A stretch of DNA of 64,000 nucleotides. Source: Methanomassiliicoccus sp. (GTDB taxonomy: Archaea; Thermoplasmatota; Thermoplasmata; Methanomassiliicoccales; Methanomassiliicoccaceae). Position 1 is the first letter of the stretch; the number at the start of each line of letters is the position of its first letter. Shown here piece by piece: positions 1-64,000 of this stretch. Location: assembly GCA_018262895.1 (NCBI GenBank), contig JADFDJ010000005.1:62001-126000 (forward strand). Reading direction: 5' to 3'. Under the pieces are notes generated by a model. The model saw only the letters and a list, made by a program, of their open reading frames with translations, searched no databases and was not told where the DNA came from. Made by a program: the position numbers and the translations under genes.

Positions 1-1417
1 AGAGATCGAAAAAATAATCCGTCTGGCAGTGTGCGGCAACCCTGCCCAAGTGTCGATGTTCGAGGGCATCGAGGTTAGGGACCTCGCATATGCTGGTCAA
101 TCCATGCTGAGGCGGTTAAACGTCAAGGTGCCGGACCGGAGGGGTCAGACCCTGACCGCAGGAGATATAGGTCTGACGGCCTTAAGGCCTGAATCCGAGG
201 TGGTCATACCTCCGGCCATACGCCACGAGGTCGGAGCCGATGCTCTGGCCATGGTCATGAAATCAGGTCTACTGGAGTCTAAGGAGACGTGCATGGTGAC
301 GGACTATGGCACCAATGCCGAGATGGGGCTGTACCATGACGGAGAGTTGTACACCGGATCGGCCGCGGCCGGGCCGGCGATGGAGGGGCAGGCCATCAGG
401 CATGGGATGCTGGCAGCACCCTTTGCGATATCAGACCTCAACCTGGGAGAGGACGGCCGGTGGGACAACGTGGTCCTGGATGAGGCCCTCAAGCCGGTCC
501 TAGCCTCAAGGGTGGATCCTTCCAATGGTGCCGGCCAGGACAGCGGTGGCTGTAAGGCCAGGGGAATAACCGGAACGGGGGTGGTCGCGGCCGTGGCCTT
601 GGGTCTCGAGTCCGGGCTCGTCAAGCTGCCTCGCATCTTGACGCGGGACAGGATGCTGCACCTTCAGGACGGCCTGACCTTCAGCGAGAAGGACCTGGGA
701 GAGGCCGGTAAGGCCATGGGGGCCATCCGCGCTGGCCATCGAACGCTCATCGAGGAGGTCGGCATCGATGACGAGGAAATCAGGACCATGTACCTGGCCG
801 GGGCCTCGGGCACCTATGTGGACCCGTTGAAGGCCCAGACCGTGGGAATGGTCCCCCGGGTGGTGGAAAGGACCGTGCAGGTGGGGAACACCTCGCTGAT
901 GATGGCCTATGACCTCCTGGTCAAGGATGAGATGCTGGACGAGATGCAGCAGGTGGCGGACTCCATAGCATCCAAGCACATCATGTTCGCGATGAGCAAG
1001 GTGTTCGAGGAGATGTACGTGAACGAGATCGCCTACTGGGGAGAGGGGATGCCGATCGAGATGTACAACGTCTCCCTCAAGAACGCCGGCCTCAGGCAGC
1101 TCCCGGCCATAGTGCGTCCACGCTCGACCACGCGCATCGTCAGCTCCGACATACCTGTGCTCGGCGACAATGGACTGAGGGTCCTGGATAACATCGGAGT
1201 GTATCTGACCGGGAACTTTCCGGGCTGCGTCGGCTGCGGGACATGCGCCCAGGAGTGCCCAGAGGATGCATTGGAGGTCATGGATGCAGGACCGGGACGA
1301 TACCTCATAAGGGTCGCTACGGAGCACTGCCTGGGAACGGCATGCAAGCACTGCGAGGAAGTATGCCCTCAGGGTGTGTACGTGTTCAGTGACCTCAAGG
1401 TCACCAAGCGCTCTTGA
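1..1417 (+). CDS. RamA-like corrinoid activation protein, 5' truncated by window edge
   Basis: This is an ATP-dependent reductive activator of corrinoid methyltransferase proteins, which returns Co(II) to Co(I). The reading frame is open from base 2 with no start, and it aligns with the internal sequence MAVCGNPFQLSLFQNIEV of the complete RamA at 13606-15243, so the N-terminus lies outside the window. Visible parts are the ASKHA-like ATPase core (DYGTNAEMGL, GITGTGVVAAV, GATG-type loops) and a C-terminal two-cluster ferredoxin domain (CVGCGTCAQECPEDA and CLGTACKHCEEVCPQGV). A GTG at base 29 could be mistaken for a start. It is a paralogue of the pyl-linked ramA. Its own corrinoid partner is not visible, so the substrate system (another methylamine set or methanol/methylthiol) is unknown. 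Confidence 0.9.
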   Translation, partial: EIEKIIRLAVCGNPAQVSMFEGIEVRDLAYAGQSMLRRLNVKVPDRRGQTLTAGDIGLTALRPESEVVIPPAIRHEVGADALAMVMKSGLLESKETCMVTDYGTNAEMGLYHDGELYTGSAAAGPAMEGQAIRHGMLAAPFAISDLNLGEDGRWDNVVLDEALKPVLASRVDPSNGAGQDSGGCKARGITGTGVVAAVALGLESGLVKLPRILTRDRMLHLQDGLTFSEKDLGEAGKAMGAIRAGHRTLIEEVGIDDEEIRTMYLAGASGTYVDPLKAQTVGMVPRVVERTVQVGNTSLMMAYDLLVKDEMLDEMQQVADSIASKHIMFAMSKVFEEMYVNEIAYWGEGMPIEMYNVSLKNAGLRQLPAIVRPRSTTRIVSSDIPVLGDNGLRVLDNIGVYLTGNFPGCVGCGTCAQECPEDALEVMDAGPGRYLIRVATEHCLGTACKHCEEVCPQGVYVFSDLKVTKRS

Positions 1418-1462
1418 AATATATCTGATGATGGCTCGCACCCGCTCGAGAGCGGGCGGGGC

Positions 1463-2296
1463 TCACTCCTCGATGAGACATATCCAGCGGTCGTAGAACG
1501 CATCGTTCAGGTTCTCAAGGACACGAGCCCTTCTGCCCGCGCCCAGCGCCCACAGTCGCACCAGGTCGGCCTCCTTCTGGCTCTCGACCGTCACCATCGT
1601 CTCCCTGCACAGGTCCATGAGCTCCTTCAGGATGCCCTTCCAAACAAGGGTGGTGTATTCGTTTATGGTACCGGCCATCAGGGCCAGCCCATATTCCGAG
1701 GGACGCACGTAGTGTGTGGCCAGGGAGGCGTCGATGAGCATGGTCTCTTCCGGCAGGAGCCGCCCCTTGCTGAGCCCCAGGCTTAGGAGGGAGGGATCGT
1801 TGTCGTATGCTAGCGAGCTGAAACCCAGGTCTCGGAGGACCGCTGCGCCCATTCCCGATCCGCACCCGCAGTCCAGGCACACCTCCCCATCCGCCTCCCC
1901 CCATGTTTTCTTTATCAATCTCTTGACGAGGGATGCCCTCTCCGGCGAGAAGTCCTCCATGGAAGGGGGCGTGGCCCGTTGCAGGGCGAGCGAGTAGTGC
2001 TCTCGCGTCGCTCTCATCCAGGACTCCTGCGTGGTCTCCCTCAGTTCCCCGCCCAGCTCCTCGTACCTCTCCACCACCTCTACAGTCGGCCCCCGCAGGA
2101 TGAAATTTGTCCCCTTCCAGCCCTGCTCCGTTCTCACTGCCAGGGCGACCGGCCACTCCTCCTCGTCAACGACCAGAACTGCCTTATCAGCGGGCAGCGC
2201 CAGCAAGTTATTGGTGTAGGACTCGTCAGGTAGTACGTTGAAGGCAGGCTCGATGAGATCGACCTTCGGCAAACCAAGGATATCTAAGAGCTTCAT
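1463..2296 (-). CDS. SAM-dependent methyltransferase-like protein, divergent from ycaO
   Basis: This 277-residue protein has a class I SAM-binding signature in its middle (CLDCGCGSGMG, followed by an acidic loop LAYDND). The N-terminal third (about residues 1-95) resembles no fold I recognise. It has no membrane segment. It is transcribed away from ycaO-tfuA-mcr across a 115-base shared promoter region. McrA carries several methylated residues, and in Methanosarcina acetivorans a SAM-dependent cysteine methyltransferase gene (mcmA) lies in the locus of other MCR-modifying genes. A role in MCR methylation is therefore a reasonable guess from position only. It ends in TGA. The methyltransferase fold is fairly sure; the substrate is not. 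Confidence 0.75.
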   Translation of the reverse strand: MKLLDILGLPKVDLIEPAFNVLPDESYTNNLLALPADKAVLVVDEEEWPVALAVRTEQGWKGTNFILRGPTVEVVERYEELGGELRETTQESWMRATREHYSLALQRATPPSMEDFSPERASLVKRLIKKTWGEADGEVCLDCGCGSGMGAAVLRDLGFSSLAYDNDPSLLSLGLSKGRLLPEETMLIDASLATHYVRPSEYGLALMAGTINEYTTLVWKGILKELMDLCRETMVTVESQKEADLVRLWALGAGRRARVLENLNDAFYDRWICLIEE

Positions 2297-2411
2297 GGGG
2301 AACCCCGGCCGGTATAGAAAGCGGACCCCATATATTTCAGCTCATATACTTGCTTGAAATGCAGCTCAAGGTTCGCGAGGTTTATTAGATATAGATAATA
2401 TTGGCGGAACC

Positions 2412-3608
2412 ATGAAGCTCGCCCCCTCTCCAAAGAGGTCCACGACAGATGGGCAGAGAACGGTGGATATCAAGGATACCCTGGCCCGTATCGAACCGAT
2501 AATGAAGAAGGCGGGCATAACTAGGGTGGCGGACATCACGGACCTGGACCGGGTGGGCATCCCTGTGTTCTCGGCCATAAGGCCGTCGGCGGAGACCGGG
2601 GCCATCTCCGTCTACAATGGGAAGGGGCTCACCAAAGAGGAGGCCAAGGTCTCTGCCATCATGGAGGGAGTGGAGCGGTACAGTGCCGAGGTGAGGGGAT
2701 ACAACATCGTCCGCCAGGGGGTCGAGGAGTTCATGGCCTCCCACAACGCCGTCCATCCACTGGAACTTATTATCACGCCCGTCGCCGCATATCACCTAAT
2801 GGGAATGCCTGTGGCCTGGGTAAAGGGCGTGGAGCTGAACTCCATGGACGAGACGTGGGTCCCTGCCAGCGCAGTATTCCATCCCTATGTCGCGAAATCG
2901 GACCTGGCGTTGTTCAGAACATCCACCAATGGGCTTGCCGCAGGCAACAACCTCGAGGAGGCCATACTTCACGGTATGTGCGAGGTCATAGAGCGGGACG
3001 CCTGGTCCCTGGCGGAAGGCCGGAGAAAGATCAATGGAAATGTGGAGGTACCGGAGCATGGAAGGGTCCGGGATCTGTACGACAGTTTCACGTCCAAAGG
3101 TATCGAGGTCCATCTGAAGAACCTCACATCCGATATCGGTGTGCCCACCATTGCGGCGGCCACCGACGACGTGGAGATGCAGGACCCTGCCCTCCTGACG
3201 CTGGGGATCGGCTGTCATCTGAACCCGGAGGTGGCAGCGATGAAGGCCCTCCTTGAGGTCGCCCAGAGCCGTCTCACCCAGATACATGGAGCACGGGAGG
3301 ATACAGTGAGGGGGGAGCACACCAGGAAGCTCGGTTATGAGCGCATGAAGCGCATAAACGCCATGTGGTTGACCGAGGAGGGGGACAGGTTGTCGCTATC
3401 CGACCTGCCTAACCGGGAGACCGACGACATCTTTGATGACCTACAGGTGGTGCGTACCCAGCTGAACTCCAGGGGGCTCAACAGCACAGTGGTGGTGAAC
3501 CTGACCAGGAGGGACCTTGACATCCCGGTGGTGAGGGTGATAGTACCAGGATTGGAGATCTTCGCTATAGACGAGGACCGTGTGGGGCGCAGGATGATGG
3601 GTGGTTGA
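2412..3608 (+). CDS. ycaO: YcaO protein for McrA-glycine thioamidation
   Basis: ATP-dependent YcaO enzyme that, with TfuA, converts the active-site glycine of McrA to thioglycine. The 398 residues show the YcaO core: the ATP-binding SAIMEGVERYSAE helix, then HGMCEVIERDAW, and a C-terminal VVRVIVPGLE segment. The ATG at 2412 follows a TATA-like TTTATTAGATATAG about 30 bases upstream, so the leader is short. The tfuA frame starts within the last 8 bases of this gene, so the two are translationally coupled. The target is encoded in the operon just downstream (McrA Gly449). The family assignment is secure; the McrA substrate rests on work in Methanosarcina and on this context. Confidence 0.95.
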   Translation: MKLAPSPKRSTTDGQRTVDIKDTLARIEPIMKKAGITRVADITDLDRVGIPVFSAIRPSAETGAISVYNGKGLTKEEAKVSAIMEGVERYSAEVRGYNIVRQGVEEFMASHNAVHPLELIITPVAAYHLMGMPVAWVKGVELNSMDETWVPASAVFHPYVAKSDLALFRTSTNGLAAGNNLEEAILHGMCEVIERDAWSLAEGRRKINGNVEVPEHGRVRDLYDSFTSKGIEVHLKNLTSDIGVPTIAAATDDVEMQDPALLTLGIGCHLNPEVAAMKALLEVAQSRLTQIHGAREDTVRGEHTRKLGYERMKRINAMWLTEEGDRLSLSDLPNRETDDIFDDLQVVRTQLNSRGLNSTVVVNLTRRDLDIPVVRVIVPGLEIFAIDEDRVGRRMMGG

Positions 3609-4254
3609 GCTGAGGCCGGTGATCTACCTCGGGCCGAGCCTTGACCACAAGGAGGCAGCCTCTATCCTGGATGCCGACTACAGGCCTCCGGTGAAACGTG
3701 GCGACCTGCTCCAGCTTCCCAAGGATGTCGAGGTGGTAGGGATCGTGGACGGGCTGATGCTGACGGACGCAGCGGTCGGCCATCGTGAGATCATCAGTCT
3801 CCTGGAGAGGGGCATACGGGTTTTCGGCGGTGGAAGCATGGGGGCTCTGCGTGCTGCTGAACTTTCCGACATGGGAATGATAGGCATTGGAAGGATATAT
3901 GAGGAGTATAGCTCTGGACGCGTGGAGGGCGATGATGAGGTGGTCCTCTCCTTCGACCCCTTCACCCAGGCAGCTCTATCAGAGCCACTGATCAACCTCC
4001 GCCTCAATCTCCTTTATGCATCCGAGAAGGGGATCATCACTTCGGCGGATGCGGATGTGCTCCTGAAAGAGTTAAAGAAGGAGTTCTATCCTCGGCGATC
4101 TTACGAAATGCTATTTTATATAGCCAATAATATATTATTAAACAAGGATGCGCAGGCCCTAGAGGAACACTTGCGCAAGAGTAAAATCGATTTTAAAAGG
4201 AATGATGCGATTTTGTTACTTAACGCTGTTAAGGCTACTATCGAAAAAAAATAA
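3601..4254 (+). CDS. tfuA: TfuA-related protein for McrA-glycine thioamidation
   Basis: Partner of YcaO in McrA thioglycine formation, proposed to recruit or deliver sulfide. The 217-residue protein begins at a GTG overlapping the ycaO end by 8 bases. It has the TfuA pattern VIYLGPSLDHKEAA and GIVDGLM, and the conserved FGGGSMGALRAAEL segment. The C-terminal third is helical and lysine-rich, with a distinctly more AT-rich codon choice (positions 4100-4254) than the rest. It ends in TAA, followed by an AT-rich leader for mcrB. The family assignment is firm. Confidence 0.92.
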   Translation: MVELRPVIYLGPSLDHKEAASILDADYRPPVKRGDLLQLPKDVEVVGIVDGLMLTDAAVGHREIISLLERGIRVFGGGSMGALRAAELSDMGMIGIGRIYEEYSSGRVEGDDEVVLSFDPFTQAALSEPLINLRLNLLYASEKGIITSADADVLLKELKKEFYPRRSYEMLFYIANNILLNKDAQALEEHLRKSKIDFKRNDAILLLNAVKATIEKK

Positions 4255-4339
4255 AAAATTAAGGGCCGTTAAGAAAAGCGGTCGATAGCTGGCCGATAGT
4301 AAAAAATCGCAAGAAATATTGAGAAAAATACATCCAACT

Positions 4340-4501
4340 ATCATCATGTTTATATGCCACTCCATACTTACAGGGGCTCAACAAGGGGATTCGATTTTCA
4401 TCCAAGGGTGACAATGCTCAAGCGATGAAGATCATCAATAATTTTAGCCCGGATGGGGCGACTCTTCCGGGTGCAGGAAAACATGGAATGGAGGTATGTA
4501 A
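4340..4501 (+). promoter_or_regulatory. mcr operon promoter and long structured 5' leader
   Basis: A TATA-like TTTATATGCC lies at 4349-4358, which predicts transcription from about 4380 and a leader of roughly 120 bases, long for an archaeal mRNA. Just before the ribosome-binding site a hairpin can form between CCCGGA (4448-4453) and TCCGGG (4466-4471). A strong Shine-Dalgarno, GGAGGT, sits at 4490-4495 in front of a TTG start. The combination of long leader, hairpin and weak start codon suggests post-transcriptional control or mRNA stabilisation of MCR, but that is inference. Confidence 0.5.
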
Positions 4502-5821
4502 TTGGCGAAATACAAGGACAAGATAGACTTGTATGACGACAGGGGTAAGCTCATCGAGAAGGATGTGCCCCTCGATGCGATCAGCCCGTTGAACAACCCC
4601 GCTGTAAAGAGGATCGCCTCCTTGGCCAAGAGGACCATCGCGGTAGACCTTCCTGGACTTGAGAAGGGTCTCAAGACCGGACGCGTAGGCGGTGGAGTGA
4701 TCAAGGGCAAGGAGATCAACGCGGACATAGTTGCCAACGCTGACAAGATCGCCAAGAGGGTCAAGGACATCCTGAAGGTCGACAAGGACGATGACACAGA
4801 AGTGAAGGTCATCATGGGTGGGAAGAGAATGATCATCCAGGTCCCCACCAACAGAGTCGACGCCGGTGTGGAGTACACAACCGGTTTCACCGCTGCAGCT
4901 GCTGCGGTCACCCAGGCCGTCATAGACGAATTCAACGTTGACATGTTCCGTGCGAACATGGTCAAGGCAGCTGTATGGGGCAGATATCCCCAGACCCTGA
5001 ACTTCCTGGGATCGAACCTTAAGTCCATCCTGGAAGTCCCGCAGAACAACGAGGGTGCTGGTTATGCCTTGAGGAACATCATGGCGAACCACCTGGTCGC
5101 TCTGTCCGGCAAGAACTCGATGAACGCCGCGGCGCTGGCCTCGATCTTTGAGCAGACCGCGATGTTCGAGCTCGGTGACGCCATCGGGCCCTTCGAGAGG
5201 TACCACCTGCTCGGTCTGGCATACCAGGGTCTGAACGCGAACAACCTCGTCGTGGAGCTCGTGAAGGAGAACGGCAAGACCGGAACCGTCGGTACCGTTA
5301 TCGAGTCCGTAGTGGGACGCGCCATCGAGGACAAGGTCATCAAGGTGAAGGAGAAGCTGCCTTCTGGATACAAGGTGTACACTACCAACGACTTCCCGCT
5401 GTGGAACGCGTACGCCGCCGCCGGTATGCTGGCCGCCAACATGGTCAACATCGGTGCCGCTAGGGCTTCTCAGGCCGTGCCTGCGACCATCCTGTACTAC
5501 AACGATCTACTAGAGCATGAGACCGGACTGCCCGGTGTCGACTTCGGCCGTGCCATGGGTGTTTCCGTCGGTATGTCCTTCTTCAGCCACTCCATCTACG
5601 GTGGTGGCGGACCTGGTCTGTTCCACGGCAACCACGTCGTGACCAAGCACTCCAAGGGCTTTGTCATCCCATGCATCGCCGCCGCTTGCTCGCTCGATGC
5701 TGGTACTCAGTACTTCTCGCCTGAGAGCACCTCCTCCCTCGTGAGGGATGTGTTCGGTGACATTCCTGAGTTCAAGGCACCGCTGAAGGCTATCGGTAAG
5801 GAGGCAAAGAAGCTGAAGTAA
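4502..5821 (+). CDS. mcrB: Methyl-coenzyme M reductase beta subunit
   Basis: Beta subunit of the nickel enzyme that makes methane from methyl-CoM and coenzyme B. MCR is a cytoplasmic alpha2-beta2-gamma2 complex with two F430 sites. The 439-residue product is the usual family length and has the signatures [19 protein letters not shown] and the glycine-rich [15 protein letters not shown] near the coenzyme channel. The start is TTG, chosen because GGAGGT lies seven bases upstream and the product begins [15 protein letters not shown], as in homologues. It is the first gene of mcrBDGA. Codon use is strongly biased, as expected for a very highly expressed gene. Confidence 0.98.
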
Positions 5822-5838
5822 ACGGTTGGTGTGGCTTG

Positions 5839-6264
5839 ATGAACAGTACCAACTCCTCCGAAGCGGTCCCGTTGCCTGAGATCCTGATATTTCCGAACAG
5901 GCTACTCAAGGCGGAAACGACCGAGAAGCTCCTGAACAAGCTCTACGACGTACCTCACGTGAGGCAGGTCAACATCTCCGGTGAAAGTCTACCCGCCGTG
6001 CTCGGCGCTGGACCCGGAAAAGGCCTGCCCAATGAGCATCCTGAGCGAAAGGTGATCAACGTGAAGGGTAAGGAAGTGGAACTGCGCCTGCTTGTGGGTA
6101 GGGTGTTCGTCGAGATCGACGATATCGACCATGTGCAGCAGGCGTTGGAAGAGATCGACGCGATCTGCACCGATCTTTTTCCGTTCGGGTTCAACCTGGA
6201 GGTCGGAAGGTACTCCAAGTACAAGCCTACAGTGACCGATTACGCAAAAGGATGCAAGAGGTAA
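5839..6264 (+). CDS. mcrD: Methyl-coenzyme M reductase operon protein D
   Basis: McrD is a conserved small protein of mcr operons that associates with MCR during assembly or maturation. It is not a subunit of the active enzyme. The 141-residue product has the family motifs [23 protein letters not shown] and [18 protein letters not shown]. The ATG at 5839 is preferred over the adjacent in-frame TTG at 5836. It lies 17 bases after mcrB and 5 bases before mcrG. The exact biochemical role remains debated. Confidence 0.92.
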
Positions 6265-6269
6265 TTACT

Positions 6270-7043
6270 ATGGCATACCAGAGACAGTTCTATCCCGGGA
6301 ACAGCCAGGTCGCCAAGAACAGGCGCCGGTACATGGACCCCTCCCAGAAGTTGAAGAAGCTCAGGGACGTGTCCATGGACGATGTAGTAAGGATCTTGGG
6401 CCACAGGGCCCCTGGTGAGGAATACAAGTCCATCCACCCCCCACTCGAGGAGGGCAACGAGCCGGACGACCTCATCAGAAAGCTGGTCACCCCCATCGAG
6501 GGTGCCAAGAAGGGAGACAGGATCAGGTACATTCAGTTCACCGACTCGGTGTACTTCGCCCCCATGGTTCCGTACCTGAGGGCTTGGATGTACTTCACCA
6601 GAATGCGCGGTTTCGACACCGGTACCCTTTCTGGCAGACAGATCATCGAGATGAGGGAGAGGGACCTCGAGAAGGTCGCCAAGGAGCTCATCGACAACGA
6701 GACCTTTGACCCCGCGAAGACCGGTATCAGAGGCGCCACTGTGCACGGGCACGCCTGCAGGCTGGACGAGAACGGCCTGATGTTCGATGCCTGGCAGAGG
6801 TACCGCTGGAACGCCAAGAAGGGCGAGGTCGAGTACACGAAGGACCAGGTCGCCATCCCGCTGGACAAGCCCATCTCCGTGGGCAAGCCCCTGCCCGATG
6901 CCGAGCTGAAGAAGATGACCACCATCTTCAGGGTGGACGGCGTGGACATGAGGGACGACCCCGAGGTCACCGCGGTGAACCTGAGGATTCACAGGCTGAG
7001 GACCCTATGCGGATTCCAGGCCTTCGCCCTTAAGGGGGAGTAA
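6270..7043 (+). CDS. mcrG: Methyl-coenzyme M reductase gamma subunit
   Basis: Gamma subunit of MCR, 257 residues from the ATG at 6270, giving [19 protein letters not shown], the normal N-terminus of the family. An upstream in-frame ATG at 6252 lies inside mcrD and is unlikely to be used. The recognisable core includes [19 protein letters not shown] and [20 protein letters not shown], which contribute to the F430 and coenzyme sites. It is followed after three bases by mcrA, so it is translated from the same polycistronic message. Confidence 0.97.
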
Positions 7044-7046
7044 ACA

Positions 7047-8711
7047 ATGGCTAAGGAAAAGGAAAAGTTATTCTTGGATTCGATGAAGAAGAAGTTCAAG
7101 GAGGCCCCGACGGAAGTAAGCACCCATTACTACACCTACGGTGGCTGGAAGCAGTCCAAGAGGAAGAGGGAGTGGGTCGAGCAGGCGAACAAGATCGCCA
7201 AGGCCCGTGGCATCCCGATGATGAACCCCGACATCGGCGTTCCTCTCGGCCAGCGTGTCCTGATGCCCTACCAGCTGTCCCACACCGACATGTACGCCGA
7301 GGGCGATGACCTGCACTTCGTCAACAACGCCGCCATGCAGCAGGCGTGGGACGATATCCGCAGGACCGTAATCTCTGGCCTGGACACTGCGCACGCTGTC
7401 ATCGAGAAGAGGCTCGGCAAGGAGGTCACTCCTGAGACCATTAACCACTACCTCGAGACCGTGAACCACGCGATGCCCGGTGGCGCCGTTGTGCAGGAGC
7501 ACATGGCCGAGTGCAGCCCCGCCCTTACCTCCGACTGTTACGTCAAGGTCTTCTCGGGCGACGACGAGCTCATCAGCCAGATCGACAAGCGCTTCGTCAT
7601 CGACATCAACAAGGAGTTCCCCAAGGACCAGGCCAAGCAGCTGAAGGAGGCCATTGGCAAGTCCATGTGGCAGAAGATCGCTTGCCCGACCATCGTCGGC
7701 CGTGTTTGCGACGGCGGTACAATGTCCCGCTGGAGCGCCATGCAGATCTCGATGTCCTTCATCAGCGCCTACAGACTGGCCGCCGGTGAGGCCGCCATCG
7801 CCGACTTCGCCTTCGCCGCGAAGCACGCGTCCGTTGTAGAGATGGGTACCATGATGCCCGCCAGGCGTGCCCGTGGACCCAACGAGCCCGGTGGAATTCC
7901 CTTCGGGTTCCTTGCCGATATGGTCCAGTCTCTCCGGGTGCACCCCGACGACCCCGGCCGCCAGGCCCTGGAGACCGTCGCCTTGGGCGCCGTCATCTTC
8001 GACCAGATCTACCTCGGGTCCTACATGTCCGGCGGTGTCGGGTTCACCCAGTACGCTACCGCCGCCTACACCGACAACATCCTCGAGGACTACACCTACT
8101 GGGCCCTGGACCTAGTCAAGTCCAAGTACGGCGGGCTGTGCAAGAGCAAGCCCTCCATGGACCTGATGGAGAAGCTCGGCTCTGAGGTCAACACCTACGC
8201 CCTCGAGATGTACGAGAAGTACCCCGCCGCCATGGAGACCCACTTCGGTGGTTCCCAGCGTGCGACCGTTGCTGCTGCCGCCACTGGTATCGCTTGCGCG
8301 ATGGCCACCGGTAACGCAGACTTCGGTGTCAACGGCTGGTACCTCTCCATGCTCCAGCACAAGGAAAGGCACGGACGCCTCGGCTTCTACGGGTTCGACC
8401 TGCAGGACCAGTGCGGATCATGCAACTCCCTGTCCTACAGGAGCGACGAGGGTCTGCCCTTCGAGCTGAGGGGCCCGAACTACCCCAACTACGCCATGAA
8501 CGTCGGTCACCTGTCCGGATACGGCGGTATCGCGGCTGCTGCTCACGCGGCCCGCGGCGATGCCTTCGCCTGCAACCCGCTGATCAAGGTCGCCTTCGCC
8601 GACAAGAGCATGCCGTTCGACTTCGCCAACATCACGAAGGAGTTCGGCCGTGGCGCACTGCGGGAGTTCATGCCCGCCGGCGAGAGAAGCACCATCATTC
8701 CCGCGCAGTGA
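7047..8711 (+). CDS. mcrA: Methyl-coenzyme M reductase alpha subunit
   Basis: Catalytic alpha subunit of MCR, 554 residues. The region modified in other methanogens is intact: [10 protein letters not shown] places the thioglycine site at Gly449, the didehydroaspartate site at Asp454 and the S-methylcysteine site at Cys456. [11 protein letters not shown] contains the N-methylhistidine position and [12 protein letters not shown] the methylarginine position. [16 protein letters not shown] is the signature used for mcrA typing. YcaO/TfuA for the thioglycine are encoded just upstream. Whether each residue is actually modified cannot be read from DNA. Codon bias is extreme (few A/T-ending codons), which fits very high expression. 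Confidence 0.99.
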
Positions 8712-8716
8712 GCTGA

Positions 8717-8995
8717 ATGATCGTAGGTGACTTTGCCAAGTACCGGAACACCGGAACGGTAGGGAAGATAGTGGACATCATGGAAGAGGAAAAGGTGAGC
8801 TGGGCCCTCCTGGACACCACGGACCTCTACTATGACATGTCCGCGCTCGACCCTGCCACCGAGGACGATTACAAGGCGGCCACCGAGCGTGACTTCGGCA
8901 AGAGGGACCAGCTGCAGGACCTCGAACGGCTCCGTCAGGAAATGGCGGAAGCTGCTGAGAAGGCCCAGCGGATCACTCCCTCCGGCGCGGGTTGA
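8717..8995 (+). CDS. DUF2098 family protein, last gene of the mcr transcript
   Basis: A 92-residue cytoplasmic protein starting five bases after mcrA. It has the DUF2098 pattern: an N-terminal small beta-barrel-like part (IVGDFAKYRNTGTVGKIVDI...WALLDTTDLYYD), then a charged, probably coiled-coil C-terminus (QDLERLRQEMAEAAEKAQR). The function is unknown. The family is largely restricted to methanogens, and the position directly behind mcrA suggests a role with MCR. A stretch of 127 bases without a gene follows, containing a pyrimidine-rich CCTTTCCTTCACATTTTTC that may end transcription. Confidence 0.82.
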   Translation: MIVGDFAKYRNTGTVGKIVDIMEEEKVSWALLDTTDLYYDMSALDPATEDDYKAATERDFGKRDQLQDLERLRQEMAEAAEKAQRITPSGAG

Positions 8996-9122
8996 GCTTC
9001 GCCAACCCAAACCCTTTCCTTCACATTTTTCTGATATTATTCGCTCAGCTGAGGCCCTGTCCTTTAGCAGTATTGGGAAGAATATTCTGGGAGTAAGTGA
9101 ATTTGAGCGCAGGAAAAAAGTT

Positions 9123-9683
9123 CTATGGTTCCAGTTCCTCGTCGGAATCGAAACCTATTAGGATGGATGCGAGCTTGGGGTCGTCCTTGTAACCGTGCAT
9201 TTCCCTCAGCATCATATCGGAAGGAGCGGACGGCGAGCAAGAAACGACGTTCTTCATGCCCATCTCGGTGATCTCCGGGAAGGAGACCGGCGGCATGACG
9301 AAGAACTCCATGGCCCTGCCCTTCCTCTCAGGATACATGACGAACTCCTCTGAGAGCCAGATGATGTCCTCGTTGTTCTCTTTCAGGAACTGCTCCTTTC
9401 TATAGGGGAGGATCTCCTCTCCCAGGACGGTACCATCATCGGAATACAGGACCACGGTGGCCTCTGGTGGCGGCCGGAAATCCTTGTTCTTGATTATGGC
9501 GAAAACATGCTGGCGCTTCAAGCACTCCTCCACCCCGGCATTGATGCAGGGGATCAACATCGCCGCCTTGATGTTCTTTTCAATCTCTAGTATCTTTTCG
9601 CGGCACTCATCATCTAGCCGAAAGGCGTGAACGGTACCCTTCATCTCCGAAAGCCGTTTGATAATATCGTTCGTACCGACCAT
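9123..9683 (-). CDS. Conserved protein of unknown function, paralogue of 32878-33444
   Basis: A 186-residue soluble acidic protein. I do not recognise a named domain. It is homologous to the protein at 32878-33444, sharing IPCINAGVEECL versus MPFINKGVWEAL, VLGEEILPYRKEQFLKE versus VLGEYVTPAQRERILKE, and WLSEEFVMYPE versus FLSEDFILHGD, in the same order. It lies convergently beside the mcr operon, while its paralogue lies beside mcrC/atwA. It terminates at TAG (9123-9125), unusual in a pyrrolysine decoder; readthrough would add about 22 residues before TGA. The product is probably real given the paralogue. Confidence 0.8.
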   Translation of the reverse strand: MVGTNDIIKRLSEMKGTVHAFRLDDECREKILEIEKNIKAAMLIPCINAGVEECLKRQHVFAIIKNKDFRPPPEATVVLYSDDGTVLGEEILPYRKEQFLKENNEDIIWLSEEFVMYPERKGRAMEFFVMPPVSFPEITEMGMKNVVSCSPSAPSDMMLREMHGYKDDPKLASILIGFDSDEELEP

Positions 9684-9763
9684 ATAAGGGCAGCAAGATT
9701 TAGGATATTATAAACCTACTCTAAGAATTGGATTATCCATCCAACGCTTGGAAAGTACCTCGG

Positions 9764-10126
9764 ATGGAAGATTATTATACCGCCTGTGGCGCTCATCTCC
9801 GCATGAGCCTAGCTTTGATCGCTAAGCAGCAGCCCCAGGCCATCAACAAGTTGTACAAGCTGAAGCAAGAGGTCTTCAAAGAGGGCGCTCTGACCGCCAA
9901 GGAGAAGGAGCTGATAGCCGTTTCCGTTTCCTGCATCCTTAAATGCGATACATGCTTGGAGACCCACGCACTTGCGGCCGTCGATCTGGGGGCCACCCGT
10001 GACGAGCTGAGGGAGGCCATGCTAGTGGCCATGTACCTGACCGGGCCATCAGCGGTTATCTGGAGCCCGATGATCGACAAGATATTGTCAGAGGAAGAGC
10101 CGCTCAGCAGTCAAAATCGAACCTGA
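9764..10126 (+). CDS. Carboxymuconolactone decarboxylase/AhpD-like protein
   Basis: A 120-residue all-helical protein of the CMD/AhpD type. The redox motif CDTC (CILKCDTCLETHALAAVDLGAT) with the downstream His matches the AhpD-like active site, and FKEGALTAKEKELIAVSVS is the typical preceding helix. Such proteins act as disulfide reductases or gamma-carboxymuconolactone decarboxylases; the former fits an anaerobe better. A TATA-like TATTATAAA at 9709-9717 predicts a transcript starting near 9735, so the ATG at 9764 is chosen over the in-frame TTG at 9728. It overlaps the convergent gene by 23 bases. Confidence 0.85.
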   Translation: MEDYYTACGAHLRMSLALIAKQQPQAINKLYKLKQEVFKEGALTAKEKELIAVSVSCILKCDTCLETHALAAVDLGATRDELREAMLVAMYLTGPSAVIWSPMIDKILSEEEPLSSQNRT

Positions 10127-10427
10127 CCGGTCTTTTCAAGCCTAGCCCCGCTGCCGCTTCTACAGATTTTATCATAGCCGAGGGGATGGGGCAGGCAGAA
10201 TGAGCTAGGACCTTTCCGCAGGCATCGTAAACAGGGTTGGTGCAGAACGGCATCTTCAACGCCTCAAAAGGATCGAGACCCTCCTTCATCACACCGGGCA
10301 GCTTCTTTACATGTGGGCAGTCGGTAACGAACTCGAACTGTACCACTCCGTCGTTGTACGTGGTGGTTATCTTGGTCTTGAACCTGCATACACCTGGGTC
10401 GACGGACATGCACACACTGGTAGACAT
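10104..10427 (-). CDS. Small cysteine-containing conserved protein (DUF6951-like)
   Basis: A 107-residue protein beginning at the ATG at 10427, five codons inside the longest frame, because it follows GGACATGAG and gives MSTSVCMSVDPGVCRFKTKI. It has a PGVC motif near the N-terminus, then FVTDCPHVKKL, ALKMPFCTNPVYDACGKVLAHSACP. The spaced cysteines and a histidine suggest a metal or Fe-S site. I believe this corresponds to the DUF6951 family of methanogens but cannot confirm it. The function is unknown. It is convergent with the AhpD-like gene. Confidence 0.7.
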   Translation of the reverse strand: MSTSVCMSVDPGVCRFKTKITTTYNDGVVQFEFVTDCPHVKKLPGVMKEGLDPFEALKMPFCTNPVYDACGKVLAHSACPIPSAMIKSVEAAAGLGLKRPVRFDFDC

Positions 10428-10516
10428 CTCATGTCCAAGCATCGAACGGTCACATAATCATTTCCCCGCAAACTGCGACCGAAAGATGGGCAGTAAAATG
10501 CCTTACCAGCCCCTTC

Positions 10517-12721
10517 TCAAGAACTGTTCTTATCGATGAGGGCCAGGTAGTTGGTTATGGATTTCAGGGACTCCCTCAGCTCGTTGGACGTGACGTAGGC
10601 GAACCGCTGCATGTCGGAGTTGAACTTGATCAGATTCTGGGTGCGCTTCTCCAGCCTTTGCTCGATCTCCTTCTGATGAGTGATATCTGTCAATATGGTA
10701 ACGGCTCCCTGGACCTGTCCGTCCTTGCCTCTGACCGGAGATGCGCTGGAGAGCACAGTGATAGATGAGCCATTGGATTTCCGGATGGTCGTCTGGAAAT
10801 TGTTGACGGTACGGTTCTCCCGCAAAGCAATGGCGAGGGGGTATTCTTCCGCTGACAGCGGCTTCATGTCCTCACCGTCGAGCATGTTGAAGTTGGTGTA
10901 CTCATCTATGGATGTGGGTATCTCCATGCTGGCCGGGAACATCTTCCTCAGCTCATTATTGCATGTGGTGATCTTCCCCGTGGGAGCCTCCCCGATAGCA
11001 ACTCCCACCGGCATCTGGTTGATTATCGCCTCGAGGTAGGCCTTGGTAGCCTCCAAGTTTCTCTCTAGCGTCTTAAGCTCGGTGATATCCTGATCGATCT
11101 CCACCGCCCCGATGACGACCCCATGCCTGTTCTTGATGGGTGCTGCGGAGTTGATGATCGTACCGATCTTACCCTCGAAGTTGATGTAATCGATGATGGT
11201 GCCAATGGTGGTCTCTCCCCGACGCACCGCCTTAGCGATGGGCCAATCATCCACCTGGAGCCTCTTCCCCGTCTGAGGCCAGCTACCTTTGTACTCCCAA
11301 TACTCCTCAATGTGACGGGGTAGTGGCCGGTCACCCCATATCTTTTGACCCATCTGGCTGATCTCCAGGATGTTACCTTCGGCATCGCTTATGTAGACGC
11401 CTACAGGCACTGAATCGAGAAGGGTGCGTACGCGGTACTGTTCTTCCTGAATGGCGTAAATAAGGCGAGCGTTCTTTTTATTGGTCTTCTCCCATTCGGT
11501 GATGTCTGTGATAAGGCAAAGGACACGAGAGGGGGTGCCTTTCTGCAGAATAGGTACGAATGATACTTGCCAGTACCTCAGAACACCCTTCTTGTTCCGT
11601 TCCTGGATGCAACCGTACGAGTTCTGGTCGCCGGATTTGACGACCGTGGCAAAGATATCTTCGGGAGGTATATCCTTCAGATCTGGAGATAAGTAATAGT
11701 AAGGCATCTGGGTGATGTTTATGCCCCGGAACTTGGTGGGTATTACGGCGTTATAAACGTCGTTGGACCAGAGTATAGTACCATCCTTTCCATCTAGTAT
11801 AGCCGCGCCCACGTTCATCTGATCTAGGTACTGCTTGGATGGAGTGGTCTCCCCTTCGCGAGACCAGATATAGCGGTCCTCGCTGAAAGCTAGCGATAGG
11901 AAACCGGCCACCCTCTTGAGGTTCTCCTCCATGTATTTGGCGAATCGTGGGACTGGGGTGCGCGAGGCTAGTGTTAAGATGGCAAATATCTCACCCTGGA
12001 TGTGCAAGGGGATGGCGATGAGGAAGTGAATGCCCCACTTGGAGGCCATGCTCTTGACGAAGTGACTTCCCTCATCCATAGAGTCGTTGAGGATGAAGAC
12101 CTCCTTTCGTTTCTGGATCATCCTTGCGAGGGACGGCTGCTCCTCCAGATAGATGGTATCCTTGGAAAACTCCCCGGCCCCATAGGAGTACTTAGCATAC
12201 CAGTGCTCATCCTGTCTGAAAAGTAGGGTGGCGATGTGCAGATCAAAGGCCGCGGTGATATCTCCAAGGACCTGAGGAATGACCTTGTCCACATCATTCG
12301 ATTTCTGAAGTTTCTCCAGTATAGAGTCTATGTAGGTGTTTACCCTTCTGAGGTCCTCTTTATACGTGATATCCTCGAATGTGGTCTGGATCCCAACAAG
12401 CTCTCCCGAGGGAGCTATGATGGGCATCATATTGCACTCGTAGGTGAGTCCCCCGTCGAGATAATCAGGGCTCATCTCGACTCTGTTGCTTTGCATCTGG
12501 TCCTTGGCAATCCTAAGGTTCACATCGATCAGGTCGATGATCTTATCGGGAAGGCCAGACTTTTCCCAGGCTTTTCCCATGATTTCATCTTTTGCCCTCC
12601 CGAAGATTTTACATAGTGCTGGGCTTATATAGATAACATCGTCCACTGGTGAGGTGATGAGCACAAGCGAGGTTGTAGAATCCAAAAACGTCTCGAAGAG
12701 GTCTTGAGAGATCATATGCAC
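10517..12721 (-). CDS. Multi-PAS/GAF sensor protein with degenerate, truncated kinase end
   Basis: A 734-residue cytoplasmic sensor. Domains in order: PAS (about 8-125), GAF (about 130-285, FLIAIPLHIQGEIFAILTLA), then three more PAS/PAC modules (about 300-420, 430-560, 570-685) separated by short helices. The end looks like the first helix of a HisKA domain (RFAYVTSNELRESLKSI), but the phospho-accepting histidine of the usual FAYVxSHDLxEPL is Asn, and the protein stops 20 residues later with no second helix and no ATPase domain. It therefore cannot autophosphorylate and may act by dimerising with another kinase or as a plain sensor. No frameshifted ATPase domain is visible downstream. It stops at TGA. 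Confidence 0.88.
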   Translation of the reverse strand: MHMISQDLFETFLDSTTSLVLITSPVDDVIYISPALCKIFGRAKDEIMGKAWEKSGLPDKIIDLIDVNLRIAKDQMQSNRVEMSPDYLDGGLTYECNMMPIIAPSGELVGIQTTFEDITYKEDLRRVNTYIDSILEKLQKSNDVDKVIPQVLGDITAAFDLHIATLLFRQDEHWYAKYSYGAGEFSKDTIYLEEQPSLARMIQKRKEVFILNDSMDEGSHFVKSMASKWGIHFLIAIPLHIQGEIFAILTLASRTPVPRFAKYMEENLKRVAGFLSLAFSEDRYIWSREGETTPSKQYLDQMNVGAAILDGKDGTILWSNDVYNAVIPTKFRGINITQMPYYYLSPDLKDIPPEDIFATVVKSGDQNSYGCIQERNKKGVLRYWQVSFVPILQKGTPSRVLCLITDITEWEKTNKKNARLIYAIQEEQYRVRTLLDSVPVGVYISDAEGNILEISQMGQKIWGDRPLPRHIEEYWEYKGSWPQTGKRLQVDDWPIAKAVRRGETTIGTIIDYINFEGKIGTIINSAAPIKNRHGVVIGAVEIDQDITELKTLERNLEATKAYLEAIINQMPVGVAIGEAPTGKITTCNNELRKMFPASMEIPTSIDEYTNFNMLDGEDMKPLSAEEYPLAIALRENRTVNNFQTTIRKSNGSSITVLSSASPVRGKDGQVQGAVTILTDITHQKEIEQRLEKRTQNLIKFNSDMQRFAYVTSNELRESLKSITNYLALIDKNSS

Positions 12722-12955
12722 ACCATTCGTTATCGATGAGAAATCTTATATCCCCCATTGTATCGTTCTGTCTCTATAAGCAGTATTATGCCCCTCTTTA
12801 ATTTACTATTGTATTGAATCTTATAAAGATTCGCATCGAATGCTTTCAATTTTCACATTTTATTCTCATTGGCATGAATCCTCCTAGAAATTTGTGGCAA
12901 ATAAAATGTGTATACGCATGCAAACATTTTTAAATGGGTCCACCATTGCATAATC

Positions 12956-13192
12956 ATGGATAATGATGAAGGCGATGACTCATCCATTACTATATCATAT
13001 CGTGTGGCCAGAGGCATTGCTGATCAGATGGATGAATATATAAAAAAGAAGAAATTGTTTCGAAATAGGTCAGAATTTAGTTCAATGGCAATCAGATATT
13101 TCCTCGAGCATCTTCACGAGACTGACGAGAAGAGGGTTTACACTCAGCGAATAGACGTTCAGCGTCTTTTAGAGCAAGGGAAAAACGGTTGA
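12956..13192 (+). CDS. Ribbon-helix-helix (CopG/Arc-like) transcriptional regulator
   Basis: A 78-residue protein. SSITISYRVARGIADQMDEYIKK forms the beta-strand and first helix, and FRNRSEFSSMAIRYFLEHL the second helix of a ribbon-helix-helix DNA-binding fold. An AT-rich TTTTTAAAT (12928-12936) lies about 20-28 bases before the ATG at 12956, so the mRNA may be leaderless; the longer frame from 12908 would start upstream of the promoter. It is preceded by 234 AT-rich bases shared with the divergent sensor gene, the obvious place for autoregulation. Targets are unknown. Confidence 0.85.
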   Translation: MDNDEGDDSSITISYRVARGIADQMDEYIKKKKLFRNRSEFSSMAIRYFLEHLHETDEKRVYTQRIDVQRLLEQGKNG

Positions 13193-13355
13193 TCTCCTGC
13201 TCTACGAACAACCTGTGGCGTTCGTTTATCTCCTCTGCCAGTTTGGGGTCCAGTGATCTTGGGATCTTCAGTATGAACTCAATCTGTTCATGAATCGGTT
13301 CATCTTCAAATGTCGGTCTCCTCCTAGGTGCTCCCAACTCCTTCATAGAGAACAT
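13092..13355 (-). CDS. Possible small helical protein overlapping the RHH gene antisense
   Basis: An 87-residue frame from the ATG at 13355. The middle (EQIEFILKIPRSLDPKLAEEINERHRLFVEQEINRFSLALKDAERLF) reads like a genuine amphipathic helical protein. However, the last 33 codons lie antisense to the end of the ribbon-helix-helix gene, an overlap of 101 bases that is larger than normal. It matches no family I know. If real, it is convergent with the regulator. The longer frame to 13517 extends into AT-rich promoter-like DNA and was not used. Confidence 0.4.
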   Translation of the reverse strand: MFSMKELGAPRRRPTFEDEPIHEQIEFILKIPRSLDPKLAEEINERHRLFVEQEINRFSLALKDAERLFAECKPSSRQSREDARGNI

Positions 13356-13605
13356 GCCCTCATCCTTTTTTGAACCGCGGTCTAGCAAAAACCTATACCT
13401 CCGAGGGTATATCTTCAATAGTGATAATAAACTTGTGCTAAATTGAATCTGATAAGAAAAAGGCTCTAGGTGACAACCATGTGGCACATGGTCCAGTGCT
13501 ATCATTTGACAATACAAAATTATATTTTTATATAATATTATATTTTGTATAGTATTAGTCTATATTATTTTCCCTGCTGTATAGTATCGTAGAGGGGCCA
13601 TTATA

Positions 13606-15243
13606 TTAGGGCGATGGTCGAGCCAACGCCTCTTTTAGGTGGAACACTCCTTGGGGACAGACCATTTCACAGCGGCGGCAGGCGGTCCCATTGCATCGCT
13701 CGGAGCGAATGATGGCCAAGTTACCATCTTCCGCCTCATTGATGACCAGAGCATCCTCGGGGCATTCCTGAACACACTTGTTGCATCCGATACAGCCCTC
13801 TAGGTCAAGTTTCAGCTCGATTCCGATATCATCCAGGATGAATACTCCGAATCGACCCAGGTCTTTGATGTCCCGCTCCATCAGCTTGGAAGTGGTGGCC
13901 TTCACTGGCTGCAGCGAGATGTGAGGTAGCTTGTAGATATCCAACATGTCATTGTATGCGCTCATGGGCATACCATAGGACCAAAGGGATAGTTCGACGG
14001 CATAGATGTTCTTGAACGCTTCTGAGGTCGCGAACATGCAGTGTGTGGCCCGCAGCTGCTTGGCGAAGGACCGCAGCTCATCCATCATGGCCGGTCGCCG
14101 CACCAGCTCACTGGCCAACGATAACGAGGTGTTACCGATCTGCACGATCTGGCTAGCCTCCGCTGGGACCAGCCCGATCTTCTGGGCCTTCAGAGCATCG
14201 ACGTAAATGCCTGTGGCGCCGGACATGAAGGCTATCCTCACCTCTGATGGCTTGACCCCAGCTTGGTTCATCAAGGTGAGGTATCCCGCCCGGATGGCAC
14301 CGATGGCCTTTCCCGCCTCTGATACATCCCGTTCGGATATGCTCATTCCGTCCTGGAGGTGGAGGAGCTTATCCTTAGTGATTATCTTGGGTATCTCGAT
14401 AAGCCCCTGGTCTATGCCACTTGACAGGGTGGCAACGACCCCGGTACCCGTGATCCCCTTGGAACGGCCATGCATATCGCCCGGGGTCAATGTGCGACCG
14501 CTGCGTGGATCGACCACATCACCCCCTCGGGGGAAGAAGTCATCATCGAGGACCGAGCATGTCCATCCCTCCGAGGTGACCGCGATATCGGAGATCGCAC
14601 CCGGGGCCGCTAGCATCCCCATCTCGATCTCCTGTCCTTCCAATGCCGGTCCCGCCGCGGCCGAGCCGGTAAACACGTGCCCGTTCACTACCAGCGCCAT
14701 CTCGGCGTTGGTGCCATAGTCGATGACCAGACAGGGTTCCTCTTGCTCCATGGCACCGGTCAGCAGGAGCATGGCCAAGGCGTCGGCGCCGATCTCATGG
14801 CCGACGGCCGGAGGTATGTACACCCGAGCATCAGGAACTAGATTCAAGCCTATGTCCCGGGCAGCCACGATGTCGCCGTCACGCTTGGGAGGCTTGACCC
14901 CCAGCCTTTCCAACTTGCGCTTTCCTGCGTATGCAAGGTCCCTGACCTCAATGTTCTGGAACAGCGAGAGCTGGAAGGGATTGCCGCACACTGCCATCCT
15001 GGTTACCTTATCCAGGTCCACCCTCAGGTGTGTCAGGAGCAGGTTTATGGTGTCGATGATCAGTTTGTTTCCAACGCTGGGACCGGCCTCGATGGCGAAG
15101 TTCACGTGATCGATAACATTGGCACCGGGAAGGGGATGGCGGATGGTGATGGCGGTGGAGATGATCTCACCTGAATCCAGGTCGATGGCCTGGGCCCGAA
15201 AGCCGCTCGTACCGATGTCCAGAGCGACCCCGTACTCGCTCAT
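13606..15243 (-). CDS. ramA: Reductive activator of methylamine corrinoid proteins
   Basis: RamA uses ATP and low-potential electrons to reduce inactive Co(II) in the methylamine corrinoid proteins MtmC, MtbC and MttC. The 545-residue protein has an N-terminal domain (GVALDIGTSGFRAQAIDLDSG), an ASKHA-like core (DYGTNAEMALVVNG, GITGTGVVATL), and a C-terminal ferredoxin-like domain with two cysteine clusters (CIGCNKCVQECPEDA, CNGTACRRCEMVCPQG). Its first bases overlap the pylD end by four, so it belongs to the pyl operon. The partial gene at 1-1417 is a close paralogue. It stops at TAA in front of an AT-rich region. Confidence 0.95.
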   Translation of the reverse strand: MSEYGVALDIGTSGFRAQAIDLDSGEIISTAITIRHPLPGANVIDHVNFAIEAGPSVGNKLIIDTINLLLTHLRVDLDKVTRMAVCGNPFQLSLFQNIEVRDLAYAGKRKLERLGVKPPKRDGDIVAARDIGLNLVPDARVYIPPAVGHEIGADALAMLLLTGAMEQEEPCLVIDYGTNAEMALVVNGHVFTGSAAAGPALEGQEIEMGMLAAPGAISDIAVTSEGWTCSVLDDDFFPRGGDVVDPRSGRTLTPGDMHGRSKGITGTGVVATLSSGIDQGLIEIPKIITKDKLLHLQDGMSISERDVSEAGKAIGAIRAGYLTLMNQAGVKPSEVRIAFMSGATGIYVDALKAQKIGLVPAEASQIVQIGNTSLSLASELVRRPAMMDELRSFAKQLRATHCMFATSEAFKNIYAVELSLWSYGMPMSAYNDMLDIYKLPHISLQPVKATTSKLMERDIKDLGRFGVFILDDIGIELKLDLEGCIGCNKCVQECPEDALVINEAEDGNLAIIRSERCNGTACRRCEMVCPQGVFHLKEALARPSP

Positions 15244-16097
15244 TCTATGACCCCGACAGCCTCGAGGACCTTCTGTGACTCAGGGATCGACATAAGTGAC
15301 ATGGAGGCGGACCACACAGCCATGACCGCTACACCTATCTGCAGGGGATCGTGGACGATCATGCGTGCTCGGCGCTCTCCCTCGGCATCGTAACCATAGG
15401 GAACTCCCGGTGAGGATATGACCGCTCCCTCGCTGATCCACTCCCCCGGCACCTGTGCAGGGGATGCATTTAAGACCGCCTGGGCTTGGCCAACACCTGT
15501 CCGCATGTCATCGATCCAGTTCACGTTGGTCTCCTTGACCGCTCTCATGGCCTGCTTGTCATCGGCCTCGATCAGCGATACCTTGGCCCCCCGGGACTGG
15601 AGCCTCTTGATGGCCACGGAACCGACCCGACCTGCCCCGATAACTAGTACCTCCTTCCCTGACAGACCACCCAGCGCGGCCTCCAGGACCGAACAATAGC
15701 CGAAGGCGGTGGACCGCGTGTTGTCCGCGTACTTGCCACTGCGGAGGTTGAGCGCGATGAACTCCTTGTCATCCGCCATGAATACGATGTCCACCCCGGC
15801 CTGGATAGCCTCGGTCAGCCCGGCGATGTCACCGTTTTCGGTGACGAAACAGTCCATGCCCAGGTGCTGGGCGATGGCGCAGACGGAGCAGGAGAACGTG
15901 GGGATTATGCCTTTCCCGCTGGTGACGGGGACCGCTGCCGCCCGGACGTGGCTGATATCCAGGTCATCCCTGGTGGGGAATATTGCCTTAACTGCCAGTC
16001 CCTTGAGCGTCAGCCCTAGCTTGGTCATCAGGTCCCTGTCCCTCTCTTCCAGGCAGTAGGAGACCTCCTCTATGAGATCGGTTGTCAAACGGGTCAT
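15240..16097 (-). CDS. pylD: Pyrrolysine biosynthesis dehydrogenase PylD
   Basis: Last enzyme of pyrrolysine synthesis: it oxidises L-lysine-N6-3R-methylornithine to a semialdehyde that cyclises to pyrrolysine. The 285-residue protein has the PylD N-terminal part (ISHVRAAAVPVTSGKGIIPTFS) and a Rossmann nucleotide-binding loop, VLVIGAGRVGSVAIKRLQSRGA, at about residues 147-168. It overlaps pylC by four bases (ATGA) and ramA by four bases. All pyl genes run in the same direction from pylT. Confidence 0.96.
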   Translation of the reverse strand: MTRLTTDLIEEVSYCLEERDRDLMTKLGLTLKGLAVKAIFPTRDDLDISHVRAAAVPVTSGKGIIPTFSCSVCAIAQHLGMDCFVTENGDIAGLTEAIQAGVDIVFMADDKEFIALNLRSGKYADNTRSTAFGYCSVLEAALGGLSGKEVLVIGAGRVGSVAIKRLQSRGAKVSLIEADDKQAMRAVKETNVNWIDDMRTGVGQAQAVLNASPAQVPGEWISEGAVISSPGVPYGYDAEGERRARMIVHDPLQIGVAVMAVWSASMSLMSIPESQKVLEAVGVIE

Positions 16098-17266
16098 GTG
16101 TACCCCTCTGGTGCGGGATCATAATAGGCCAAGATCCCCTCCTTGTCGATTATAGAGCGGATGACCTTTTGCCGCTTGGCCTGGGCATCCCTCCTATTCG
16201 CCGCTACGTTGATAATGGTGGCCCTCCATCTCTTCTTCCCCGGCTCATAATCAGTGATCATCTCGTCAGAACCGAACAGCCCGGGGACGATTCGCGGCCC
16301 TTGAACCTCGGCGAAGGAACCCTCTCCGCATGACCGCATAATACCATCGTCCACCGCTACGTGCTCATAGTAGGCGAACCTCGGTTCTCCGATGGTCGGC
16401 TCTTCCAGCCGGTCCTCGACCGCATTCCTGACCAGCATGTCGATCATGTTGATGCCGTGGGAGTGGTAAACTGCCGTTGGCGTCTGACTGGGGATCCGAG
16501 CATCGATCTCCAGGATCCGGGGCACCCCCTGGGAGACGATCGCCTCCACGTCCATGATACCCTTAAGGTGGAGTTCCTGGGCCATCCTTCGCCCGGCCTC
16601 GGCTAGCTTTTCCACCACGGTTACGTCTTCTCCCTCCCATGGTGAGCCTACCATCTTGCAGTCATATGCATCATCGAGGATGATCTCGGTGGTGACGAGG
16701 GAGACCGCCTCCACGCCATTAGAGATGATCTCCACGGATATGGAGGGCCCGTCCAAGAACTCCTGGAGCACGGCCTCCTGTCCCATCTCGCGTACCATGT
16801 CCATTCCCGCCAGCAACTGCTCGGTGTTTACCGCCCGGGTCACCCCATGGCTCCCCGAGGCCTCGGAGGGCTTGACCACCACAGGGAAACCGCACTCTGG
16901 CCACGGCCGGGGAAGAGGCACACCCGCCTTGTGCATGAAGTCGTTGGACCTTGTCTTGGACGATGAGATGGAGTAGGCGTTCAGATCGAATATCAGGGGG
17001 ACATCGGAATCGCTCTGCATCGCCGTCAACGCGCTCAGGGTCTCCAGGTCCTCGTTGGCCGGGAGAATGGCATCGCAATCGGCCAGGGCATGTATCGCCT
17101 TGTCCCTCTCCCGTACCACGTCCAACACCACAGCCTCATCGGCGAGGGCCAGGGCAGGGGCCGAGGCTTTCCTGTCCACGACCATCGTCTTGATACCAGC
17201 CTTCTTGGCCAGGTACGCAGCCTCCATGCCCTGAAGCTTCCCACCGATTATGGCCAGTCGGGTCAA
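16094..17266 (-). CDS. pylC: Pyrrolysine biosynthesis ligase PylC
   Basis: ATP-grasp ligase joining 3-methylornithine to the epsilon-amine of lysine. The 390-residue protein has an N-terminal Rossmann-like part (LAIIGGKLQGMEAAYLAKKAG) and an ATP-grasp core with FPVVVKPSEASGSHGVTR (lysine contacting ATP and a glycine-rich loop), VLQEFLDGPSISVEIIS, and the metal-binding ILEIDARIPSQTP. It overlaps pylB and pylD by four bases each, which implies translational coupling. Confidence 0.96.
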   Translation of the reverse strand: MTRLAIIGGKLQGMEAAYLAKKAGIKTMVVDRKASAPALALADEAVVLDVVRERDKAIHALADCDAILPANEDLETLSALTAMQSDSDVPLIFDLNAYSISSSKTRSNDFMHKAGVPLPRPWPECGFPVVVKPSEASGSHGVTRAVNTEQLLAGMDMVREMGQEAVLQEFLDGPSISVEIISNGVEAVSLVTTEIILDDAYDCKMVGSPWEGEDVTVVEKLAEAGRRMAQELHLKGIMDVEAIVSQGVPRILEIDARIPSQTPTAVYHSHGINMIDMLVRNAVEDRLEEPTIGEPRFAYYEHVAVDDGIMRSCGEGSFAEVQGPRIVPGLFGSDEMITDYEPGKKRWRATIINVAANRRDAQAKRQKVIRSIIDKEGILAYYDPAPEGYT

Positions 17267-18345
17267 GCGAGGACCTCCACGGTCAGTCTCCTTTTCCAGC
17301 TGTTGATCAGGCCCCGATACTCGGACAGAGGGGCGATGGTGACGTTCAGCCCCTCGAGCATCTCCTCGATGTTCGTCGGTGAGCGCTCCCCGGTATCTAT
17401 GTCCAGCTCGGGCTGGGCCACGCCAGCAAGCCCTTTCTGCGGAGGGATTATGGAGGTTATCACGTTGGCCCCGGCCTCCAGGCGCGGCCTCAGGCCTTTG
17501 ACCCCCTCGATATCAAGGGAGGCCGGGATGAGCTTATTTTGATGCACCAGGCGCATCACCGCCATGGTGACCAACTCCTCCCTGAACGGCGGGGAGCGCT
17601 TCTTTTCCATGGGGGTGTTCGTCTGGGGGACGAAGGTCATGGCACGAACCTGCTGCACTCCCTGAAGCCCCATCATTATGATGGACTCGGCCCGGTCCCT
17701 AATGGTCTCGCCCACTCCGATCATGATGCCCTCTTCGGTAAGCATGCCCGCCCTCTGGGCCCATACCTTCTGGTTGTACCTCAGGTCGTAGTCCTGATGA
17801 GGCCTAAGTCGGGTGAAGAGGTCACGATTGTGAGTCTCCTGGTAACAGGCGAACCAATCTGTCCCGGCATCATGCATGGAGGCGAACCGGTCCTCCCGCA
17901 GCACACCCGGGGATGCCATAATAGGAAGCTCTACCGAGTCATCGACCGCTTGAACGATCTCCAGAAGCGCCTCGCTCCTGGCGCCGTCGTTGAAGAGCGG
18001 ATCCTCGCCCATGGTCAGGTCGATGAGATGCACACCCGCATCCTCCAGGGCACAAGCAAGCTGGATGATGTCCTCCTTGGTCTTGCGGTACCGGAAGCTC
18101 TCTTTGTTGGACTGGCGGTAGAAACAGAAGGAGCAGTTGTTGCGGCAATAGGTGGAGAAGTATACGAAGCCGTAGAGGAAAACCCGGTTGCCGAAGTTCC
18201 TCTCCTTGATCGCTCTAGCAGTTCGAAACAGTTTGGTAACGTCCTCTCCATCCTGGAGGGATAGAAGGAAGGTGATTTCCTCCTTCGTCAGGGACCCCTG
18301 ATACCAGGCTTTGTCCAAGATAGTATCTAGTGCTGTCGTGTTCAT
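17263..18345 (-). CDS. pylB: 3-methylornithine synthase PylB (radical SAM)
   Basis: Radical SAM lysine mutase that makes (3R)-3-methyl-D-ornithine from L-lysine, the first step of pyrrolysine synthesis. The 360-residue protein carries the cluster motif CRNNCSFC (CxxxCxxC) at about residues 62-69, followed by YRQSNKESFRYRKT. The GE-type motif (LTMGEDPL) and a C-terminal NITS/IPP region match PylB and its BioB/HydE-like relatives. It starts ten bases after the pylS amber stop and overlaps pylC by four bases. Confidence 0.96.
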   Translation of the reverse strand: MNTTALDTILDKAWYQGSLTKEEITFLLSLQDGEDVTKLFRTARAIKERNFGNRVFLYGFVYFSTYCRNNCSFCFYRQSNKESFRYRKTKEDIIQLACALEDAGVHLIDLTMGEDPLFNDGARSEALLEIVQAVDDSVELPIMASPGVLREDRFASMHDAGTDWFACYQETHNRDLFTRLRPHQDYDLRYNQKVWAQRAGMLTEEGIMIGVGETIRDRAESIIMMGLQGVQQVRAMTFVPQTNTPMEKKRSPPFREELVTMAVMRLVHQNKLIPASLDIEGVKGLRPRLEAGANVITSIIPPQKGLAGVAQPELDIDTGERSPTNIEEMLEGLNVTIAPLSEYRGLINSWKRRLTVEVLA

Positions 18346-18355
18346 ACTCCACTCC

Positions 18356-19183
18356 CTATATGTCGATCCGTGCTCCGTTGAGGTAGATCAAACTGCGTCC
18401 CACCGAACGGATATTGCTCACCTTGTTCTGGAGGAGCAGTATCCTTTCCAGGCCGAACCCGATCCCCGCCCATGGGTCCACGATGCCATGGGCCTCATCC
18501 ATCGGCAGCGGCCCGACCGCTCCAGATGCGAGCTCCACGCCCTCGACCTCCACGTCCACGGTGCGACCGTAGACCTCAGATTCCGTGACCACCAGCTCGT
18601 ATTCCAGGTTCACGGCCTCCATCACTGCCACAGCGTGCTCCTTTAATCGGTCCATGGCGTTCCCTTTCGGCCCCAGCTCCACCAGGTTCAGCATGGTGAA
18701 CTCCTCCAGGTGGCTGGACCCGTGCGATTCTTTCCTGAAACACGGTCCGATCTCGAAGAGCCTCATTGGCAGTGGAACGGAGCGTTTTAGGTGTCTCATC
18801 AAGAAGTAGAGGTTGGGTGCAAGCATTGGGCGGAGGCATTTCTTGGGACCTACCCAGAACACCTGCTCCAAAAGGGGATGTCCCTCGCCGATACCCATCT
18901 TGGTCAGGCTGGAGGCAGGGATCATCATTGGGGTCTTGACCTCGATGAATCCTCTGTTCACCAGCAGAGTGGCCAATTTATCCTCTAGGGCGCCGATAGG
19001 GTTCCTACTGGGGTCGTTAAACAGGCTCCGAATGCGATCACGGTTACAACCTTGTAGTACTGCGACCTCGTCCTGAAAGAAAGAATCCCTCTCACCCGCG
19101 GTGCTGAATATCGTAGCATCATCAAGGTTTCCCCCCATCTCCCTTATCCTCTGTGCCTGCGATGAGGTCAACCTGAACTCCAT
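18356..19183 (-). CDS. pylS: Pyrrolysyl-tRNA synthetase, catalytic domain only
   Basis: Class II aminoacyl-tRNA synthetase that charges tRNA-Pyl with pyrrolysine. The 275 residues correspond only to the catalytic domain; the N-terminal tRNA-binding domain of Methanosarcina PylS is absent and no separate pylSn is visible here, as in other Methanomassiliicoccales. CLRPMLAPNLY, FRKESHGSSHLEEFTMLNL (the Asn that reads the Pyl amide is kept) and GIGFGLERILLL are the expected motifs. It ends YLNGARIDI, as homologues do, at TAG (18356-18358), the codon this enzyme's own tRNA reads; readthrough would add about 48 residues before another TAG. Start is the ATG at 19183, 32 bases after tRNA-Pyl. Confidence 0.97.
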   Translation of the reverse strand: MEFRLTSSQAQRIREMGGNLDDATIFSTAGERDSFFQDEVAVLQGCNRDRIRSLFNDPSRNPIGALEDKLATLLVNRGFIEVKTPMMIPASSLTKMGIGEGHPLLEQVFWVGPKKCLRPMLAPNLYFLMRHLKRSVPLPMRLFEIGPCFRKESHGSSHLEEFTMLNLVELGPKGNAMDRLKEHAVAVMEAVNLEYELVVTESEVYGRTVDVEVEGVELASGAVGPLPMDEAHGIVDPWAGIGFGLERILLLQNKVSNIRSVGRSLIYLNGARIDI

Positions 19184-19215
19184 GCTATCCTCTCATTTAC
19201 TGATCATAATTAAGG

Positions 19216-19284
19216 CGAAGTGCCCGGGAGTTGAACCCGGCTGCCGTGGCTGTAGAGGCCTGGTGGTCACCGAACCAACACTCC
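19216..19284 (-). tRNA. pylT: tRNA-Pyl (anticodon CUA)
   Basis: A 69-nt tRNA can be folded. The acceptor pairs GGAGTGT with GCACTTC; there is a single base before the D-stem GGT/ACC; the anticodon loop is CTCTACA with CTA centred; the T arm is CCGGG-TTCAACT-CCCGG; the discriminator is G. The anticodon stem is split: an inner three pairs (GGC/GCC) and an outer two (CC/GG) are separated by an A opposite AC. This is the broken anticodon stem reported for Methanomassiliicoccales tRNA-Pyl. No CCA is encoded (CCT follows). It is the first element of the pyl operon, with a TATA-like sequence at 19312-19320 on the minus strand. Confidence 0.95.
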
Positions 19285-19780
19285 CTTATTTCATCCCCTA
19301 ATGTCCTTTCAATACTATAATCCTTTCTGTTTTGTTTACATATGTATTCAATAAACCTACATAATGCGACTCTATTTGCTAAATTTGAATTACTATGCAA
19401 TATTTATTCGTTTACAACTGTAGCTGGTTGAAAGATAAAGACTCGAATGGTAATAAAAAAGAAAGGGATGGCATGTTAAATGAGGACCTGCGACGATACG
19501 GGAACTTAGTGACGGCACGAGGAGACCATGTCATCGCCGACGATCGCTGCTGCGATCGTTGTTAAATGATGAAGGGAGGTACTTGACAGTCAGGGGTTGG
19601 ACCTCGGCGACAAACCTGCGGCATTGACGGCGTGAAAGGGATTGAGGCAGGTCCCTGACACCTGGACGAAGTCACCATAGTGCGGCTCTGACCGCGGATA
19701 GGGGTATGTCTGACAAAGCCTGCTAACTTCATAAGCTGAGATCCAGCATCATCATGATAGGTTGATAGATTAAGAAAAAA
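19285..19780. other. Intergenic region between pyl and mtt operons
   Basis: No convincing gene. The part next to pylT (19300-19440) is AT-rich and contains the pyl promoter. At 19540-19559 a perfect hairpin ACGATCGC-TGCT-GCGATCGT occurs, in a moderately GC-rich stretch (19480-19760) that lacks long open frames; it could be a small RNA or a decayed sequence. The only long frame on the minus strand has no resemblance to a protein. Confidence 0.5.
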
Positions 19781-19800
19781 AGGATCTGAGGACCAGATCC
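19773..19800 (-). terminator. Terminator of the mtt operon
   Basis: GGATCTG (19782-19788) pairs with CAGATCC (19794-19800) around a five-base loop. On the minus strand the stem is followed directly by a run of T (TTTTTTTCTTAATC). It lies 44 bases after the stop of the 50-residue membrane protein gene, so it closes the mttB-mttC-permease-wHTH-peptide transcript before the pyl operon. Confidence 0.7.
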
Positions 19801-19843
19801 TCATTTTATCATAGAGGTTTGGTTACTCGATGGCAGAAGAATG

Positions 19844-19996
19844 TTAAAACTTCGAGACGAATGTTCTTGCTTGCCAGAGCGCTAGGGCTGCTACGACGAG
19901 TACTACGATGATAAATACTGCCTCCGATCCTGGGAACAGCCCACCAGCGAAGTACGCATTGTATGCATCTACAGCTGCCTGTGATTGTATGCTCAT
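19844..19996 (-). CDS. 50-residue single-pass membrane protein at the end of the mtt operon
   Basis: A short frame from ATG at 19996 to TAA at 19844, encoding 50 residues. A 21-residue hydrophobic segment (VFIIVVLVVAALALWQARTF region, about residues 27-41 and onward) follows an N-terminus rich in Ala, Gln and Tyr (SIQSQAAVDAYNAYFAGG); the end is basic (ARTFVSKF), predicting the C-terminus inside. It starts seven bases after the wHTH gene stop, behind GGAGGG, and sits before a terminator. Small size and operon position suggest an accessory subunit for the permease at 20302-21396. No family is recognised. Confidence 0.7.
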   Translation of the reverse strand: MSIQSQAAVDAYNAYFAGGLFPGSEAVFIIVVLVVAALALWQARTFVSKF

Positions 19997-20003
19997 CCCT
20001 CCA

Positions 20004-20300
20004 TCATTTCTTGAAGAAGCAGGAGTCTCCTGCCCTTATCTTCCCGAAGTCAGTGATCACATACTTATGGAGCAAAGCGCCAGCTTTGTACGTGCCATCA
20101 TCGTCCTTCTTGACATCGATCTCCTTCAGCATGCCTCCTGCGGCCAGCTCGATGATATCAAAGTTGATAGAGTCACGTCCGTAGTTGCTGTTCATACCAT
20201 ACTCGGCCTGCACCTTCTTGACCACCTCGCTGTTCCAGTGGCTCTCCCCGTCAGAGAAGAGCTCCAGGAGCCGGAACTTGATCGGACGGTTCTTGGCCAA
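20004..20300 (-). CDS. Small winged-helix-like DNA-binding protein in the mtt operon
   Basis: A 98-residue basic protein. RLLELFSDGESHWNSEVVKKVQAEYG followed by SINFDIIELAAGGMLKEIDVKKDDDGTYKAGALLHKYVITDFGK is the helix-turn-helix plus beta-hairpin wing pattern of small winged-helix proteins, covering nearly the whole length. It begins two bases after the permease gene stop and is followed by the 50-residue membrane protein, so all are cotranscribed with mttB. A role in controlling trimethylamine genes is plausible but unproven. Confidence 0.75.
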   Translation of the reverse strand: MAKNRPIKFRLLELFSDGESHWNSEVVKKVQAEYGMNSNYGRDSINFDIIELAAGGMLKEIDVKKDDDGTYKAGALLHKYVITDFGKIRAGDSCFFKK

Positions 20301-20301
20301 A

Positions 20302-21396
20302 TCACTCCCTCCTTATCGATTGCAACTCCAGGCTCTCCTCGGTAAACATCACCAAGCTTCCGACCACGCATAGCAGACCGCCCAGGATGAGGGTCCATTC
20401 GGGAACGGTGCCGAAAAACATGAAGATGAATATCACCGCGAAGAGGCCGTAGAGGTTACCTATACCCTGCCCCCTGCCCACTCCGATAAGCGGGAAGGAC
20501 TTGTACCAGGCGACATAACAGAACCCGAAGGTGATACCCGCTATCATCAGAGCTAGCATGACCATGGGCTCGAAGATCTGGGCCGCATAGGTGAACATCG
20601 GGAATCCCGCGAGCACCAGAACCGGTATGATGATCACCCACCAGATGATGTTCTCGCCGAGGAACCTGATGGTGATGCCGATATCCGGCTCGGAGACGTC
20701 CAGTCCCTTTGCGGCAACACAGCCCTCGATGCCCCACCCGCAGGCAGCCATAATTCCGCCGATATATCCAATCAGCGAACCTCCGCCGGTTGATAGGTCC
20801 TCGATCAGGCCACCGGCGTAGATGGTGAAGCCACCTAGTATGATGATGATGATCCCCATCAAGGCCCGCTTGGATATCTTCTGGCCGAGCCATTTGTACG
20901 ATACGGCCGAGCCAATGACGGGGTACAGAAGCGCGGCAACTGCAGCAAAGGCGGCACCCACGAACCCCATCGCAATAAACGATCCTAGAATGGCTATGGG
21001 GCCACCGAAGATCGAGGCCAAAAAGTACCACTTGGTGCATGGCTTCAGCTCCCTAACGGTTCTCCCCATCTCCTTAAGCTTGCCCAATCCGCCATTCCAT
21101 ACCATTAACGCAATGATCACTGTCAGCGCGTTGAAAGCGGAAATCAATACCGCAGTGATGACCAGCGCCACTGAATCCCCATGTATGGTCGCCAGGTCAG
21201 CGAACATAGTATCGAATGGGTTCAAGACCCAAAGTGTTGTTCCTGGAATATACCACAGTCCCCACAGGACAGCACAGAAGAGGGCCATAAGGTATCCAAT
21301 CCTAACCCTCTTCTTGTGCTCGTTCTGTCGCATTACTTCGAGCTCACTATCAACTTGTTTTGTCACATTTTCTTTTCCTGTTATATTTACATCCAA
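20302..21396 (-). CDS. EamA/DMT-type permease of the trimethylamine operon (MttP-like)
   Basis: A 364-residue integral membrane protein with about ten transmembrane helices, beginning after a 35-residue charged cytoplasmic N-terminus. The two-fold repeat of five helices, with GFVGAAFAAVAALLYPVIGSAVSYKWLGQKIS in the first half, is the drug/metabolite transporter pattern. Methanosarcina mtt operons carry a similar permease named MttP, so trimethylamine uptake is the likely function. It follows mttC after a 72-base gap that contains a hairpin. Confidence 0.85.
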   Translation of the reverse strand: MDVNITGKENVTKQVDSELEVMRQNEHKKRVRIGYLMALFCAVLWGLWYIPGTTLWVLNPFDTMFADLATIHGDSVALVITAVLISAFNALTVIIALMVWNGGLGKLKEMGRTVRELKPCTKWYFLASIFGGPIAILGSFIAMGFVGAAFAAVAALLYPVIGSAVSYKWLGQKISKRALMGIIIIILGGFTIYAGGLIEDLSTGGGSLIGYIGGIMAACGWGIEGCVAAKGLDVSEPDIGITIRFLGENIIWWVIIIPVLVLAGFPMFTYAAQIFEPMVMLALMIAGITFGFCYVAWYKSFPLIGVGRGQGIGNLYGLFAVIFIFMFFGTVPEWTLILGGLLCVVGSLVMFTEESLELQSIRRE

Positions 21397-21438
21397 TGGA
21401 TCCCCTCCTGCGCCTCTCGATGAATTGAAATAAAATGG

Positions 21439-21458
21439 CCCCAGGTCAAGACCTGGGG
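21439..21458 (-). terminator. Intercistronic hairpin between mttC and the permease
   Basis: CCCCAGGTC (21439-21447) is complementary to GACCTGGGG (21450-21458), a nine-pair GC-rich stem with a two-base loop. On the minus strand CCATTTTATTTC follows; on the plus strand TTTTTGGTTTTT follows. It lies between mttC and the permease gene, so it may reduce transcription or set differential mRNA stability, leaving enzyme mRNA more abundant than permease mRNA. Confidence 0.6.
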
Positions 21459-21468
21459 TTTTTGGTTT

Positions 21469-22122
21469 TTACTTTAGGGCTGCCTTTAGTTTGTTCACTG
21501 TATCGGATGCATTCTCGGCGTAGAGGCTCGCACCGATCTTAGTGGCCCAGTCCTGAGTCACAGGAGCACCGCCTACCATGGTCTTGACCTTCTCGCGCAT
21601 CCCCTCCTCCTTGAGGAGTTCCTCGATCTTGATCTGGTTCACCATGGTGCTGGTCATCAAGGCGGAAGAGCCAATGACATTCGCATTGTACTTCTTGGCG
21701 GAGTTGATGAACTCCTTGATGGGGACGTCCCTGCCAATGTTGTGGACGTTGAAGCCTGCGATCTTCAGCATGATGGCCACGATGTCCTTACCGATACAGT
21801 GGATGTCTCCTTCGATGGTACCGATGACAACGGTTCCCAGGCCTTCACCCTCTTTTACACCACGCTTCTCCAGCTCGGGGGTGAGAACCTCGATCCCCGC
21901 GCTCATGGTCTCGGCGGCCGCGATGACGTGGGGTAGGTAGAGTATCTTGGCCTCGTACTTGTCGCCGACCTCGGTCATGGCCTTGGTGAAGCCATCCTGG
22001 ATCACATCGACGGGGTCGATGCCGGCCTTGATCGATTCCTTGGCGACATCTGCCGCCTCTTCCTGGTCGTACGCTAAGACCGCTGCCTTGGCCCTGGCTA
22101 TAATATCTTCTTTAGATGCCAT
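21469..22122 (-). CDS. mttC: Trimethylamine corrinoid protein
   Basis: Carries the corrinoid methylated by MttB and demethylated by a methylcobamide:CoM methyltransferase. The 217-residue protein has the helical cap (about residues 1-85, AAAETMSAGIEVLTPEL) and the B12-binding Rossmann domain with GDIHCIGKDIV (the axial His in DxHxxG), the SSALMTSTM loop, and GGAPVTQDWA. It follows mttB after nine bases, preceded by a GGTG-containing ribosome-binding site. The substrate is assigned from the adjacent mttB. Confidence 0.95.
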   Translation of the reverse strand: MASKEDIIARAKAAVLAYDQEEAADVAKESIKAGIDPVDVIQDGFTKAMTEVGDKYEAKILYLPHVIAAAETMSAGIEVLTPELEKRGVKEGEGLGTVVIGTIEGDIHCIGKDIVAIMLKIAGFNVHNIGRDVPIKEFINSAKKYNANVIGSSALMTSTMVNQIKIEELLKEEGMREKVKTMVGGAPVTQDWATKIGASLYAENASDTVNKLKAALK

Positions 22123-22131
22123 TTTTTCACC

Positions 22132-23622
22132 TCACTGCTGGCTCAAGAACTCCTTATCGCCCTTAGCGACGAGGGCCTTCAGCTCCTTAACAACATCCGC
22201 ATCGATGGGCTCGACCACATGAGACTTCATGATCTGGACGACCTTTTCATGGGCCACGGCCGCGAGGTCCTTGGAACCCGCGGTGATCCAGTCCCCGATC
22301 ATGTCCCTGTTGATCATCATGGGATCGGAGGGGAGGTTGATGTTCGCCATGGTGGTCTTGTGGCCGAGGAAGTTGTTGCCTATGCCGACCTTCTTGATGG
22401 CGTCTACTGCCAGGGTCTCCTCGGTTACCGGGATACCTTGCATGACCTTCTTGGTCATGGCTGCGATGTCGTTGTCTATAACTAGCTGCTCCATTGAGAA
22501 CGTCATGCCAAGCTCCAGCATGCCAGCACCATAGATGGTGTTGGCACCAGCAAGCGCGGGGAGAAGAGTGGTTATTGTCTTCTCGTGCCCTGCCTGCACA
22601 TCAGGGAGCTTGGCATCAGCCTATATGCCTGCCACGTAGGTAGGGAGTCCATAGAACTGACCTAGCTTCGCGACAGCAGCGCTGATCATACTCAATTCCG
22701 GCGAGCCTACCGGTGCAGTTCCTCTCTTGACATCGAAGGTCGTGGTGGAGCTGCCGTACCATACCGGGGCACCGGGGCATGTGATCTGGGATAGGACAAT
22801 ACCCGCTAGGACCTCGGCGTTGTGCGTGACCAGGGTTCCAGCGAGGAATATCGGTGCCGAACCGCCGGACATAGCCATGCTCAGGACATTGGTTGGTATG
22901 TTGTTGCGGGCACCCTTAATGATGACCTGGCAAGCATTATGGCTTAATTCCAGAGGGCTGGTCGGGCAGACGAGCATGGAGAACAGGGGCTTCTTGCGAG
23001 CTTCCTGCTCATTTCCACCATAGTAGGCCTTGGCCATGTCGAAGTAGTACTCCACGTTCTCGCCCACAGGGTCGATGTGGTGGAAGTGCTTTGTGGTGTT
23101 CATGATGGAGGTGTACATCTCATGCACGTCCTCCTTGCCCTTACCGGCCCAGTCTCTAGCAGAGACAGCGAGAGAATAGTAGTCGATGTTCTCTGCCCAG
23201 TCAACGATCTTAGCGGTGTCAGCAAGATCCTTGTCGGTAGAGTCCACGGTCTGGTACTGGCCGTTGCCAAGGTACTTGCACATCTTGATGCCGGTACCGA
23301 AGCATGTCCAGTGGACCTTTCCTCCGTGCTCCTGGGTCAAGGTGTTCTTCTTGTCACGTCCGTACAGCACGAATCTGGAAGGAGCAGACATCAAGGCTCT
23401 TCTGACAACATACTGAGGGATCTTGACGATCTGGGTCTTCTCATCGACCTCACAGCCAGCATCCTTGAATATCTGCCTCGCCTCGGCATCCGAAACTTGG
23501 ATACCGGGGTTCTGGAGAACATCCATTGTGGCGTAGTCGATGGCCCGTAGTCCCTCCTTGGAGAAGAGCTCTAAACCTACTCCGTCCAGTATCATTCTGC
23601 CTGGATAGTAGTGTTGAGCCAT
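22132..23622 (-). CDS. mttB: Trimethylamine methyltransferase with pyrrolysine at residue 334
   Basis: Transfers a methyl group from trimethylamine to MttC, leaving dimethylamine. The frame is interrupted by a single TAG at 22621-22623, between ...PTYVAGI and [12 protein letters not shown]. Both sides are clearly MttB, so the codon is read as pyrrolysine, residue 334. The full product has 496 residues, the usual MttB length. Start is the ATG at 23622 ([18 protein letters not shown]), behind AGAGGTTG; a longer frame to 23673 runs into the predicted TATA box (23672-23682). A conserved motif CATAGGAATGC lies at 23636-23646 near the expected transcription start. The true stop is TGA. Confidence 0.97.
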
Positions 23623-23834
23623 TTTACAACCTCTTGCATTCCTATGAATGCACAATAACCCTAATGAATACAATAATATTTAATAACATTGTAACTTGCA
23701 TACATATGATTGCAAAAGTAAAATTGATCGCTATACCACAATATAATGAAAAATAGTACATTGCCGGCTTTTTTTGCACGGCAAATAATGAATTTATGGA
23801 GGCACAGGGGCCTCATTCAGTCTCCGACGCGACC
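23623..23834. promoter_or_regulatory. mttB promoter and downstream end of the mtb operon
   Basis: On the minus strand a TATA-like ATTAAATATTA lies at 23672-23682, giving a transcript start near 23650 and a leader of about 28 bases. CATAGGAATGC (23636-23646) recurs upstream of mtbC. Further upstream, two small hairpins follow the permease stop: GAGGC/GCCTC around 23796-23816, and TTGCCG/CGGCAA around 23763-23786, whose loop contains seven T on the plus strand. They probably end the mtbC-mtbB-permease message. Confidence 0.45.
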
Positions 23835-25286
23835 TTACTTGTTGACAGCCTCCACCACTCTTAGTTTCATGGTCTCCTTGTGGCTCTCCTGTTGGGAGTA
23901 AATCCATATCGGAAGGTACATCGCAAGGATGACGATGCCCACCACGATTGCCGTCGATCCGAACTCCATACCATTGAGATACAGTATGCCCACTAGACAT
24001 AGAGGCACATTGAAGAGACCAAAGGCGATGGCCACGTACTTCCATCCGCGTGGTGCCTTGAACGGACGCTCAAGCTTGGCCATCTCTGGAGATGTGCTAG
24101 CTTTCCAGTAAGCGAACAAGCTAATCGCGTTCGCACAGGTGTACCCAATGGCAGATGCTGCCAGGATCGCAGTGGGGGTCTTCAGGGTGATCATCAGCAG
24201 GTTCAGAACACCGATGACGATCATTGCCCTTACAGGCACGCCCTTAGGGTTCAGCTTCTCCAGGAACCTAGGCAGGTTCCCCTCAGCCGCCATTGACTGC
24301 ATGGCCGTCGCGGAGCCCAAGTATGCTGTCTGGATGATCAGTATCATCGCTGCCACGAGCATGATGATCATGATCGCTCCCCCCGCATCGCCGAATGTAG
24401 CTATCGCAACTGGTAACAGGGGCGAGATAGGCTCAGCCAAAATCCCATCTACTCCCAAGGTCCCGGTAACTGACATCTGGACGAAAACAAAGGTGAACAA
24501 ACAGACGGCACCACAGGCGAACAGCGCCTTCGGAACATCGGAGCCAGGCTTTTTATACTGAGGCCCATAAATGGCTGCCGTCTCCCAGGCACAGGCGCTC
24601 CATTGAGCAATACCGAAAAGTCCCAGGATTATCAGAATGCCATTTAGGTCCCAATTCCAATCTGTAGGCATAATGTTGGTGGTGATGTTGTCCCAGTGGA
24701 ACGTTCCTGTGGCAAATGGAGCGATCGCAATGACGATTAAGGGGACAAGAGATGCCACGGCCAAAACCAATCCCACTCTGGCACCATTAGCCAGACCGCG
24801 GGAGTTGATTAGAACAAGGAAGGTGAATATTATGGCACCGGCGATCAGGGAGAGGACAACATAGTCTACATTGGCCAGCTCTGGGATCAGACCCTGGAGA
24901 TAACTGCCGACCAAGAGAGAAAAAATGGCAAGAACTGGGTTCCAAGCAAACCAGTAGCTCCAAGCACTGAACCCCCCGATAAGCTTCCCGCGATCATATT
25001 TGACATTCTTCTTTCCCGCAAACACTTGCTGGGCAAATCCTGGAAGGCCTGAGGCCTTAGGAAATGCAGTGGCAAGCTCGCCATAAGCTAGATTCTGCAT
25101 AAATCCTTGAAAAACAGAGAGGCCCCAAAGAATAATGGCAGCAACCCAAAGATAACTGGCCGTGTAACCAATCGAGGGCAATATAAGAAGAGGTACCCCT
25201 ATTGCGATGGCCAAGCCCTGTTTCCAGTCTATGCTTCTGATGAGCTCGTTGACTCCAACACTCGAACTTACCTTCTCTTCGTTCAT
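23835..25286 (-). CDS. APC-family permease of the dimethylamine operon
   Basis: A 483-residue integral membrane protein with about twelve to thirteen transmembrane helices and the amino acid/polyamine transporter pattern: an N-terminal GLAIAIGVPLLILPSIGY helix, the discontinuous helix region AYGELATAFPKASGLPGF, and AMQSMAAEGNLPRFLEKLNPKGVP, the conserved cytoplasmic loop of the superfamily. It is the third gene after mtbC-mtbB, so dimethylamine or another methylamine is the likely substrate. It is unrelated in sequence to the EamA-type permease of the mtt operon. Confidence 0.87.
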   Translation of the reverse strand: MNEEKVSSSVGVNELIRSIDWKQGLAIAIGVPLLILPSIGYTASYLWVAAIILWGLSVFQGFMQNLAYGELATAFPKASGLPGFAQQVFAGKKNVKYDRGKLIGGFSAWSYWFAWNPVLAIFSLLVGSYLQGLIPELANVDYVVLSLIAGAIIFTFLVLINSRGLANGARVGLVLAVASLVPLIVIAIAPFATGTFHWDNITTNIMPTDWNWDLNGILIILGLFGIAQWSACAWETAAIYGPQYKKPGSDVPKALFACGAVCLFTFVFVQMSVTGTLGVDGILAEPISPLLPVAIATFGDAGGAIMIIMLVAAMILIIQTAYLGSATAMQSMAAEGNLPRFLEKLNPKGVPVRAMIVIGVLNLLMITLKTPTAILAASAIGYTCANAISLFAYWKASTSPEMAKLERPFKAPRGWKYVAIAFGLFNVPLCLVGILYLNGMEFGSTAIVVGIVILAMYLPIWIYSQQESHKETMKLRVVEAVNK

Positions 25287-25351
25287 CTGGACATCTTCAC
25301 CTCCGCATATAATAAATAAAATGAGTAAAGGGTTTCAGCTAGACTGTGCGC

Positions 25352-26755
25352 TCACTTCATCTGCTTTCTGAACTTGTCGCAGCAGTTGATCTTTATCCCG
25401 AGCAACTTCTCGATGTTCATCTTGGCGGCATGGCCCTTGGGGGCTCCGGCCACGGATGTGATCACACCGATCCCAAGATTCTCTCGAACCTCTCTCATGA
25501 CATACTCGTCACTCAGGTCGAAGGTCGAAACACCGAGCTTCTTGGCCACATATTCTTTGGCAGGCTTGAGCCTCATGGACTTGGAGAACTCCATCCTGGC
25601 AACTAGGTCACCGGCAGCTCTTATTCCGCTCATACCACTGGTCATGATATGAGTGATCGGCATACCCATAGGGTCGCCGACCCCAACCTATATGCCGTCT
25701 ACTCCCGCGACCTCCACCATGGCCTTGCTTGCGTGAGACACAGCGTCAACGGTAGGAGTTTCGAACATCGGGATACCACCGACACCCATACCCATGTTCA
25801 CATGACAGGGAATTGGAGACTCCTTCACCGCAGCCTTGACGAAAGTTACCGCCCGACCAAGGTTCCAAGGTGATGACTTGCTGGTGTTGGTATTGACGAC
25901 AGGACCGAATATGTTGGAGCCTGCCTTGGCCAGAAGCTTGGCCTGCTGATGTGGCCATATCCCTGCAAGGAGCTGACCATTGTATTCTAGTTCACCATGC
26001 ATGCCGAGTACCATCTCTCCAGCCATGCCGGTCTCTATATACATCTTAGGGAACTGCTTTCTTAGGGCTTCGACCGCATGTAGAGTTGCATAGAGATCGC
26101 CATCCCCAGCTGCTCCCGTGGTATCGAAGTTGACCCCGTCCGCTCCCGCCTTCATCATCCTCTGCATGATCCAGACCATGTCGCGGGTCAGATGCTCAGC
26201 GGACTTCTCGGTCATCTCCTGGGCTTCCTTGATCTTGAAGTTCTTCATCAGGTCCCCAGGGTTCTCGAACGGGCCGTCAGGCGTGTAGTACAGTCCCATG
26301 TTGGGCATCGCACCATAGAGAATTGGCACGATCATGTTCTGTTGCACCACTTCCATGGCCTGCATCTCATTGGATATCACAGGTTTTACGGGCTTGAAGC
26401 TATAATCGATGTGACCTAGCTCCATGGTATCAGCGCCCATCGCCCTCTCGTGGAACATCATGCCCACGAGCCTGCTGGATGGGATGCCCACACCGCTGTT
26501 GCCCTGGTCACCGTCCAATCTAATGGTCCCAATATCATGAGTGACCGGCACTTCCATGCCCGTTTCTACACCTACCATCCTTCCAGGCGTCATCAGGATC
26601 TCAGCGAGCTTATCCAGCTCGTCTGAGCTGAGAGCTGGGACAGAACCGAGCTCACAAGCATCGTTCATCCCATCCTGGAGGTCGTCACGGATCTGGTTCT
26701 TGGTTAGGAAGAGCCTTTGTCCGTCTCCTCTTCGCAACGCATATTCTGTCATCAT
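25352..26755 (-). CDS. mtbB: Dimethylamine methyltransferase with pyrrolysine at residue 356
   Basis: Moves one methyl group from dimethylamine to MtbC. The gene contains one in-frame TAG at 25688-25690, between EVAGVDGI and [14 protein letters not shown]. Both flanks match MtbB, so the complete product is 467 residues with Pyl356, the length and position known for MtbB. It starts [22 protein letters not shown] at the ATG at 26755, nine bases after mtbC. The catalytic Pyl sits in a TIM-barrel cavity. It ends in TGA, 65 bases before the permease gene. Confidence 0.97.
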
Positions 26756-26764
26756 TCTTCCTCC

Positions 26765-27412
26765 TTATTTTATGCCGAGCAGTTCGTTGGCCTTCCTAAC
26801 GGCCTCACCGGCATTCTCACCATAGCCGTCAGCACCGATCTTGTCCGCCCAGGCCTGTGTTGCCGGAGCGCCTCCGACCATGACCTTTACCTTGTCGCGA
26901 ATCCCCTCTTCTTTGAGCATTTCTATGCATTCCTTCTGACCCTGCATGGTCGTGGTCATGAGCGCTGACATGCCGATCATACGACCGTTCTCGGCCTTGC
27001 AGGTGTCTATGAAGTTGCGCAGAGGAACGTCCCGTCCAAGATCGAAGACCTTGTATCCAGCGCACTGCAGGAGCGTGGAAACGATAGACTTCCCAATATC
27101 ATGGACATCTCCCTCTACCGTTCCGGTGACGCAAACTGCCAGCGCCTCCTTTCCACCGCTCTTTGGCAGGTCCTGTTCCACTACCTTTACACCCGCGGTC
27201 ATCGCATCGGCAGCCACCATAACATGGGGCAAGAACAGCTTTCCGCGCTCGAAACGAACGCCTACTTCGTTCATGCCGGCGGCCAGAGCGTCGATGATCT
27301 CCTGGGGTCCCATCACCGTTCTAGCCTTGTTAACTGCCGCTAAAACCTTTTCCTTATTGTATGCGACGATCGCGTCAAACAACTCGATTTTGGATGACTC
27401 CACAGTTGTCAT
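26765..27412 (-). CDS. mtbC: Dimethylamine corrinoid protein
   Basis: Corrinoid protein partner of MtbB. From the ATG at 27412 (MTTVESSKIELFDAIVAYNKEK) it has 215 residues; a GAGGT ribosome-binding site lies just upstream, and the longer frame to 27502 would start inside the leader. The helical cap domain is followed by EGDVHDIGKSIVSTLLQCAGY (the His ligand in DxHxxG), MSALMTTTM and GGAPATQAWADKIGADGY. It is the first gene of mtbC-mtbB-permease, divergent from mtmC across 328 bases. Confidence 0.95.
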   Translation of the reverse strand: MTTVESSKIELFDAIVAYNKEKVLAAVNKARTVMGPQEIIDALAAGMNEVGVRFERGKLFLPHVMVAADAMTAGVKVVEQDLPKSGGKEALAVCVTGTVEGDVHDIGKSIVSTLLQCAGYKVFDLGRDVPLRNFIDTCKAENGRMIGMSALMTTTMQGQKECIEMLKEEGIRDKVKVMVGGAPATQAWADKIGADGYGENAGEAVRKANELLGIK

Positions 27413-27740
27413 ATCATACCTCTCTGTCGTTGACGTGGGCAAAAATACGCAGCCCAATGCGCATTGATAGAAGGCTTTGTTGATATTTGTATCTTTGGGC
27501 AATCCTATGCATACATTTGAAATTTATTGTATCTAGTTACATTTTTATTGATCTTAGAGGGCTGTCGAGCCCTTATTGAAATAACCTGGCTAAGCCTTTT
27601 GATGTCAGGGTCGATCTCCAAAATCCATAATATCATGGAATATTTTGAAGTGCGAGGGGATGCAATAATTATACAATTGCACGTGATACCGATTGAAAAT
27701 CTTTAATAGTTGAATGCATATGCATACACAGGGAAATTTC
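27413..27740. promoter_or_regulatory. Divergent promoters of mtbC and mtmC
   Basis: No gene. For mtbC (minus) an AT-rich GATACAATAAATTT lies near 27522-27535, and the motif CATAGGATTGC at 27499-27509 falls near the expected transcription start, giving a leader of about 90 bases. For mtmC (plus) CTTTAATAG at 27701-27709 is TATA-like, and GCATATGCATACACAGGGA (27716-27734) lies at the expected start, giving a very short leader. The TGCATA element is common to both sides and to the mttB promoter, so a shared regulator may bind. Confidence 0.5.
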
Positions 27741-28379
27741 ATGGATAAAAAATCGATATTAGCGGATCTCAAAATGTCAGTTGAGACGTGGGACGTCGAA
27801 CTGGCTAAAAAGAGTGCCCAGCAAGCAGTGGATGCTGGTATAGCTCCCGGTGAAGCTGTTGAGAAAGGCCTCGGGGCTGGAATGGAGACGATAAGTCAGA
27901 AGTTCGATGCGGCCGAGATATACCTTCCTCAGGTGCTTGCGGCGTCGACCGCCATGGAAGCTGCACTGAAGGTCTTCGAGCCCCACATGAAAGGCAACTC
28001 GGTCGCAACCAAGGGTACTGTCGTGATTGGCACGGTCTTCGGTGATATCCACGAGATCGGCAAGAACGTCGTGGCGGCCATGCTCACAGGAGCGGGTTAC
28101 AAGGTGATCGATCTCGGGCGGGACGTCCCCATCGAGAACTTTGTCGACGCTGTGAGGCAGAACAAGGCCGACGTCGTCGGTGCCTCCGCGCTGATGACCA
28201 CAACCGTCATCGGGCAGAAGGAGATCCTCGAGATGATGAAAGAGGAGAACGTGGTCGCAAAGAGCATCTTTGGTGGTGCCCCCTGCAATGAGGAGTGGGT
28301 GGCCAGCATCGGCGGAGATGCCTACTGCGCGTCCGGCGGAGAGGCCGCTGCACTGGTGGCCAAGCTAATCAAGGGGTGA
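27741..28379 (+). CDS. mtmC: Monomethylamine corrinoid protein
   Basis: Corrinoid partner of MtmB. From the ATG at 27741 (MDKKSILADLKMSVETWDVEL) it has 212 residues; the frame extends upstream to 27714 but those codons overlap the promoter element. The helical cap domain precedes FGDIHEIGKNVVAAMLTGAGY (axial His), SALMTTTVIGQKEILEM and GGAPCNEEW. mtmB follows after four bases. The cap and B12 domains are colinear with MtbC and MttC in this window, so the three are paralogues each tied to its own methyltransferase. Confidence 0.95.
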   Translation: MDKKSILADLKMSVETWDVELAKKSAQQAVDAGIAPGEAVEKGLGAGMETISQKFDAAEIYLPQVLAASTAMEAALKVFEPHMKGNSVATKGTVVIGTVFGDIHEIGKNVVAAMLTGAGYKVIDLGRDVPIENFVDAVRQNKADVVGASALMTTTVIGQKEILEMMKEENVVAKSIFGGAPCNEEWVASIGGDAYCASGGEAAALVAKLIKG

Positions 28380-28383
28380 AAAA

Positions 28384-29760
28384 ATGGCAGCTTCAAGACC
28401 GGTCAACATCTTCGAGACCTACGAGCGCTCTCTGAAGGGGCCTAAGGTCGTTGAGAAGGACTTCGACTACAACATCCTGCCGACCAACCTGATGAAGATC
28501 AAGCAGAAGTATAACATCAAGTTCGGTAAGGAGATAATCCCTGAGGACAAGGAGCTTATGAACAACCTGTTCCTCGCGGGAATGGAGATGCTCGTTACCA
28601 CCGGCATGTACAATGCCGATACCCAGAAGATCATCCGCCTCACCGAGGAGGAAGTGATGGAGGGGATAAAGAAGACCCCCAAGAACCTGGTGCTCGGCGA
28701 GGGACGGGACGCGGCTCGTTTCGATCCCCGGCATGGCAACGAGGCAAGGAAGCCCATTATTCAGGGAGGGCCAACAGGAGCACCGGTGTCGGAGGACATA
28801 TTCATCCAGGTCATGCAGTCCTATGCTCAGGAGGCGGTCGTGGATACCCTGGTCAATGGTGTGATGAACACAATAGAGGGTCACCCCGCGAAAACCAACA
28901 CCCCCTGGGAGATTAGAGCGACGATGGCCGAGCTAAGGGCTGTCAGGGAGGCCAGGATACGTGCTGGTCGCCCGTTCATGGGTATATAGGGCCCGGAGAC
29001 CCCGCTGTCCGCAGCGGGACGTCTCGCTGGAGATCTCCTCGGAGGTCAGAGGACCTGCGATGCCCATGAAGTTTCCCAACTGAACGAGCTCAAGATCGAC
29101 ATGGCAGGCCTAAATATGATCGCGGGATGGACCGCCAATGGGGACACCATCATGGTCGAGCAGATGCCCATCTTCGGTGGCTACACCGGCGGTGTGGAGG
29201 AAACGGCCATCTGCGATGTGGCAACGACCCTGGCCTCCTTCTCCCTGCTCTCTGGTAACTTCCACCTGGATGGACCGATCCATATCCGCTGGGGTATCAC
29301 GACCGCGAGGGAGACATTGAAGATCGCGGGCCATGTGGCCGCGGCCATAGATGCCAACACCGATCTCCTGATCGCGAACCAATACTACCCTGTTGCTGGA
29401 CCATGCACGGAGATGTGCCTGCTGGAAACTGCAGCTCAGGCCATCACGGACACTGCATCCGGACGTGAACTTCTATCTGGTTCCGCTGCCGCCAAGGGTG
29501 TGGCTCAGGATTACACCACTGGCATGGAAGCAAGGATCATGGGAGAGGCCGCGATCGCAACTGCTGGCATGAAGGTGTCTAAGGTGAACGATATCCTCGA
29601 GGCGCTGATCAGCAGCTACGAGAAGGATTACGCCAAGGCACCCAAGGGAAAGAACTTCCGTGAGTGCTACGACGTGCAGAAGGTGACCCCCACCCAGGAG
29701 TACCTCGAAGTATACGATAGAGCGGTAAAGAGGCTCGAGGACTTTGGACTCCCCATGTAA
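28384..29760 (+). CDS. mtmB: Monomethylamine methyltransferase with pyrrolysine at residue 202
   Basis: Transfers the methyl group of monomethylamine to MtmC, releasing ammonia. A single in-frame TAG at 28987-28989 separates ...AGRPFMGI from GPETPLSAAGRLAGD. Counting through it gives 458 residues and Pyl202, exactly the length and position of the structurally known MtmB. After the amber codon 37 codons precede the next ATG, and the sequence there (CDAHEVSQLNELKIDM) is typical MtmB, so this is not a start-stop pair. The true stop is TAA, followed by a pyrimidine-rich TTTCTTTTTTTTCTAACTTTTTT that probably ends most transcripts. Confidence 0.98.
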
Positions 29761-29827
29761 AGCTAATTCCTCCTCATAAACCACTTTCTTTTTTTTCTAA
29801 CTTTTTTCTGATTAGGAAGGTTTCAGG

Positions 29828-30472
29828 ATGAGAATAGGGATCATAGCATGCGAGATACTCAAGAACGAGATCGAACAGCTCATAGAGGGCGATCCTGAGG
29901 TGATCCATCGTGAGTACCTGGAAATGGGACTTCACGATCAGCCCGAGGTCCTTCTGGATACCCTGACCAGAAAGGTAAACGATCTCGAGGGCAAGGTGGA
30001 CATCGTGTTCCTTGGCTATGCCATATGCAAGTCCTTGAACGATATCCCATCCAATCTCAAGGTACCTATCGTAATGCTTAGGGAGGAGGATTGTGTAGCA
30101 TCGATGCTAGGCCCCCTGGAGTATGCCCATGAGAGGTCAAATTGTCCTGGGACATGGTTCTCCTCACCTGGCTGGGCAATTCTGGGGATAGATGCTGTAG
30201 TTGACGACAGGCAGATGGAAGGGCTGGAAGAAATGGGATTCGATAAGATGTACTTCGTAAAGAAGGAACTGGAGGCATATACCCGTTGCCTTTACATCGA
30301 TACGGGAGTACATGACGATGGGAGCTACCAGGAGCGGGCGCGAAATTTTGCTGAAATGACCGGTCTAAAATTCGAATGCCGTAAGGGGGACATCGTATCG
30401 ATCAAGAGGGCGTGGCAGTTGGTCAAGTCCTATCGGGGAACCGACACCATCGACCCCGTCTCTAAGTCGTGA
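29828..30472 (+). CDS. DUF1638 family protein next to mtmB
   Basis: A 214-residue soluble protein of the DUF1638 type. It starts MRIGIIACEILKNEIEQLIEG and contains VDIVFLGYAICKSLNDIP, VMLREEDCVASMLGP and NCPGTWFSSPGWA, where conserved Cys, Asp and Glu look like metal ligands. Genes of this family commonly accompany corrinoid methyltransferases; a role in corrinoid or metal supply has been suggested but not shown. It is 67 bases after mtmB on the same strand, behind an AGGAAGG ribosome-binding site. Confidence 0.85.
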   Translation: MRIGIIACEILKNEIEQLIEGDPEVIHREYLEMGLHDQPEVLLDTLTRKVNDLEGKVDIVFLGYAICKSLNDIPSNLKVPIVMLREEDCVASMLGPLEYAHERSNCPGTWFSSPGWAILGIDAVVDDRQMEGLEEMGFDKMYFVKKELEAYTRCLYIDTGVHDDGSYQERARNFAEMTGLKFECRKGDIVSIKRAWQLVKSYRGTDTIDPVSKS

Positions 30473-30651
30473 TCGGGCATCATATGACGCATCTTCGAAT
30501 GCTTCATTGATATGATCGTCTTCTCATTAAGATGCGGGCCGTATGCGGGACGTAAACCGGGTTTAAGCTAATATATGATAAGTACGATTTGCCGCAGCAA
30601 CCGCAAGGAAATAAAAGACTTTATAGTGTTAAGAGGGTTTGTCGGTTGGAA

Positions 30652-32277
30652 ATGGCCAAGTCAACTGAATCTTTCGTGCTCATCAAGAACGTCAGCAAAC
30701 AGTTCGGGGAATCTTATGTATTGAGGGATGTGAGCGCTGTCATCGGGGCCGGCGAGATCCTCGGCCTTATTGGTAGAAGCGGCGCTGGCAAGTCCGTTCT
30801 CATAAACATGTTGCGTGGGACCCCCGACTATCACCCGGATGCCGGCAAGGTCATTTACCGGGTCAACGTGTGCAGTTCCTGCGGCAAGGTCGACCTCCCA
30901 TCGAAGGGCCGCCCCTGCCCCTTCTGCGGCGGCGCCACAGAGATCCAGGAGATCGATTTCTGGGACCTCAAGGAGGACGATCCCCTGCGCTCCCAGCTGC
31001 GCAAGCGCATCGCCATCATGCTGCAGAGGACCTTTGCCCTGTTCGGGGACATGACGGTCGTGGAGAACATCTTCGAGGCCCTGGGGGAGGATATGCTCGA
31101 GAAGGAGAAGGTGGAGAGGGCCCTCGAGCTTCTGAAGATGGTCAAGCTGGACCATCGTATCACTCACATCGCACGGGACCTGTCCGGTGGGGAGAAGCAG
31201 CGCTGCGTCCTCGCCCGTCAGCTCGCACGAGATCCCATCCTCTTCCTTGCGGACGAGCCCACTGGGACGCTCGATCCCCATACGGCCGATATCGTGCATC
31301 AGGTCCTTGTCAACGCTGTCAACTCAAAGGGCATGGCCATGGTGGTGACCTCGCACTGGCCCAAGGCCATCAACGCCATGGCGGACAAGGCTGTTTGGTT
31401 GGAATCTGGGGAGATGATGAAGATCGGTAAGCCGGAGGACGTGACCTCGGAGTTCACCGTGGGCTTCGACCTACGCACTGAGGACCGTGTCCAGATCGGA
31501 GAGCCTTTATTAAAGGTCGAGAACGCTAAGCGTTACTTCTACTCATACACCCGGGGCGTGGTCAAGGCCGTGGACGACGTGTCCCTGGAGGTGAACGAGA
31601 AGGAGATCGTAGGCCTGGTCGGCCTCTCCGGTGCTGGCAAGACCACGTTGTCCCGCATGATCGGAGGGATATGCGAGCCCTCGGGAGGGAAGGTCCTGGT
31701 GCGCGTCGGTGACGATTGGGTCAACATGGCCGAGCCGGGACCGGAGGGAAAGGGGAGGGCGACCCAGTACATCGGGTTCCTGCACCAGGAGTTCTCGCTT
31801 TATCCCTTCGATACCATCCTCCAGAACCTAACGGTATGCATCGGTATGAACCTTCCAGCGGAGCTAGCGAAGATGAAGGTCATCCAGGTGCTCCTGGGTG
31901 TGGGCTTCACCAGGCAGGAGGTGGAGCGGTTCCTGTACGCATACCCAGATACTTTGTCCGTGGGAGAGAAGCAGAGGGTAGCGCTGGCCCAGGTGCTCAT
32001 ACGCGAACCTCGGTTGGTCATCCTGGACGAGCCCACGGGAACCATGGACCCCATCACCAAGCTGGCCGTTGCCAGGTCCGTTCTCAACGCCAGGAAGGAG
32101 CTGGGAGAGACCTTCCTCATAGTCTCCCATGACATGGACTTCGTTATGAACTGCTGCGATAGGGCGGTCCTGATGAAGGATGGAAAGATAGTCGTCGCCG
32201 GTGAGCCTAAGCTCATCATCGACCATCTGACAGAGAGCGAGAGCGCGGAGATGCTGGTGGAGAGTGCTTCCAAGTGA
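30652..32277 (+). CDS. atwA: MCR activation ATPase, component A2
   Basis: Tandem ABC ATPase needed for ATP-dependent reductive activation of MCR. It has 541 residues from the ATG at 30652; a longer frame from a TTG at 30589 adds 21 atypical residues. The first ATPase has Walker A GRSGAGKS (41-48), an inserted four-cysteine zinc-like knuckle (Cys74, 77, 89, 92), signature DLSGGEKQR and [12 protein letters not shown]. The second has a Walker A near residue 325 (GLSGAGKT), TLSVGEKQR and [11 protein letters not shown]. There are no membrane segments, as expected for this soluble family. The stop overlaps the mcrC start by three bases. Confidence 0.97.
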
Positions 32278-32876
32278 AGGGGCGCATCGGGAGGCACCTC
32301 AGCTTCGTGGAATGCCGGGAGTCTCGGGGTCTGGGTGTCGGTGGGGGCCTGGCCCAGCGTGCCACCATCTCGGAGAGCGGAAGGGACGTGGTGGCCGTGG
32401 CCATGGGGCCGGGCAAGAGGCACATAACCAAGCCCGTGTGCGAGATCACCTATGCCCTGAGGGAGGAAGGGATTGACACCAGCGTACTTGTCGTCAATGC
32501 CGGATCGGGCGTGCCCTCCGATGCGCCGGACGTCAGTACCGGCTCCATCTTCGGATTGGACCAGATAGAGATCGACAGGATACAGCAGTTCAAGATTGCA
32601 CTGATACACCTGGGGAACGTCCGCAATCACATAATCTACAAGGCCAGGCTGATTCTGAGGAACGTCGACCTCCCCGCCATAATCGTGTGCCAGGCTCCGG
32701 TGGACTTCGAGGACTTCGCCCGCATCGGGATAAAGACCCGAACGGTGATGCCCCGTAAGGAGAACATCGCCAGCAAGGGGACCATCATGGACATCGTCAC
32801 GGGTGTGGTGAGGGGTACGACCTCCCCCCAGAACAAGCTCGACGAGATAGTCTCCAAGGTCCGCAAGTACCTTTAG
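32274..32876 (+). CDS. mcrC: MCR activation protein McrC
   Basis: Component of the MCR activation machinery. In many other methanogens its gene lies in the mcr operon, but here it follows atwA, sharing GTGA. The 200-residue protein starts at a GTG and has the family segments [65 protein letters not shown], and [22 protein letters not shown] (listed as separate stretches of one chain). The stop is TAG (32874-32876); readthrough as pyrrolysine would add 15 residues before another TAG. The convergent gene's stop is one base away. Confidence 0.95.
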
Positions 32877-32877
32877 G

Positions 32878-33444
32878 TCACTTTAATAGGTCGAAGCCCA
32901 CGAGGTGGGTCCACCTCTTAGGCCCCATGAAGCCCATGATCTCCCTGACCATGTCGTCCGTCATGGTGGATAGGCTTCCCGAAGTGACCCTTGTTATGCC
33001 TTCCACACCTTCCAGGTGCTCGAACTCCGTCTCATTTATGAGGAAGTAAGGTTCCCCCTCAATGTCTATGTCCCCGTGAAGGATGAAGTCCTCGGATAGG
33101 AACCTGGTCTCGGGCTTCTCCTTCAGGATCCTCTCCCGCTGCGCAGGCGTTACGTACTCGCCCAGCACCTGTCCCTTCTGGTCCATCATGTATAGAAGCC
33201 CCATGTCATCCACGAGTAGGTCCACATCGCCCACGAGGACTAGGCTAACTTCTCTGTCAAGGGCCTCCCACACGCCCTTGTTAATGAATGGCATCAGGCC
33301 CCCGCAGGCACCGTTCTTCTCCGCCTGTTGTTCTGACTCCACCACTCGCTTCTTCAGCTCCGGATCCAGAAATCTCATGTCCAAGACCCCAGGTATGGTC
33401 CTGATCTTCGCTTCCACGGTCGACAGTACTTGATCTCGGTCCAT
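32878..33444 (-). CDS. Conserved protein of unknown function, paralogue of 9123-9683
   Basis: A 188-residue soluble acidic protein from the ATG at 33444, which has GGTGAGAG eight bases upstream. It is homologous to the gene at 9123-9683 over most of its length (MPFINKGVWEAL, a VLGEYVTPAQRERILKE segment, RFLSEDFILHGD, and a C-terminal region ending LVGFDLL versus LIGFDSD). No catalytic motif is evident. It is convergent with mcrC, stop to stop with one base between, and lies next to the mmp cluster. A function with MCR is suggested by both locations. Confidence 0.8.
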   Translation of the reverse strand: MDRDQVLSTVEAKIRTIPGVLDMRFLDPELKKRVVESEQQAEKNGACGGLMPFINKGVWEALDREVSLVLVGDVDLLVDDMGLLYMMDQKGQVLGEYVTPAQRERILKEKPETRFLSEDFILHGDIDIEGEPYFLINETEFEHLEGVEGITRVTSGSLSTMTDDMVREIMGFMGPKRWTHLVGFDLLK

Positions 33445-33614
33445 GATTTCTCTCACCTATCAGGATTAAGGACACTATTCTTTAATATTTCCGCGTAAGA
33501 ACGATATGTCCGGTCGGCCATTATGCTGGACCATACAGCCATTCAGCCATACCGTCCCAGTGCCTCAGCGGGAGAAACGATAATAACCCCTAGCGTATTC
33601 TACGACAAGACCAG

Positions 33615-35369
33615 ATGTTGTTGAAAGTAAATGGAAGGGATAAGCAGGTAGGAGCGGAGGCCCGCTTATCTGAGGCCATAGCCGGAGAGCCATACACACC
33701 GGGGGCCGTGATCGCGGTCACCAGGTCCACCAGCTCCATCCAGAAGGAGACCAGCGAGTTCGAGGTCGTCTTGTCCAAAGGCTCCTTCGTCATCCGCCTG
33801 AACGACTCGAGGTTCGCCGAGGTATGGCGAAACAGCATAGGCCAGATCGTGGGAAGCAACGTCCGCTGGCAGAGCCTCAAGGTGATGGCCATGGGGTCGT
33901 TCCCCACCGATCTGGAGGTAGACAGGGAAAGATACCGATACTCCAAGTACGACTGCTATTTCTCGTTGGGCGGTTTCGACAACCGCACCACATATGTGAT
34001 GATCTCCAAGATCGATCATCAGGGGAGCTACGGAACTAAGGACGGGCGATTCGGACGGGTCACCAGAGGCCGGCACCTCATCAAGGAGATCGACGAGGGT
34101 GAGGTCATCAAGGACATCCGTCCCGTTGTGCTGGAACTATCTGAGAGAGATGCCTTCGCCACCACCGACCTGGACCTCAGGCTGGAGGAGGGGATGGCGG
34201 TGGACACCTACGTCCATGTTGACCTGGACCCCCGCTCCCCCATCAGCTGCGAGCAGCTTCTTGTGATAGCCGGGGAGCAGAGGTTGGACATAACCGACCG
34301 CACCTTCACATACTCCGCCAACTCCAAGCGCATGGACGTGTCCCTCGTCCATGAGCGCGTGGCGGTCAGGGAGGAGGGCGATGTAACCGTGCGCTCCGAG
34401 GGCTCTTTCGCTGGCCGGGTGTACTTCTACCGCCGCCGGCGCCAGCTTTCCCCGTTCCACAATCATGCGGGTCGGGTGACGCTGGGGCAGGAGCTGCTGC
34501 GTTTGGCGCCCCAGGGTGCGTTCGTCACCATCCTCACCACTCCCTCCAGGATCATGACCGTGGGGATGACCCAAGGCGAGGCGGGCAAGTTCCTTGAGTC
34601 CCGGGGCCTGAGGCAGAAGCGTACCGGCCTTTCCAACGATGACGCCGTGGTGGCCGAGCAGGAGCCGGAGCTCACCATGGAGATAAGGCCAGGGGATGAA
34701 GTGGAGACCTTCGGGGTGCGTGCGGACAAGATCTCGGTCTGGGAGCTGGACGATGTACACTCGCCCCGCACGGCCCACTACGTGAGGAAGATGACGGGCC
34801 TGGACCACAAGCCCGTGGGCACCATGAAGGTGTTCTTCGCTCACCCTGAAATGCCCATGATAACCTTCTTCGGAAACGCCAAGGAGGCATCGGTCCTTCT
34901 GCCGGAGAACCCCTTCGGCGATGAGTCCCCCCGCGGGCAGGCGGCGGTCACCAACATGTCCAGGCCCAACCGAGGGACCATAGGCATCAGGCTGGAGAGC
35001 AGCTCGGAGTTCGGCCCCACGGGGGAGGAGCGCTACGGCTCGAACGCCTTCGGCAACGTCCTGTCTGACCTGAACCTCATGCTGAAGGACCTGCATGATG
35101 GGGACATCATTTATCTGAGGGAGAGGAAGGAGGGGGAGGAGATCAAGCCTGTCACCGCTCCCGCGCCCAAGGCGGCCATTGACCTTGACGAGATCGCGGA
35201 GATCGCGCGCCAGGCGGAGTTCGCCCAGCATGCCCCGCCCCCGGGACCGTTCCAGGGTGGGTCTGGGGAGAGCGCGCGGAAGAAGGCCGGAGCGGAGAAG
35301 GGGACCGCCAAGAAGGAGACTGCGAAGAAGGAGGGAAGACCACGAGCGAAGAGACCGAAACAAGAATGA
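33615..35369 (+). CDS. Methanogenesis marker protein 3
   Basis: Mmp3, a protein of the MCR activation complex in hydrogenotrophic methanogens. The 584-residue protein starts MLLKVNGRDKQVGAEARLSEAI, a ubiquitin-like N-terminus. Long beta-rich central domains follow (for example FGNAKEASVLLPENPFGDESPRGQAAVTN in the C-terminal half), then an unusual low-complexity tail: after about residue 525 come ITAPAPKAAIDLDEIAEIARQ, a proline/glycine linker and a lysine/alanine-rich basic end. That tail is longer than I expect for the family and may bind RNA or acidic partners. The stop overlaps the mmp6 start (ATGA). Confidence 0.93.
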   Translation: MLLKVNGRDKQVGAEARLSEAIAGEPYTPGAVIAVTRSTSSIQKETSEFEVVLSKGSFVIRLNDSRFAEVWRNSIGQIVGSNVRWQSLKVMAMGSFPTDLEVDRERYRYSKYDCYFSLGGFDNRTTYVMISKIDHQGSYGTKDGRFGRVTRGRHLIKEIDEGEVIKDIRPVVLELSERDAFATTDLDLRLEEGMAVDTYVHVDLDPRSPISCEQLLVIAGEQRLDITDRTFTYSANSKRMDVSLVHERVAVREEGDVTVRSEGSFAGRVYFYRRRRQLSPFHNHAGRVTLGQELLRLAPQGAFVTILTTPSRIMTVGMTQGEAGKFLESRGLRQKRTGLSNDDAVVAEQEPELTMEIRPGDEVETFGVRADKISVWELDDVHSPRTAHYVRKMTGLDHKPVGTMKVFFAHPEMPMITFFGNAKEASVLLPENPFGDESPRGQAAVTNMSRPNRGTIGIRLESSSEFGPTGEERYGSNAFGNVLSDLNLMLKDLHDGDIIYLRERKEGEEIKPVTAPAPKAAIDLDEIAEIARQAEFAQHAPPPGPFQGGSGESARKKAGAEKGTAKKETAKKEGRPRAKRPKQE

Positions 35370-35767
35370 TCGTGATCGCGCCCAGCTCCGACCTCACGCC
35401 GGACCAGGTAGCCAGGTTCATCCATTCGCTGGGATTGGATATCAACATCAAGGAGACGTGCTACGGGACCAACATCGAGGGGCCCAAGGGCCAGGTGCGA
35501 AAGGCCCTGACCGAGGTCAGGAAGCTCGATCCCAACCGTATTTTCTCCAAGGTCCGGGCGTTCCCCATCGGGGATGAGAGGAGATGCCGTGCCCATCACG
35601 GTTCCCGCCCGGGTTTCAACCAGGTGGAGAAGGAGTGGAAGGACCTCTCCATGATCGATGCGGGCCTGTGCGCAGCCGACAGAGGGGAGATATGCGAGCC
35701 CCCTCCCCCGCCCGAGAAGCTTCCGGTGAAGAGGCTTCGAGAGATAATAGACGAGGTGACGAAATGA
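35366..35767 (+). CDS. Methanogenesis marker protein 6
   Basis: A 133-residue protein of the Mmp6 family, encoded with a four-base overlap to mmp3 and mmp5. It begins MIVIAPSSDLTPDQVARFIHSLGLDINIKETCYG and contains TNIEGPKGQVRKALTEVRKLDPNRIFSKVRAFPIGDERRCRAHHGSRPGFNQ. The last part holds C/H residues that could bind an iron-sulfur cluster or metal. It is expected in the MCR activation complex. No signal peptide or membrane segment. Confidence 0.92.
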   Translation: MIVIAPSSDLTPDQVARFIHSLGLDINIKETCYGTNIEGPKGQVRKALTEVRKLDPNRIFSKVRAFPIGDERRCRAHHGSRPGFNQVEKEWKDLSMIDAGLCAADRGEICEPPPPPEKLPVKRLREIIDEVTK

Positions 35768-36198
35768 AGATCTTCATGATCCCCCCCAACAGCCTTATCC
35801 TGTACGATCTGGTCGAGCGTTTCGGCCATCAGCCCCTCTCCCTCATGGGTGAGCTGCGCGAGCACGTGGTCAAGCCGGAGATAGAGTCACCTCCCCTCAA
35901 CCTGTCCCAGGAGGACATCATGAACGGGCTCAAGTACGCTGGCATAGAGGTCCCGTCCGGGGTCCGTGGCCGCCTGGGAATATGGGGCCCCATGGTGGAT
36001 GAGGCGGAAGCGGCCATCATAATGCACGACATGCCCTACACCTTCGGATGCGTGGGCTGCCACCGTACCAACCTCATGCTCACCTACATGGTCCGCCGCA
36101 AGAAGATACCGATCCTGGAGGTCCACTATCCTAAGACCGATGAGGAGGCCAAGGTCATGGTCACCAAGATAAAGGCCTTCCTGGAGGGATTGAAATGA
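35764..36198 (+). CDS. Methanogenesis marker protein 5
   Basis: A 144-residue protein of the Mmp5 family. The start is the ATG at 35764 ([22 protein letters not shown]), overlapping the mmp6 stop. A much longer upstream frame belongs to the shadow of mmp6 and is ignored. [10 protein letters not shown] carries a CxxC followed by conserved Asn, and [11 protein letters not shown] is preceded by acidic residues. The function is unknown beyond its conserved place in this cluster. It overlaps mmp15 by four bases. Confidence 0.92.
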
Positions 36199-37427
36199 CC
36201 ATCAAGATAGCTCAGCTGTCCTGCGGGACGGAGTACTCTGGGATCCAGTCCGAGATTGACCATGCCGCCGACACCGTGGGGGGAAAGATGGTGTATCCTG
36301 ACGTGGCCTTCGACGACATCAAGCGCTCTGTGGACGAGTTCGGGTTCGATCCGGCATCGCCCCAGCTGCAGCTGATGATCGCCCGCGCCAAGTCCCTGGC
36401 CGATGGCCATTACGATGCGGATGCGGTCTTCATAGCCACGTGCTTCCGCTGCGCCGAGGGTGCGCTGGTAAGGAACGAGGTCCGGAGGTACATACAGGAG
36501 CATACGAAGCTCCCGGTCGTCACCTACTCCTTCACCGAGCGGTTGAAGGCCGCGCAGCTGCTGACGAGGATGGAGGCCCTGGTCACCATCGTGGAGAAGA
36601 AGGAGCTCCTCGCGAGGGAGAGGCAGGTTGGCCTCACCGCCGGGATCGACTCCGGCTCTTCGACAACCAAGGCGATGATCCTCAAGGACAACGAGATCAT
36701 CGGCAAGTACTGGACGCCCACCGGTCCGGTCCTGGAGACCGGCCTCGAGGTGCTGGAGAAGGCTCTGGCCGAGGCCGGCGTCAAACAGAGCGAGCTGGAC
36801 GGGATCGGCGTGACCGGTTACGGCCGGTTCCTAATAGGCAAGAAGCTGGAGGCGAAGCTGATCCAGGAGGAGCTTACTGTGAACAGCAAAGGCGCGGTCT
36901 GGCTCGCAGACCACCAGAAGGGCGAGGCCACCATCATCGACATCGGAGGGATGGACAACAAGGCCATCACCGTCAGGGACGGGATACCGGACAACTTCAC
37001 CATGGGCGGTATCTGCGCCGGGGCGTCCGGGAGGTTCCTAGAGATGGTCACCAAGCGCCTGAGGGTACCCATAGAGGACCTGGGCGCGCTTGCTGACAAG
37101 GGCGACTGGAAGAAGGTGAACATGAACTCCTACTGCTCGGTGTTCGGCATTCAGGACCTCGTCACCTCCCTTGCTGCCGGCAACACCATAGAGGACGTGG
37201 CCGCGGCCGCCTGCCATTCCGTGGCGGAGCAGGTGTACATGCAGCAGCTGCAGGAGATCGATGTGCGCCAGCCGGTCATCCAGGTGGGAGGGACCTCCCT
37301 CATCAGCGGGCTGGTCAAGGCGGTGGGCGATATGGTCGGCTCCAAACCCATAATCCCCAAGCACTCACAGTACATAGGCTCGGCCGGCGCGGCACTGCTG
37401 GCCTCGGGCTTCCTCGAGGGCATCTGA
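36195..37427 (+). CDS. Methanogenesis marker protein 15 (ASKHA ATPase)
   Basis: A 410-residue protein combining an N-terminal domain (about 1-145, containing [19 protein letters not shown]) with a BadF/HgdC-type ASKHA ATPase domain (from about 150: [20 protein letters not shown], then [29 protein letters not shown] and [14 protein letters not shown]). These ATPases usually drive low-potential electron transfer through a bridging 4Fe-4S cluster, which would suit the reductive step of MCR activation. CFRCAEG, and [11 protein letters not shown] in the second half, supply cysteines. It overlaps mmp17 by one base (TGATG). Confidence 0.93.
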
Positions 37428-37984
37428 TGACGTTGACGGACGAGACCTTCGCATATCAGAACTTCGATACCATCTTCAAGCAGATACTCCAGGACCTGGG
37501 GGTCAACAGGAGCGTGAAAAGCTACCGCATCATCGCCAATCCCGGGGCCCCCTACTTCCTCATCTCCCTGAAGTTCGGCCGGGCGCGGTCCGCGGTGAAG
37601 GTCACGGACATGTCGCAGCTCAACGTCCACACCGGCGGGACGGCGCTGACCATCACCGACGAGAGCTGGGCACCGGCGCTCCTCAGCAAGCTGTGGCAGC
37701 GCTACGGACGCGACCGGGTGGAGCAGCTGACCCGCTTCGAGATACTCATCCACGGTGCCACCACAGAGGAGCTGGAGTCGATGGAGCTGGACCCCGGCGA
37801 GGAGCTGAAGACCAAGCTCCTGGACGCCGTCTGGCGGCTGTTCCCCGAGGGCTTCACCGTTCGCTATGACATCATCGACGACAAGGCCATGACCATCATC
37901 GGCACCGAGCACGACATGAAGCCTGAGTGGATCAAGGTGGCCAAGATGGTGCATGAGGATGTAAGAGGGAAGGAGGACCAGTGA
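37427..37984 (+). CDS. Methanogenesis marker protein 17
   Basis: A 185-residue Mmp17-family protein, found with McrC and Mmp3/Mmp7 in MCR activation preparations from Methanothermobacter. It starts [51 protein letters not shown] is an alpha/beta core, and RYGRDRVEQLTRFEILIHG follows. There are no cysteines and no obvious catalytic motif, so a structural or adaptor role is likely. Both ends overlap neighbours by one base. Confidence 0.92.
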   Translation: MTLTDETFAYQNFDTIFKQILQDLGVNRSVKSYRIIANPGAPYFLISLKFGRARSAVKVTDMSQLNVHTGGTALTITDESWAPALLSKLWQRYGRDRVEQLTRFEILIHGATTEELESMELDPGEELKTKLLDAVWRLFPEGFTVRYDIIDDKAMTIIGTEHDMKPEWIKVAKMVHEDVRGKEDQ

Positions 37985-38922
37985 TGTACGAGGTCCTGAT
38001 GTACGACGGGGGCGTGTACAAGGTCAACGAGCTCTACGAGCTTGTCGAGGATGTCGGGGGCTTCGTTCTTCAAAAGACGCAGATACAGGTGCAGATCACC
38101 GTGACCATGGCCATCCCCGAGGAGGAGCGTACCGCCATCGAGGCCAAGACCCGCGAGCTGGGAGGGAAGATAGTGCACGTTCCCCTGGCGGGCACCGAGA
38201 TCGCCGTGGTGGCGCCTACGCTGGGACGACACCACATGCCACACCCCACCTGCGACATAGCCGAGCAGCTGAGGCGATTGGGCGCGATCACCGTGGTCAT
38301 GGGACTGGCCCGGGGCAAGGGGCGCAGGACCTCCCAGATAAACGCCGACGAGAAGGCCATCATCGAGGAGTACGATGCCGCGGTGTTCGTGCTGGGCAAC
38401 TTCAAGGACTGCATCCTAGAGCACAAGGTCCGCTTGTTCGAGGACATCCAGATACCTGTGGTTGCCGCCTGCGGACCCCAGCTGGACTCCCTTCCCAACT
38501 GCGAGGCGGTGGTCTGCGGGATCGGTCGCAAGGTGGAGAGGATGCGGCGCGAGGAGGAGATCAAGCAGCTGGACCAGATCTCCGAGGCCATGGAAGGGGT
38601 GATCCAGGTCAAGAGAAGGGAGCTAGAGGAGGACCCCCTCTTCGTACATCCGGCCGAGGTCAAGGATCGCATAAGCGAGCTGGAGGTCGTGCAGAGGAGC
38701 CTACGACCCGCGCCGGTGGTGCTGCACCTTGACGGCCTCAGGGTGAAGATACCATACAAGGAGTGGAAGGACCAGCTGAGCGCCGTCGATGTTTACGGAC
38801 GACGACTGGGGGACATCGCTACCCTCTCCGACTCCCGGTTGGGAGGGAGCACCCTGATAAAGATCATGACCCGCGCCGAGGTCGAGTACCACGATGCCCA
38901 GAGGAAGAAAGGCACCGTCTGA
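37984..38922 (+). CDS. Methanogenesis marker protein 7
   Basis: Mmp7 is the last member of the activation cluster, 312 residues from the ATG at 37984. Key segments are GGKIVHVPLAGTEIAVVAPTLGRHHMPHPTCDIAEQLRR, AVFVLGNFKDCILEHKVRLFEDI, and PVVAACGPQLDSLPNCEAVVCGIGRKVERM, with cysteines positioned as possible Fe-S ligands. A charged helical region (about 195-235) separates the two halves. In other methanogens Mmp7 copurifies with McrC and bears an Fe-S cluster. Stop TGA; the next gene begins 28 bases later. Confidence 0.93.
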   Translation: MYEVLMYDGGVYKVNELYELVEDVGGFVLQKTQIQVQITVTMAIPEEERTAIEAKTRELGGKIVHVPLAGTEIAVVAPTLGRHHMPHPTCDIAEQLRRLGAITVVMGLARGKGRRTSQINADEKAIIEEYDAAVFVLGNFKDCILEHKVRLFEDIQIPVVAACGPQLDSLPNCEAVVCGIGRKVERMRREEEIKQLDQISEAMEGVIQVKRRELEEDPLFVHPAEVKDRISELEVVQRSLRPAPVVLHLDGLRVKIPYKEWKDQLSAVDVYGRRLGDIATLSDSRLGGSTLIKIMTRAEVEYHDAQRKKGTV

Positions 38923-38950
38923 GGATGAGGCAGCAAGGGCCGGGCGCAGG

Positions 38951-39382
38951 ATGACTGGCGCCTACGTCATGCTCTTCCGCATGAACGAGCATAGGTCGGT
39001 GGCCGTGGGTCGCCTGGGCGTGTTCGATCTCCCAGAGGGATGGTATGCCTACGTGGGCTCGGCCATGAACGGCCTCAAGGCCAGGACCGACCGCCACCTT
39101 CAGGGAGCTAGGAGGAAACACTGGCATATCGATCACCTCCTGCCCCTGGCCTCGGAGAGGTCGGCCCTTTTGGTCCCTTCGGATGTGAACATCGAGTGCA
39201 GGATCGCGGAGGTCATTCAGGGTTGGGAGGGAACGACCATGCCCATCAAGGGCTTCGGTAGCTCCGATTGCCACTGCCGCTCCCACCTGTTCCATCTTAT
39301 GGAGGACGACGCTCGATGCCTCGCATCCAGGCTCTCATCTGACCTGGAAGGAATGAAGGTCATCAAAGCAAGGTCCCCATGA
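38951..39382 (+). CDS. DUF123 GIY-YIG nuclease-like protein
   Basis: A 143-residue protein of the DUF123 branch of GIY-YIG nucleases. It begins MTGAYVMLFRMNEHRSVAVGRLG, has the GIY-YIG-type strand WYAYVGSAMNGLKAR, then RKHWHIDHLL (HWHIDYLL in relatives) and a C-terminal FGSSDCHCRSHLFHL with conserved Cys and His. The start is the ATG at 38951 rather than 38894, because the first 19 codons of the longer frame overlap the mmp7 end. It follows the mmp cluster at a short distance but is functionally unrelated (probably DNA repair). Confidence 0.85.
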   Translation: MTGAYVMLFRMNEHRSVAVGRLGVFDLPEGWYAYVGSAMNGLKARTDRHLQGARRKHWHIDHLLPLASERSALLVPSDVNIECRIAEVIQGWEGTTMPIKGFGSSDCHCRSHLFHLMEDDARCLASRLSSDLEGMKVIKARSP

Positions 39383-39861
39383 ACTGTGAAATTGCCCCGC
39401 TTTTTCGACGACGTTGTCAGCGAGTTCGCGCTGATGCTGGAAGAATGTCTTATCTACAAGAAGCGCACAATAGTCCATGCTCAGAGGCGGAAAGCTCCTG
39501 ATGCGGCCTGATGAGGTCCAACCCGTCACTAACGGGTGCAGACCCGTCACGTTCCATCTGTGGACCCATATCCGCAGTATGCGTCCAAGTTGAAACTTGA
39601 GGCTGTATCCACAGTCCGCATATCCCAACCCTCGACGTCCCAAGGATGTCGCACGGGAGGCATGGGAATGGTGCTCATCGAGAAACCGAGGTGATCGTGT
39701 GAACACGATGAGATCGCTTACAGGAGCCCCGTAAGCTCTGAGCATTTTTGATACTGGCACTCATTGAACGACCCAATAGCAAGAGCCTCGAACGGGAGTA
39801 GGGTTCTTATACACCAATGCGACTATCAGGTCAGAATTCCTATACAATCCAGGGGCTTATT
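39383..39861 (+). other. Hairpin-rich region without a recognised gene
   Basis: No certain gene in 479 bases. Three overlapping sites ACCCGT (39521-39526), ACGGGT (39532-39537) and ACCCGT (39542-39547) allow two mutually exclusive hairpins. Further stems are CGTGT/ACACG near 39697-39708, GCTTAC/GTAAGC around 39717-39737 and AAGAGCC/GGTTCTT near 39781-39810. A short plus frame (from about 39387, VKLPRFFDDVVSEF...) ends at 39511. A decayed insertion sequence end or a structured RNA are both possible. The promoter of the next gene, GGTTCTTATACACC, lies at its right edge. Confidence 0.35.
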
Positions 39862-41457
39862 ATGGAAGCAACAGCCGACACTTCTGAGAAATTTCAAGAT
39901 CCGATAGTAAAGAAGCTTGAAGCCGCCATCGGAGCGGAGAACGTGAAGACCAGCAAGATGGAGAGGCTGCTCTACAGCCATGACTCCACCGGCCTGCCGA
40001 AGGAAATAGACCTCGGGTTCAAGGTCGTCCCCGATATCGTGGTGCGTCCCTCCTCCACAAAGGAGGTACAGGAGATCGTGAAGATCGCGGCCGAGGCGGG
40101 CATGCCGATAACCCCTAGGGGAGCGGCCACTGGTTACGTTGCGGCAGGGGTCCCCGCCGCCGGCGGGATTTCCCTCGACATGGTCGGGCGGATGAGCAAG
40201 GTCCTCAAGGTCGACGAGGACAACATGACCGTCACATGCCAGGCCGGGGCCTCCTGGAAGGCCGTATATGATGCTGCGTGGGAGAAGGGGTTCCTTCTCG
40301 GCTCCTACCCCAGCAGTTTCCCCAACGCCTCGGTGGCAGGGTGGATAGCCATGAGCGGCGTGGGCATGGGCAACTACAAGTACGGCTCTGCCGGGGACAA
40401 CATACGCAACATGGTGGTCGTCGTTCCCAGCGGGGACATCATAAACACTGGATTCGAGACCTTGGCCGACAACATGGCCGGGTACAACCTGAACAGGTTG
40501 TTCGTCGGCACCGAAGGGACCCTGGGCGTCATATGCGAGGTCACCCTGAAGCTGTTCCCCAAGCCCGAGGTACTCAGGCCCCTTGCCTACTCCTTCGAGA
40601 GCCTGGACAAGGTAGGCGGCCCCATGAAGGACCTCACCCGTACCAAGGTTACTCCTCTGCATATTGCCTGGTCCGACGGGAACCACTTCAAGTACCTGCG
40701 CAAGATAGGGCATGAAGCTCCCGAAGTAGGTTGCCTCTGGCTCGTCACTTTGGAGGGCGACAAGGCCATGGTCGAGTACGAAGAGAAGATCGTGGATGAT
40801 ATCGTGGCCAAGCACGGCGGTAAGAAGGAGAGCTACGAGCTCGGCCAGCATGAGTGGGACGAGCGCTGCTACGAGTACCGCACCTCCATGCTCGGCCTAG
40901 GGACCTCTGCCTCGGAGATACTGGTGCCCGTGAGCGCATATTCGGATGCGGTGAAGGGCCTCTACGAGCTCATGGACAGCATGAAGATGGAGGGGGCGAT
41001 CATCGGGGTCGCGGTCGACCGTAACTCGACCATGCTGATGCCCTACTACCTCTTCGATAAGGAGTCCATGTCCAAGTCGATGACCTCCCTCTCGTTCGCT
41101 TTTAAGGCCGGGGATGTCGCCAAGAAGCTCGGCGGAAGGCTGATGGGCGGCTTCGGGCTGTTCATGAGCTCCCAGCTGAAACCGCTCCGCGGCGAGGGAT
41201 ACGAGGTCCAGGTGGCGATCAAGAAGGCCCTCGACCCGAAGGAGATCATGAACCCCGGAAAGCTCCTGGGGATGAAGACCCGTTTCAAGCTACCGGTAGG
41301 CCCGGGCTTGTTCGGCGTCGGGATGAGCGCCATGTCGATCGCTAAGAAGGTCCTTCCCGCGGACAAGATGATCGACGAGAAGTCCGAGGAGCTGGCCCGC
41401 GAGGAGCTGGAGAACGAGAGGTTCGAGCAGCACAAGAACGATCCTCTGAAGAAGTGA
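39862..41457 (+). CDS. FAD-linked oxidoreductase (GlcD/lactate dehydrogenase type)
   Basis: A 531-residue flavoprotein of the vanillyl-alcohol oxidase superfamily. The FAD-binding domain (about 30-240) shows PRGAATGYVAAGVPAAGG and FVGTEGTLGVICEVTL. The C-terminal oxidase domain (about 245-480) ends in the family segment AIKKALDPKEIMNPGKLLG. A helical, charged extension (about 485-531) is additional. Typical substrates are D-lactate, glycolate or other 2-hydroxy acids, often with an HdrD-like Fe-S partner not encoded alongside here. The start at 39862 (MEATADTSEKF) is chosen over 39817, which lies at the expected transcription start. Confidence 0.88.
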   Translation: MEATADTSEKFQDPIVKKLEAAIGAENVKTSKMERLLYSHDSTGLPKEIDLGFKVVPDIVVRPSSTKEVQEIVKIAAEAGMPITPRGAATGYVAAGVPAAGGISLDMVGRMSKVLKVDEDNMTVTCQAGASWKAVYDAAWEKGFLLGSYPSSFPNASVAGWIAMSGVGMGNYKYGSAGDNIRNMVVVVPSGDIINTGFETLADNMAGYNLNRLFVGTEGTLGVICEVTLKLFPKPEVLRPLAYSFESLDKVGGPMKDLTRTKVTPLHIAWSDGNHFKYLRKIGHEAPEVGCLWLVTLEGDKAMVEYEEKIVDDIVAKHGGKKESYELGQHEWDERCYEYRTSMLGLGTSASEILVPVSAYSDAVKGLYELMDSMKMEGAIIGVAVDRNSTMLMPYYLFDKESMSKSMTSLSFAFKAGDVAKKLGGRLMGGFGLFMSSQLKPLRGEGYEVQVAIKKALDPKEIMNPGKLLGMKTRFKLPVGPGLFGVGMSAMSIAKKVLPADKMIDEKSEELAREELENERFEQHKNDPLKK

Positions 41458-41597
41458 GCTACCTCCAACCCCTTCCCAATTTCTTATTTCATTTTTCATC
41501 CAGCTTTTATTACCAACCTTGGTCCAGGCTCCTGCCAGGGTATCGACTATGGTATGTGGCACGAAAGCCTGCTCCGGCTATCTACTTCTCTGCACGC

Positions 41598-41744
41598 TCA
41601 CTTCTTGAGGTACTTCTCCGGGTCCTTGTCGAACACCTTCTTGCAGCCCGGGGCGCAGAAGTAGTAGGTGGTGCCCTTGTGCTCGGACTTCCACTTGGCG
41701 GTCTTCTCGTCCACGGTCATCTTGCATACTGGATCTATGGCCAT
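41598..41744 (-). CDS. Small YHS-domain metal-binding protein
   Basis: A 48-residue protein consisting of one YHS domain: MAIDPVCKMTVDEKTAKW, then GTTYYFCAPGCKKVF and DPEKYLKK. The cysteines (DPVCKM and FCAPGCK) are the expected metal ligands. The ATG at 41744 overlaps the last base of the copA stop (TAATG), so the two are coupled. Such small YHS proteins accompany copper or heavy-metal ATPases and probably act as a metal chaperone or sensor domain. Confidence 0.88.
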   Translation of the reverse strand: MAIDPVCKMTVDEKTAKWKSEHKGTTYYFCAPGCKKVFDKDPEKYLKK

Positions 41745-44254
41745 TATTTCTTCACCTCCTTCCTCTTGATCTCTGGAGTGTATCTCCTCAGCAGCGCGGC
41801 GTTGGAGACCACGGACACCGAGCTCAGGGCCATGGCGGCCGCGGCCACTATAGGGTTCAGAAGGATTTGGAAGAACGGGTACAGGACCCCGGCGGCGATG
41901 GGTATGCCGGCAGAGTTGTAACCCAATGCCCAGAAGAGGTTCTGCCTGATCTTGGTCATGGTCCTCTTGGAGAGCTGTATGGCTGCCACCACGTCGGTCA
42001 GATCGCTGCGGATGAGGACGATGTCCCCGGTCTCCATGGCCACGTCCGTACCGCTGCCGATGGCTATCCCCACGTCAGCCTGTGCCAGGGCGGGCGCGTC
42101 GTTGACACCGTCACCCACCATGGCCACCTTGCGCCCCAGGCCCTGGATCCTGGCCACCTCCTTGGCCTTGTTCTCCGGCAGGACCTCGGCGATGTATTTA
42201 TCGATCCCCACCTGGGAGGCGATGAACTTGGCGGTGCGGGGGTTGTCCCCGGTGAGCATGATCACCTCGATCCCCATCCTCTTCAGCTCGGAGATGGCCT
42301 CCTTCGACGTCTCCTTGACCACATCGGCCACGCCGATCAGGCCTGCCATCTGTTCGTCGACGGAGACCAGCATGGCGGTGCGCCCCTCCTCCTCCATCCT
42401 CTTGAGGTCGTTCTCCACCGCGTCGGTGGATACGCCGCTCTCGCTGAGGAGCTGTCGGTTGCCTATCAGCACCTTATGCCCCTCCACGGTGGCCCTCACG
42501 CCCTTACCGGGGATGGCCTGGAATTCATCGGCTTCGGGGATGATGATCTCCCCGTCCTGGGCCTTCCTCACGATGGCCTCGGCCAGGGGATGCTCGGAGC
42601 CCCTCTCCGCCGAGGCCGCATACCGCAGCACCTTAGGAGCGGGAAGGCCGGCCTCGACCACCGCGGTCACCTCCGGCTCCCCCTTGGTGATGGTCCCGGT
42701 CTTGTCCAGGACCACTGTCTGCACCTTACCCGCGGTCTCCAGGGCCTCCGCGCTCTTGATGAGTATCCCGTTCTCCGCGCCCTTGCCCGAGCCCACCATT
42801 ATCGCCGTCGGCGTAGCCAGGCCCAGGGCGCAGGGGCAGGAAATCACCAGCACGGAGATGAAAATGATAAGGGAGAACACGAACCCTTCCTCTCCCCCCA
42901 CGAAGGCGTCGTAAGCGACCAGGTACCACACCAGGAAGCTGACGAGAGCGATGGCGATCACCGCAGGAACGAACCACGCCGAGACGTTGTCCGCATAACG
43001 CTGGATCGGCGCCTTGGACGCCTGCGCGTCCTCGACCAGCCTTATGATCTGAGCGAGCGCGGTATCCTTGCCAATCCTCGTGGCCCTGACCGTGAGGACG
43101 CCGTTCTTGTTGATCGAGCCTCCGATTACAGTGGACCCCGGCCCCTTCTCCACAGGGATCGACTCACCGGTTATCATGCTCTCATCCACGGCGGACCCAC
43201 CATCCGTGACCACGCCGTCAGTGGCGATCTTCTCCCCCGGCCGCACCAGGAACAGGTCGTCCACCTTGATGGTCTCCACCGGGACCTCGACCTCCTCCCC
43301 GTTCCGGATCACCCGGGCGGTCCTGGCCTGCAGCCCGATGAGGGCGCGTATGGCCTGTGACGTCCTTCCCTTTGCCTTCGCCTCCAGATACTTGCCGAAC
43401 AGGATCAGCGAGATTATCATGGCCGAGGTGTCGAAGTAGGTGTGATGGTGGAAGGGTATGAGATGCGGCAGGAACACCACGACCACGGAGTAGAAGTATG
43501 CCGCCGAGGAGCCGAGGGCGATGAGGGTGTCCATATTGGCCCGGCGGTTGCGCAGGGCGTAGTATGTTCCCACGTAGAACTGGTAACCGGCGATGAACTG
43601 CACTGGAGTGGCCAATGCGAACAGCAGGTAGCCCTCCCAGCCCACGATGCCCAGGGTGCTGGCGAGCCCGAAATAATCGAAGCCTATCATCAGCAGCATT
43701 ACGGGCATGCTAAGGGCAAGGGAGAACACCAGAAGATACAGCTGCTTCCGGTGCGCCACCTCCCGCTCGGCGCTCTCAGTCGCCTCCCCTTCGATGACCT
43801 CATAGCCCGCGTCCACGATGGCTGCTTTCAATGCCTCGAGCGTTGCCACGCTGGGATCGTACGTCACGAAGGCCTTCTCGGTGGCCAGGTTAACGCTGGC
43901 GGATACGACGCCCTCCACGTCCTTCAGGGCATCCTCGATGATCCCGGCACAGGAAGCGCAGGTCATTCCCTTGATGCCTATGGTGGCCTGCTCCACGACC
44001 ACATCGTATCCCGCTTCTCTCACCGCCTTCTGGATGTCAGCAGGGGTCACCTTAAAGGGATCGTAGACCACACGCGCCTTCTCCGTGACCAGGTTCACCG
44101 AGGCCTTCTCCACCCCCGGTAACTCCCCGATCGCACCCTCGACGGTTCCCGCGCACGAAGCGCAGGTCATCCCGGAAACCCCGAAGGAGGCTGTTCTCTT
44201 GGCGTTACCAGGCTCGTCCTTGGGGCAAGTATCGTCAGGGCAGGGCTCGCTCAT
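41744..44254 (-). CDS. copA: Copper-exporting P1B-type ATPase
   Basis: An 836-residue membrane pump that expels Cu(I). There are two N-terminal HMA domains, each with GMTCASCAG (about residues 28-95 and 100-165), then eight predicted transmembrane helices. The actuator motif MITGESIPV, the ion-binding SCPCALGLATP in the sixth helix, the phosphorylated aspartate in DKTGTIT, and GDGVNDAPAL near the end are all intact. The last residues are basic (RYTPEIKRKEVKK). It is cotranscribed with the YHS protein and divergent from the TRASH regulator, the usual copper-response layout in archaea. Confidence 0.96.
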   Translation of the reverse strand: MSEPCPDDTCPKDEPGNAKRTASFGVSGMTCASCAGTVEGAIGELPGVEKASVNLVTEKARVVYDPFKVTPADIQKAVREAGYDVVVEQATIGIKGMTCASCAGIIEDALKDVEGVVSASVNLATEKAFVTYDPSVATLEALKAAIVDAGYEVIEGEATESAEREVAHRKQLYLLVFSLALSMPVMLLMIGFDYFGLASTLGIVGWEGYLLFALATPVQFIAGYQFYVGTYYALRNRRANMDTLIALGSSAAYFYSVVVVFLPHLIPFHHHTYFDTSAMIISLILFGKYLEAKAKGRTSQAIRALIGLQARTARVIRNGEEVEVPVETIKVDDLFLVRPGEKIATDGVVTDGGSAVDESMITGESIPVEKGPGSTVIGGSINKNGVLTVRATRIGKDTALAQIIRLVEDAQASKAPIQRYADNVSAWFVPAVIAIALVSFLVWYLVAYDAFVGGEEGFVFSLIIFISVLVISCPCALGLATPTAIMVGSGKGAENGILIKSAEALETAGKVQTVVLDKTGTITKGEPEVTAVVEAGLPAPKVLRYAASAERGSEHPLAEAIVRKAQDGEIIIPEADEFQAIPGKGVRATVEGHKVLIGNRQLLSESGVSTDAVENDLKRMEEEGRTAMLVSVDEQMAGLIGVADVVKETSKEAISELKRMGIEVIMLTGDNPRTAKFIASQVGIDKYIAEVLPENKAKEVARIQGLGRKVAMVGDGVNDAPALAQADVGIAIGSGTDVAMETGDIVLIRSDLTDVVAAIQLSKRTMTKIRQNLFWALGYNSAGIPIAAGVLYPFFQILLNPIVAAAAMALSSVSVVSNAALLRRYTPEIKRKEVKK

Positions 44255-44413
44255 TGTCCGTTGCTATTATCATCTTTCGTTCTAGTAGTTTTGCTCTTAG
44301 GGACCAGATGCTATGATAGAAAAAGAACGATATGATCGGCCATACGTCAGAAAAAACTCCTCATATTTTTTCAACAGAAAGGTTTTATTAGTCGCTGCTC
44401 CAAGGTTGAAAGC

Positions 44414-45007
44414 GTGAGTTTGGACGACAATGACGTGAACATACTCAAAGTCCTCCAATGGAACGGTCGCCTATCGTTCCGCCAGGTCTCGGAAAAGGTA
44501 AAGGTCTCGGTGCCGACGGTGAGCAACAAGGTGGGTAACCTGGAGAAGCTCGGCGTCATAAGGGGGTACCATGCGGAGCTTGACCCCGAAAGGATGGGTC
44601 AGACGAGCGCGCTTGTGACGATCAAGGCCAAGCCGGCCAACCTGTCCATGATCGCTGAGCGTTTCAAGGCCGATGATCAGGTACGCCAGTTATACCACCT
44701 GAGCAGCGGGAAGCTGATTATGGTATGCACCTTTTTAGGCTCACACCTTGTCAACGATTTCGTAAAACGCTTGGCCTCCGTTCCCGAGATCCAGGAGTAT
44801 GATATCGCTAACGTGATCAGCGTGGGAAAGGAGTTCGACCGCGCCGTGGTAGCCCCTGGCGTCAGCATCGTAGTCTCATGCTCGCAGTGCGGCAGGGAGA
44901 TCAGGGGAGAGCCGCTGCGAGTTAAGATCAACGGCAGTACGGCCTTCCTGTGCTGCCCACAGTGCGTATCCACGTTCAGTGCGCTAAACGGTTCCAAAGA
45001 AAAGTGA
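44414..45007 (+). CDS. Lrp/AsnC-type regulator with TRASH metal-sensing domain
   Basis: A 197-residue transcription factor. The N-terminal helix-turn-helix (about 5-55, LSFRQVSEKVKVSVPTVSNKVGNLEKLGVIRGY) and middle Lrp-like domain are followed by a C-terminal TRASH domain (about 158-195) with CSQCGREIRGEP and FLCCPQCVSTF. This arrangement is that of archaeal copper sensors such as CopT/CopR. It is divergent from copA across 159 bases, so it most likely controls the pump. The start is a GTG at 44414. Confidence 0.92.
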   Translation: MSLDDNDVNILKVLQWNGRLSFRQVSEKVKVSVPTVSNKVGNLEKLGVIRGYHAELDPERMGQTSALVTIKAKPANLSMIAERFKADDQVRQLYHLSSGKLIMVCTFLGSHLVNDFVKRLASVPEIQEYDIANVISVGKEFDRAVVAPGVSIVVSCSQCGREIRGEPLRVKINGSTAFLCCPQCVSTFSALNGSKEK

Positions 45008-45388
45008 TCATCGGCGGGACGCTATAGCCTCCACCTCGACCCTGGCCCCCAGCGGAAGTGTGGAAACGCCAACGGTGCTGCGGGCAGGAGGATCTTCATC
45101 GAAGAAAGCGGCATAGGCCTCGTTGACATCCTTGAACTCTTCCATGTCCACCAAGAATATCGTGGTCTTGACCACATCGGACATCGAGAGACCAGCAGCG
45201 GAGAGAACGGCCTCCAGGTTCAAAAGGCATCTCTTCACCTGCTCTTTAGCGCTCCCTCCTGCCAGTCTCCCGGTCGCAGGGTCCAGCCCTAGCTGCCCGG
45301 AGCAGAAGACCAGGTCCCCACTGGAGATTGCCTGTGAGTAGGGACCTACCGCAGCCGGCGCCCCTTCGGAACGTATGACCTTGTTCAT
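45008..45388 (-). CDS. RidA family enamine/imine deaminase
   Basis: A 126-residue RidA (YjgF/L-PSP) protein, which hydrolyses reactive enamine and imine intermediates. It begins MNKVIRSEGAPAAVGPYSQAISSGDLVFCSGQLG and contains VVKTTIFLVDMEEFKDVNEAYAAFF and the active-site arginine in ARSTVGVSTLPLGARVEVEAIA. Active trimers have a site at each interface. The ATG at 45388 lies six bases after the GTG that overlaps the HAD gene stop; the two are cotranscribed. Confidence 0.93.
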   Translation of the reverse strand: MNKVIRSEGAPAAVGPYSQAISSGDLVFCSGQLGLDPATGRLAGGSAKEQVKRCLLNLEAVLSAAGLSMSDVVKTTIFLVDMEEFKDVNEAYAAFFDEDPPARSTVGVSTLPLGARVEVEAIASRR

Positions 45389-45394
45389 GATCAC

Positions 45395-46102
45395 TCAATC
45401 CCTCTCCGGCAGATAGAGGTTACTGGCATCAAGGTAGCCGATGAGGTCCCCCACACTGCCGATTATCGATCGGCATCCATACCTTTCCCAATCCGCCCTC
45501 GTGAAGGAGCCGGTGAGAACTCCCAGGAAATGGACCGAGGCCGAGGCCGCGCACTCCATGTCCATGGCATGATCTCCCACCAGAAGGCATTCCTGGGGTC
45601 GGACCTCCATCAGCGCCATGGTTCGCTCCAGTGCCTTTCCGTTGGGCTTGGCCTCCTCTTCCGGATGATCGTCACGGCAGACCATGGCATTGAAGGGGAT
45701 GTCTATTCCCGCATGATGCAGTGCCGCCTCAGCATACGCGCGGGAACCTCGGGTGAGCAGGCCTATCTTGATGCCCCTTTCCTGCAGCGACCGCAGGCAC
45801 CCCAGGGCGCCTTCGATGGCCTTCGTGCCGCCCACACCCTCCATCTCCGTCCCGTTCATGGACCTGGTGACCGCTGCCCCGATGCGCTCCAGATCTCCAG
45901 CGTCCCCGTTTTCAATGACATATTGACGCATTAGGGCGAGGCTTCTGGACATGGTCGTTTTCTCATCAAGAAGGTATGAAGGTATCCCCTCTTCGATGAA
46001 AACCTCGAAAAGCTTCCTCTTCATGAGGCGGAAGTCAACGGTAGTATGGACAAGGGTCCCGTCGAGGTCGAATATCGTTCCTTTGACAGCCTGTTTCTCC
46101 AT
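45395..46102 (-). CDS. HAD-family phosphatase
   Basis: A 235-residue haloacid dehalogenase superfamily hydrolase. Motif I is IFDLDGTLVHTT with the nucleophilic Asp, a cap of about 70 residues (RLMKRKLFEVFIEEG...) is inserted after it, motif II is GLLTRGS, motif III is a Lys in AKPNGKAL, and motif IV is LLVGDHAMDMECA. The substrate is unknown; phosphoglycolate-type small phosphate esters are typical. The ATG at 46102 (MEKQAVKGTIFDLDG) is chosen because upstream residues of the longer frame are unlike the family. Confidence 0.85.
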   Translation of the reverse strand: MEKQAVKGTIFDLDGTLVHTTVDFRLMKRKLFEVFIEEGIPSYLLDEKTTMSRSLALMRQYVIENGDAGDLERIGAAVTRSMNGTEMEGVGGTKAIEGALGCLRSLQERGIKIGLLTRGSRAYAEAALHHAGIDIPFNAMVCRDDHPEEEAKPNGKALERTMALMEVRPQECLLVGDHAMDMECAASASVHFLGVLTGSFTRADWERYGCRSIIGSVGDLIGYLDASNLYLPERD

Positions 46103-46309
46103 CGAATGACCGCCTCTTCGCGCAAATAACATCCTGCTATTTAGACCGTAGGCATCTAATATTATCAAAATATATACTTTCTAATGGATGGCTCAATATT
46201 ATTATTTATCAATAACAATGGGAAATATAAAACTATTGGTAGCATGCTCAACAACTTCTTTTATATTTACTGAGACAAAGGGATGTACATACTCGGATTA
46301 GGTGAAGAA

Positions 46310-46699
46310 ATGAAAACGAAGACCCTCATCATGTTCGGTTTGGCCGCCCTTTTACTTGCGGCGTTCGGAGTGACCGTGATCGCAGCGAACCTGGCGACAG
46401 GACCGTTTATCATACCCGGAATCGATCCGCATATCATCCCCGGCATCGATCCCCACATCATACCCGGAATCGATCCGCATATCATCCCCGGCATCGATCC
46501 CCACATCATACCCGGAATCGATCCGCATATCATCCCCGGCATCGATCCCCACATCATACCCGGAATCGATCCGCATATCATCCCCGGCATCGATCCCCAC
46601 ATCATACCCGGAATCGATCCGCATATCATCCCCGGCATCGATCCCCACATCATACCCGGAATCGATCCGCATATCATCCCCGGCATCGATCCCCACTAA
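46310..46699 (+). CDS. Exported protein made of twelve identical octapeptides
   Basis: A 129-residue protein from the ATG at 46310. The N-terminus MKTKTLIMFGLAALLLAAFGVTVIA is a clear signal peptide or anchor (two Lys, a hydrophobic stretch, Ala-rich end). After LATGPF come exactly twelve copies of IIPGIDPH, ending at TAA. Each unit has an aliphatic pair, a PG turn, and Asp and His that could bind metal; the pattern predicts a regular beta-solenoid or an extended array. A TATA-like TTTTATATTTA lies at 46259-46269. No similar protein is known to me. It might be a surface or metal-binding protein, or a peptide precursor; no processing enzyme or exporter gene is adjacent. Confidence 0.8.
   Translation: MKTKTLIMFGLAALLLAAFGVTVIAANLATGPFIIPGIDPHIIPGIDPHIIPGIDPHIIPGIDPHIIPGIDPHIIPGIDPHIIPGIDPHIIPGIDPHIIPGIDPHIIPGIDPHIIPGIDPHIIPGIDPH
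46409..46696 (+). repeat. Six perfect tandem copies of a 48-base unit
   Basis: Each unit is two 24-base codings of the same octapeptide that differ only at silent positions (ATA/ATC, GGA/GGC with ATC kept, CCG/CCC, CAT/CAC). The 24-mers strictly alternate and the six 48-mers are identical, so the array grew recently by unequal exchange or slippage of the 48-base unit. Copy number may vary between strains. Antisense frames are also open through the array, purely because of its 3n periodicity. Confidence 0.95.
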
Positions 46700-46767
46700 A
46701 TTGCGATCGCCCGGCTTCCGAGCCTGGCCATTCTCTTTTTCTTCTATATTGAGGGGGTCCCGCCCCA

Positions 46768-46949
46768 GTGAGGTATCCCTTCAACCACTTTTTATCACTT
46801 CCTCATCCTCGAATCCCTCGGCAGCGATCGAGACGGTGCGGACAAGCTTCTATTCGCGCTCCCTGGCGCAGTACGGCGTGCTTCGCCCCTTGTCACCGCT
46901 TGCCTCAATCTTTTTTAGGCGTTCCGCGACGCAGAAAAAGAGCCGAGGT
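46768..46949 (-). ncRNA. Candidate bridge RNA region of the IS1111-like element
   Basis: The 182 bases between the transposase stop and the left sub-terminal repeat contain no gene. In IS110-family elements the non-coding end encodes a structured bridge RNA with target- and donor-binding loops, and in the IS1111 group it lies 3' of the transposase. This stretch is GC-rich with several short complementary segments. The assignment is by position and family knowledge only. Confidence 0.35.
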
Positions 46950-47945
46950 TCAGCCGGTGATCGTGAACTCCTCCTGGTTCAGCAGCATCCAGTAGATCGC
47001 GTGCAGCATCTTGCGAGCGGTGGCGATCCTCGCCACCTGCTTTCCTTTCTTCTTCGCCAGCTTGCGGTAGAACGCCGACAGCTTCGATCCAGGACAGCAC
47101 CACAGATGGACATTCACCGCCTCCACCATCATCCACCTCAGATGCCTGGAGCCCTGTCTGGAGATGTGGCCGTAGTAACAGGAGGACGAGGACTGATGCA
47201 CCGTCGGCGTCAAGCCGGCGTACGAGCACAAGTGCTCGGCATCCTCGAAGCGACGCACATCGTCGATCTCCGCGGCGATGAGCATGGCGCCGTAGAACCC
47301 GATGCCCGGCACCGTGGCGATGAGCTGCGCGTCCCCCATCTCCTCGAATCTCGTCAGTAGAACGCGGTTCACCTCCTTGATCTGCGCCTGCAGCGCCTCC
47401 ACCATGTCCAGGTTCCAGGCGATGGTGCGAACGTTCAGCGAGCGCATCCAGGCCACGGCGGCAGAGCTGAACGGCGATTGCAGCGTCTCCGGCCGCTTGA
47501 TGCCTCGCCGGAGAAGCTCGGCGTGCACGCGGTTCTTGAACGCCGTGCTCTTCTCCACCAGCGCCTTGCGGTGGCGAAGAAGCTCGCGGAGGTCCCTGAC
47601 CTCGCGAGACGGCACGTGCGATGCCGGTACCATGTCCAGGTACAGCAGTCGAGCCAGAGTGCGCGCGTCCACCTTGTCCGTCTTGACCTTCGCCGAGGCT
47701 ATCGCTTTAACCTTGAACGGATGTGCGAGAACGACCTCGAACCCGCGCGCCTCCACGATGCCGTACACGTACTCCCAGACCCCGGTAGATTCGAGGACGA
47801 ATCTCGCCTCCTCGAATCGATCGAGGAAGCGGTTGAGCGCGTCGGCGGTGGTCGGCACGCGCTCGTTCCCCAGCTCGTCGCCGTCATCGTTCAGAACACT
47901 GGCCTGACAAAACTCTTTATGGACGTCCAGTCCTACATATAGCAC
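46950..47945 (-). CDS. IS110/IS1111 family transposase
   Basis: A 331-residue recombinase. The N-terminal DEDD RuvC-like domain begins MLYVGLDVHKEFCQAS (first Asp), with VLESTGVWEY (Glu) and TDKVDARTLARLL (two Asp). The C-terminal transposase domain contains ATVPGIGFYGAMLIAAEI, YAGLTPTVHQSSS with the catalytic-type serines, and GSRHLRWMMVEA. The length is typical and no frameshift is present, so the element could be active. GC content is higher than in neighbouring genes. Confidence 0.95.
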   Translation of the reverse strand: MLYVGLDVHKEFCQASVLNDDGDELGNERVPTTADALNRFLDRFEEARFVLESTGVWEYVYGIVEARGFEVVLAHPFKVKAIASAKVKTDKVDARTLARLLYLDMVPASHVPSREVRDLRELLRHRKALVEKSTAFKNRVHAELLRRGIKRPETLQSPFSSAAVAWMRSLNVRTIAWNLDMVEALQAQIKEVNRVLLTRFEEMGDAQLIATVPGIGFYGAMLIAAEIDDVRRFEDAEHLCSYAGLTPTVHQSSSSCYYGHISRQGSRHLRWMMVEAVNVHLWCCPGSKLSAFYRKLAKKKGKQVARIATARKMLHAIYWMLLNQEEFTITG

Positions 47946-48027
47946 GGTCTTTCGCCTCCGTTGTTGCTTCCAAACTCAACAGGGGCGGAGGACCCCTATC
48001 AATCATGCCATCTTTTTCAATAGGAGT

Positions 48028-50799
48028 TCAAACGCTTATGTTAGCCAAAGCCAGCTCGACCTCTCTTTTAAGGTTCTCCGCCGCTCCGGCCGTTGAGATC
48101 TGCAAGGCTTCCTGCAACAGGCCTTTGGCGCCGTCCTTATCCCCGCTCTTAATGAACTGTTGTGCGATCTCGTATAGCCATCTTCCTAGGAGGAGCGGTG
48201 CATCCATCCGTCTTATGGTACCAAGGGCATCGGCGAACTCCTCCTTGGCCCACTCCCATTCCATCTTCTTGTTGTAAATGTAACCCTGCATAAGGTGCAT
48301 GTCGGCGATCAGGATGGGATTATCTAGCTTCTGAAAAATCTTGGTCGCCTGGCTTATGTACTCCTTGGCCTTCTCCAGCTCATCCATCTCCACATATACG
48401 ACGACAGCGTTTCTAAGGGCATAGCCCTGCAGCTCCAGGTTACCGGAGGTTCGACCCATCTCCACTGCCCTCTCATGATACTTGGCCGCCTCCGAGAAGT
48501 TGAAGACCTCTGCCAGGCTGGTTCCCACACCTATGCATATCCTGGCGATGTTATCCACATCGCCGGTTCGCTCCAGGACCTCCAGCGCCTCCTTCTTGTA
48601 CCTGATGGCCTGCTGGTGGTCAAGGGTCGTGGAGTACACCCTGCCTATTCCGTATAGTGCCATCCCCAGCCCGATGTCGTCAAGGCTCTTCTGGGCCAGC
48701 TCCATGGACCTCTTGAAAGCGGCCATCGCATCCTGGTGTCGGCCACGGCTTTGGAGCACACCGCCCAGATCATAATAGGTCTCGACCAGCGTATGTGGGT
48801 CCTTGACCTCCTCGGCGAGCCCCAGGCTTCTCACCAGGTAGTCCTCCGCCTTCTCGAACTCGGAACGCCGCAGGTGTATGACCCCTATCCTGCGATTGAC
48901 CTCGGCCAGCAGTCGTCGGTCGTGGTCCGGCTCACACAGCCTTACGATCTCCTCGAACCTGCTTATGGCCCTGTCCCACTCCCCCCTGACCTCCAGGATA
49001 TCCCCTTCCAGAAGTAGCAGCTCCATCTTCTCGCTACGATCTATGTTGTCACATTGCGACTGCAGGGAGGTCAGCAGTGGGGCGAACGGCAGGCCGTATC
49101 CCTTGGAGATGATGTCCCGCCCGTTACCGGCGGCTATGCGAATGGCTGTGCTGTACTCCTTGGCCATGAGGCAATGGTAGAGCGCTTCCACGTGGGCCGG
49201 GGCCGATGTGTCCTGAAGATAATAACGTGAAGCTGCCTTGTGGTAGGTTATCCGTTGTCGGGGAGAGAGCCGGGAGTAGAAGAAGTCCCGCAGCAGGTCG
49301 TGCATTCCTATCATGCGGCCTACTGACTCATGCATGAGCGATTTTGATAGGAGAACGTCGATAGTGTCGTAGTCTACGAGATAGTCCTTGTACTCCATCT
49401 CCTTCTGGACCACACCAAGGTCCTTGGCGATCTCCTCCTCGATGGTGAAGAAGGCGTCCACCAGGACCGGATACCGGAACACGGAAGCAATGTCCAATAT
49501 CCTTCTCTCAGTTATGTCCAGCTTGGAGTAGACCTCCTGCTCGATGAACATTCGGACGTTCTTCCCCAATGCGCTCCTGGGGCTGTCCACGAGCTCCAGG
49601 AACAGGGGATGTCCGCGAGTGGCCCGATATATGTCAAGAAGGTCGGCCTCGGGAAGCTCCCGATTCCGCATGAGGCGGAGGGAGCTGTCCATGTCCAGCC
49701 CCTCCATCATCAACTCCACCACCAAGCCCTTGAACACCTGGCTCCGGGAATAGAAGGAGGGGATCTCCCGGGAGGTGCAAATGAGAGACACGTGCTCCAA
49801 CCCCTCCAGCACGCCCACCATGGCAGTGAGGAAATCCTGGACCGAGCGGTCCGCCTTGTGAACGTCATCGATTATGAACACTGTGGGGATGTCCCGCAGC
49901 TCCATGTCCAGGATCGTCGAGACCTCACCTATGGAGGGATTCTCGGTGCGGGACAGGTAGCGTTCCAATCCCTTTTTGCCCAGCTGAGAGAGGAACTCGG
50001 CAATCGGTGTCAGGAGGATCCTGAGGTTGACCCATTCGTGGACCCTGTACCAGAATACGTTCCTCTGGTCCCGGATATCCTGGACGAACTTAGCCAGCAG
50101 TGTGGTCTTTCCGATCCCAGGTATGCCGCATACGGCCATCAGACGCGCGTTCGGGGAGTCCAGGAACTCAGACAGGCTCTGTAGCTCTTTCTGCCTCCCG
50201 AAGAATACCCGTACGGTAGGCTTTCGGTCGGTATAGTCTACGAACCGGCGGTCCGCTTTCACCTTCCCCTCGTGGAAAGCTGAGCAGTCGAAGCGGCCCC
50301 TGGATACGCCCAGTGCCAGGTCCAGGAACGCGTACCTCTTGGGGAGATAGAGGGAAAGCTTCCCCATATTGTCCTCGTGCACCTTTCCGTCGAAATCTAT
50401 GATGGTGATGGGGGTCCGCTCGATCTCCGCCTTAAGTTCCAGGGCCTTCTGATAGCCACCAGCAGTCAGAAAATAGACTTTTTTAACGCTCGCATAGCCC
50501 TTGACATGCTTGGTGTGAACCTCGATGATCGACTCTTCGGCCAGAGAGTTAACGACCTTGGAGACATTGTTACGACCGATATCTATGGCATCTGCTATGC
50601 CTTCCTGCGTAATCACCGCTGGAGCATCAGAGTCCTGTTGGTATCTCTGATAGCTGAGGAGGTGAAGGACGACTCTCTCCCTGACAGTAAGCAGAGTCTT
50701 TTTAGATGACCGGTTCACCGGAAGAACATAAGGGTCTGAGACAAAATATTTTTCGAGTAAAAAATGAGCATGCTCAAATCGATTATATATATCGCACAA
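48028..50799 (-). CDS. STAND-type regulatory ATPase with wHTH and TPR repeats
   Basis: A 923-residue signal-transduction protein. Residues about 35-120 form a winged helix (VITQEGIADAIDIGRNNVSKVVNSLAEESIIEVHTKHV). About 200-450 form an NB-ARC/AAA_16 ATPase (FFGRQKELQSL, Walker A GIPGIGKTT near 226-234, Walker B VFIIDDVH). About 560-915 contain at least eight TPR units such as VETYYDLGGVLQSRGRHQDAMAAFKRSM. It is probably a ligand-controlled transcription regulator. The frame begins at a TTG (50797-50799) that overlaps a TATA-like ATTATATATAT, so the real start may be further in. It is divergent from a DUF835 gene. Confidence 0.88.
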   Translation of the reverse strand: MCDIYNRFEHAHFLLEKYFVSDPYVLPVNRSSKKTLLTVRERVVLHLLSYQRYQQDSDAPAVITQEGIADAIDIGRNNVSKVVNSLAEESIIEVHTKHVKGYASVKKVYFLTAGGYQKALELKAEIERTPITIIDFDGKVHEDNMGKLSLYLPKRYAFLDLALGVSRGRFDCSAFHEGKVKADRRFVDYTDRKPTVRVFFGRQKELQSLSEFLDSPNARLMAVCGIPGIGKTTLLAKFVQDIRDQRNVFWYRVHEWVNLRILLTPIAEFLSQLGKKGLERYLSRTENPSIGEVSTILDMELRDIPTVFIIDDVHKADRSVQDFLTAMVGVLEGLEHVSLICTSREIPSFYSRSQVFKGLVVELMMEGLDMDSSLRLMRNRELPEADLLDIYRATRGHPLFLELVDSPRSALGKNVRMFIEQEVYSKLDITERRILDIASVFRYPVLVDAFFTIEEEIAKDLGVVQKEMEYKDYLVDYDTIDVLLSKSLMHESVGRMIGMHDLLRDFFYSRLSPRQRITYHKAASRYYLQDTSAPAHVEALYHCLMAKEYSTAIRIAAGNGRDIISKGYGLPFAPLLTSLQSQCDNIDRSEKMELLLLEGDILEVRGEWDRAISRFEEIVRLCEPDHDRRLLAEVNRRIGVIHLRRSEFEKAEDYLVRSLGLAEEVKDPHTLVETYYDLGGVLQSRGRHQDAMAAFKRSMELAQKSLDDIGLGMALYGIGRVYSTTLDHQQAIRYKKEALEVLERTGDVDNIARICIGVGTSLAEVFNFSEAAKYHERAVEMGRTSGNLELQGYALRNAVVVYVEMDELEKAKEYISQATKIFQKLDNPILIADMHLMQGYIYNKKMEWEWAKEEFADALGTIRRMDAPLLLGRWLYEIAQQFIKSGDKDGAKGLLQEALQISTAGAAENLKREVELALANISV

Positions 50800-50834
50800 G
50801 CCGAAAAGGGGATGTTAATATAAGGTGAATGCCG

Positions 50835-51386
50835 ATGAAAATCGATTCAAAGATATCAATGCTCATCGAAGGCTATCCACGTAATGGTTACCAGACATAC
50901 TCTAGGATCGTCAGAGGGTCCAAGAGGGGCCTGTGCATCTCCCGGCTCCACCCCGAATATGTTGCACACAAGTACAGCCTAGATGAAGCGAAGAGGTACT
51001 GGCTTAGCAACCAGAGGGGAGATGATGCCATAACTCCCAAGTCCCTGCATCAGCTTGTCAAGGTACTCAGAATAGAGCTCAGGGACAGGTCCGGCGGAAC
51101 TATCTTCATGGACGGGCTGGAATACCTATTAATCTTCAACGATATGAGCAAGGTAATGTCGGCGCTGGAGGAGATAGATGGTCTCCTGAAGGCGGCCAAT
51201 GTCGAACTGATAATATCGGTCGATCCTCTTACCTTCGAACAGAGGGACCTAGAGAAGCTGTGGACCTCCTTCCCACGCTATACGGGCGAAGAGCTGCTCT
51301 GTAAGCATTTCGTATCCAACGCACAGCCCATTCCGACCGTTGCGCCCATGGCGGTCGGACAAGAGTCCTCTGGTCTGAAGATATAA
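50835..51386 (+). CDS. DUF835 protein divergent from the STAND ATPase
   Basis: A 183-residue soluble protein of the DUF835 family. Recognisable parts are GLCISRLHPEYVAHKY, YWLSNQRGDDAITPKSLHQLVKVL, and the strand GGTIFMDGLEYLLIFNDMSKVMSALEEID, followed by VELIISVDPLTF, a P-loop-less RecA/KaiC-like fold. The ATG at 50835 has GGTG at optimal spacing; the ATG at 50829 is too close to it. A TATA-like ATTATATATAT sits at 50782-50792, only 29-45 bases from the divergent STAND gene. In archaea DUF835 proteins are often fused to sensor kinases, so a signalling role is likely. Confidence 0.85.
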   Translation: MKIDSKISMLIEGYPRNGYQTYSRIVRGSKRGLCISRLHPEYVAHKYSLDEAKRYWLSNQRGDDAITPKSLHQLVKVLRIELRDRSGGTIFMDGLEYLLIFNDMSKVMSALEEIDGLLKAANVELIISVDPLTFEQRDLEKLWTSFPRYTGEELLCKHFVSNAQPIPTVAPMAVGQESSGLKI

Positions 51387-51750
51387 GAAAGGAAGTGAGA
51401 GGGGCGCAAACCCTAGCTCCCGAGCTGTTAGGTCCGAAGGCGGAGGGTCCGTCTAACGGGCCGGGCGATCACGTGTCCGCCAATGCGTGGTCGCCTAAAA
51501 CCCCTTTTTAATGCAGTATAGGGACCAAACCGCCCATGCATGGTTGCGTTATTGCCGGAGTCACAGGCCTTCAATGTGAGGACCATCACATTTTGTGGAG
51601 ACGACTCCGCGATATTACGTTTTTTTAACACACCCAGGCGATACACATTGAGAGCGGGACCGTGGCGGCCGCTCAAACTTTTCATTGAGCGAAAATCTGT
51701 TCTTCAGAAAAAAAACAAGGAGTATGAAATCCTGGATGAGGCTACAGAAG
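51387..51750 (+). other. Intergenic region with a strong terminator hairpin
   Basis: No convincing gene. GGCGATCACG (51464-51473) pairs over ten positions (one wobble) with CGTGGTCGCC (51486-51495) around a 12-base loop, followed by TAAAACCCCTTTTT. This is the likely terminator of the DUF835 gene. The rest, about 51510-51750, is AT-rich to mixed and carries only short open frames with poor composition on both strands. Confidence 0.55.
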
Positions 51751-52272
51751 CTATAAGACCTCAGCATAGCGGCTTAAACGGGCGATCGAGCGCGTATCGA
51801 GGGCATCTGGGTCAAATGGCATCAGGAGAATGGACCCTGAGGTCATGACCATGTCATTGACCTCTTCCACGAACATCTGCACCTTTTGGAATTCGTTGAA
51901 CAGAGTGAGATACTCTATGCCATCGAACATTACGACCGCATTCTTGCTCTGCATTAGAAAATGTTCTATCCTATGCAATATCCTGTGTAGCTGATCCGGC
52001 GAAATATTATTGTCACCGCTGCGCTCGCTCAACCAAATCGCCTCGATCTCACTTCCCGGGATCCTTTCCCTCAGAAGATCGGGATGGGTCCTGCTAACAC
52101 ACATAGTAGCTGCTCCGGAGTAGTCAAAATCTTGGAGCAACCGAAGGGTCTTATCCATCCTTTTTTCACGAACCAGATAAACACGACCCCGGTCGATTAG
52201 GGGGATACCGTTCCCAAAGCCTATCTCGAGAGAAACCTCATCCCTTGTTTCGATCTTAGTCAAGCCAGGCAA
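51751..52272 (-). CDS. Second DUF835 protein
   Basis: A 173-residue DUF835 protein. MCVSRTHPDLLRERIPGSEIEAIWLSERSGDNNISPDQLHRIL aligns with the corresponding parts of the proteins at 50835 and 57118, as does NAVVMFDGIEYLTLFNEFQKVQMFVEEVNDM and GSILLMPFDPDALD. The frame begins at a TTG at 52272; no better start is evident. It stops at TAG (51751-51753), one of the few amber-terminated genes here. It is a stand-alone single-domain protein with no output domain. Confidence 0.82.
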   Translation of the reverse strand: MPGLTKIETRDEVSLEIGFGNGIPLIDRGRVYLVREKRMDKTLRLLQDFDYSGAATMCVSRTHPDLLRERIPGSEIEAIWLSERSGDNNISPDQLHRILHRIEHFLMQSKNAVVMFDGIEYLTLFNEFQKVQMFVEEVNDMVMTSGSILLMPFDPDALDTRSIARLSRYAEVL

Positions 52273-52740
52273 GTTGAGTGGTCAACCCCTATCAGCGCAT
52301 AGCCGATACTGGAGCACCATCAACATTATCTTATCAATATAAAAAACCCATCTAGCATATTATCGAAAATAATCAAACAATCATTCCTGTATTAGGGAAT
52401 GAAAATAAATGATTGTAGCACGATTCCTGAATAGAACCATTCGATTTATTCTAGAAGTGATAATAATCACACTATTCATTTTTTTGATAACGCAAAATTA
52501 TCACTGTATGTATCAAAGAAATATCTTTTCCGATCACTCCAAGACCTTACTAGACCGATAGATGGTCGGAGAGGTCACAACAGGTGAGACCGCGCACACA
52601 GGCCCCCTTCAATAGTTAACCAGAATACAACGACGTAGGCATTGAGGTCGAGATATGGGCTGCACGTTCTTTCCGAGGTAATGGGATGAGAGCAAGCAAG
52701 TGGAGAATGGTGGAGAAAAGGAGAGAGGTTTGGAAGTGGT
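52273..52740. other. AT-rich intergenic region
   Basis: No gene seen in 468 bases. 52330-52550 is strongly AT-rich with many stops on both strands and would contain the promoter of the minus-strand DUF835 gene. 52560-52740 is of normal composition with only short unrelated frames. There is no tRNA or repeat. Confidence 0.5.
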
Positions 52741-54063
52741 TTACGAGGAAGAGTTCTTCAGCTCCCCATGGAGATATCTCCCATACCCCACCATGTCGAG
52801 AAGGCCATGGCCGGACAGGTTGAACACGATGACCTTCTCTTCGTTGTTCTTCTTCGCCTCCAGGGCCTTATCTATCGCGGCCTTGACGGCATGAGAGGAC
52901 TCGGGAGCCGGTATTATCCCCTCCGTCTTGGCGAAGGTAATGGCTGCCTCGAAGGTCTGGTTCTGCTCATAGGACACCGGCGTTACCAAGCCCAATTTCG
53001 TCACCTGAGATACGGCCGGGGCCATACCGTGGTACCGAAGTCCTCCCGCATGGATAGGCGAGGGAACGAAGTCGCAGCCCAAGGTGTACATCTTGACCAA
53101 GGGGGTCATTCCAGCGGTATCTCCGAAGTCATAGCGGTTCTCTCCCTTGGTGAGGGAAGGCACTGATGACGGTTCTACGGCGATGAACTCCGTCTCGTTC
53201 TTCCCTTTTATCTTCTCCCCGATCATGGGGAAGCTGAAGCCCGCGAAGTTACTACCACCACCGACGCAGCCTATCATATAGTCGGGTGTGATGTCGATCT
53301 TCTTCATCTGCTGCATCACTTCCTGGCCGACCACCGTCTGATGCAGCATTACGTGGTTTAGGACGCTGCCCAGGGAGTACCGGGTCTGAGGCTGATGAAT
53401 GCACGTCTCTATGGCCTCGGATATGGCAATTCCCAAGGTGCCTGGATGATCGGGAGCCTTTTGGAGCACCGAGCGTCCATACTCGGTCTCGTTGCTAGGA
53501 GAAGCGAAGACCTTGGACCCATATGTCTCCATGATCAGCCGGCGGAAAGGCTTCTGATCATAGGAGACCCGCACCATATAGACAGTGCACCTCATGTCGA
53601 AATGAGCGCACGCCAGGGCGAGGGCGGAGCCCCACTGCCCCGCTCCGGTCTCCGTGGTAAGGTTCTCTATCCCTTCCTTCATGTTGTAGTATGCCTGGGG
53701 GATGGCAGAGTTAGGCTTATGGGAGCCTGCAGGCGAAAGGTCCTCTCGCTTGAAGTAGATCTTTGCCGGGGTCTTCAGGAACGCCTCCAGCCTCCTAGCT
53801 CTCTGCAGGGGCGACGGACGCCCGAGCATGAGGTAGGCATCGCGAACCTCTTCCGGTATCGGAATGCAACGGTCAGTGGAGACCTCTTGATACCAGGAGG
53901 CCTTGGAAAAGATGCCCTTCCAATCGTCGAGCGTCACTGGCTCCTTGGTGCCCGGGTGAAGGTGAGGGGGAATAGGCTCGGGCAGATCGGCCGAAATATT
54001 GTACCAGTTCTTGGGGATCTCATCGTTGGTCAGGCAGACCCGATCGTCGGGGCGTATGGACAT
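52741..54063 (-). CDS. trpB2: Tryptophan synthase beta chain, TrpB2 type
   Basis: A PLP enzyme that condenses indole with serine (or phosphoserine) to tryptophan. The 440-residue length and the N-terminal extension ([21 protein letters not shown]) mark the TrpB2 group rather than TrpB1. PLP binds the lysine in [28 protein letters not shown] and the phosphate-binding [12 protein letters not shown] are intact. There is no trpA beside it, typical of TrpB2, which works as an indole-salvage enzyme. Two TGTACA boxes overlap its promoter region, pointing to control by a TrpY-like repressor. Confidence 0.95.
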
Positions 54064-54103
54064 GAAGACCTAGAAACTTTACGAAATATTTAACACTATT
54101 GTG

Positions 54104-54125
54104 TATTATTGTACAATAATGTACA
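54104..54125 (-). promoter_or_regulatory. Two TRP boxes upstream of trpB2
   Basis: TGTACA occurs at 54110-54115 and again at 54120-54125, one helical turn apart; the first is centred in a 16-base perfect palindrome ATTATTGTACAATAAT (54105-54120). TGTACA is the TRP box bound by TrpY in Methanothermobacter. The trpB2 TATA-like TTAAATATTT lies just downstream (54080-54092), so bound repressor would block TBP/TFB access. No trpY is in the window. Confidence 0.65.
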
Positions 54126-55892
54126 TTATCCACAACTATCACACTGCATCGCACCCTCCTCCCCCCTCATCAATCTGCCACATCCTGGACAGTGCCTGCT
54201 GTCCTTGATGGTGGTGAGGACCTGGCCGGGTTTGGAACCCTCGCGATAAACGGTTATGCCCTTGCATCCGCGGGAATGAGCGTAGATGAAGGAATGTAGT
54301 ATATCCTGCCAGGTCGCAGATGCCGGAAGGTTGATGGTCTTAGACACAGCGTTATCAACATGCCGTTGGAACGCGGCCTGCATCTCGATCTGCTCCTCCA
54401 CCGGGACGTCATGAGCGGTAACGAAAATGTTACGGACCTCAGGGGGTACCTTGGTCAGCTGCTGAATGGACCACACTGCGGACAGATCCTTTAATAGGGC
54501 CTCATCAAGGAAACCTCCTTCCTTGGCCACATCCAGAAAGGCAGGTATGGTCTCGCTCAGGTGCTGACCCTCCAGCACCGTTCTGGAATAGGAGATGGCG
54601 TAGTAGGGCTCTATACCAGAGGAGCATCCAGCGATCATGCTGATGGTGCCCGTGGGAGCGATGGACAGAAGGGTGGCATTGCGTCGGGGCGAGGGGACGG
54701 TGGAACCATCGATGTTAGGAAAGCTGCCCCGGGACTCGGCGATCGCACGCGAGGCGCTCTCCGCTCTCTGCCTTATGAACGAGCTGATCCTCTCGGCCAT
54801 TCCTATCGATGAAGGGCTTCCGTACCTTATCTTGAGGCGTACCAGCATGTCCGCGAAACCCATCACGCCGAGCCCAATCTTCCGGTTACCCGTCACGACC
54901 TTGGTCGTCTGCTCGAGGGGGTAGCGGCTGGCATCAATGACATTGTCCAGGAACCTGACGCCCATATCCACGGTCCTGCCGAGCTTATCCCAGTTCACGC
55001 CGTCATCGTCCATCATGAGGGCCAGGTTGATAGATCCCAGGTTACATGCTTCAAAGGGAAGGAGGGGGACCTCGCCGCAGGGGTTGGTGGCCTCGATGTT
55101 GCCGAGAGCAGGGGTGGGGTTACCCCTATTTACAGCATCGATGAACAGAATGCCAGGGTCCCCGCTCCTCCATGCCGCTTTGGCGATCCTTTCCAGGAGG
55201 TGACGGGCGGATATCCTTCGGACCTCCTCGCCGTTCCTGGGATTGATCAGGACAAGCTTCTCATCCAGGGACGCCCGGCGCATAAAGTCGTCGGTGACCG
55301 CCACCGAGAGGTTGAAATTGGAGAACGAGATTAGATCGTCCTTGGCGGTCACGAAGGTCTCGATGTCGGGATGATCGACCCTGAGAACGCCCATGTTGGC
55401 GCCCCTGCGCCTTCCCCCCTGCTTGATGGCCTCGGTGGCGGCATCGAAAACCCGCATGAAGGACACAGGCCCTGAGGCGATACCCCCCGTGGAACGGACC
55501 GTGTCGCCCTCTGGACGGAGGAGGGAGAAGGAGTATCCGGTGCCGCCGCCTGTCTGCTGGACCATGGCTCCGTACTTCACAGCATCATATATGCTCTCGA
55601 TGGAGTCGTTAACGGGGATGACGAAGCATGCGGAGAGCTGCTGGATGTCGGTGCCGGCGTTCATGAGCGTGGGGGAGTTGGGCAGGAACTCTAGCGAGCT
55701 CATGGCCCGGAAGAACTCCTCTTCCTCCCCCTGGCGGTCTCCGTAGGTCTCGCTCACTGCCGCCACATTCCTGGCTACCCTTCGGAACATTTGTTCCGGG
55801 GTCTCGCAGGTCCGCCCCGTCTTATCTCTAAGGAGATACCTTCTTTCAAGGACCTGAAGGGCGTTGGAGGACAGGGGGACCGACACCGTCAT
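54126..55892 (-). CDS. nrdJ: Adenosylcobalamin-dependent ribonucleotide reductase
   Basis: Class II ribonucleotide reductase, which uses adenosylcobalamin to start a thiyl radical. The 588-residue protein has LSACFVIPVNDSIESIYDAV (first redox Cys), TNPCGEVPLLPFEACNLGSINLA (second region with the radical-bearing Cys and the NxCxE set), and GTISMIAGCSSGIEPYYA. It ends in CPGCGRLMRGEEGAMQCDSCG, a zinc-ribbon-like tail with redox cysteines. There are no split halves or inteins. It suits a B12-rich anaerobe. The end abuts the trpB2 operator. Confidence 0.95.
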   Translation of the reverse strand: MTVSVPLSSNALQVLERRYLLRDKTGRTCETPEQMFRRVARNVAAVSETYGDRQGEEEEFFRAMSSLEFLPNSPTLMNAGTDIQQLSACFVIPVNDSIESIYDAVKYGAMVQQTGGGTGYSFSLLRPEGDTVRSTGGIASGPVSFMRVFDAATEAIKQGGRRRGANMGVLRVDHPDIETFVTAKDDLISFSNFNLSVAVTDDFMRRASLDEKLVLINPRNGEEVRRISARHLLERIAKAAWRSGDPGILFIDAVNRGNPTPALGNIEATNPCGEVPLLPFEACNLGSINLALMMDDDGVNWDKLGRTVDMGVRFLDNVIDASRYPLEQTTKVVTGNRKIGLGVMGFADMLVRLKIRYGSPSSIGMAERISSFIRQRAESASRAIAESRGSFPNIDGSTVPSPRRNATLLSIAPTGTISMIAGCSSGIEPYYAISYSRTVLEGQHLSETIPAFLDVAKEGGFLDEALLKDLSAVWSIQQLTKVPPEVRNIFVTAHDVPVEEQIEMQAAFQRHVDNAVSKTINLPASATWQDILHSFIYAHSRGCKGITVYREGSKPGQVLTTIKDSRHCPGCGRLMRGEEGAMQCDSCG

Positions 55893-55980
55893 GATGGGAG
55901 GGATTGTCCGGGTGGACTTAATTACTATCCTGATGCGGGTAGTAAGTGAAGCTCCTTGTGGTAATGCCGCGTAGATACCG

Positions 55981-56889
55981 TTACTGTTCCCGTAAAGATC
56001 CTGCAGGGTCTGTCAGAACGTTCCGTTCATACCAGGCCCGAGCGGTCCTGTTCCCCTGCAGCTCCTGCTTGAGGTTCGCGGGAGCGATGACCCTATCGTC
56101 TGTGATCAAGAATGTAAAGAGCTCCAGGGGGGTGCTCTCGAAGACCTGAACGAACTCTGCAAGGTTCGGCCCCAATTCTTTCTCGTAAGTTATGAGGTCG
56201 GAGAGCATAACAGGGCTCATCTTGCTCCGACCACAGACCGCGAAGGCATCCACATCGAAAACCCTGGCGGCCTCAGCGATGGCCCTGGTCCCGATCTTAT
56301 TGACCAGCCCCGACCAGGTCACCGAATCTGCACCCACCAGCACCGCATCGATATCCGCCATGCGCGAGAAGACCGTGGAGTCATGGATAATCTCCACCTG
56401 CATGCTGTGTCCAGAAAGGATCTTGGCGAACTGCCGCCCCTCCCCCCCGGGCAGGGCTTCGGCGACCGTGACCTTTATCGCGCGGTCCTTGGCCAATGCC
56501 TTAAGGACCTGAGCGACGGTGGAAGAGTAAGAGGTGGTCATGAGCCGCTCTCCCCTTATGGTCTCGGCCGAGAGCTCGGTGATACGCAGACCGCTCTTCC
56601 TCTCCCTCTCTCTAAGGTCCATGATCGCTCCGTGCAGATCACCTATGCCATCAGCCCCCCTTTCTAAAAGAAGCAGGATGGTGTTCGCTATGTTGAAGAG
56701 AGGGGCGATGCTCGGCTTTGCTCGGTGAAGGGCTATAGCGAACTCTTCCCAATCCGAGGGAGGGATGGACACCATAGCATCCTCAGGGATGGCCAGCAGG
56801 TCGTTGAGCGTCGAGGCCATCATTTCCGATGCACCCGAATTTCCATCCATTGCTAGAGTGTCCGCAATATCCCGGAGGCGGTGGTCCAT
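55981..56889 (-). CDS. eIF2B-alpha-like / ribose-1,5-bisphosphate isomerase family protein
   Basis: A 302-residue protein of the eIF2B alpha/beta/delta-MTNA superfamily. The N-terminal helical half is divergent. The C-terminal Rossmann half shows the family series MTTSYSSTVAQVLKAL, VTVAEALPGGEGRQFAKIL, DAVLVGADSVTWSGLVNKIGT and DAFAVCGRSKMSP. Members include translation factor homologues, methylthioribose-phosphate isomerase and the archaeal AMP-pathway isomerase. The isomerase Cys and Asp pattern is not fully evident, so the specific activity is open. It is 89 bases upstream of nrdJ, same strand. Confidence 0.82.
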   Translation of the reverse strand: MDHRLRDIADTLAMDGNSGASEMMASTLNDLLAIPEDAMVSIPPSDWEEFAIALHRAKPSIAPLFNIANTILLLLERGADGIGDLHGAIMDLRERERKSGLRITELSAETIRGERLMTTSYSSTVAQVLKALAKDRAIKVTVAEALPGGEGRQFAKILSGHSMQVEIIHDSTVFSRMADIDAVLVGADSVTWSGLVNKIGTRAIAEAARVFDVDAFAVCGRSKMSPVMLSDLITYEKELGPNLAEFVQVFESTPLELFTFLITDDRVIAPANLKQELQGNRTARAWYERNVLTDPAGSLREQ

Positions 56890-56937
56890 GTAGGATAGAA
56901 TTAGAAATGGATATATGTCGATTTACCTGAGAACTGA

Positions 56938-57075
56938 TGTGGAAAGGATTTGGTGGAAAGGGTTTTGGAGGTCTGTCAATCGGATCATCGGATGGTTGAT
57001 CGGATCAAAGTAGTTTCTAAAGGGTTTAGAGGGAAAGGGGTTTTGGAGGTCTGTTGATGGGGAAGAGCTTTTTCG
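56938..57075. repeat. Two imperfect direct repeats before the third DUF835 gene
   Basis: GGTTTTGGAGGTCTGT occurs at about 56961-56976 and 57039-57054, each preceded by a GGAAAGG-type stretch, and TCGGATCATCGG/TGATCGGATCA lie between. The two copies are spaced about 78 bases. They lie downstream of the DUF835 gene and upstream of the eIF2B-like gene. The cause is unclear: local duplication or binding sites. Confidence 0.4.
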
Positions 57076-57117
57076 GACTTCTCAAAGGTGTTGATACCAT
57101 AGGAAGGGCATTTGAGC

Positions 57118-57591
57118 TCAGGCGTAGCTCGAGACCACTTCATCGGAAATATGTTCCAGCATTGTTAGTTTCTGAGGGAAGTGGTTGCGTGGGTCAAGGC
57201 TGATGATCAGGTTGCTCCCATCCTCGTTTACCTTGTCGGAGGCTCTGGATAGCACATCAAGGACAGGTCGGAAGCCGTTCCACATCTCCAGGACATCCAG
57301 GCCGTTGAGGACGATGATGCCGTCCTTGTTCTCGGCGAGGAACTGGTTGATGTACTTCTCGAACATCTCGAGGTTCATGGGCGGGATGCACTCATCATTG
57401 GGGCGGGTGCTAAGCCACATGGTCTCCAGCATTTGCTCGTCAAAGTCCAATTGGCTCCTAAGCAGCCGGGGTGGGTTCTTCGAGATGTAAAGTGTCTTTC
57501 TTCCGTTATCCAGTTCCTTTCTCAATACCTGGTGCGTTCTGAGCGGGACCCTCTCCTCGAAAAGATAGAACTTACCCTTGGACAGTTTCAT
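57118..57591 (-). CDS. Third DUF835 protein
   Basis: A 157-residue DUF835 protein and the shortest of the three. KTLYISKNPPRLLRSQLDF, ETMWLSTRPNDECIPPMNLEMFEKYI, and DGIIVLNGLDVLEMWNGFRPVLDVLSRASDKV align with the other two in the same order, and NLIISLDPRNHF closes the fold. The start is the ATG at 57591 (MKLSKGKFYLFEERVPL) after GGAGAG. It lacks a fused sensor or output domain. The gene lies alone between the repeat tract and RNase P RNA. Confidence 0.82.
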   Translation of the reverse strand: MKLSKGKFYLFEERVPLRTHQVLRKELDNGRKTLYISKNPPRLLRSQLDFDEQMLETMWLSTRPNDECIPPMNLEMFEKYINQFLAENKDGIIVLNGLDVLEMWNGFRPVLDVLSRASDKVNEDGSNLIISLDPRNHFPQKLTMLEHISDEVVSSYA

Positions 57592-57915
57592 CGGACTCTC
57601 TCCTGTTCCTTATCCAACCAAAGTAGGCATGTAGGTATTAGGTGTTTGTCCAATCGGAATAATCAAAAACTGATAATAATGTCGCATAATTTGCGGACAA
57701 TATCAGATCTTTTTACTAACGACGATTTACTGGCAATGAAAAATATTTGAGCGCCAATGTTCTTACTTTGTGGTTTTGATACTGATAATCTATTGTTCCA
57801 ATGGAGTATACTGGAATATATTCAATTGAGTGAATACCAGAATTGTGACGTATTTTTTCCAGGTGGACGGCTGTTAGGACCTGAACTGCTATCAGGAATG
57901 ATATGAAAAAACAAA

Positions 57916-58218
57916 GGGTCAGGTGAGGGTAGTAGGCCCCCTTCTGTTTCAGGCAGCATTCAACTAAGCACCCTACCCGTCGGTCCTGAGCCGTCATCCC
58001 GACTGTTTGGGCTTGCTCCGGTGGGGAGTCGCCGTTTCACCATCTCTCTGACCAACGTCACCGCCGAGCAGATCATCCTCGGTCAGAGCTGTGTCGTTTC
58101 TGGGCCCTTGCCCTGGCTCTCGCCAGGCCGCTTTTCGCAGCCCACCTTTCTCGTGGAGGAGGGACCTTCCTCAGCTGGACTTGCGTCCTACCGTCAGCCG
58201 CCCTCCCTCTCCTGACGC
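57916..58218 (-). ncRNA. rnpB: RNase P RNA
   Basis: The catalytic RNA of RNase P, about 300 nt. The 5' and 3' ends pair as P1 (GTCAGG...GAGGG with CCCTC...CCTGAC). The universally conserved P4 halves are visible: GAGGAAGGTCC at 58162-58172 and ACAGAAGGG at 57939-57947. GGAGCAAGCC and the AGGGTGCTTAG region match the archaeal type A pattern. A T-run (TTTGTTTTTTC) follows on the minus strand as terminator. The short frames across this segment are not genes. Confidence 0.92.
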
Positions 58219-59570
58219 CATTTCTTAAGGTTGGTTACCATTATAATGATATCTACAAGTGCGTTAGCTTGGTCGCAATTCAGATGCAGCGCTCTCTTTT
58301 ACAGACTTATTTTGCTCGCAACATCCTGAACCTTAGCTTTGCATCATTTTTTACTAAAATTATTTCATTATATATTGATATAAAATAATTTAATGGATAG
58401 CGCTTTTTTGTTGGTATATCTTTCGATGACCCTGCTCGAAAAACAACGAATTATCACATTAATGGGACGGTTACCGCTATTAACATCCGATAAAGGATGA
58501 CAAATATCGTAAAATATTATTTTCAATTCAGGACCTTTGCGTTATATGCGCTTTTGATAGTTTTTATTGTATTATAAGCGGGCTATCAGCATATATGCCA
58601 TGATCCATCTGAAGAATGCCGATATTTCTCGGCAGAAGGTAAAAAAATATGGATGTGGAAAAGAAGAGATCAACGATGAGCACTAAGCCATTTTCTAGGT
58701 ATGGAACAACCAGCGATGACCAGGTCCAGATCGGTTCGGGATCACAGAGGAAAGCTGATAATGCGATGAAAAAAAGAGGGACAAGCTATCGTTACGCAAG
58801 CTCGGAGGGCAGATAGTTTTCCAAGAGGGCGAACGAACCACAAGGGCTAAGGTTAGAGAATACTGAGAACGGGCCTTATGGAAGCGGTCAGAAGGATCAT
58901 TCAAATCCGTCTCCATTTGAGCCCTCTTCTTTATTCTACGGACAATGCCGGCATTCTCCGGGCATCATCAACAGCGGATTGAAGCCGAAAGGCCCAGTCA
59001 GTTGGGAAATTAGAACGGATTCACCGGAGGAGCGTGGAAAGCATGAGGAAGGTCATGATCAACTACAATCGTGGATTGGAGCATTACATAGAGAAGTACG
59101 CAATCTCGATAGAAAGGGTAAGGACTGCAAAAATGGTCGGGATGATCAATTCATTGGGGAAGAGGAGCGTTCATAACGCCCATGAAATTGGATGCGTCAC
59201 TCATATCACCGCGGGCATTGGTGATCTGGGGGCGATGCAGAAAAACATCTGCCAAGAGGGTCAGGGGTGATTCTGAACAGAACGCCGACCTTCCGCACGA
59301 TGGACCTATCGAACCGGCAGCATCTTATCCACCTTATCGCCGGTCTAAACCTTTTATTTTAACTTCACTGCAAATTCTGCATTTGACCTGGTCAGGCCTT
59401 GTTGGATCACATTAATGGTTGAGGTTCGCTGAGATGGCCTTCAACTCCAGCGAACTTTATCCTCTGTACCTCATTGTCGATCAAGGTCTGAACCGCCTGG
59501 TTTATCGAAGTTCCCGGGCTGTCCGTATGAGGCCCTATCGGTTCACATGCGAGATGACACTGGCAAGTTC
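58219..59570. other. Long intergenic region without a convincing gene
   Basis: 1.35 kb with nothing I can name. 58230-58640 is AT-rich and includes the RNase P RNA promoter on the minus strand (TATA-like sequence just after 58230). 58640-59400 has mixed composition and only frames under 80 codons; one at 59034-59270 (MESMRKVMINYNRGLEHYIEKYA...) has passable composition but no start signal and no similarity that I see. 59400-59570 is downstream of the zinc-ribbon gene. Confidence 0.45.
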
Positions 59571-60374
59571 TCAGATCGCCAACGCTTCCTGTACGATCTT
59601 GGACATTTCCTCTATGTTGTATGCGGTACCGCAGTAGGAGCAGAACTTGAGCCCTGTTGCACTGGAGTTCTTGTCGATGGTGATGCTGGCACCACAATTA
59701 TGACATTTGTAGGGAACGGCCAGTCCCTTGCTACCGATCTGCTCGATGAGCTGGTTCATGTCCACGGTCACATGCTTGACCATCTGAACACGGTTCTTTT
59801 CCCGGACCTTGCCTGCGGATGACCATAGCTTGAGCTCTTCGAATATCTTGGCCGCGCCCTCGAAGTTGCCCGCCTTATCCAGATTTATAGCCTTCTTTAG
59901 CTCGGCCACCACCGGCTTGCCCGGCTCGGCACCGTCGTTAGCCATCTGCCATTCCTGTACAACCGAACGAAGAACCGGGTCCTTCTCGGTCATGGCCTCC
60001 AGCTCTGAGGTCCACTTGATCTTCTCCTCCTCCTCTGCCAGGTGGGCCTGGTACTGCTCCTCCTTGACCTTACCCTGACAGGCGGGGCATAACAGGACGC
60101 CGTTGCTGAGATACTTCTTCTTCTCCGCATTGATGGTCTGGGACGAGGCGAGGTTGACCAGCACCAGTACGACCAGGGCTGCCATGACGCTATTCACGTT
60201 GATGAACGGCATCTCCGGCAGCATAGGATCGGATACCTGGTCTATCATGATGATGAAAGCTAAGCCCAGGATGCCTACGCATATCAGGGTAAAGAACACC
60301 CGGACACCGTTCACCGCACGCATCTTCACAAACGGCGATCCGCACTTCTTGCATTGAAATCCGTTGGCAGCCAT
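59571..60374 (-). CDS. Zinc-ribbon membrane protein of unknown function
   Basis: A 267-residue protein. An N-terminal CxxC (FQCKKCGSPF) precedes two transmembrane helices (about 27-46 and 62-80), then a CxxC (LCPACQGK) and a coiled-coil cytoplasmic part. The C-terminus is a zinc ribbon: YKCHNCGASITID and FCSYCGTAYNIEEM. Residues about 150-195 (AELKKAINLDKAGNFEGAAKIFEELKLW) look like a helical hairpin repeat. Zinc-ribbon proteins of this design are common in Thermoplasmatota but have no assigned function. Start is the ATG at 60374. Confidence 0.82.
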   Translation of the reverse strand: MAANGFQCKKCGSPFVKMRAVNGVRVFFTLICVGILGLAFIIMIDQVSDPMLPEMPFINVNSVMAALVVLVLVNLASSQTINAEKKKYLSNGVLLCPACQGKVKEEQYQAHLAEEEEKIKWTSELEAMTEKDPVLRSVVQEWQMANDGAEPGKPVVAELKKAINLDKAGNFEGAAKIFEELKLWSSAGKVREKNRVQMVKHVTVDMNQLIEQIGSKGLAVPYKCHNCGASITIDKNSSATGLKFCSYCGTAYNIEEMSKIVQEALAI

Positions 60375-60587
60375 CCTTAGAAATCACTCGTTCGAAGTAT
60401 CTAAGACTTGTCAGGTGAAATGCGTTTTTCCGAAAGCTGATACTGTGCTGGGAGCAATCGAGCACAGGGCCATGACCTATGGATCAGGGCAAGAGGCGCA
60501 GGAATGCCAATGTTGTGACCGTTGTTCGGCGGGTCCCCAAGGCCTTCTAACGCCCAATACCGCCTTTCCGTGGAAAATGTCAATATC

Positions 60588-61508
60588 ATGTCGCCCAATC
60601 CACGGTCGATGAGCGAGGTCTCGCTGAGGAACAGTTCATCGAAGCTGCTGCTGCTGGCGTTGGGGATAACCCTCGCGTTCGCCCTGGTGGAGATCATCGG
60701 CGGCATACTAAGCGGCAGCCTGGCGTTGCTCAGTGATGCGGGGCATATGTTCACTGACGTCCTCGCCTTGGGGCTCAGTCTCGGCGCCTCCCTTGTGACC
60801 ACAAAAAGGCCGACGAAAAGGCACACCTTTGGTTTTCATCGCATCGAGATTTTGGTCGCATTGGTCAACGGTGTAATTCTGGCGGTACTTTCCATCATAA
60901 TAATAATGGAGGCCCTGGAAAGAATTGGTCAACCTCCGTCGGTGGATTCCTCGTTGATGCTCCTCGTATCCATGATAGGCCTGGGCGCCAATCTCATGGG
61001 AATGTACATACTCAGGGACAAGAAAAAGGAGAATCTCAATGTCAAAGGTGCCTATCTGCACATGCTGGGCGACTTATTGTCGTCCATAGGCGTCATACTC
61101 GCTGCTCTATTGATCTTACTCTTCAACCTGACCGTTGCCGATGCGATCATAAGTATTGTTATTGGACTGGTGATTATAGTCGGCGCCTACCGCCTGGTGG
61201 ACCAGTCAATAGCCATCTTACTGGAGGCGACACCCGAGCACATCGACATGGAGGAGGTGGAGAGGGTTCTGATGGAGATCGAAGGGGTCGAACGGGTTCA
61301 CGATCTCCATGCCTGGACCCTGACCTCGGGGGTCTATGCCATGAGCCTCCACATCGTGGTGAAGGACCGCCCGATCGATTTTTGCAACAACCTGATAGTC
61401 AAGGCCAATCAACTGCTGAGGGAGCGCTATCAGGTCACCCACTCCACGATCCAGATCGAGACCGAGGGTGAGAATAGGTGCGTTTTTCCGGTCCCTGAGG
61501 CCCAGTGA
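60588..61508 (+). CDS. Cation diffusion facilitator transporter
   Basis: A 306-residue CDF exporter of divalent metals such as zinc or cobalt. Six transmembrane helices span about residues 15-200. The metal site residues are in SDAGHMFTDVLALG (HxxxD) and GAYLHMLGDLLSSIG (HxxxD); the HD-HD pattern favours zinc. A histidine-containing loop TKRPTKRHTFGFHRIEI is typical, and the cytoplasmic C-terminal domain includes EGVERVHDLHAWTLTSG. The ATG at 60588 (MSPNPRSMSEVSL) is chosen because 22 upstream codons of the longer frame are not family-like. Confidence 0.92.
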   Translation: MSPNPRSMSEVSLRNSSSKLLLLALGITLAFALVEIIGGILSGSLALLSDAGHMFTDVLALGLSLGASLVTTKRPTKRHTFGFHRIEILVALVNGVILAVLSIIIIMEALERIGQPPSVDSSLMLLVSMIGLGANLMGMYILRDKKKENLNVKGAYLHMLGDLLSSIGVILAALLILLFNLTVADAIISIVIGLVIIVGAYRLVDQSIAILLEATPEHIDMEEVERVLMEIEGVERVHDLHAWTLTSGVYAMSLHIVVKDRPIDFCNNLIVKANQLLRERYQVTHSTIQIETEGENRCVFPVPEAQ

Positions 61509-61829
61509 AAAGATCGAACACGAACGTGGACGTCCGTGATGATCGAACAAGATTATCGGTTGATGCGTACGGATGTTCAAAGGTCAATCATCTGGTCCGT
61601 TTGCTTCAGAGGCAGGCCTGGGCGTTCCCTAGTGAAGCTTGTGAGAAATAAGTGGATATGGCTTCAGACCGGTCATTCATTCTCAGTCCCCGGCCATTCA
61701 TGTTCCTCGATCACGCGAGAAACGCTGCCAGGGCCCATAAAGGGCGTCTCTGCACGCGAGAACCGACGCTGGTGTGAAAATGATTGGGATCGTGATGACC
61801 TTACCTTACGGCATCCAGCTACTTAATCT

Positions 61830-61973
61830 TCAATCCGAATCCTCTTCCGCTTCCTCTGTAGATGGAATCCTCTTTGCGGTCGCGGATATCTTGAATGCAC
61901 TGTGGCCAACACACTCGGAGCACTTGGTCGAGGTAAATTGGTACTTGCAGAAGTAGCAATGGACATCGCTCAT
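61830..61973 (-). CDS. 47-residue zinc-binding protein
   Basis: A short frame from ATG at 61973 to TGA at 61830. MSDVHCYFCKYQFTSTKCSEC holds two CxxC pairs spaced like a compact zinc knuckle; the rest is basic, then a strongly acidic tail (TEEAEEDSD). GGTGAAGAAG precedes the ATG. AT-rich DNA with TATA-like sequences lies upstream (62040-62100). Small zinc proteins like this are frequent in archaea and often bind nucleic acid. Its existence rests on the motif and ribosome-binding site. Confidence 0.6.
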   Translation of the reverse strand: MSDVHCYFCKYQFTSTKCSECVGHSAFKISATAKRIPSTEEAEEDSD

Positions 61974-62245
61974 CTTCTTCACCGGAAAGAAGGCACCCCT
62001 TCTGCAATATATAATCCGTCAATACCCGGTTAGTAACTTTGATAACAGGTGGTTATTTATAATAGATTTGTTTATATATATTAATATTAAACTATATTAT
62101 TATCAATACGTTGGATAAGTGAAAAGGACACGATTTTTTTCATGAATATGGTTATCTGCGCAGATTATCACCCATCATCGTCCCTTTTTAGCCAGCATCT
62201 TCCGGGCGTTCCTACGGGAGAGTTGTAATACTAATCATCAGCATA

Positions 62246-63374
62246 GGTGCAAAACTCGACTGGCTGCTTCTGACGCATAATCTTTGATTGTTATCTATAT
62301 TGTTATCAAAATGAATAAGAGTGGTCCAACCTATTGCCAGCTGCTCAGGAAGGTAACAGATTGGAAGCCACGACAGTAGAGATGCCGAGCGACGTATTCA
62401 AGTTTTCCGGACAAGTTCATCTCGATACGTTCGCTCTCGACCTCGAGAGCGTAACGGTCGACCTCGACCGCTACGATGACGTCGCCATCAACGGTCTAAG
62501 ATTATCGCTCGAAGCGATTCGCAAGAGGACCGACTCGTTCGCTTACTGGCAGCGTAGGTGCCGCACAGGACGACCGCCATACGAGGAGCGCACGCTCCTC
62601 GTGGCGTTCCTCGTGCAGCAGCTTCTCGGTCTCACGTTCCGCGAAACGGAGGGCGTGCTGGCCATGGTCCGCTCGTACTATCGCCTGGAGCGAGTTCCGG
62701 ACCATTCCACGCTCTCTCGAAAGCTGTCCTCGAGACGATGGACGACGGTGCTGGAACGGTTCTTCCTTCATCTTGTTAACGAGCTGCCTAAGCGCAGCTC
62801 CGTCGTCGCTACGGACGCCACCGGTTACTCGGGAAGGAAGCGAGGGTGGCGAGAGACGAAGCACGCGCAGCGCGCGATCGAGGACTGGGTCAAGGTGCAC
62901 GCGGCGATCGAGGTCGATGAGTTCCTGGTCCTCAGTTACTCTTTAACGAGATCGAACGTGCACGACAGCCAGATGTTCGCCGAGGTCTGGGACAAGTTGC
63001 CGTCGAACGTGACGCCGAGGCGGAGCCTCGCCGATTCCGCTTACTTCGGCAACGACTGCCTGGCCGCGGCCAGGCAGCATGGGGCGACGCCGCTGCACGG
63101 CATCAAGAAGAACGCTCGTAACTTCGAGCGGCCGTCGAACTTCTACCAGAAGCTGGTGAACTTCGCGCATCACTGGCCGAACCGTTTCGCCGCGCTGTAC
63201 GCGAAGCGCGCGCACGCGGAGACGGTGTTCTCGATGATCTCGACGCTGCTCGGGCATCGACTTCGATGTCGTTCGAAAAGAGGTCGAAAAAACGAGGTCC
63301 GGGTCAAGTTGGCGCTGTTCGATCTCATTCAGCTGGCTCTGAGGAAGGAGTTCTGGTCGTGAGGGTTTTGCACC
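62246..63374 (+). mobile_element. IS5-like insertion sequence
   Basis: A 1129-base element with terminal inverted repeats: GGTGCAAAAC at 62246-62255 and GTTTTGCACC at 63365-63374, with further partial matching inward. A single transposase gene fills it. I see no convincing target-site duplication (CATA on the left, AGGG on the right). It ends 25 bases from the tRNA-Leu gene. A TATA-like TTATCTATATTG near 62291-62302 lies in its left end. Confidence 0.8.
62382..63362 (+). CDS. IS5-like DDE transposase
   Basis: A 326-residue DDE transposase. An N-terminal helical DNA-binding part (RTGRPPYEERTLLVAFLVQQLLGLTFRETEGVL) is followed by the catalytic core: the first Asp in SSVVATDATGYSGRK, the second in SLADSAYFGNDCL, and the Glu in KRAHAETVFSMISTLLG (YREXE-like). 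The end is intact, so the enzyme may be active. The ATG at 62382 gives MPSDVFKFSGQV; the in-frame TTG at 62334 is an alternative. GC content is higher than in flanking DNA, and the DNA is probably acquired. Confidence 0.92.
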   Translation: MPSDVFKFSGQVHLDTFALDLESVTVDLDRYDDVAINGLRLSLEAIRKRTDSFAYWQRRCRTGRPPYEERTLLVAFLVQQLLGLTFRETEGVLAMVRSYYRLERVPDHSTLSRKLSSRRWTTVLERFFLHLVNELPKRSSVVATDATGYSGRKRGWRETKHAQRAIEDWVKVHAAIEVDEFLVLSYSLTRSNVHDSQMFAEVWDKLPSNVTPRRSLADSAYFGNDCLAAARQHGATPLHGIKKNARNFERPSNFYQKLVNFAHHWPNRFAALYAKRAHAETVFSMISTLLGHRLRCRSKRGRKNEVRVKLALFDLIQLALRKEFWS

Positions 63375-63398
63375 AGGGCCACTACCCCATAAGTTTGG

Positions 63399-63505
63399 TG
63401 CGAGGGGCCGGATTTGAACCGACGAACCTCTTCAGGAACAGATCTTGAGTCTGTCGCCTTTGGCCGATGACAAGGTCATCTTTGACCTGGCTTGGCTACC
63501 CTCGC
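63399..63505 (-). tRNA. tRNA-Leu (CAA) with a predicted 22-base D-loop intron
   Basis: The acceptor GCGAGGG pairs with CCCTCGC, followed by A and an encoded CCA (63396-63398). The anticodon arm ACAGA-CTCAAGA-TCTGT has anticodon CAA; the variable arm TCCTGAAGAGGTTC and T arm GTCGG-TTCAAAT-CCGGC are normal for a type II Leu tRNA. The D-loop is 22 bases too long. GGTC and GGCC form a four-pair helix flanked by two AAA bulges and a six-pair hairpin (GATGAC-CTT-GTCATC). Cutting after the second A of each bulge removes 63460-63481 and restores the standard GCCAAGCCAGGTCAAAGGC D-arm. The mature tRNA would have 85 bases. Confidence 0.9.
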
Positions 63506-63660
63506 TTTGGCTCTCGTTAATGCCCAGGGCTTCTTAAATGTTACCTTCCCGCTGAAAGCTCCCGCCCTCAGTGTCGATGAATGTGCACTCCACTGTTACT
63601 TTTAATTTATTTTAAAAACAAAATAGAAATCTATTTATAATAATATTTTAATCTAATTAT

Positions 63661-63762
63661 GCCTGTGAAAGCAGGCCCGGGGAGAGCGCCAAGATGCCTC
63701 ACCACTTCCTCCAGATTCGAACCACCCATAATGTAATCACGGAGTGGCGCTCTCCCCTTTTA
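63661..63762 (+). ncRNA. Probable structured RNA closed by a 13-pair stem
   Basis: GGGGAGAGCGCCA (63679-63691) and TGGCGCTCTCCCC (63745-63757) are perfect complements enclosing 53 bases, followed by TTTTATC. A small hairpin GCCTG/CAGGC precedes it (63661-63676). An AT-rich TTTATAATAATATTTT at 63635-63650 could be its promoter, giving a transcript start close to 63670. The strand is assigned from promoter and T-run. It is not a tRNA. Possible identities are a guide RNA or a regulatory RNA. It lies between tRNA-Leu and the aminopeptidase gene and might instead be the latter's terminator. Confidence 0.5.
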
Positions 63763-63769
63763 TCACTGC

Positions 63770-64000
63770 TTATGTGGTGACCTCTGCCTTGTAGCCGTTG
63801 AGGACCACGGTGTGCTCCGTCTGCGAGACCATTCCGCCCTTGATCTCAGTGAGCACAGGATAGGCGTATAGGATGCCGTGCCTGACCAGCGTCTTGAGGT
63901 GCAGCGGCGCTTTAGGGTCCAGGGCGGTGCACCAGCGCTCGCAAAATGGAAGCCCGTGAAAGTTCTCCTTAATCAGACCGATGAGCTTCATGGCCCCGTC
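63770..64000 (-). CDS. map: Methionine aminopeptidase (type II), C-terminal part
   Basis: Removes N-terminal methionine from new proteins. Only the last 76 codons are in the window; the frame continues beyond base 64000. LPFCERWC, then HLKTLVRHGILYAYPVLTEIKGGMVSQTEHTVVLNGYKAEVTT is the end of the archaeal type II enzyme, including the metal-binding glutamate in SQTEHT. An ATG at 63991 is internal, not the start. Stop is TAA. Confidence 0.9.
   Translation of the reverse strand, partial: DGAMKLIGLIKENFHGLPFCERWCTALDPKAPLHLKTLVRHGILYAYPVLTEIKGGMVSQTEHTVVLNGYKAEVTT

Follow-up and report, generated by a model that had tools for sequence, protein, structure and literature searches.

A conserved amber stop at the end of pylS, in the sequence context of decoded pyrrolysine codons, as a possible site of readthrough feedback in one family of Methanomassiliicoccales

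Does the gene for pyrrolysyl-tRNA synthetase (pylS) end at an ordinary stop, or at a codon that the activity of its own product causes to be read? The question is raised by a stretch of 64,000 nucleotides from a Methanomassiliicoccus sp. (hereafter the window), in which pylS ends in TAG, the amber codon decoded as pyrrolysine (Pyl). Two papers (PMC8211752, PMC9723677) treat it as an unresolved matter how Pyl-decoding cells keep from translating every UAG stop as Pyl. In what follows, G000 is the genome of the window, f1 is its family, and f5 and f6 are other families of the order. The operon lies on the minus strand in the order pylT-pylS-pylB-pylC-pylD, followed by a 545-aa open reading frame (ORF) that we take to be ramA-like. 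Its relevant features are as follows:

19214-19284, minus strand: tRNA-Pyl gene (pylT), anticodon CTA
18359-19183, minus strand: coding part of pylS, 275 codons, a stand-alone catalytic domain (18356-19183 with its stop)
18356-18358, minus strand: amber codon ending pylS, putative site of Pyl-tRNA-dependent readthrough
18355-18361, minus strand: ATA TAG G, the seven bases also present where mtmB, mtbB and mttB have their decoded Pyl codon
18218-18355, minus strand: readthrough tail, 46 codons after the TAG, offset by one base from the pylB frame and not conserved
18215-18217, minus strand: second TAG, the end of the tail, inside pylB
17263-18345, minus strand: pylB, starting 10 bases past the pylS stop, with the purine-rich GGAGTGGAG between stop and start
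16094-17266, minus strand: pylC, the next gene of the operon
15240-16097, minus strand: pylD

At its 3' end pylS reads GAC ATA TAG (amber at 18358-18356), followed by GGAGTGGAGT and the pylB ATG. The original prediction had the product ending in YLNGARIDI at this TAG and pylB beginning ten bases beyond it, and both statements agree with the sequence. Its proposed extension of about 48 residues does run to a second TAG inside pylB, but comprises Pyl plus 46 residues, 47 in all. The 275-residue protein scores 285.3 bits against TIGR02367 (pyrrolysyl-tRNA synthetase, catalytic domain; curated cut-off 178.15), and its closest named record, from Methanomassiliicoccus sp. UBA6, shares 77% identity. 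Residues 3-274 align to positions 6-276 of the 276-residue solved PylRS chain 8ifj_A. As the alignment reaches the end of solved chains, termination at the TAG yields a complete enzyme. One end of contig C13 of the same genome (L113, 1-77) carries an exact copy of 77 pylS bases (window 18859-18935) and then diverges, which may be an assembly edge or a partial copy.

A search of the order gave 97 pylS matches in 93 of 147 genomes, and the stop was read for 90 of the 97 matches; those left out (G088, two in G049, G064, two in G089, and G082) are mostly fragments. Fourteen of the 15 f1 genes end in TAG and one in TGA, while TGA ends 69 of 71 genes in f5 and all four in f6. The original prediction had made conservation of the amber among relatives, as against TAA or TGA, a touchstone: relatives do use TGA outside the family, in f5 and f6, and the amber prevails within f1. 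The comparison is confined to Methanomassiliicoccales, with the pylS stops of Methanosarcina and bacteria outside it. In a set of 389 genomes sampled from the phylum, pylS had no match beyond the order, although the control, Methanosarcina acetivorans, did match; none was found in plasmids or viral contigs, nor was mtmB in plasmids.

The two f5 ambers are of different kinds: G105 has a pylS end like that of f1 but reads ATT TAG, and in G043 (L090) the usual stop is absent, so that the frame continues for 18 codons to a TAG overlapping the next start and PylS carries a natural 18-residue C-terminal extension. The sole TGA in f1 belongs to the second pylS copy of G015, on contig 4; its copy on contig 23 ends in ATA TAG G. 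For M. luminyensis, PMC5688252 describes pyl genes together with mtb/mtt genes on contig 23 and, on contig 4, a further pyl cluster flanked on either side by a copy of mtmBC. By this cluster layout G015 seems to be M. luminyensis, in which case the isolate would carry one TAG-ended and one TGA-ended pylS, a natural test. In a tree, the f1 pylS genes fall into two pyl cluster types, and the amber occurs in both. G000, G017 and G019 are close relatives (63 proteins) but differ in cluster type, G019 having both, which points to differential loss or transfer. An amber common to the whole operon was rejected, as pylB, pylC and pylD of f1 end mostly in TGA.

The amber might simply be an ordinary inherited stop, the TAG of the family's ancestor being slow to change and occasional readthrough being tolerated without function. 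In favour of this, the genomes concerned make frequent use of TAG as a stop, at 6-25% of stops per genome. By greedy ORF calls it makes up 17-28% in f1, f6 and genus g19 against 4-9% in three f5 genomes, and 19% in G000 (91 of 468), to be set against 14 of 15 in f1 pylS. Passages of Borrel et al. give 11% for M. luminyensis (PMC3941956) and 1.6% for M. alvus (PMC4153887). As a background, 94 orthogroups with members in 8 or more of the 15 f1 genomes were assembled from the sequence (up to 20 kb per stretch) surrounding pyl, two ribosomal operons, fpo, rpoB and ATP synthase. TAG was near-fixed in only two of them, pylS and the N-terminal part of mtmB that ends at the decoded Pyl codon; in the remaining 92 its share reached at most 5/9. 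Stop identity is often kept in this family, with one stop in at least 90% of members in 42 of the 92 groups, as inheritance would have it, yet in no case among these 42 is TAG the fixed stop. Moreover, where one genome has TAG, another has it too in 180 of 193 pairs in pylS, versus 316 of 1018 in the other 92 groups.

When a model of stop-codon substitution is fitted to the full set of 92 groups, 14 of 15 TAG has P = 0.13 if the root was TAG, a value that inheritance can accommodate, and 0.012 otherwise. Fitted to the 42 groups in which the stop lies, for the most part, clear of the following start, the model gives 0.006 (TAG root) and 0.0009 (otherwise) at the middle time scale, and 0.0003-0.081 and 0-0.013, respectively, over three time scalings. 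The latter null is the better matched, since the pylS stop overlaps no next start in most genomes; all of these counts come from related genomes and are hence not independent. The stop is conserved beyond background, as looked for in autoregulatory recoding, in that pylS alone is near-fixed for TAG among the 93 groups other than the decoded mtmB codon, at P = 0.006 under the better-matched null but 0.13 under the broader one. Conservation of the TAG is by itself suggestive and not decisive.

What inheritance leaves unexplained is the ATA before the TAG, as at decoded Pyl codons. The window offers three such codons for comparison:

28987-28989, plus strand: decoded Pyl codon of mtmB (28384-29760), GGT ATA TAG GGC
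25688-25690, minus strand: decoded Pyl codon of mtbB (25352-26755), GGC ATA TAG GTT
22621-22623, minus strand: decoded Pyl codon of mttB (22132-23673), GGC ATA TAG GCT

With the pylS stop in the context GAC ATA TAG GGA, all four sites share ATA TAG G. This context, a feature that emerged from the present analysis and not an established criterion, is found at 12 of the 14 TAG-ended f1 pylS genes, and a G follows the TAG in 13. The favoured isoleucine codon is ATC; ATA accounts for 409 of the 1808 Ile codons counted in those G000 genes that belong to the orthogroups. Nevertheless, the Pyl codons at 28987, 25690 and 22623 and at the f1 loci examined all follow ATA regardless of this preference: the Ile before the decoded codon in f1 is ATA in 16/16 mtmB, 4/4 mtbB and 5/5 mttB, while at other conserved Ile columns of these genes ATA always stays below 90% (4/5 at the highest). 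Likewise, ATA is the last codon before the stop in 12 of the 13 f1 pylS genes that end in Ile; across the seven further Ile columns conserved in pylS it accounts for 20 of 96. The f1 stretches contain 353 ORFs that end in TAG, and in 41 of them the codon before it is ATA: 12 pylS genes, two ORFs without homologs and 27 methyltransferases, the last recognised by sequence and as a class partly set apart by their ATA. By comparison, ATA precedes none of the other 209 homolog-supported TAG-ended ORFs of f1.

The pattern extends beyond f1, with some relaxation. When the Pyl codons were instead read by alignment, ATA stood before 32 of the 33 from all families combined, the single exception being GTC in f5. 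At mtmB Pyl codons ATA precedes 10/10 in f1 and 3/3 in f6, and f5 is looser, with GTT, GTC, GTA, ATG and ATC also present. From these sequences, it is possible that ATA before UAG is a rule by which cells tell Pyl UAGs from stop UAGs. Two observations speak against a Pyl-readable stop at pylS. Three relatives (G108, G138 and G141) end pylS in ATA TGA, so ATA at this position is not tied to TAG alone, and a PYLIS scan of 15000-31000 gave three matches, all at methyltransferase codons (that at mtmB under the gathering score) and none at pylS. Taken together, we consider the inherited stop a credible account, if rather an unlikely one.

The seven bases could alternatively be held by a nucleotide constraint apart from decoding, such as pylB initiation, the overlapping pylB frame or a binding site. 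The bases behind the TAG are likely the ribosome binding site of pylB. For 11 of the 14 TAG-ended f1 genes, the pylB ATG is found 10-16 bases beyond the stop. G017 and G020 have no ATG, GTG or TTG close behind the stop, and pylB could begin there at a TTG that overlaps the end of pylS, which would suit such a constraint; the 11 genes with a separate ATG do not. TAA or TGA ahead of GGAG would be equally suitable for a ribosome binding site, and the TAG persists where its flanks have changed (ATC TAG GCG in G018 and GTC TAG CAG in G022, the two TAG-ended f1 genes without ATA). Furthermore, ATA TAG also stands inside mtmB, mtbB and mttB, with no start behind it. We therefore regard a constraint of this sort as improbable. 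A promoter reading of ATATA was rejected as well: the pylB start is too near by the usual promoter spacing, and the string also occurs inside the methyltransferase genes.

Does the sequence behind the amber matter? In the 12 ATA-TAG genes the tail spans 26-50 codons, and in the two without ATA it is a single codon (G018) or 364 codons, all of pylB (G022). Of the 14 TAG-ended genes, 12 have pylB one base out of the pylS frame, and G015 has it two bases out. In G022 pylB is in frame, so readthrough would give a PylS-PylB fusion. Synonymous shuffles of pylB often reached the observed lengths (the 12 tails that span 26-50 codons have P values of 0.10-0.60), giving no sign of selection on the tail. 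The tail was thus rejected as a conserved domain, its sequence and length both varying and its length not exceeding what the shuffles allow, and pylS lacks a mark of decoded Pyl codons, namely a protein sequence that is conserved before as well as after the TAG. This absence of selection speaks for an inherited stop. It also makes it very doubtful that extended PylS is a second functional form, of altered activity, stability or partner, made purposely when Pyl is plentiful: tails of 26-50 codons in 12 of 14 genes would fit, but those of 1 and 364 codons, and lengths so readily attained by shuffling, do not. As the tail is not conserved, any function resides in the decoding event. The original prediction consequently fares differently in its two parts: the amber, conserved in f1 and set in the context of decoded Pyl codons, stands, whereas the tail as a functional part does not.

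The conservation of the amber in f1 and its decoded-codon context together make readthrough at the pylS TAG likely, as far as can be judged from sequence. The explanation that we favour, at just short of even confidence, is that the pylS stop in f1 is a Pyl-readable amber kept in ATA TAG G, with readthrough feeding back on PylS, pylB or both. When Pyl-tRNA is scarce, ribosomes would terminate at the UAG, release complete PylS and be able to re-initiate at pylB, whose start in the clear cases follows after about 10-16 bases. When it is plentiful, some ribosomes would insert Pyl, run over the start of pylB out of frame and terminate soon after, within pylB, so that PylS would gain a tail and pylB would receive fewer ribosomes. 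Both effects would lower Pyl charging, and charged Pyl-tRNA, once in good supply, would limit how much more of it is made; what is selected would be the decoding event and not the tail. We infer the readthrough, the lost coupling to pylB and any loss of PylS activity through the tail from conserved bases, operon layout and frame offset. Counted against this explanation are the P of 0.13 under the broad null, the relatives with ATA TGA, the missing PYLIS match and the unconserved tail; in addition, frequent readthrough would leave much of the PylS extended. A broader version, in which AUA-UAG-G is read as Pyl and other UAGs stop, the mark at the pylS end letting Pyl-tRNA throttle PylS and/or pylB, is more tentative still and on balance unlikely.

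New here is the sequence setting, ATA TAG G, of the pylS amber. A literature search that covered little of the subscription literature found no paper on the pylS stop or on an AUA rule before UAG, which is weak evidence of novelty. AUA is fixed ahead of decoded UAGs, is missing ahead of ordinary UAG stops and is less strictly kept in a family poor in UAG stops, a pattern that can be tested concretely and at little cost. The end of pylS may be where the cell gauges how much pyrrolysine it has. If pylS does use the mark as a sensor, the genetic code expansion cassette would contain its own feedback loop, in which the end product acts at the ribosome and the 22nd amino acid is the signal. In practical terms, ATA TAG G may help to raise the incorporation of Pyl or non-canonical amino acids.

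Several known systems bear comparison. Bacterial prfB, which encodes RF2, is autoregulated via an in-frame UGA. As there, a gene of the decoding apparatus bears a codon whose reading its product governs. However, prfB needs a frameshift to make its enzyme, whereas ordinary termination makes PylS, and the pylS stop would be read by a cognate suppressor tRNA. Autoregulation of bacterial termination factors is mentioned in a passage of PMC3521657. According to the same source, the class-I release factor genes of Mimivirus and Megavirus resemble pylS in that a conserved stop and its context argue for readthrough and the product acts on stop codons, but those stops are internal, must be passed for the protein to be made and do not involve Pyl, while the pylS stop is terminal. 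In Acetohalobium arabaticum, also a Pyl-decoding organism, Pyl supply is regulated, through expression of the cassette with trimethylamine; feedback at a pylS stop codon is not described in the passages concerned (PMC8211752, PMC4153887). Finally, the Pyl codons of mtmB, mtbB and mttB differ in that the protein continues and is conserved on both sides and a PYLIS model matches there, whereas pylS has an unconserved downstream frame and no such match; what they have in common with the pylS stop is ATA TAG G, in the same genomes and with the same tRNA.

Follow-up and report, generated by a model that had tools for sequence, protein, structure and literature searches.

In the RRNPP(A) systems of the Bacillota (Rap-Phr, PlcR-PapR, NprR-NprX and AimR-AimP), a small gene for an exported propeptide adjoins the gene for an intracellular TPR regulator, and the peptides are short and lineage specific. 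Propeptides of this group that carry several pheromone copies have been documented (PMC11343458). The RRNPP(A) receptors consist of an HTH domain, or none, and five to nine TPRs that form a C-terminal ligand domain, with no NTPase. A second group for comparison is that of the MalT/LuxR-type STAND regulators, in which a STAND NTPase is joined to a TPR-like sensor; MalT senses maltotriose and has its DNA-binding domain at the C-terminus. Yeast alpha-factor-type precursors consist of a leader and then several identical peptide copies with spacers, the receptor being a GPCR. We know of no paired peptide gene for the STAND-TPR protein 6mfv, and no archaeal peptide-receptor system was found in the open-access journal literature searched.

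In this study, we examine a gene for a repeat-peptide precursor (REP) and the neighbouring regulator gene c0 in Methanomassiliicoccus sp. The window, meaning the whole stretch of DNA that was analysed, is 64,000 nucleotides long, and its features are collected in Table 1. The pair resembles the RRNPP(A) systems in that a small gene for a propeptide, whose export is predicted from its leader, adjoins a gene for a TPR regulator, in the lineage specificity of the short peptides, and in the TPR superhelix of c0, a candidate ligand domain whose model is similar to Rap-pheromone complexes. It differs in being archaeal, in the convergent orientation of the genes, in having up to 12 identical peptide copies and a palindromic promoter element shared by both genes, and in a candidate receptor of about 900 residues that holds a STAND NTPase between winged helix and TPR; the kinship amounts to a match in TPR fold. 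Because the receptor architecture differs, the REP-c0 pair is not a member of the RRNPP(A) group, although it is RRNPP-like in logic. From MalT, c0 is distinguished by its N-terminal winged helix and by the repeat-peptide gene with which it is paired. The likeness of REP to the yeast precursors is an analogy of layout only.

Table 1. Features of the REP-c0 locus and the associated small RNA
Feature	Position	Strand	Basis and remarks
HAD hydrolase	45395..46168	-	Divergent conserved neighbour of REP; border of the locus
TATA-like box (aaatataaaa)	46223..46232	+	Upstream of the element, at a distance that is conserved
Promoter element TAGCATGCTCA before REP	46240..46250	+	32 upstream regions aligned, AGCATGCTC unchanged in all 32 genomes
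Second TATA-like stretch (TTTTATA)	46259..46265	+	Fixed spacing downstream of the element
Alternative in-frame REP start	ATG 46283	+	Possible start
REP, repeat-peptide precursor gene	46310..46699	+	129 aa; ATG 46310, TAA 46697-46699; ortholog comparison
REP leader, residues 1-33	46310..46408	+	Basic N-terminus and hydrophobic stretch, signal-peptide/anchor-like (MKTKTLIMFGLAALLLAAFGVTVIAANLATGPF); judged by eye
REP repeat array, residues 34-129	46409..46696	+	12 IIPGIDPH in tandem; DNA unit of 48 bp, perfect in all six copies
IS110-family transposase	46950..47945	-	Pfam; between convergent REP and c0, both left intact; outside the system
c0 regulator: winged helix, STAND/AAA_16 NTPase, C-terminal TPR superhelix	48028..50715	-	Pfam, alignment, AlphaFold model, Foldseek
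c0 start	likely near 50715; ORF open to 50799	-	Predicted start
Palindrome TGAGCATGCTCA in c0 promoter	50765..50776	.	REP element inverted; AGCATGCT at the corresponding place in 28/28 c0 genes
Small RNA (GGGGAAGGTCCayGGGG core, terminator-like hairpin)	G000 contig C28:86389-86510 (L072:6390-6510)		Equivalents L073-L084, L087, L228-L231

The initial annotation had described the REP product as a secreted protein in which a leader is followed by twelve IIPGIDPH units, encoded by six perfect 48-base units with alternating silent differences. The letters bear this description out, with export predicted from the leader: TRF reported 6.0 copies of the 48-bp unit with 100% matches, and the two alternating 24-mers differ at synonymous sites only. 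The array occupies a single place in the source genome, and the number of twelve units may be inexact, short-read assembly being liable to miscount 288 bp of perfect repeat. The 24-bp repeat leaves other reading frames open too; openness of the REP frame alone is no proof of coding, which rests on pS greatly exceeding pN across species.

The ortholog search took in 60 relatives, and REP was found at the same locus across the Methanomassiliicoccales, with one large family lacking it. Same-genus orthologs have 4-12 units of the window's peptide (12, 5, 4, 6, 6 and 8), so that the copy-number variation proposed initially does exist between species. Beyond this genus, in other families too, members of the order encode the same type of protein with a different octapeptide in each lineage, such as TIPLIDPH, AIPFIDPH, SIPLLDPH, SIPFLDPH, IIPGLEPH, IIPGTDPH, YIPMSDPH, VIPGNSPH and NIPGIDPI. 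The general pattern of the unit is xIPxx[D/E/S]P[H/I]; some units depart from it, for example LPGMTPH in G018. Unit number ranges from 1 (G030) to 12, and the one- and two-unit proteins (the latter in G016, G021, G033 and G036) are about 45-55 residues long. Unrelated spacers lie between some of the units in G019, G022, G025, G028, G034, G044 and G017. In nearly all orthologs the units reach the C-terminus or stop within about five residues of it, and similar hydrophobic leaders are present in almost all. An exception is G040 (L048), in which the place between c0 and the HAD gene holds, behind the conserved element, seven copies of a PLPGVGPV-type 9-mer with no obvious hydrophobic leader.

Among units within arrays, pooled pS was 0.60 and pN 0.003 (29 arrays), with synonymous sites near saturation, which confirms that the amino acids are held constant over silent changes. 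For example, the eight units of G006 have eight distinct DNA sequences and one peptide, and both TCT and AGC codons for Ser occur among the units of G017. Among the proteins counted, the 7-residue core is identical within each, save for a single IPGDDPH in G019. A non-coding DNA repeat is excluded by these values, and REP is almost certainly a real, conserved coding gene. The recent expansion suggested earlier holds for the window genome and some others; in most relatives the units are old. A frame broken by a non-3n change in relatives, which the initial annotation had named as a point against the gene, was present in one of about 33 genomes: the array of G027 (L033) is out of frame beyond its third unit, where CCCGGG has become CCGGG by a 1-nt deletion, possibly through sequencing error or decay.

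Searches of Pfam, PADLOC and NCBIfam with REP matched nothing meaningful, in agreement with the earlier statement that no described family was known. A PDB sequence search aligned REP to the NANP-type repeats of circumsporozoite proteins, which we read as low-complexity resemblance. Because the units keep one peptide within a protein while lineages differ, a many-copy peptide precursor, one of three guesses made initially, is the favoured description of REP. The constant units, their silent divergence and the spacers argue for many copies of one peptide that would be released.

In the loci read, REP is flanked by a divergent HAD hydrolase gene and a convergent c0 gene (830-925 aa); the IS110 element of the window was not seen between the two genes in the relatives read. 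Pfam matches of c0 to AAA_16, NB-ARC and TPR_MalT were above cut-offs, that to the winged helix HTH_Crp_2 was just below its cut-off, and GxGKTT is invariant in the alignment. An NTPase of the NACHT/NB-ARC/MalT class together with a repeat sensor domain places c0 among STAND proteins. The AlphaFold model has a pLDDT of 80, and about 90 in the TPR superhelix. Its best structural match in Foldseek was 6mfv (E 2.3e-16), and the MalT structure 8bob, TPR-peptide complexes of LGN and the Rap-pheromone complexes were also matched. Conservation is lowest in the TPR part, whose mean pairwise identity is 0.43 (0.58-0.66 elsewhere), which is in line with a changing ligand site and equally with the usual behaviour of TPRs.

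Wherever a genome of the order has c0 and the junction can be read, REP adjoins it in practically every case, G040 deviating as described. Within the order this adjacency lies inside a long conserved block and is alone a weak argument. The conserved neighbours identified encode the HAD hydrolase, a RidA-type protein, an AsnC/TRASH regulator and c0, and no immunity, maturation (maturase) or dedicated transporter gene is conserved among them. A known RiPP family was rejected, there being no conserved maturase among these neighbours.

The promoters of the two genes share an element. Neither this element nor the STAND-TPR regulator, which together give REP its meaning, figured in the initial annotation. 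Upstream of REP in 32 genomes, a TATA-like box is followed after about 8 nt by AGCATGCTC (usually TAGCATGCTCA) and, after another 8 nt or so, by TTTWATA, and in all 28 c0 promoters the REP element lies inverted (TTTGAGCATGCTA/C) behind a TATA-like box. Of the 147 genomes of the order, 34 have the strict pattern and 0 the reversed control, and in 30 the pattern is accompanied by c0. Two genomes have c0 without the strict pattern: in G036 the element is kept before REP and the TATA wording differs, and in G058 the contig starts part-way through REP. Four have the pattern without c0: the contigs of G018 and G056 break off within REP, and G002 and G145 are incomplete. The pattern was found in 0 genomes of family f2 and in 0 of the c0-less G007, G008, G010, G014, G046, G048, G052 and G060; complete genomes without the regulator have no such element. 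Fisher's test of the association gave P values of 1e-24, and of 4e-5 outside family f2, both of which ignore the relatedness of the genomes. Other exact palindromes were mostly inside genes and away from shared promoters, and were taken as chance. The spacing of TATA box and element would suit a repressor.

In several genomes c0 and REP are missing together. Both are gone and the flanks kept in G007, G008, G010, G046, G048, G052 and G060; in G007 and G010 the flanking 440-aa and HAD genes lie nearly side by side, and the element has gone as well as c0 and REP. The genus to which G008, G010 and G014 belong also contains the c0-positive G011-G013. At least three joint losses are counted, from taxonomy rather than from a tree, and a single deletion could remove both genes together. 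A functional link between REP and c0 is very probable.

A possible third target emerged from sites of the element apart from REP and c0, which occur in the strict pattern in thirteen c0 genomes and in G002 and G145. Fourteen of these fifteen sites precede a short stretch that resembles a transcript (GGGGAAGGTCCAYGGGG) and in most cases has a hairpin and U-run, G145 being less clear, and the candidate small RNA lies upstream of a Fap7-like kinase gene where readable. A covariance model built from thirteen sites found the RNA in G016, G033, G040 and G056, all outside the model; in each of them an exact AGCATGCTC precedes it and the kinase gene follows. No Rfam family matches the RNA. At another locus, a second, very similar RNA-like core (GGGAAGTTGGAGAAGGTCCrCGGGGACTCCC) occurs without the element in G001, G005, G016 and G036 (L234, L233, L236 and L227).

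Proteins of the c0 type are widespread in the phylum, and in most of the phylum-level c0 neighbourhoods read no repeat-peptide neighbour was seen. Distant c0-like proteins (L129-L135) have neither the element nor an IPxxDPH peptide, and no c0 relatives were found in viral contigs. In f8, a second family of the class, the layout recurs: the c0 homolog is followed 114-157 bp on by a convergent gene for a leader-bearing protein of 71-122 aa, which ends in 2-4 C-terminal copies of a lineage-specific peptide unrelated to IPxxDPH. These peptides include DDPPLDYDYA, TDPPLDYDYW, TGPKPPLDGWDW, DGPHPTDPSNW, DGPHPSEPGSW (x2), EGPHPADNYAW, EGPHPPGDTPW and others. In seven of eleven cases GAGCATGCTCA (six of them the full TGAGCATGCTCA) lies behind a TATA box, 112-132 nt before the start of the peptide gene; the other four peptide genes and the f8 c0 promoters are without the element. 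In G317 this site could serve a divergent CheY-like gene as well. That the layout returns with unrelated peptides argues most strongly for a conserved pair, which would consist of a TPR regulator and a multi-copy exported peptide. In other families, c0 homologs (L169, L171 and L174, in G474, G401 and G455) are followed by a convergent gene for a leader-bearing protein of 86-90 aa, with an Asp-rich TSP3-like domain and a variable C-terminus, a possible related pairing.

An SBP_bac_5 peptide-binding protein is encoded in 29 of 32 c0 genomes, the other three being 67-82% complete. It is absent from the c0-less G007, G008, G010 and G014 and, apart from one fragment, from f2, and is also present in the c0-less genera g20/g22. 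This distribution is suggestive only as regards peptide import.

From these data we infer a circuit in which REP would be the exported precursor of a short linear peptide of about 7-8 residues, of the IPxxDPH type and in 1-12 copies. Proteases outside the cell would cut the peptide free, an oligopeptide permease would take it up, and the TPR superhelix of the neighbouring c0 would bind it. c0 in turn would bind the AGCATGCT element in three promoters, its own and those of REP and the small RNA, giving an autoregulated, quorum-sensing-like peptide-signalling circuit. We give a probability of roughly 0.6 to REP being the precursor of a peptide autoinducer read by the intracellular regulator c0, and the peptide as ligand of c0 is moderately probable; STAND-TPR proteins are common, and c0 may sense other things.

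Antimicrobial peptide, RiPP, metal ladder and solenoid were all considered beside the peptide signal, which is preferred. REP could instead encode an effector peptide for export, either bacteriocin-like or aimed at the community or host, which c0 controls without having it as a ligand. The shared element and the pairing require regulation only, lineage-specific peptides fit an arms race too, and STAND-TPR proteins accompany some RiPP systems, although the matches to NCBIfam FxSxx_TPR and HaaT are far below cut-off. The absence of a conserved immunity, maturation or dedicated transporter gene among the neighbours identified speaks against such an effector, and a convergent c0 beside an unrelated repeat peptide in f8 fits a ligand-receptor pairing better; we regard it as unlikely.

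Less likely still is a structural or adhesive surface protein, whether an extended Pro-rich stalk or the metal-binding ladder or beta-solenoid of the initial annotation. The leader, the tandem Pro-rich repeats and the alignment to circumsporozoite repeats would suit it, but a structural array is disfavoured because a single unit, unrelated spacers and the loss of Asp or His (IPGNSPH, IIPGLEPH, IPGIDPI) are tolerated. A ladder with multiple invariant ligands was not found, given orthologs of one or two units and the replacement of Asp and His in some lineages, and the one-unit protein, the two-unit proteins and the spacers likewise count against a solenoid. It is very improbable that the leader is an uncleaved anchor through which c0 reads the membrane or secretion state, REP being a feedback sensor with no intercellular diffusion. 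Units at or near the C-terminus would be in keeping with an anchor, but a Sec-signal leader would put the repeats outside, away from a soluble-looking regulator, and the peptide-permease distribution partly tracks c0.

If true, the peptide-signal reading would give the Archaea a type of intercellular peptide signal that has not been described in them before. For about 30 species the sequence yields the predicted peptide, receptor and operator, which makes the proposal directly testable with synthetic octapeptides. The Methanomassiliicoccales include gut and rumen methanogens, and their lineage-specific peptides would permit tests of specificity. We give even odds to a wider reading, in which winged-helix/STAND/TPR receptors and fast-changing multi-copy precursors would form a general archaeal peptide-communication system in the phylum, with one palindromic operator controlling the pair and a small RNA. 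Such a system, if real, would be comparable in logic to Rap-Phr or agr and of independent origin.
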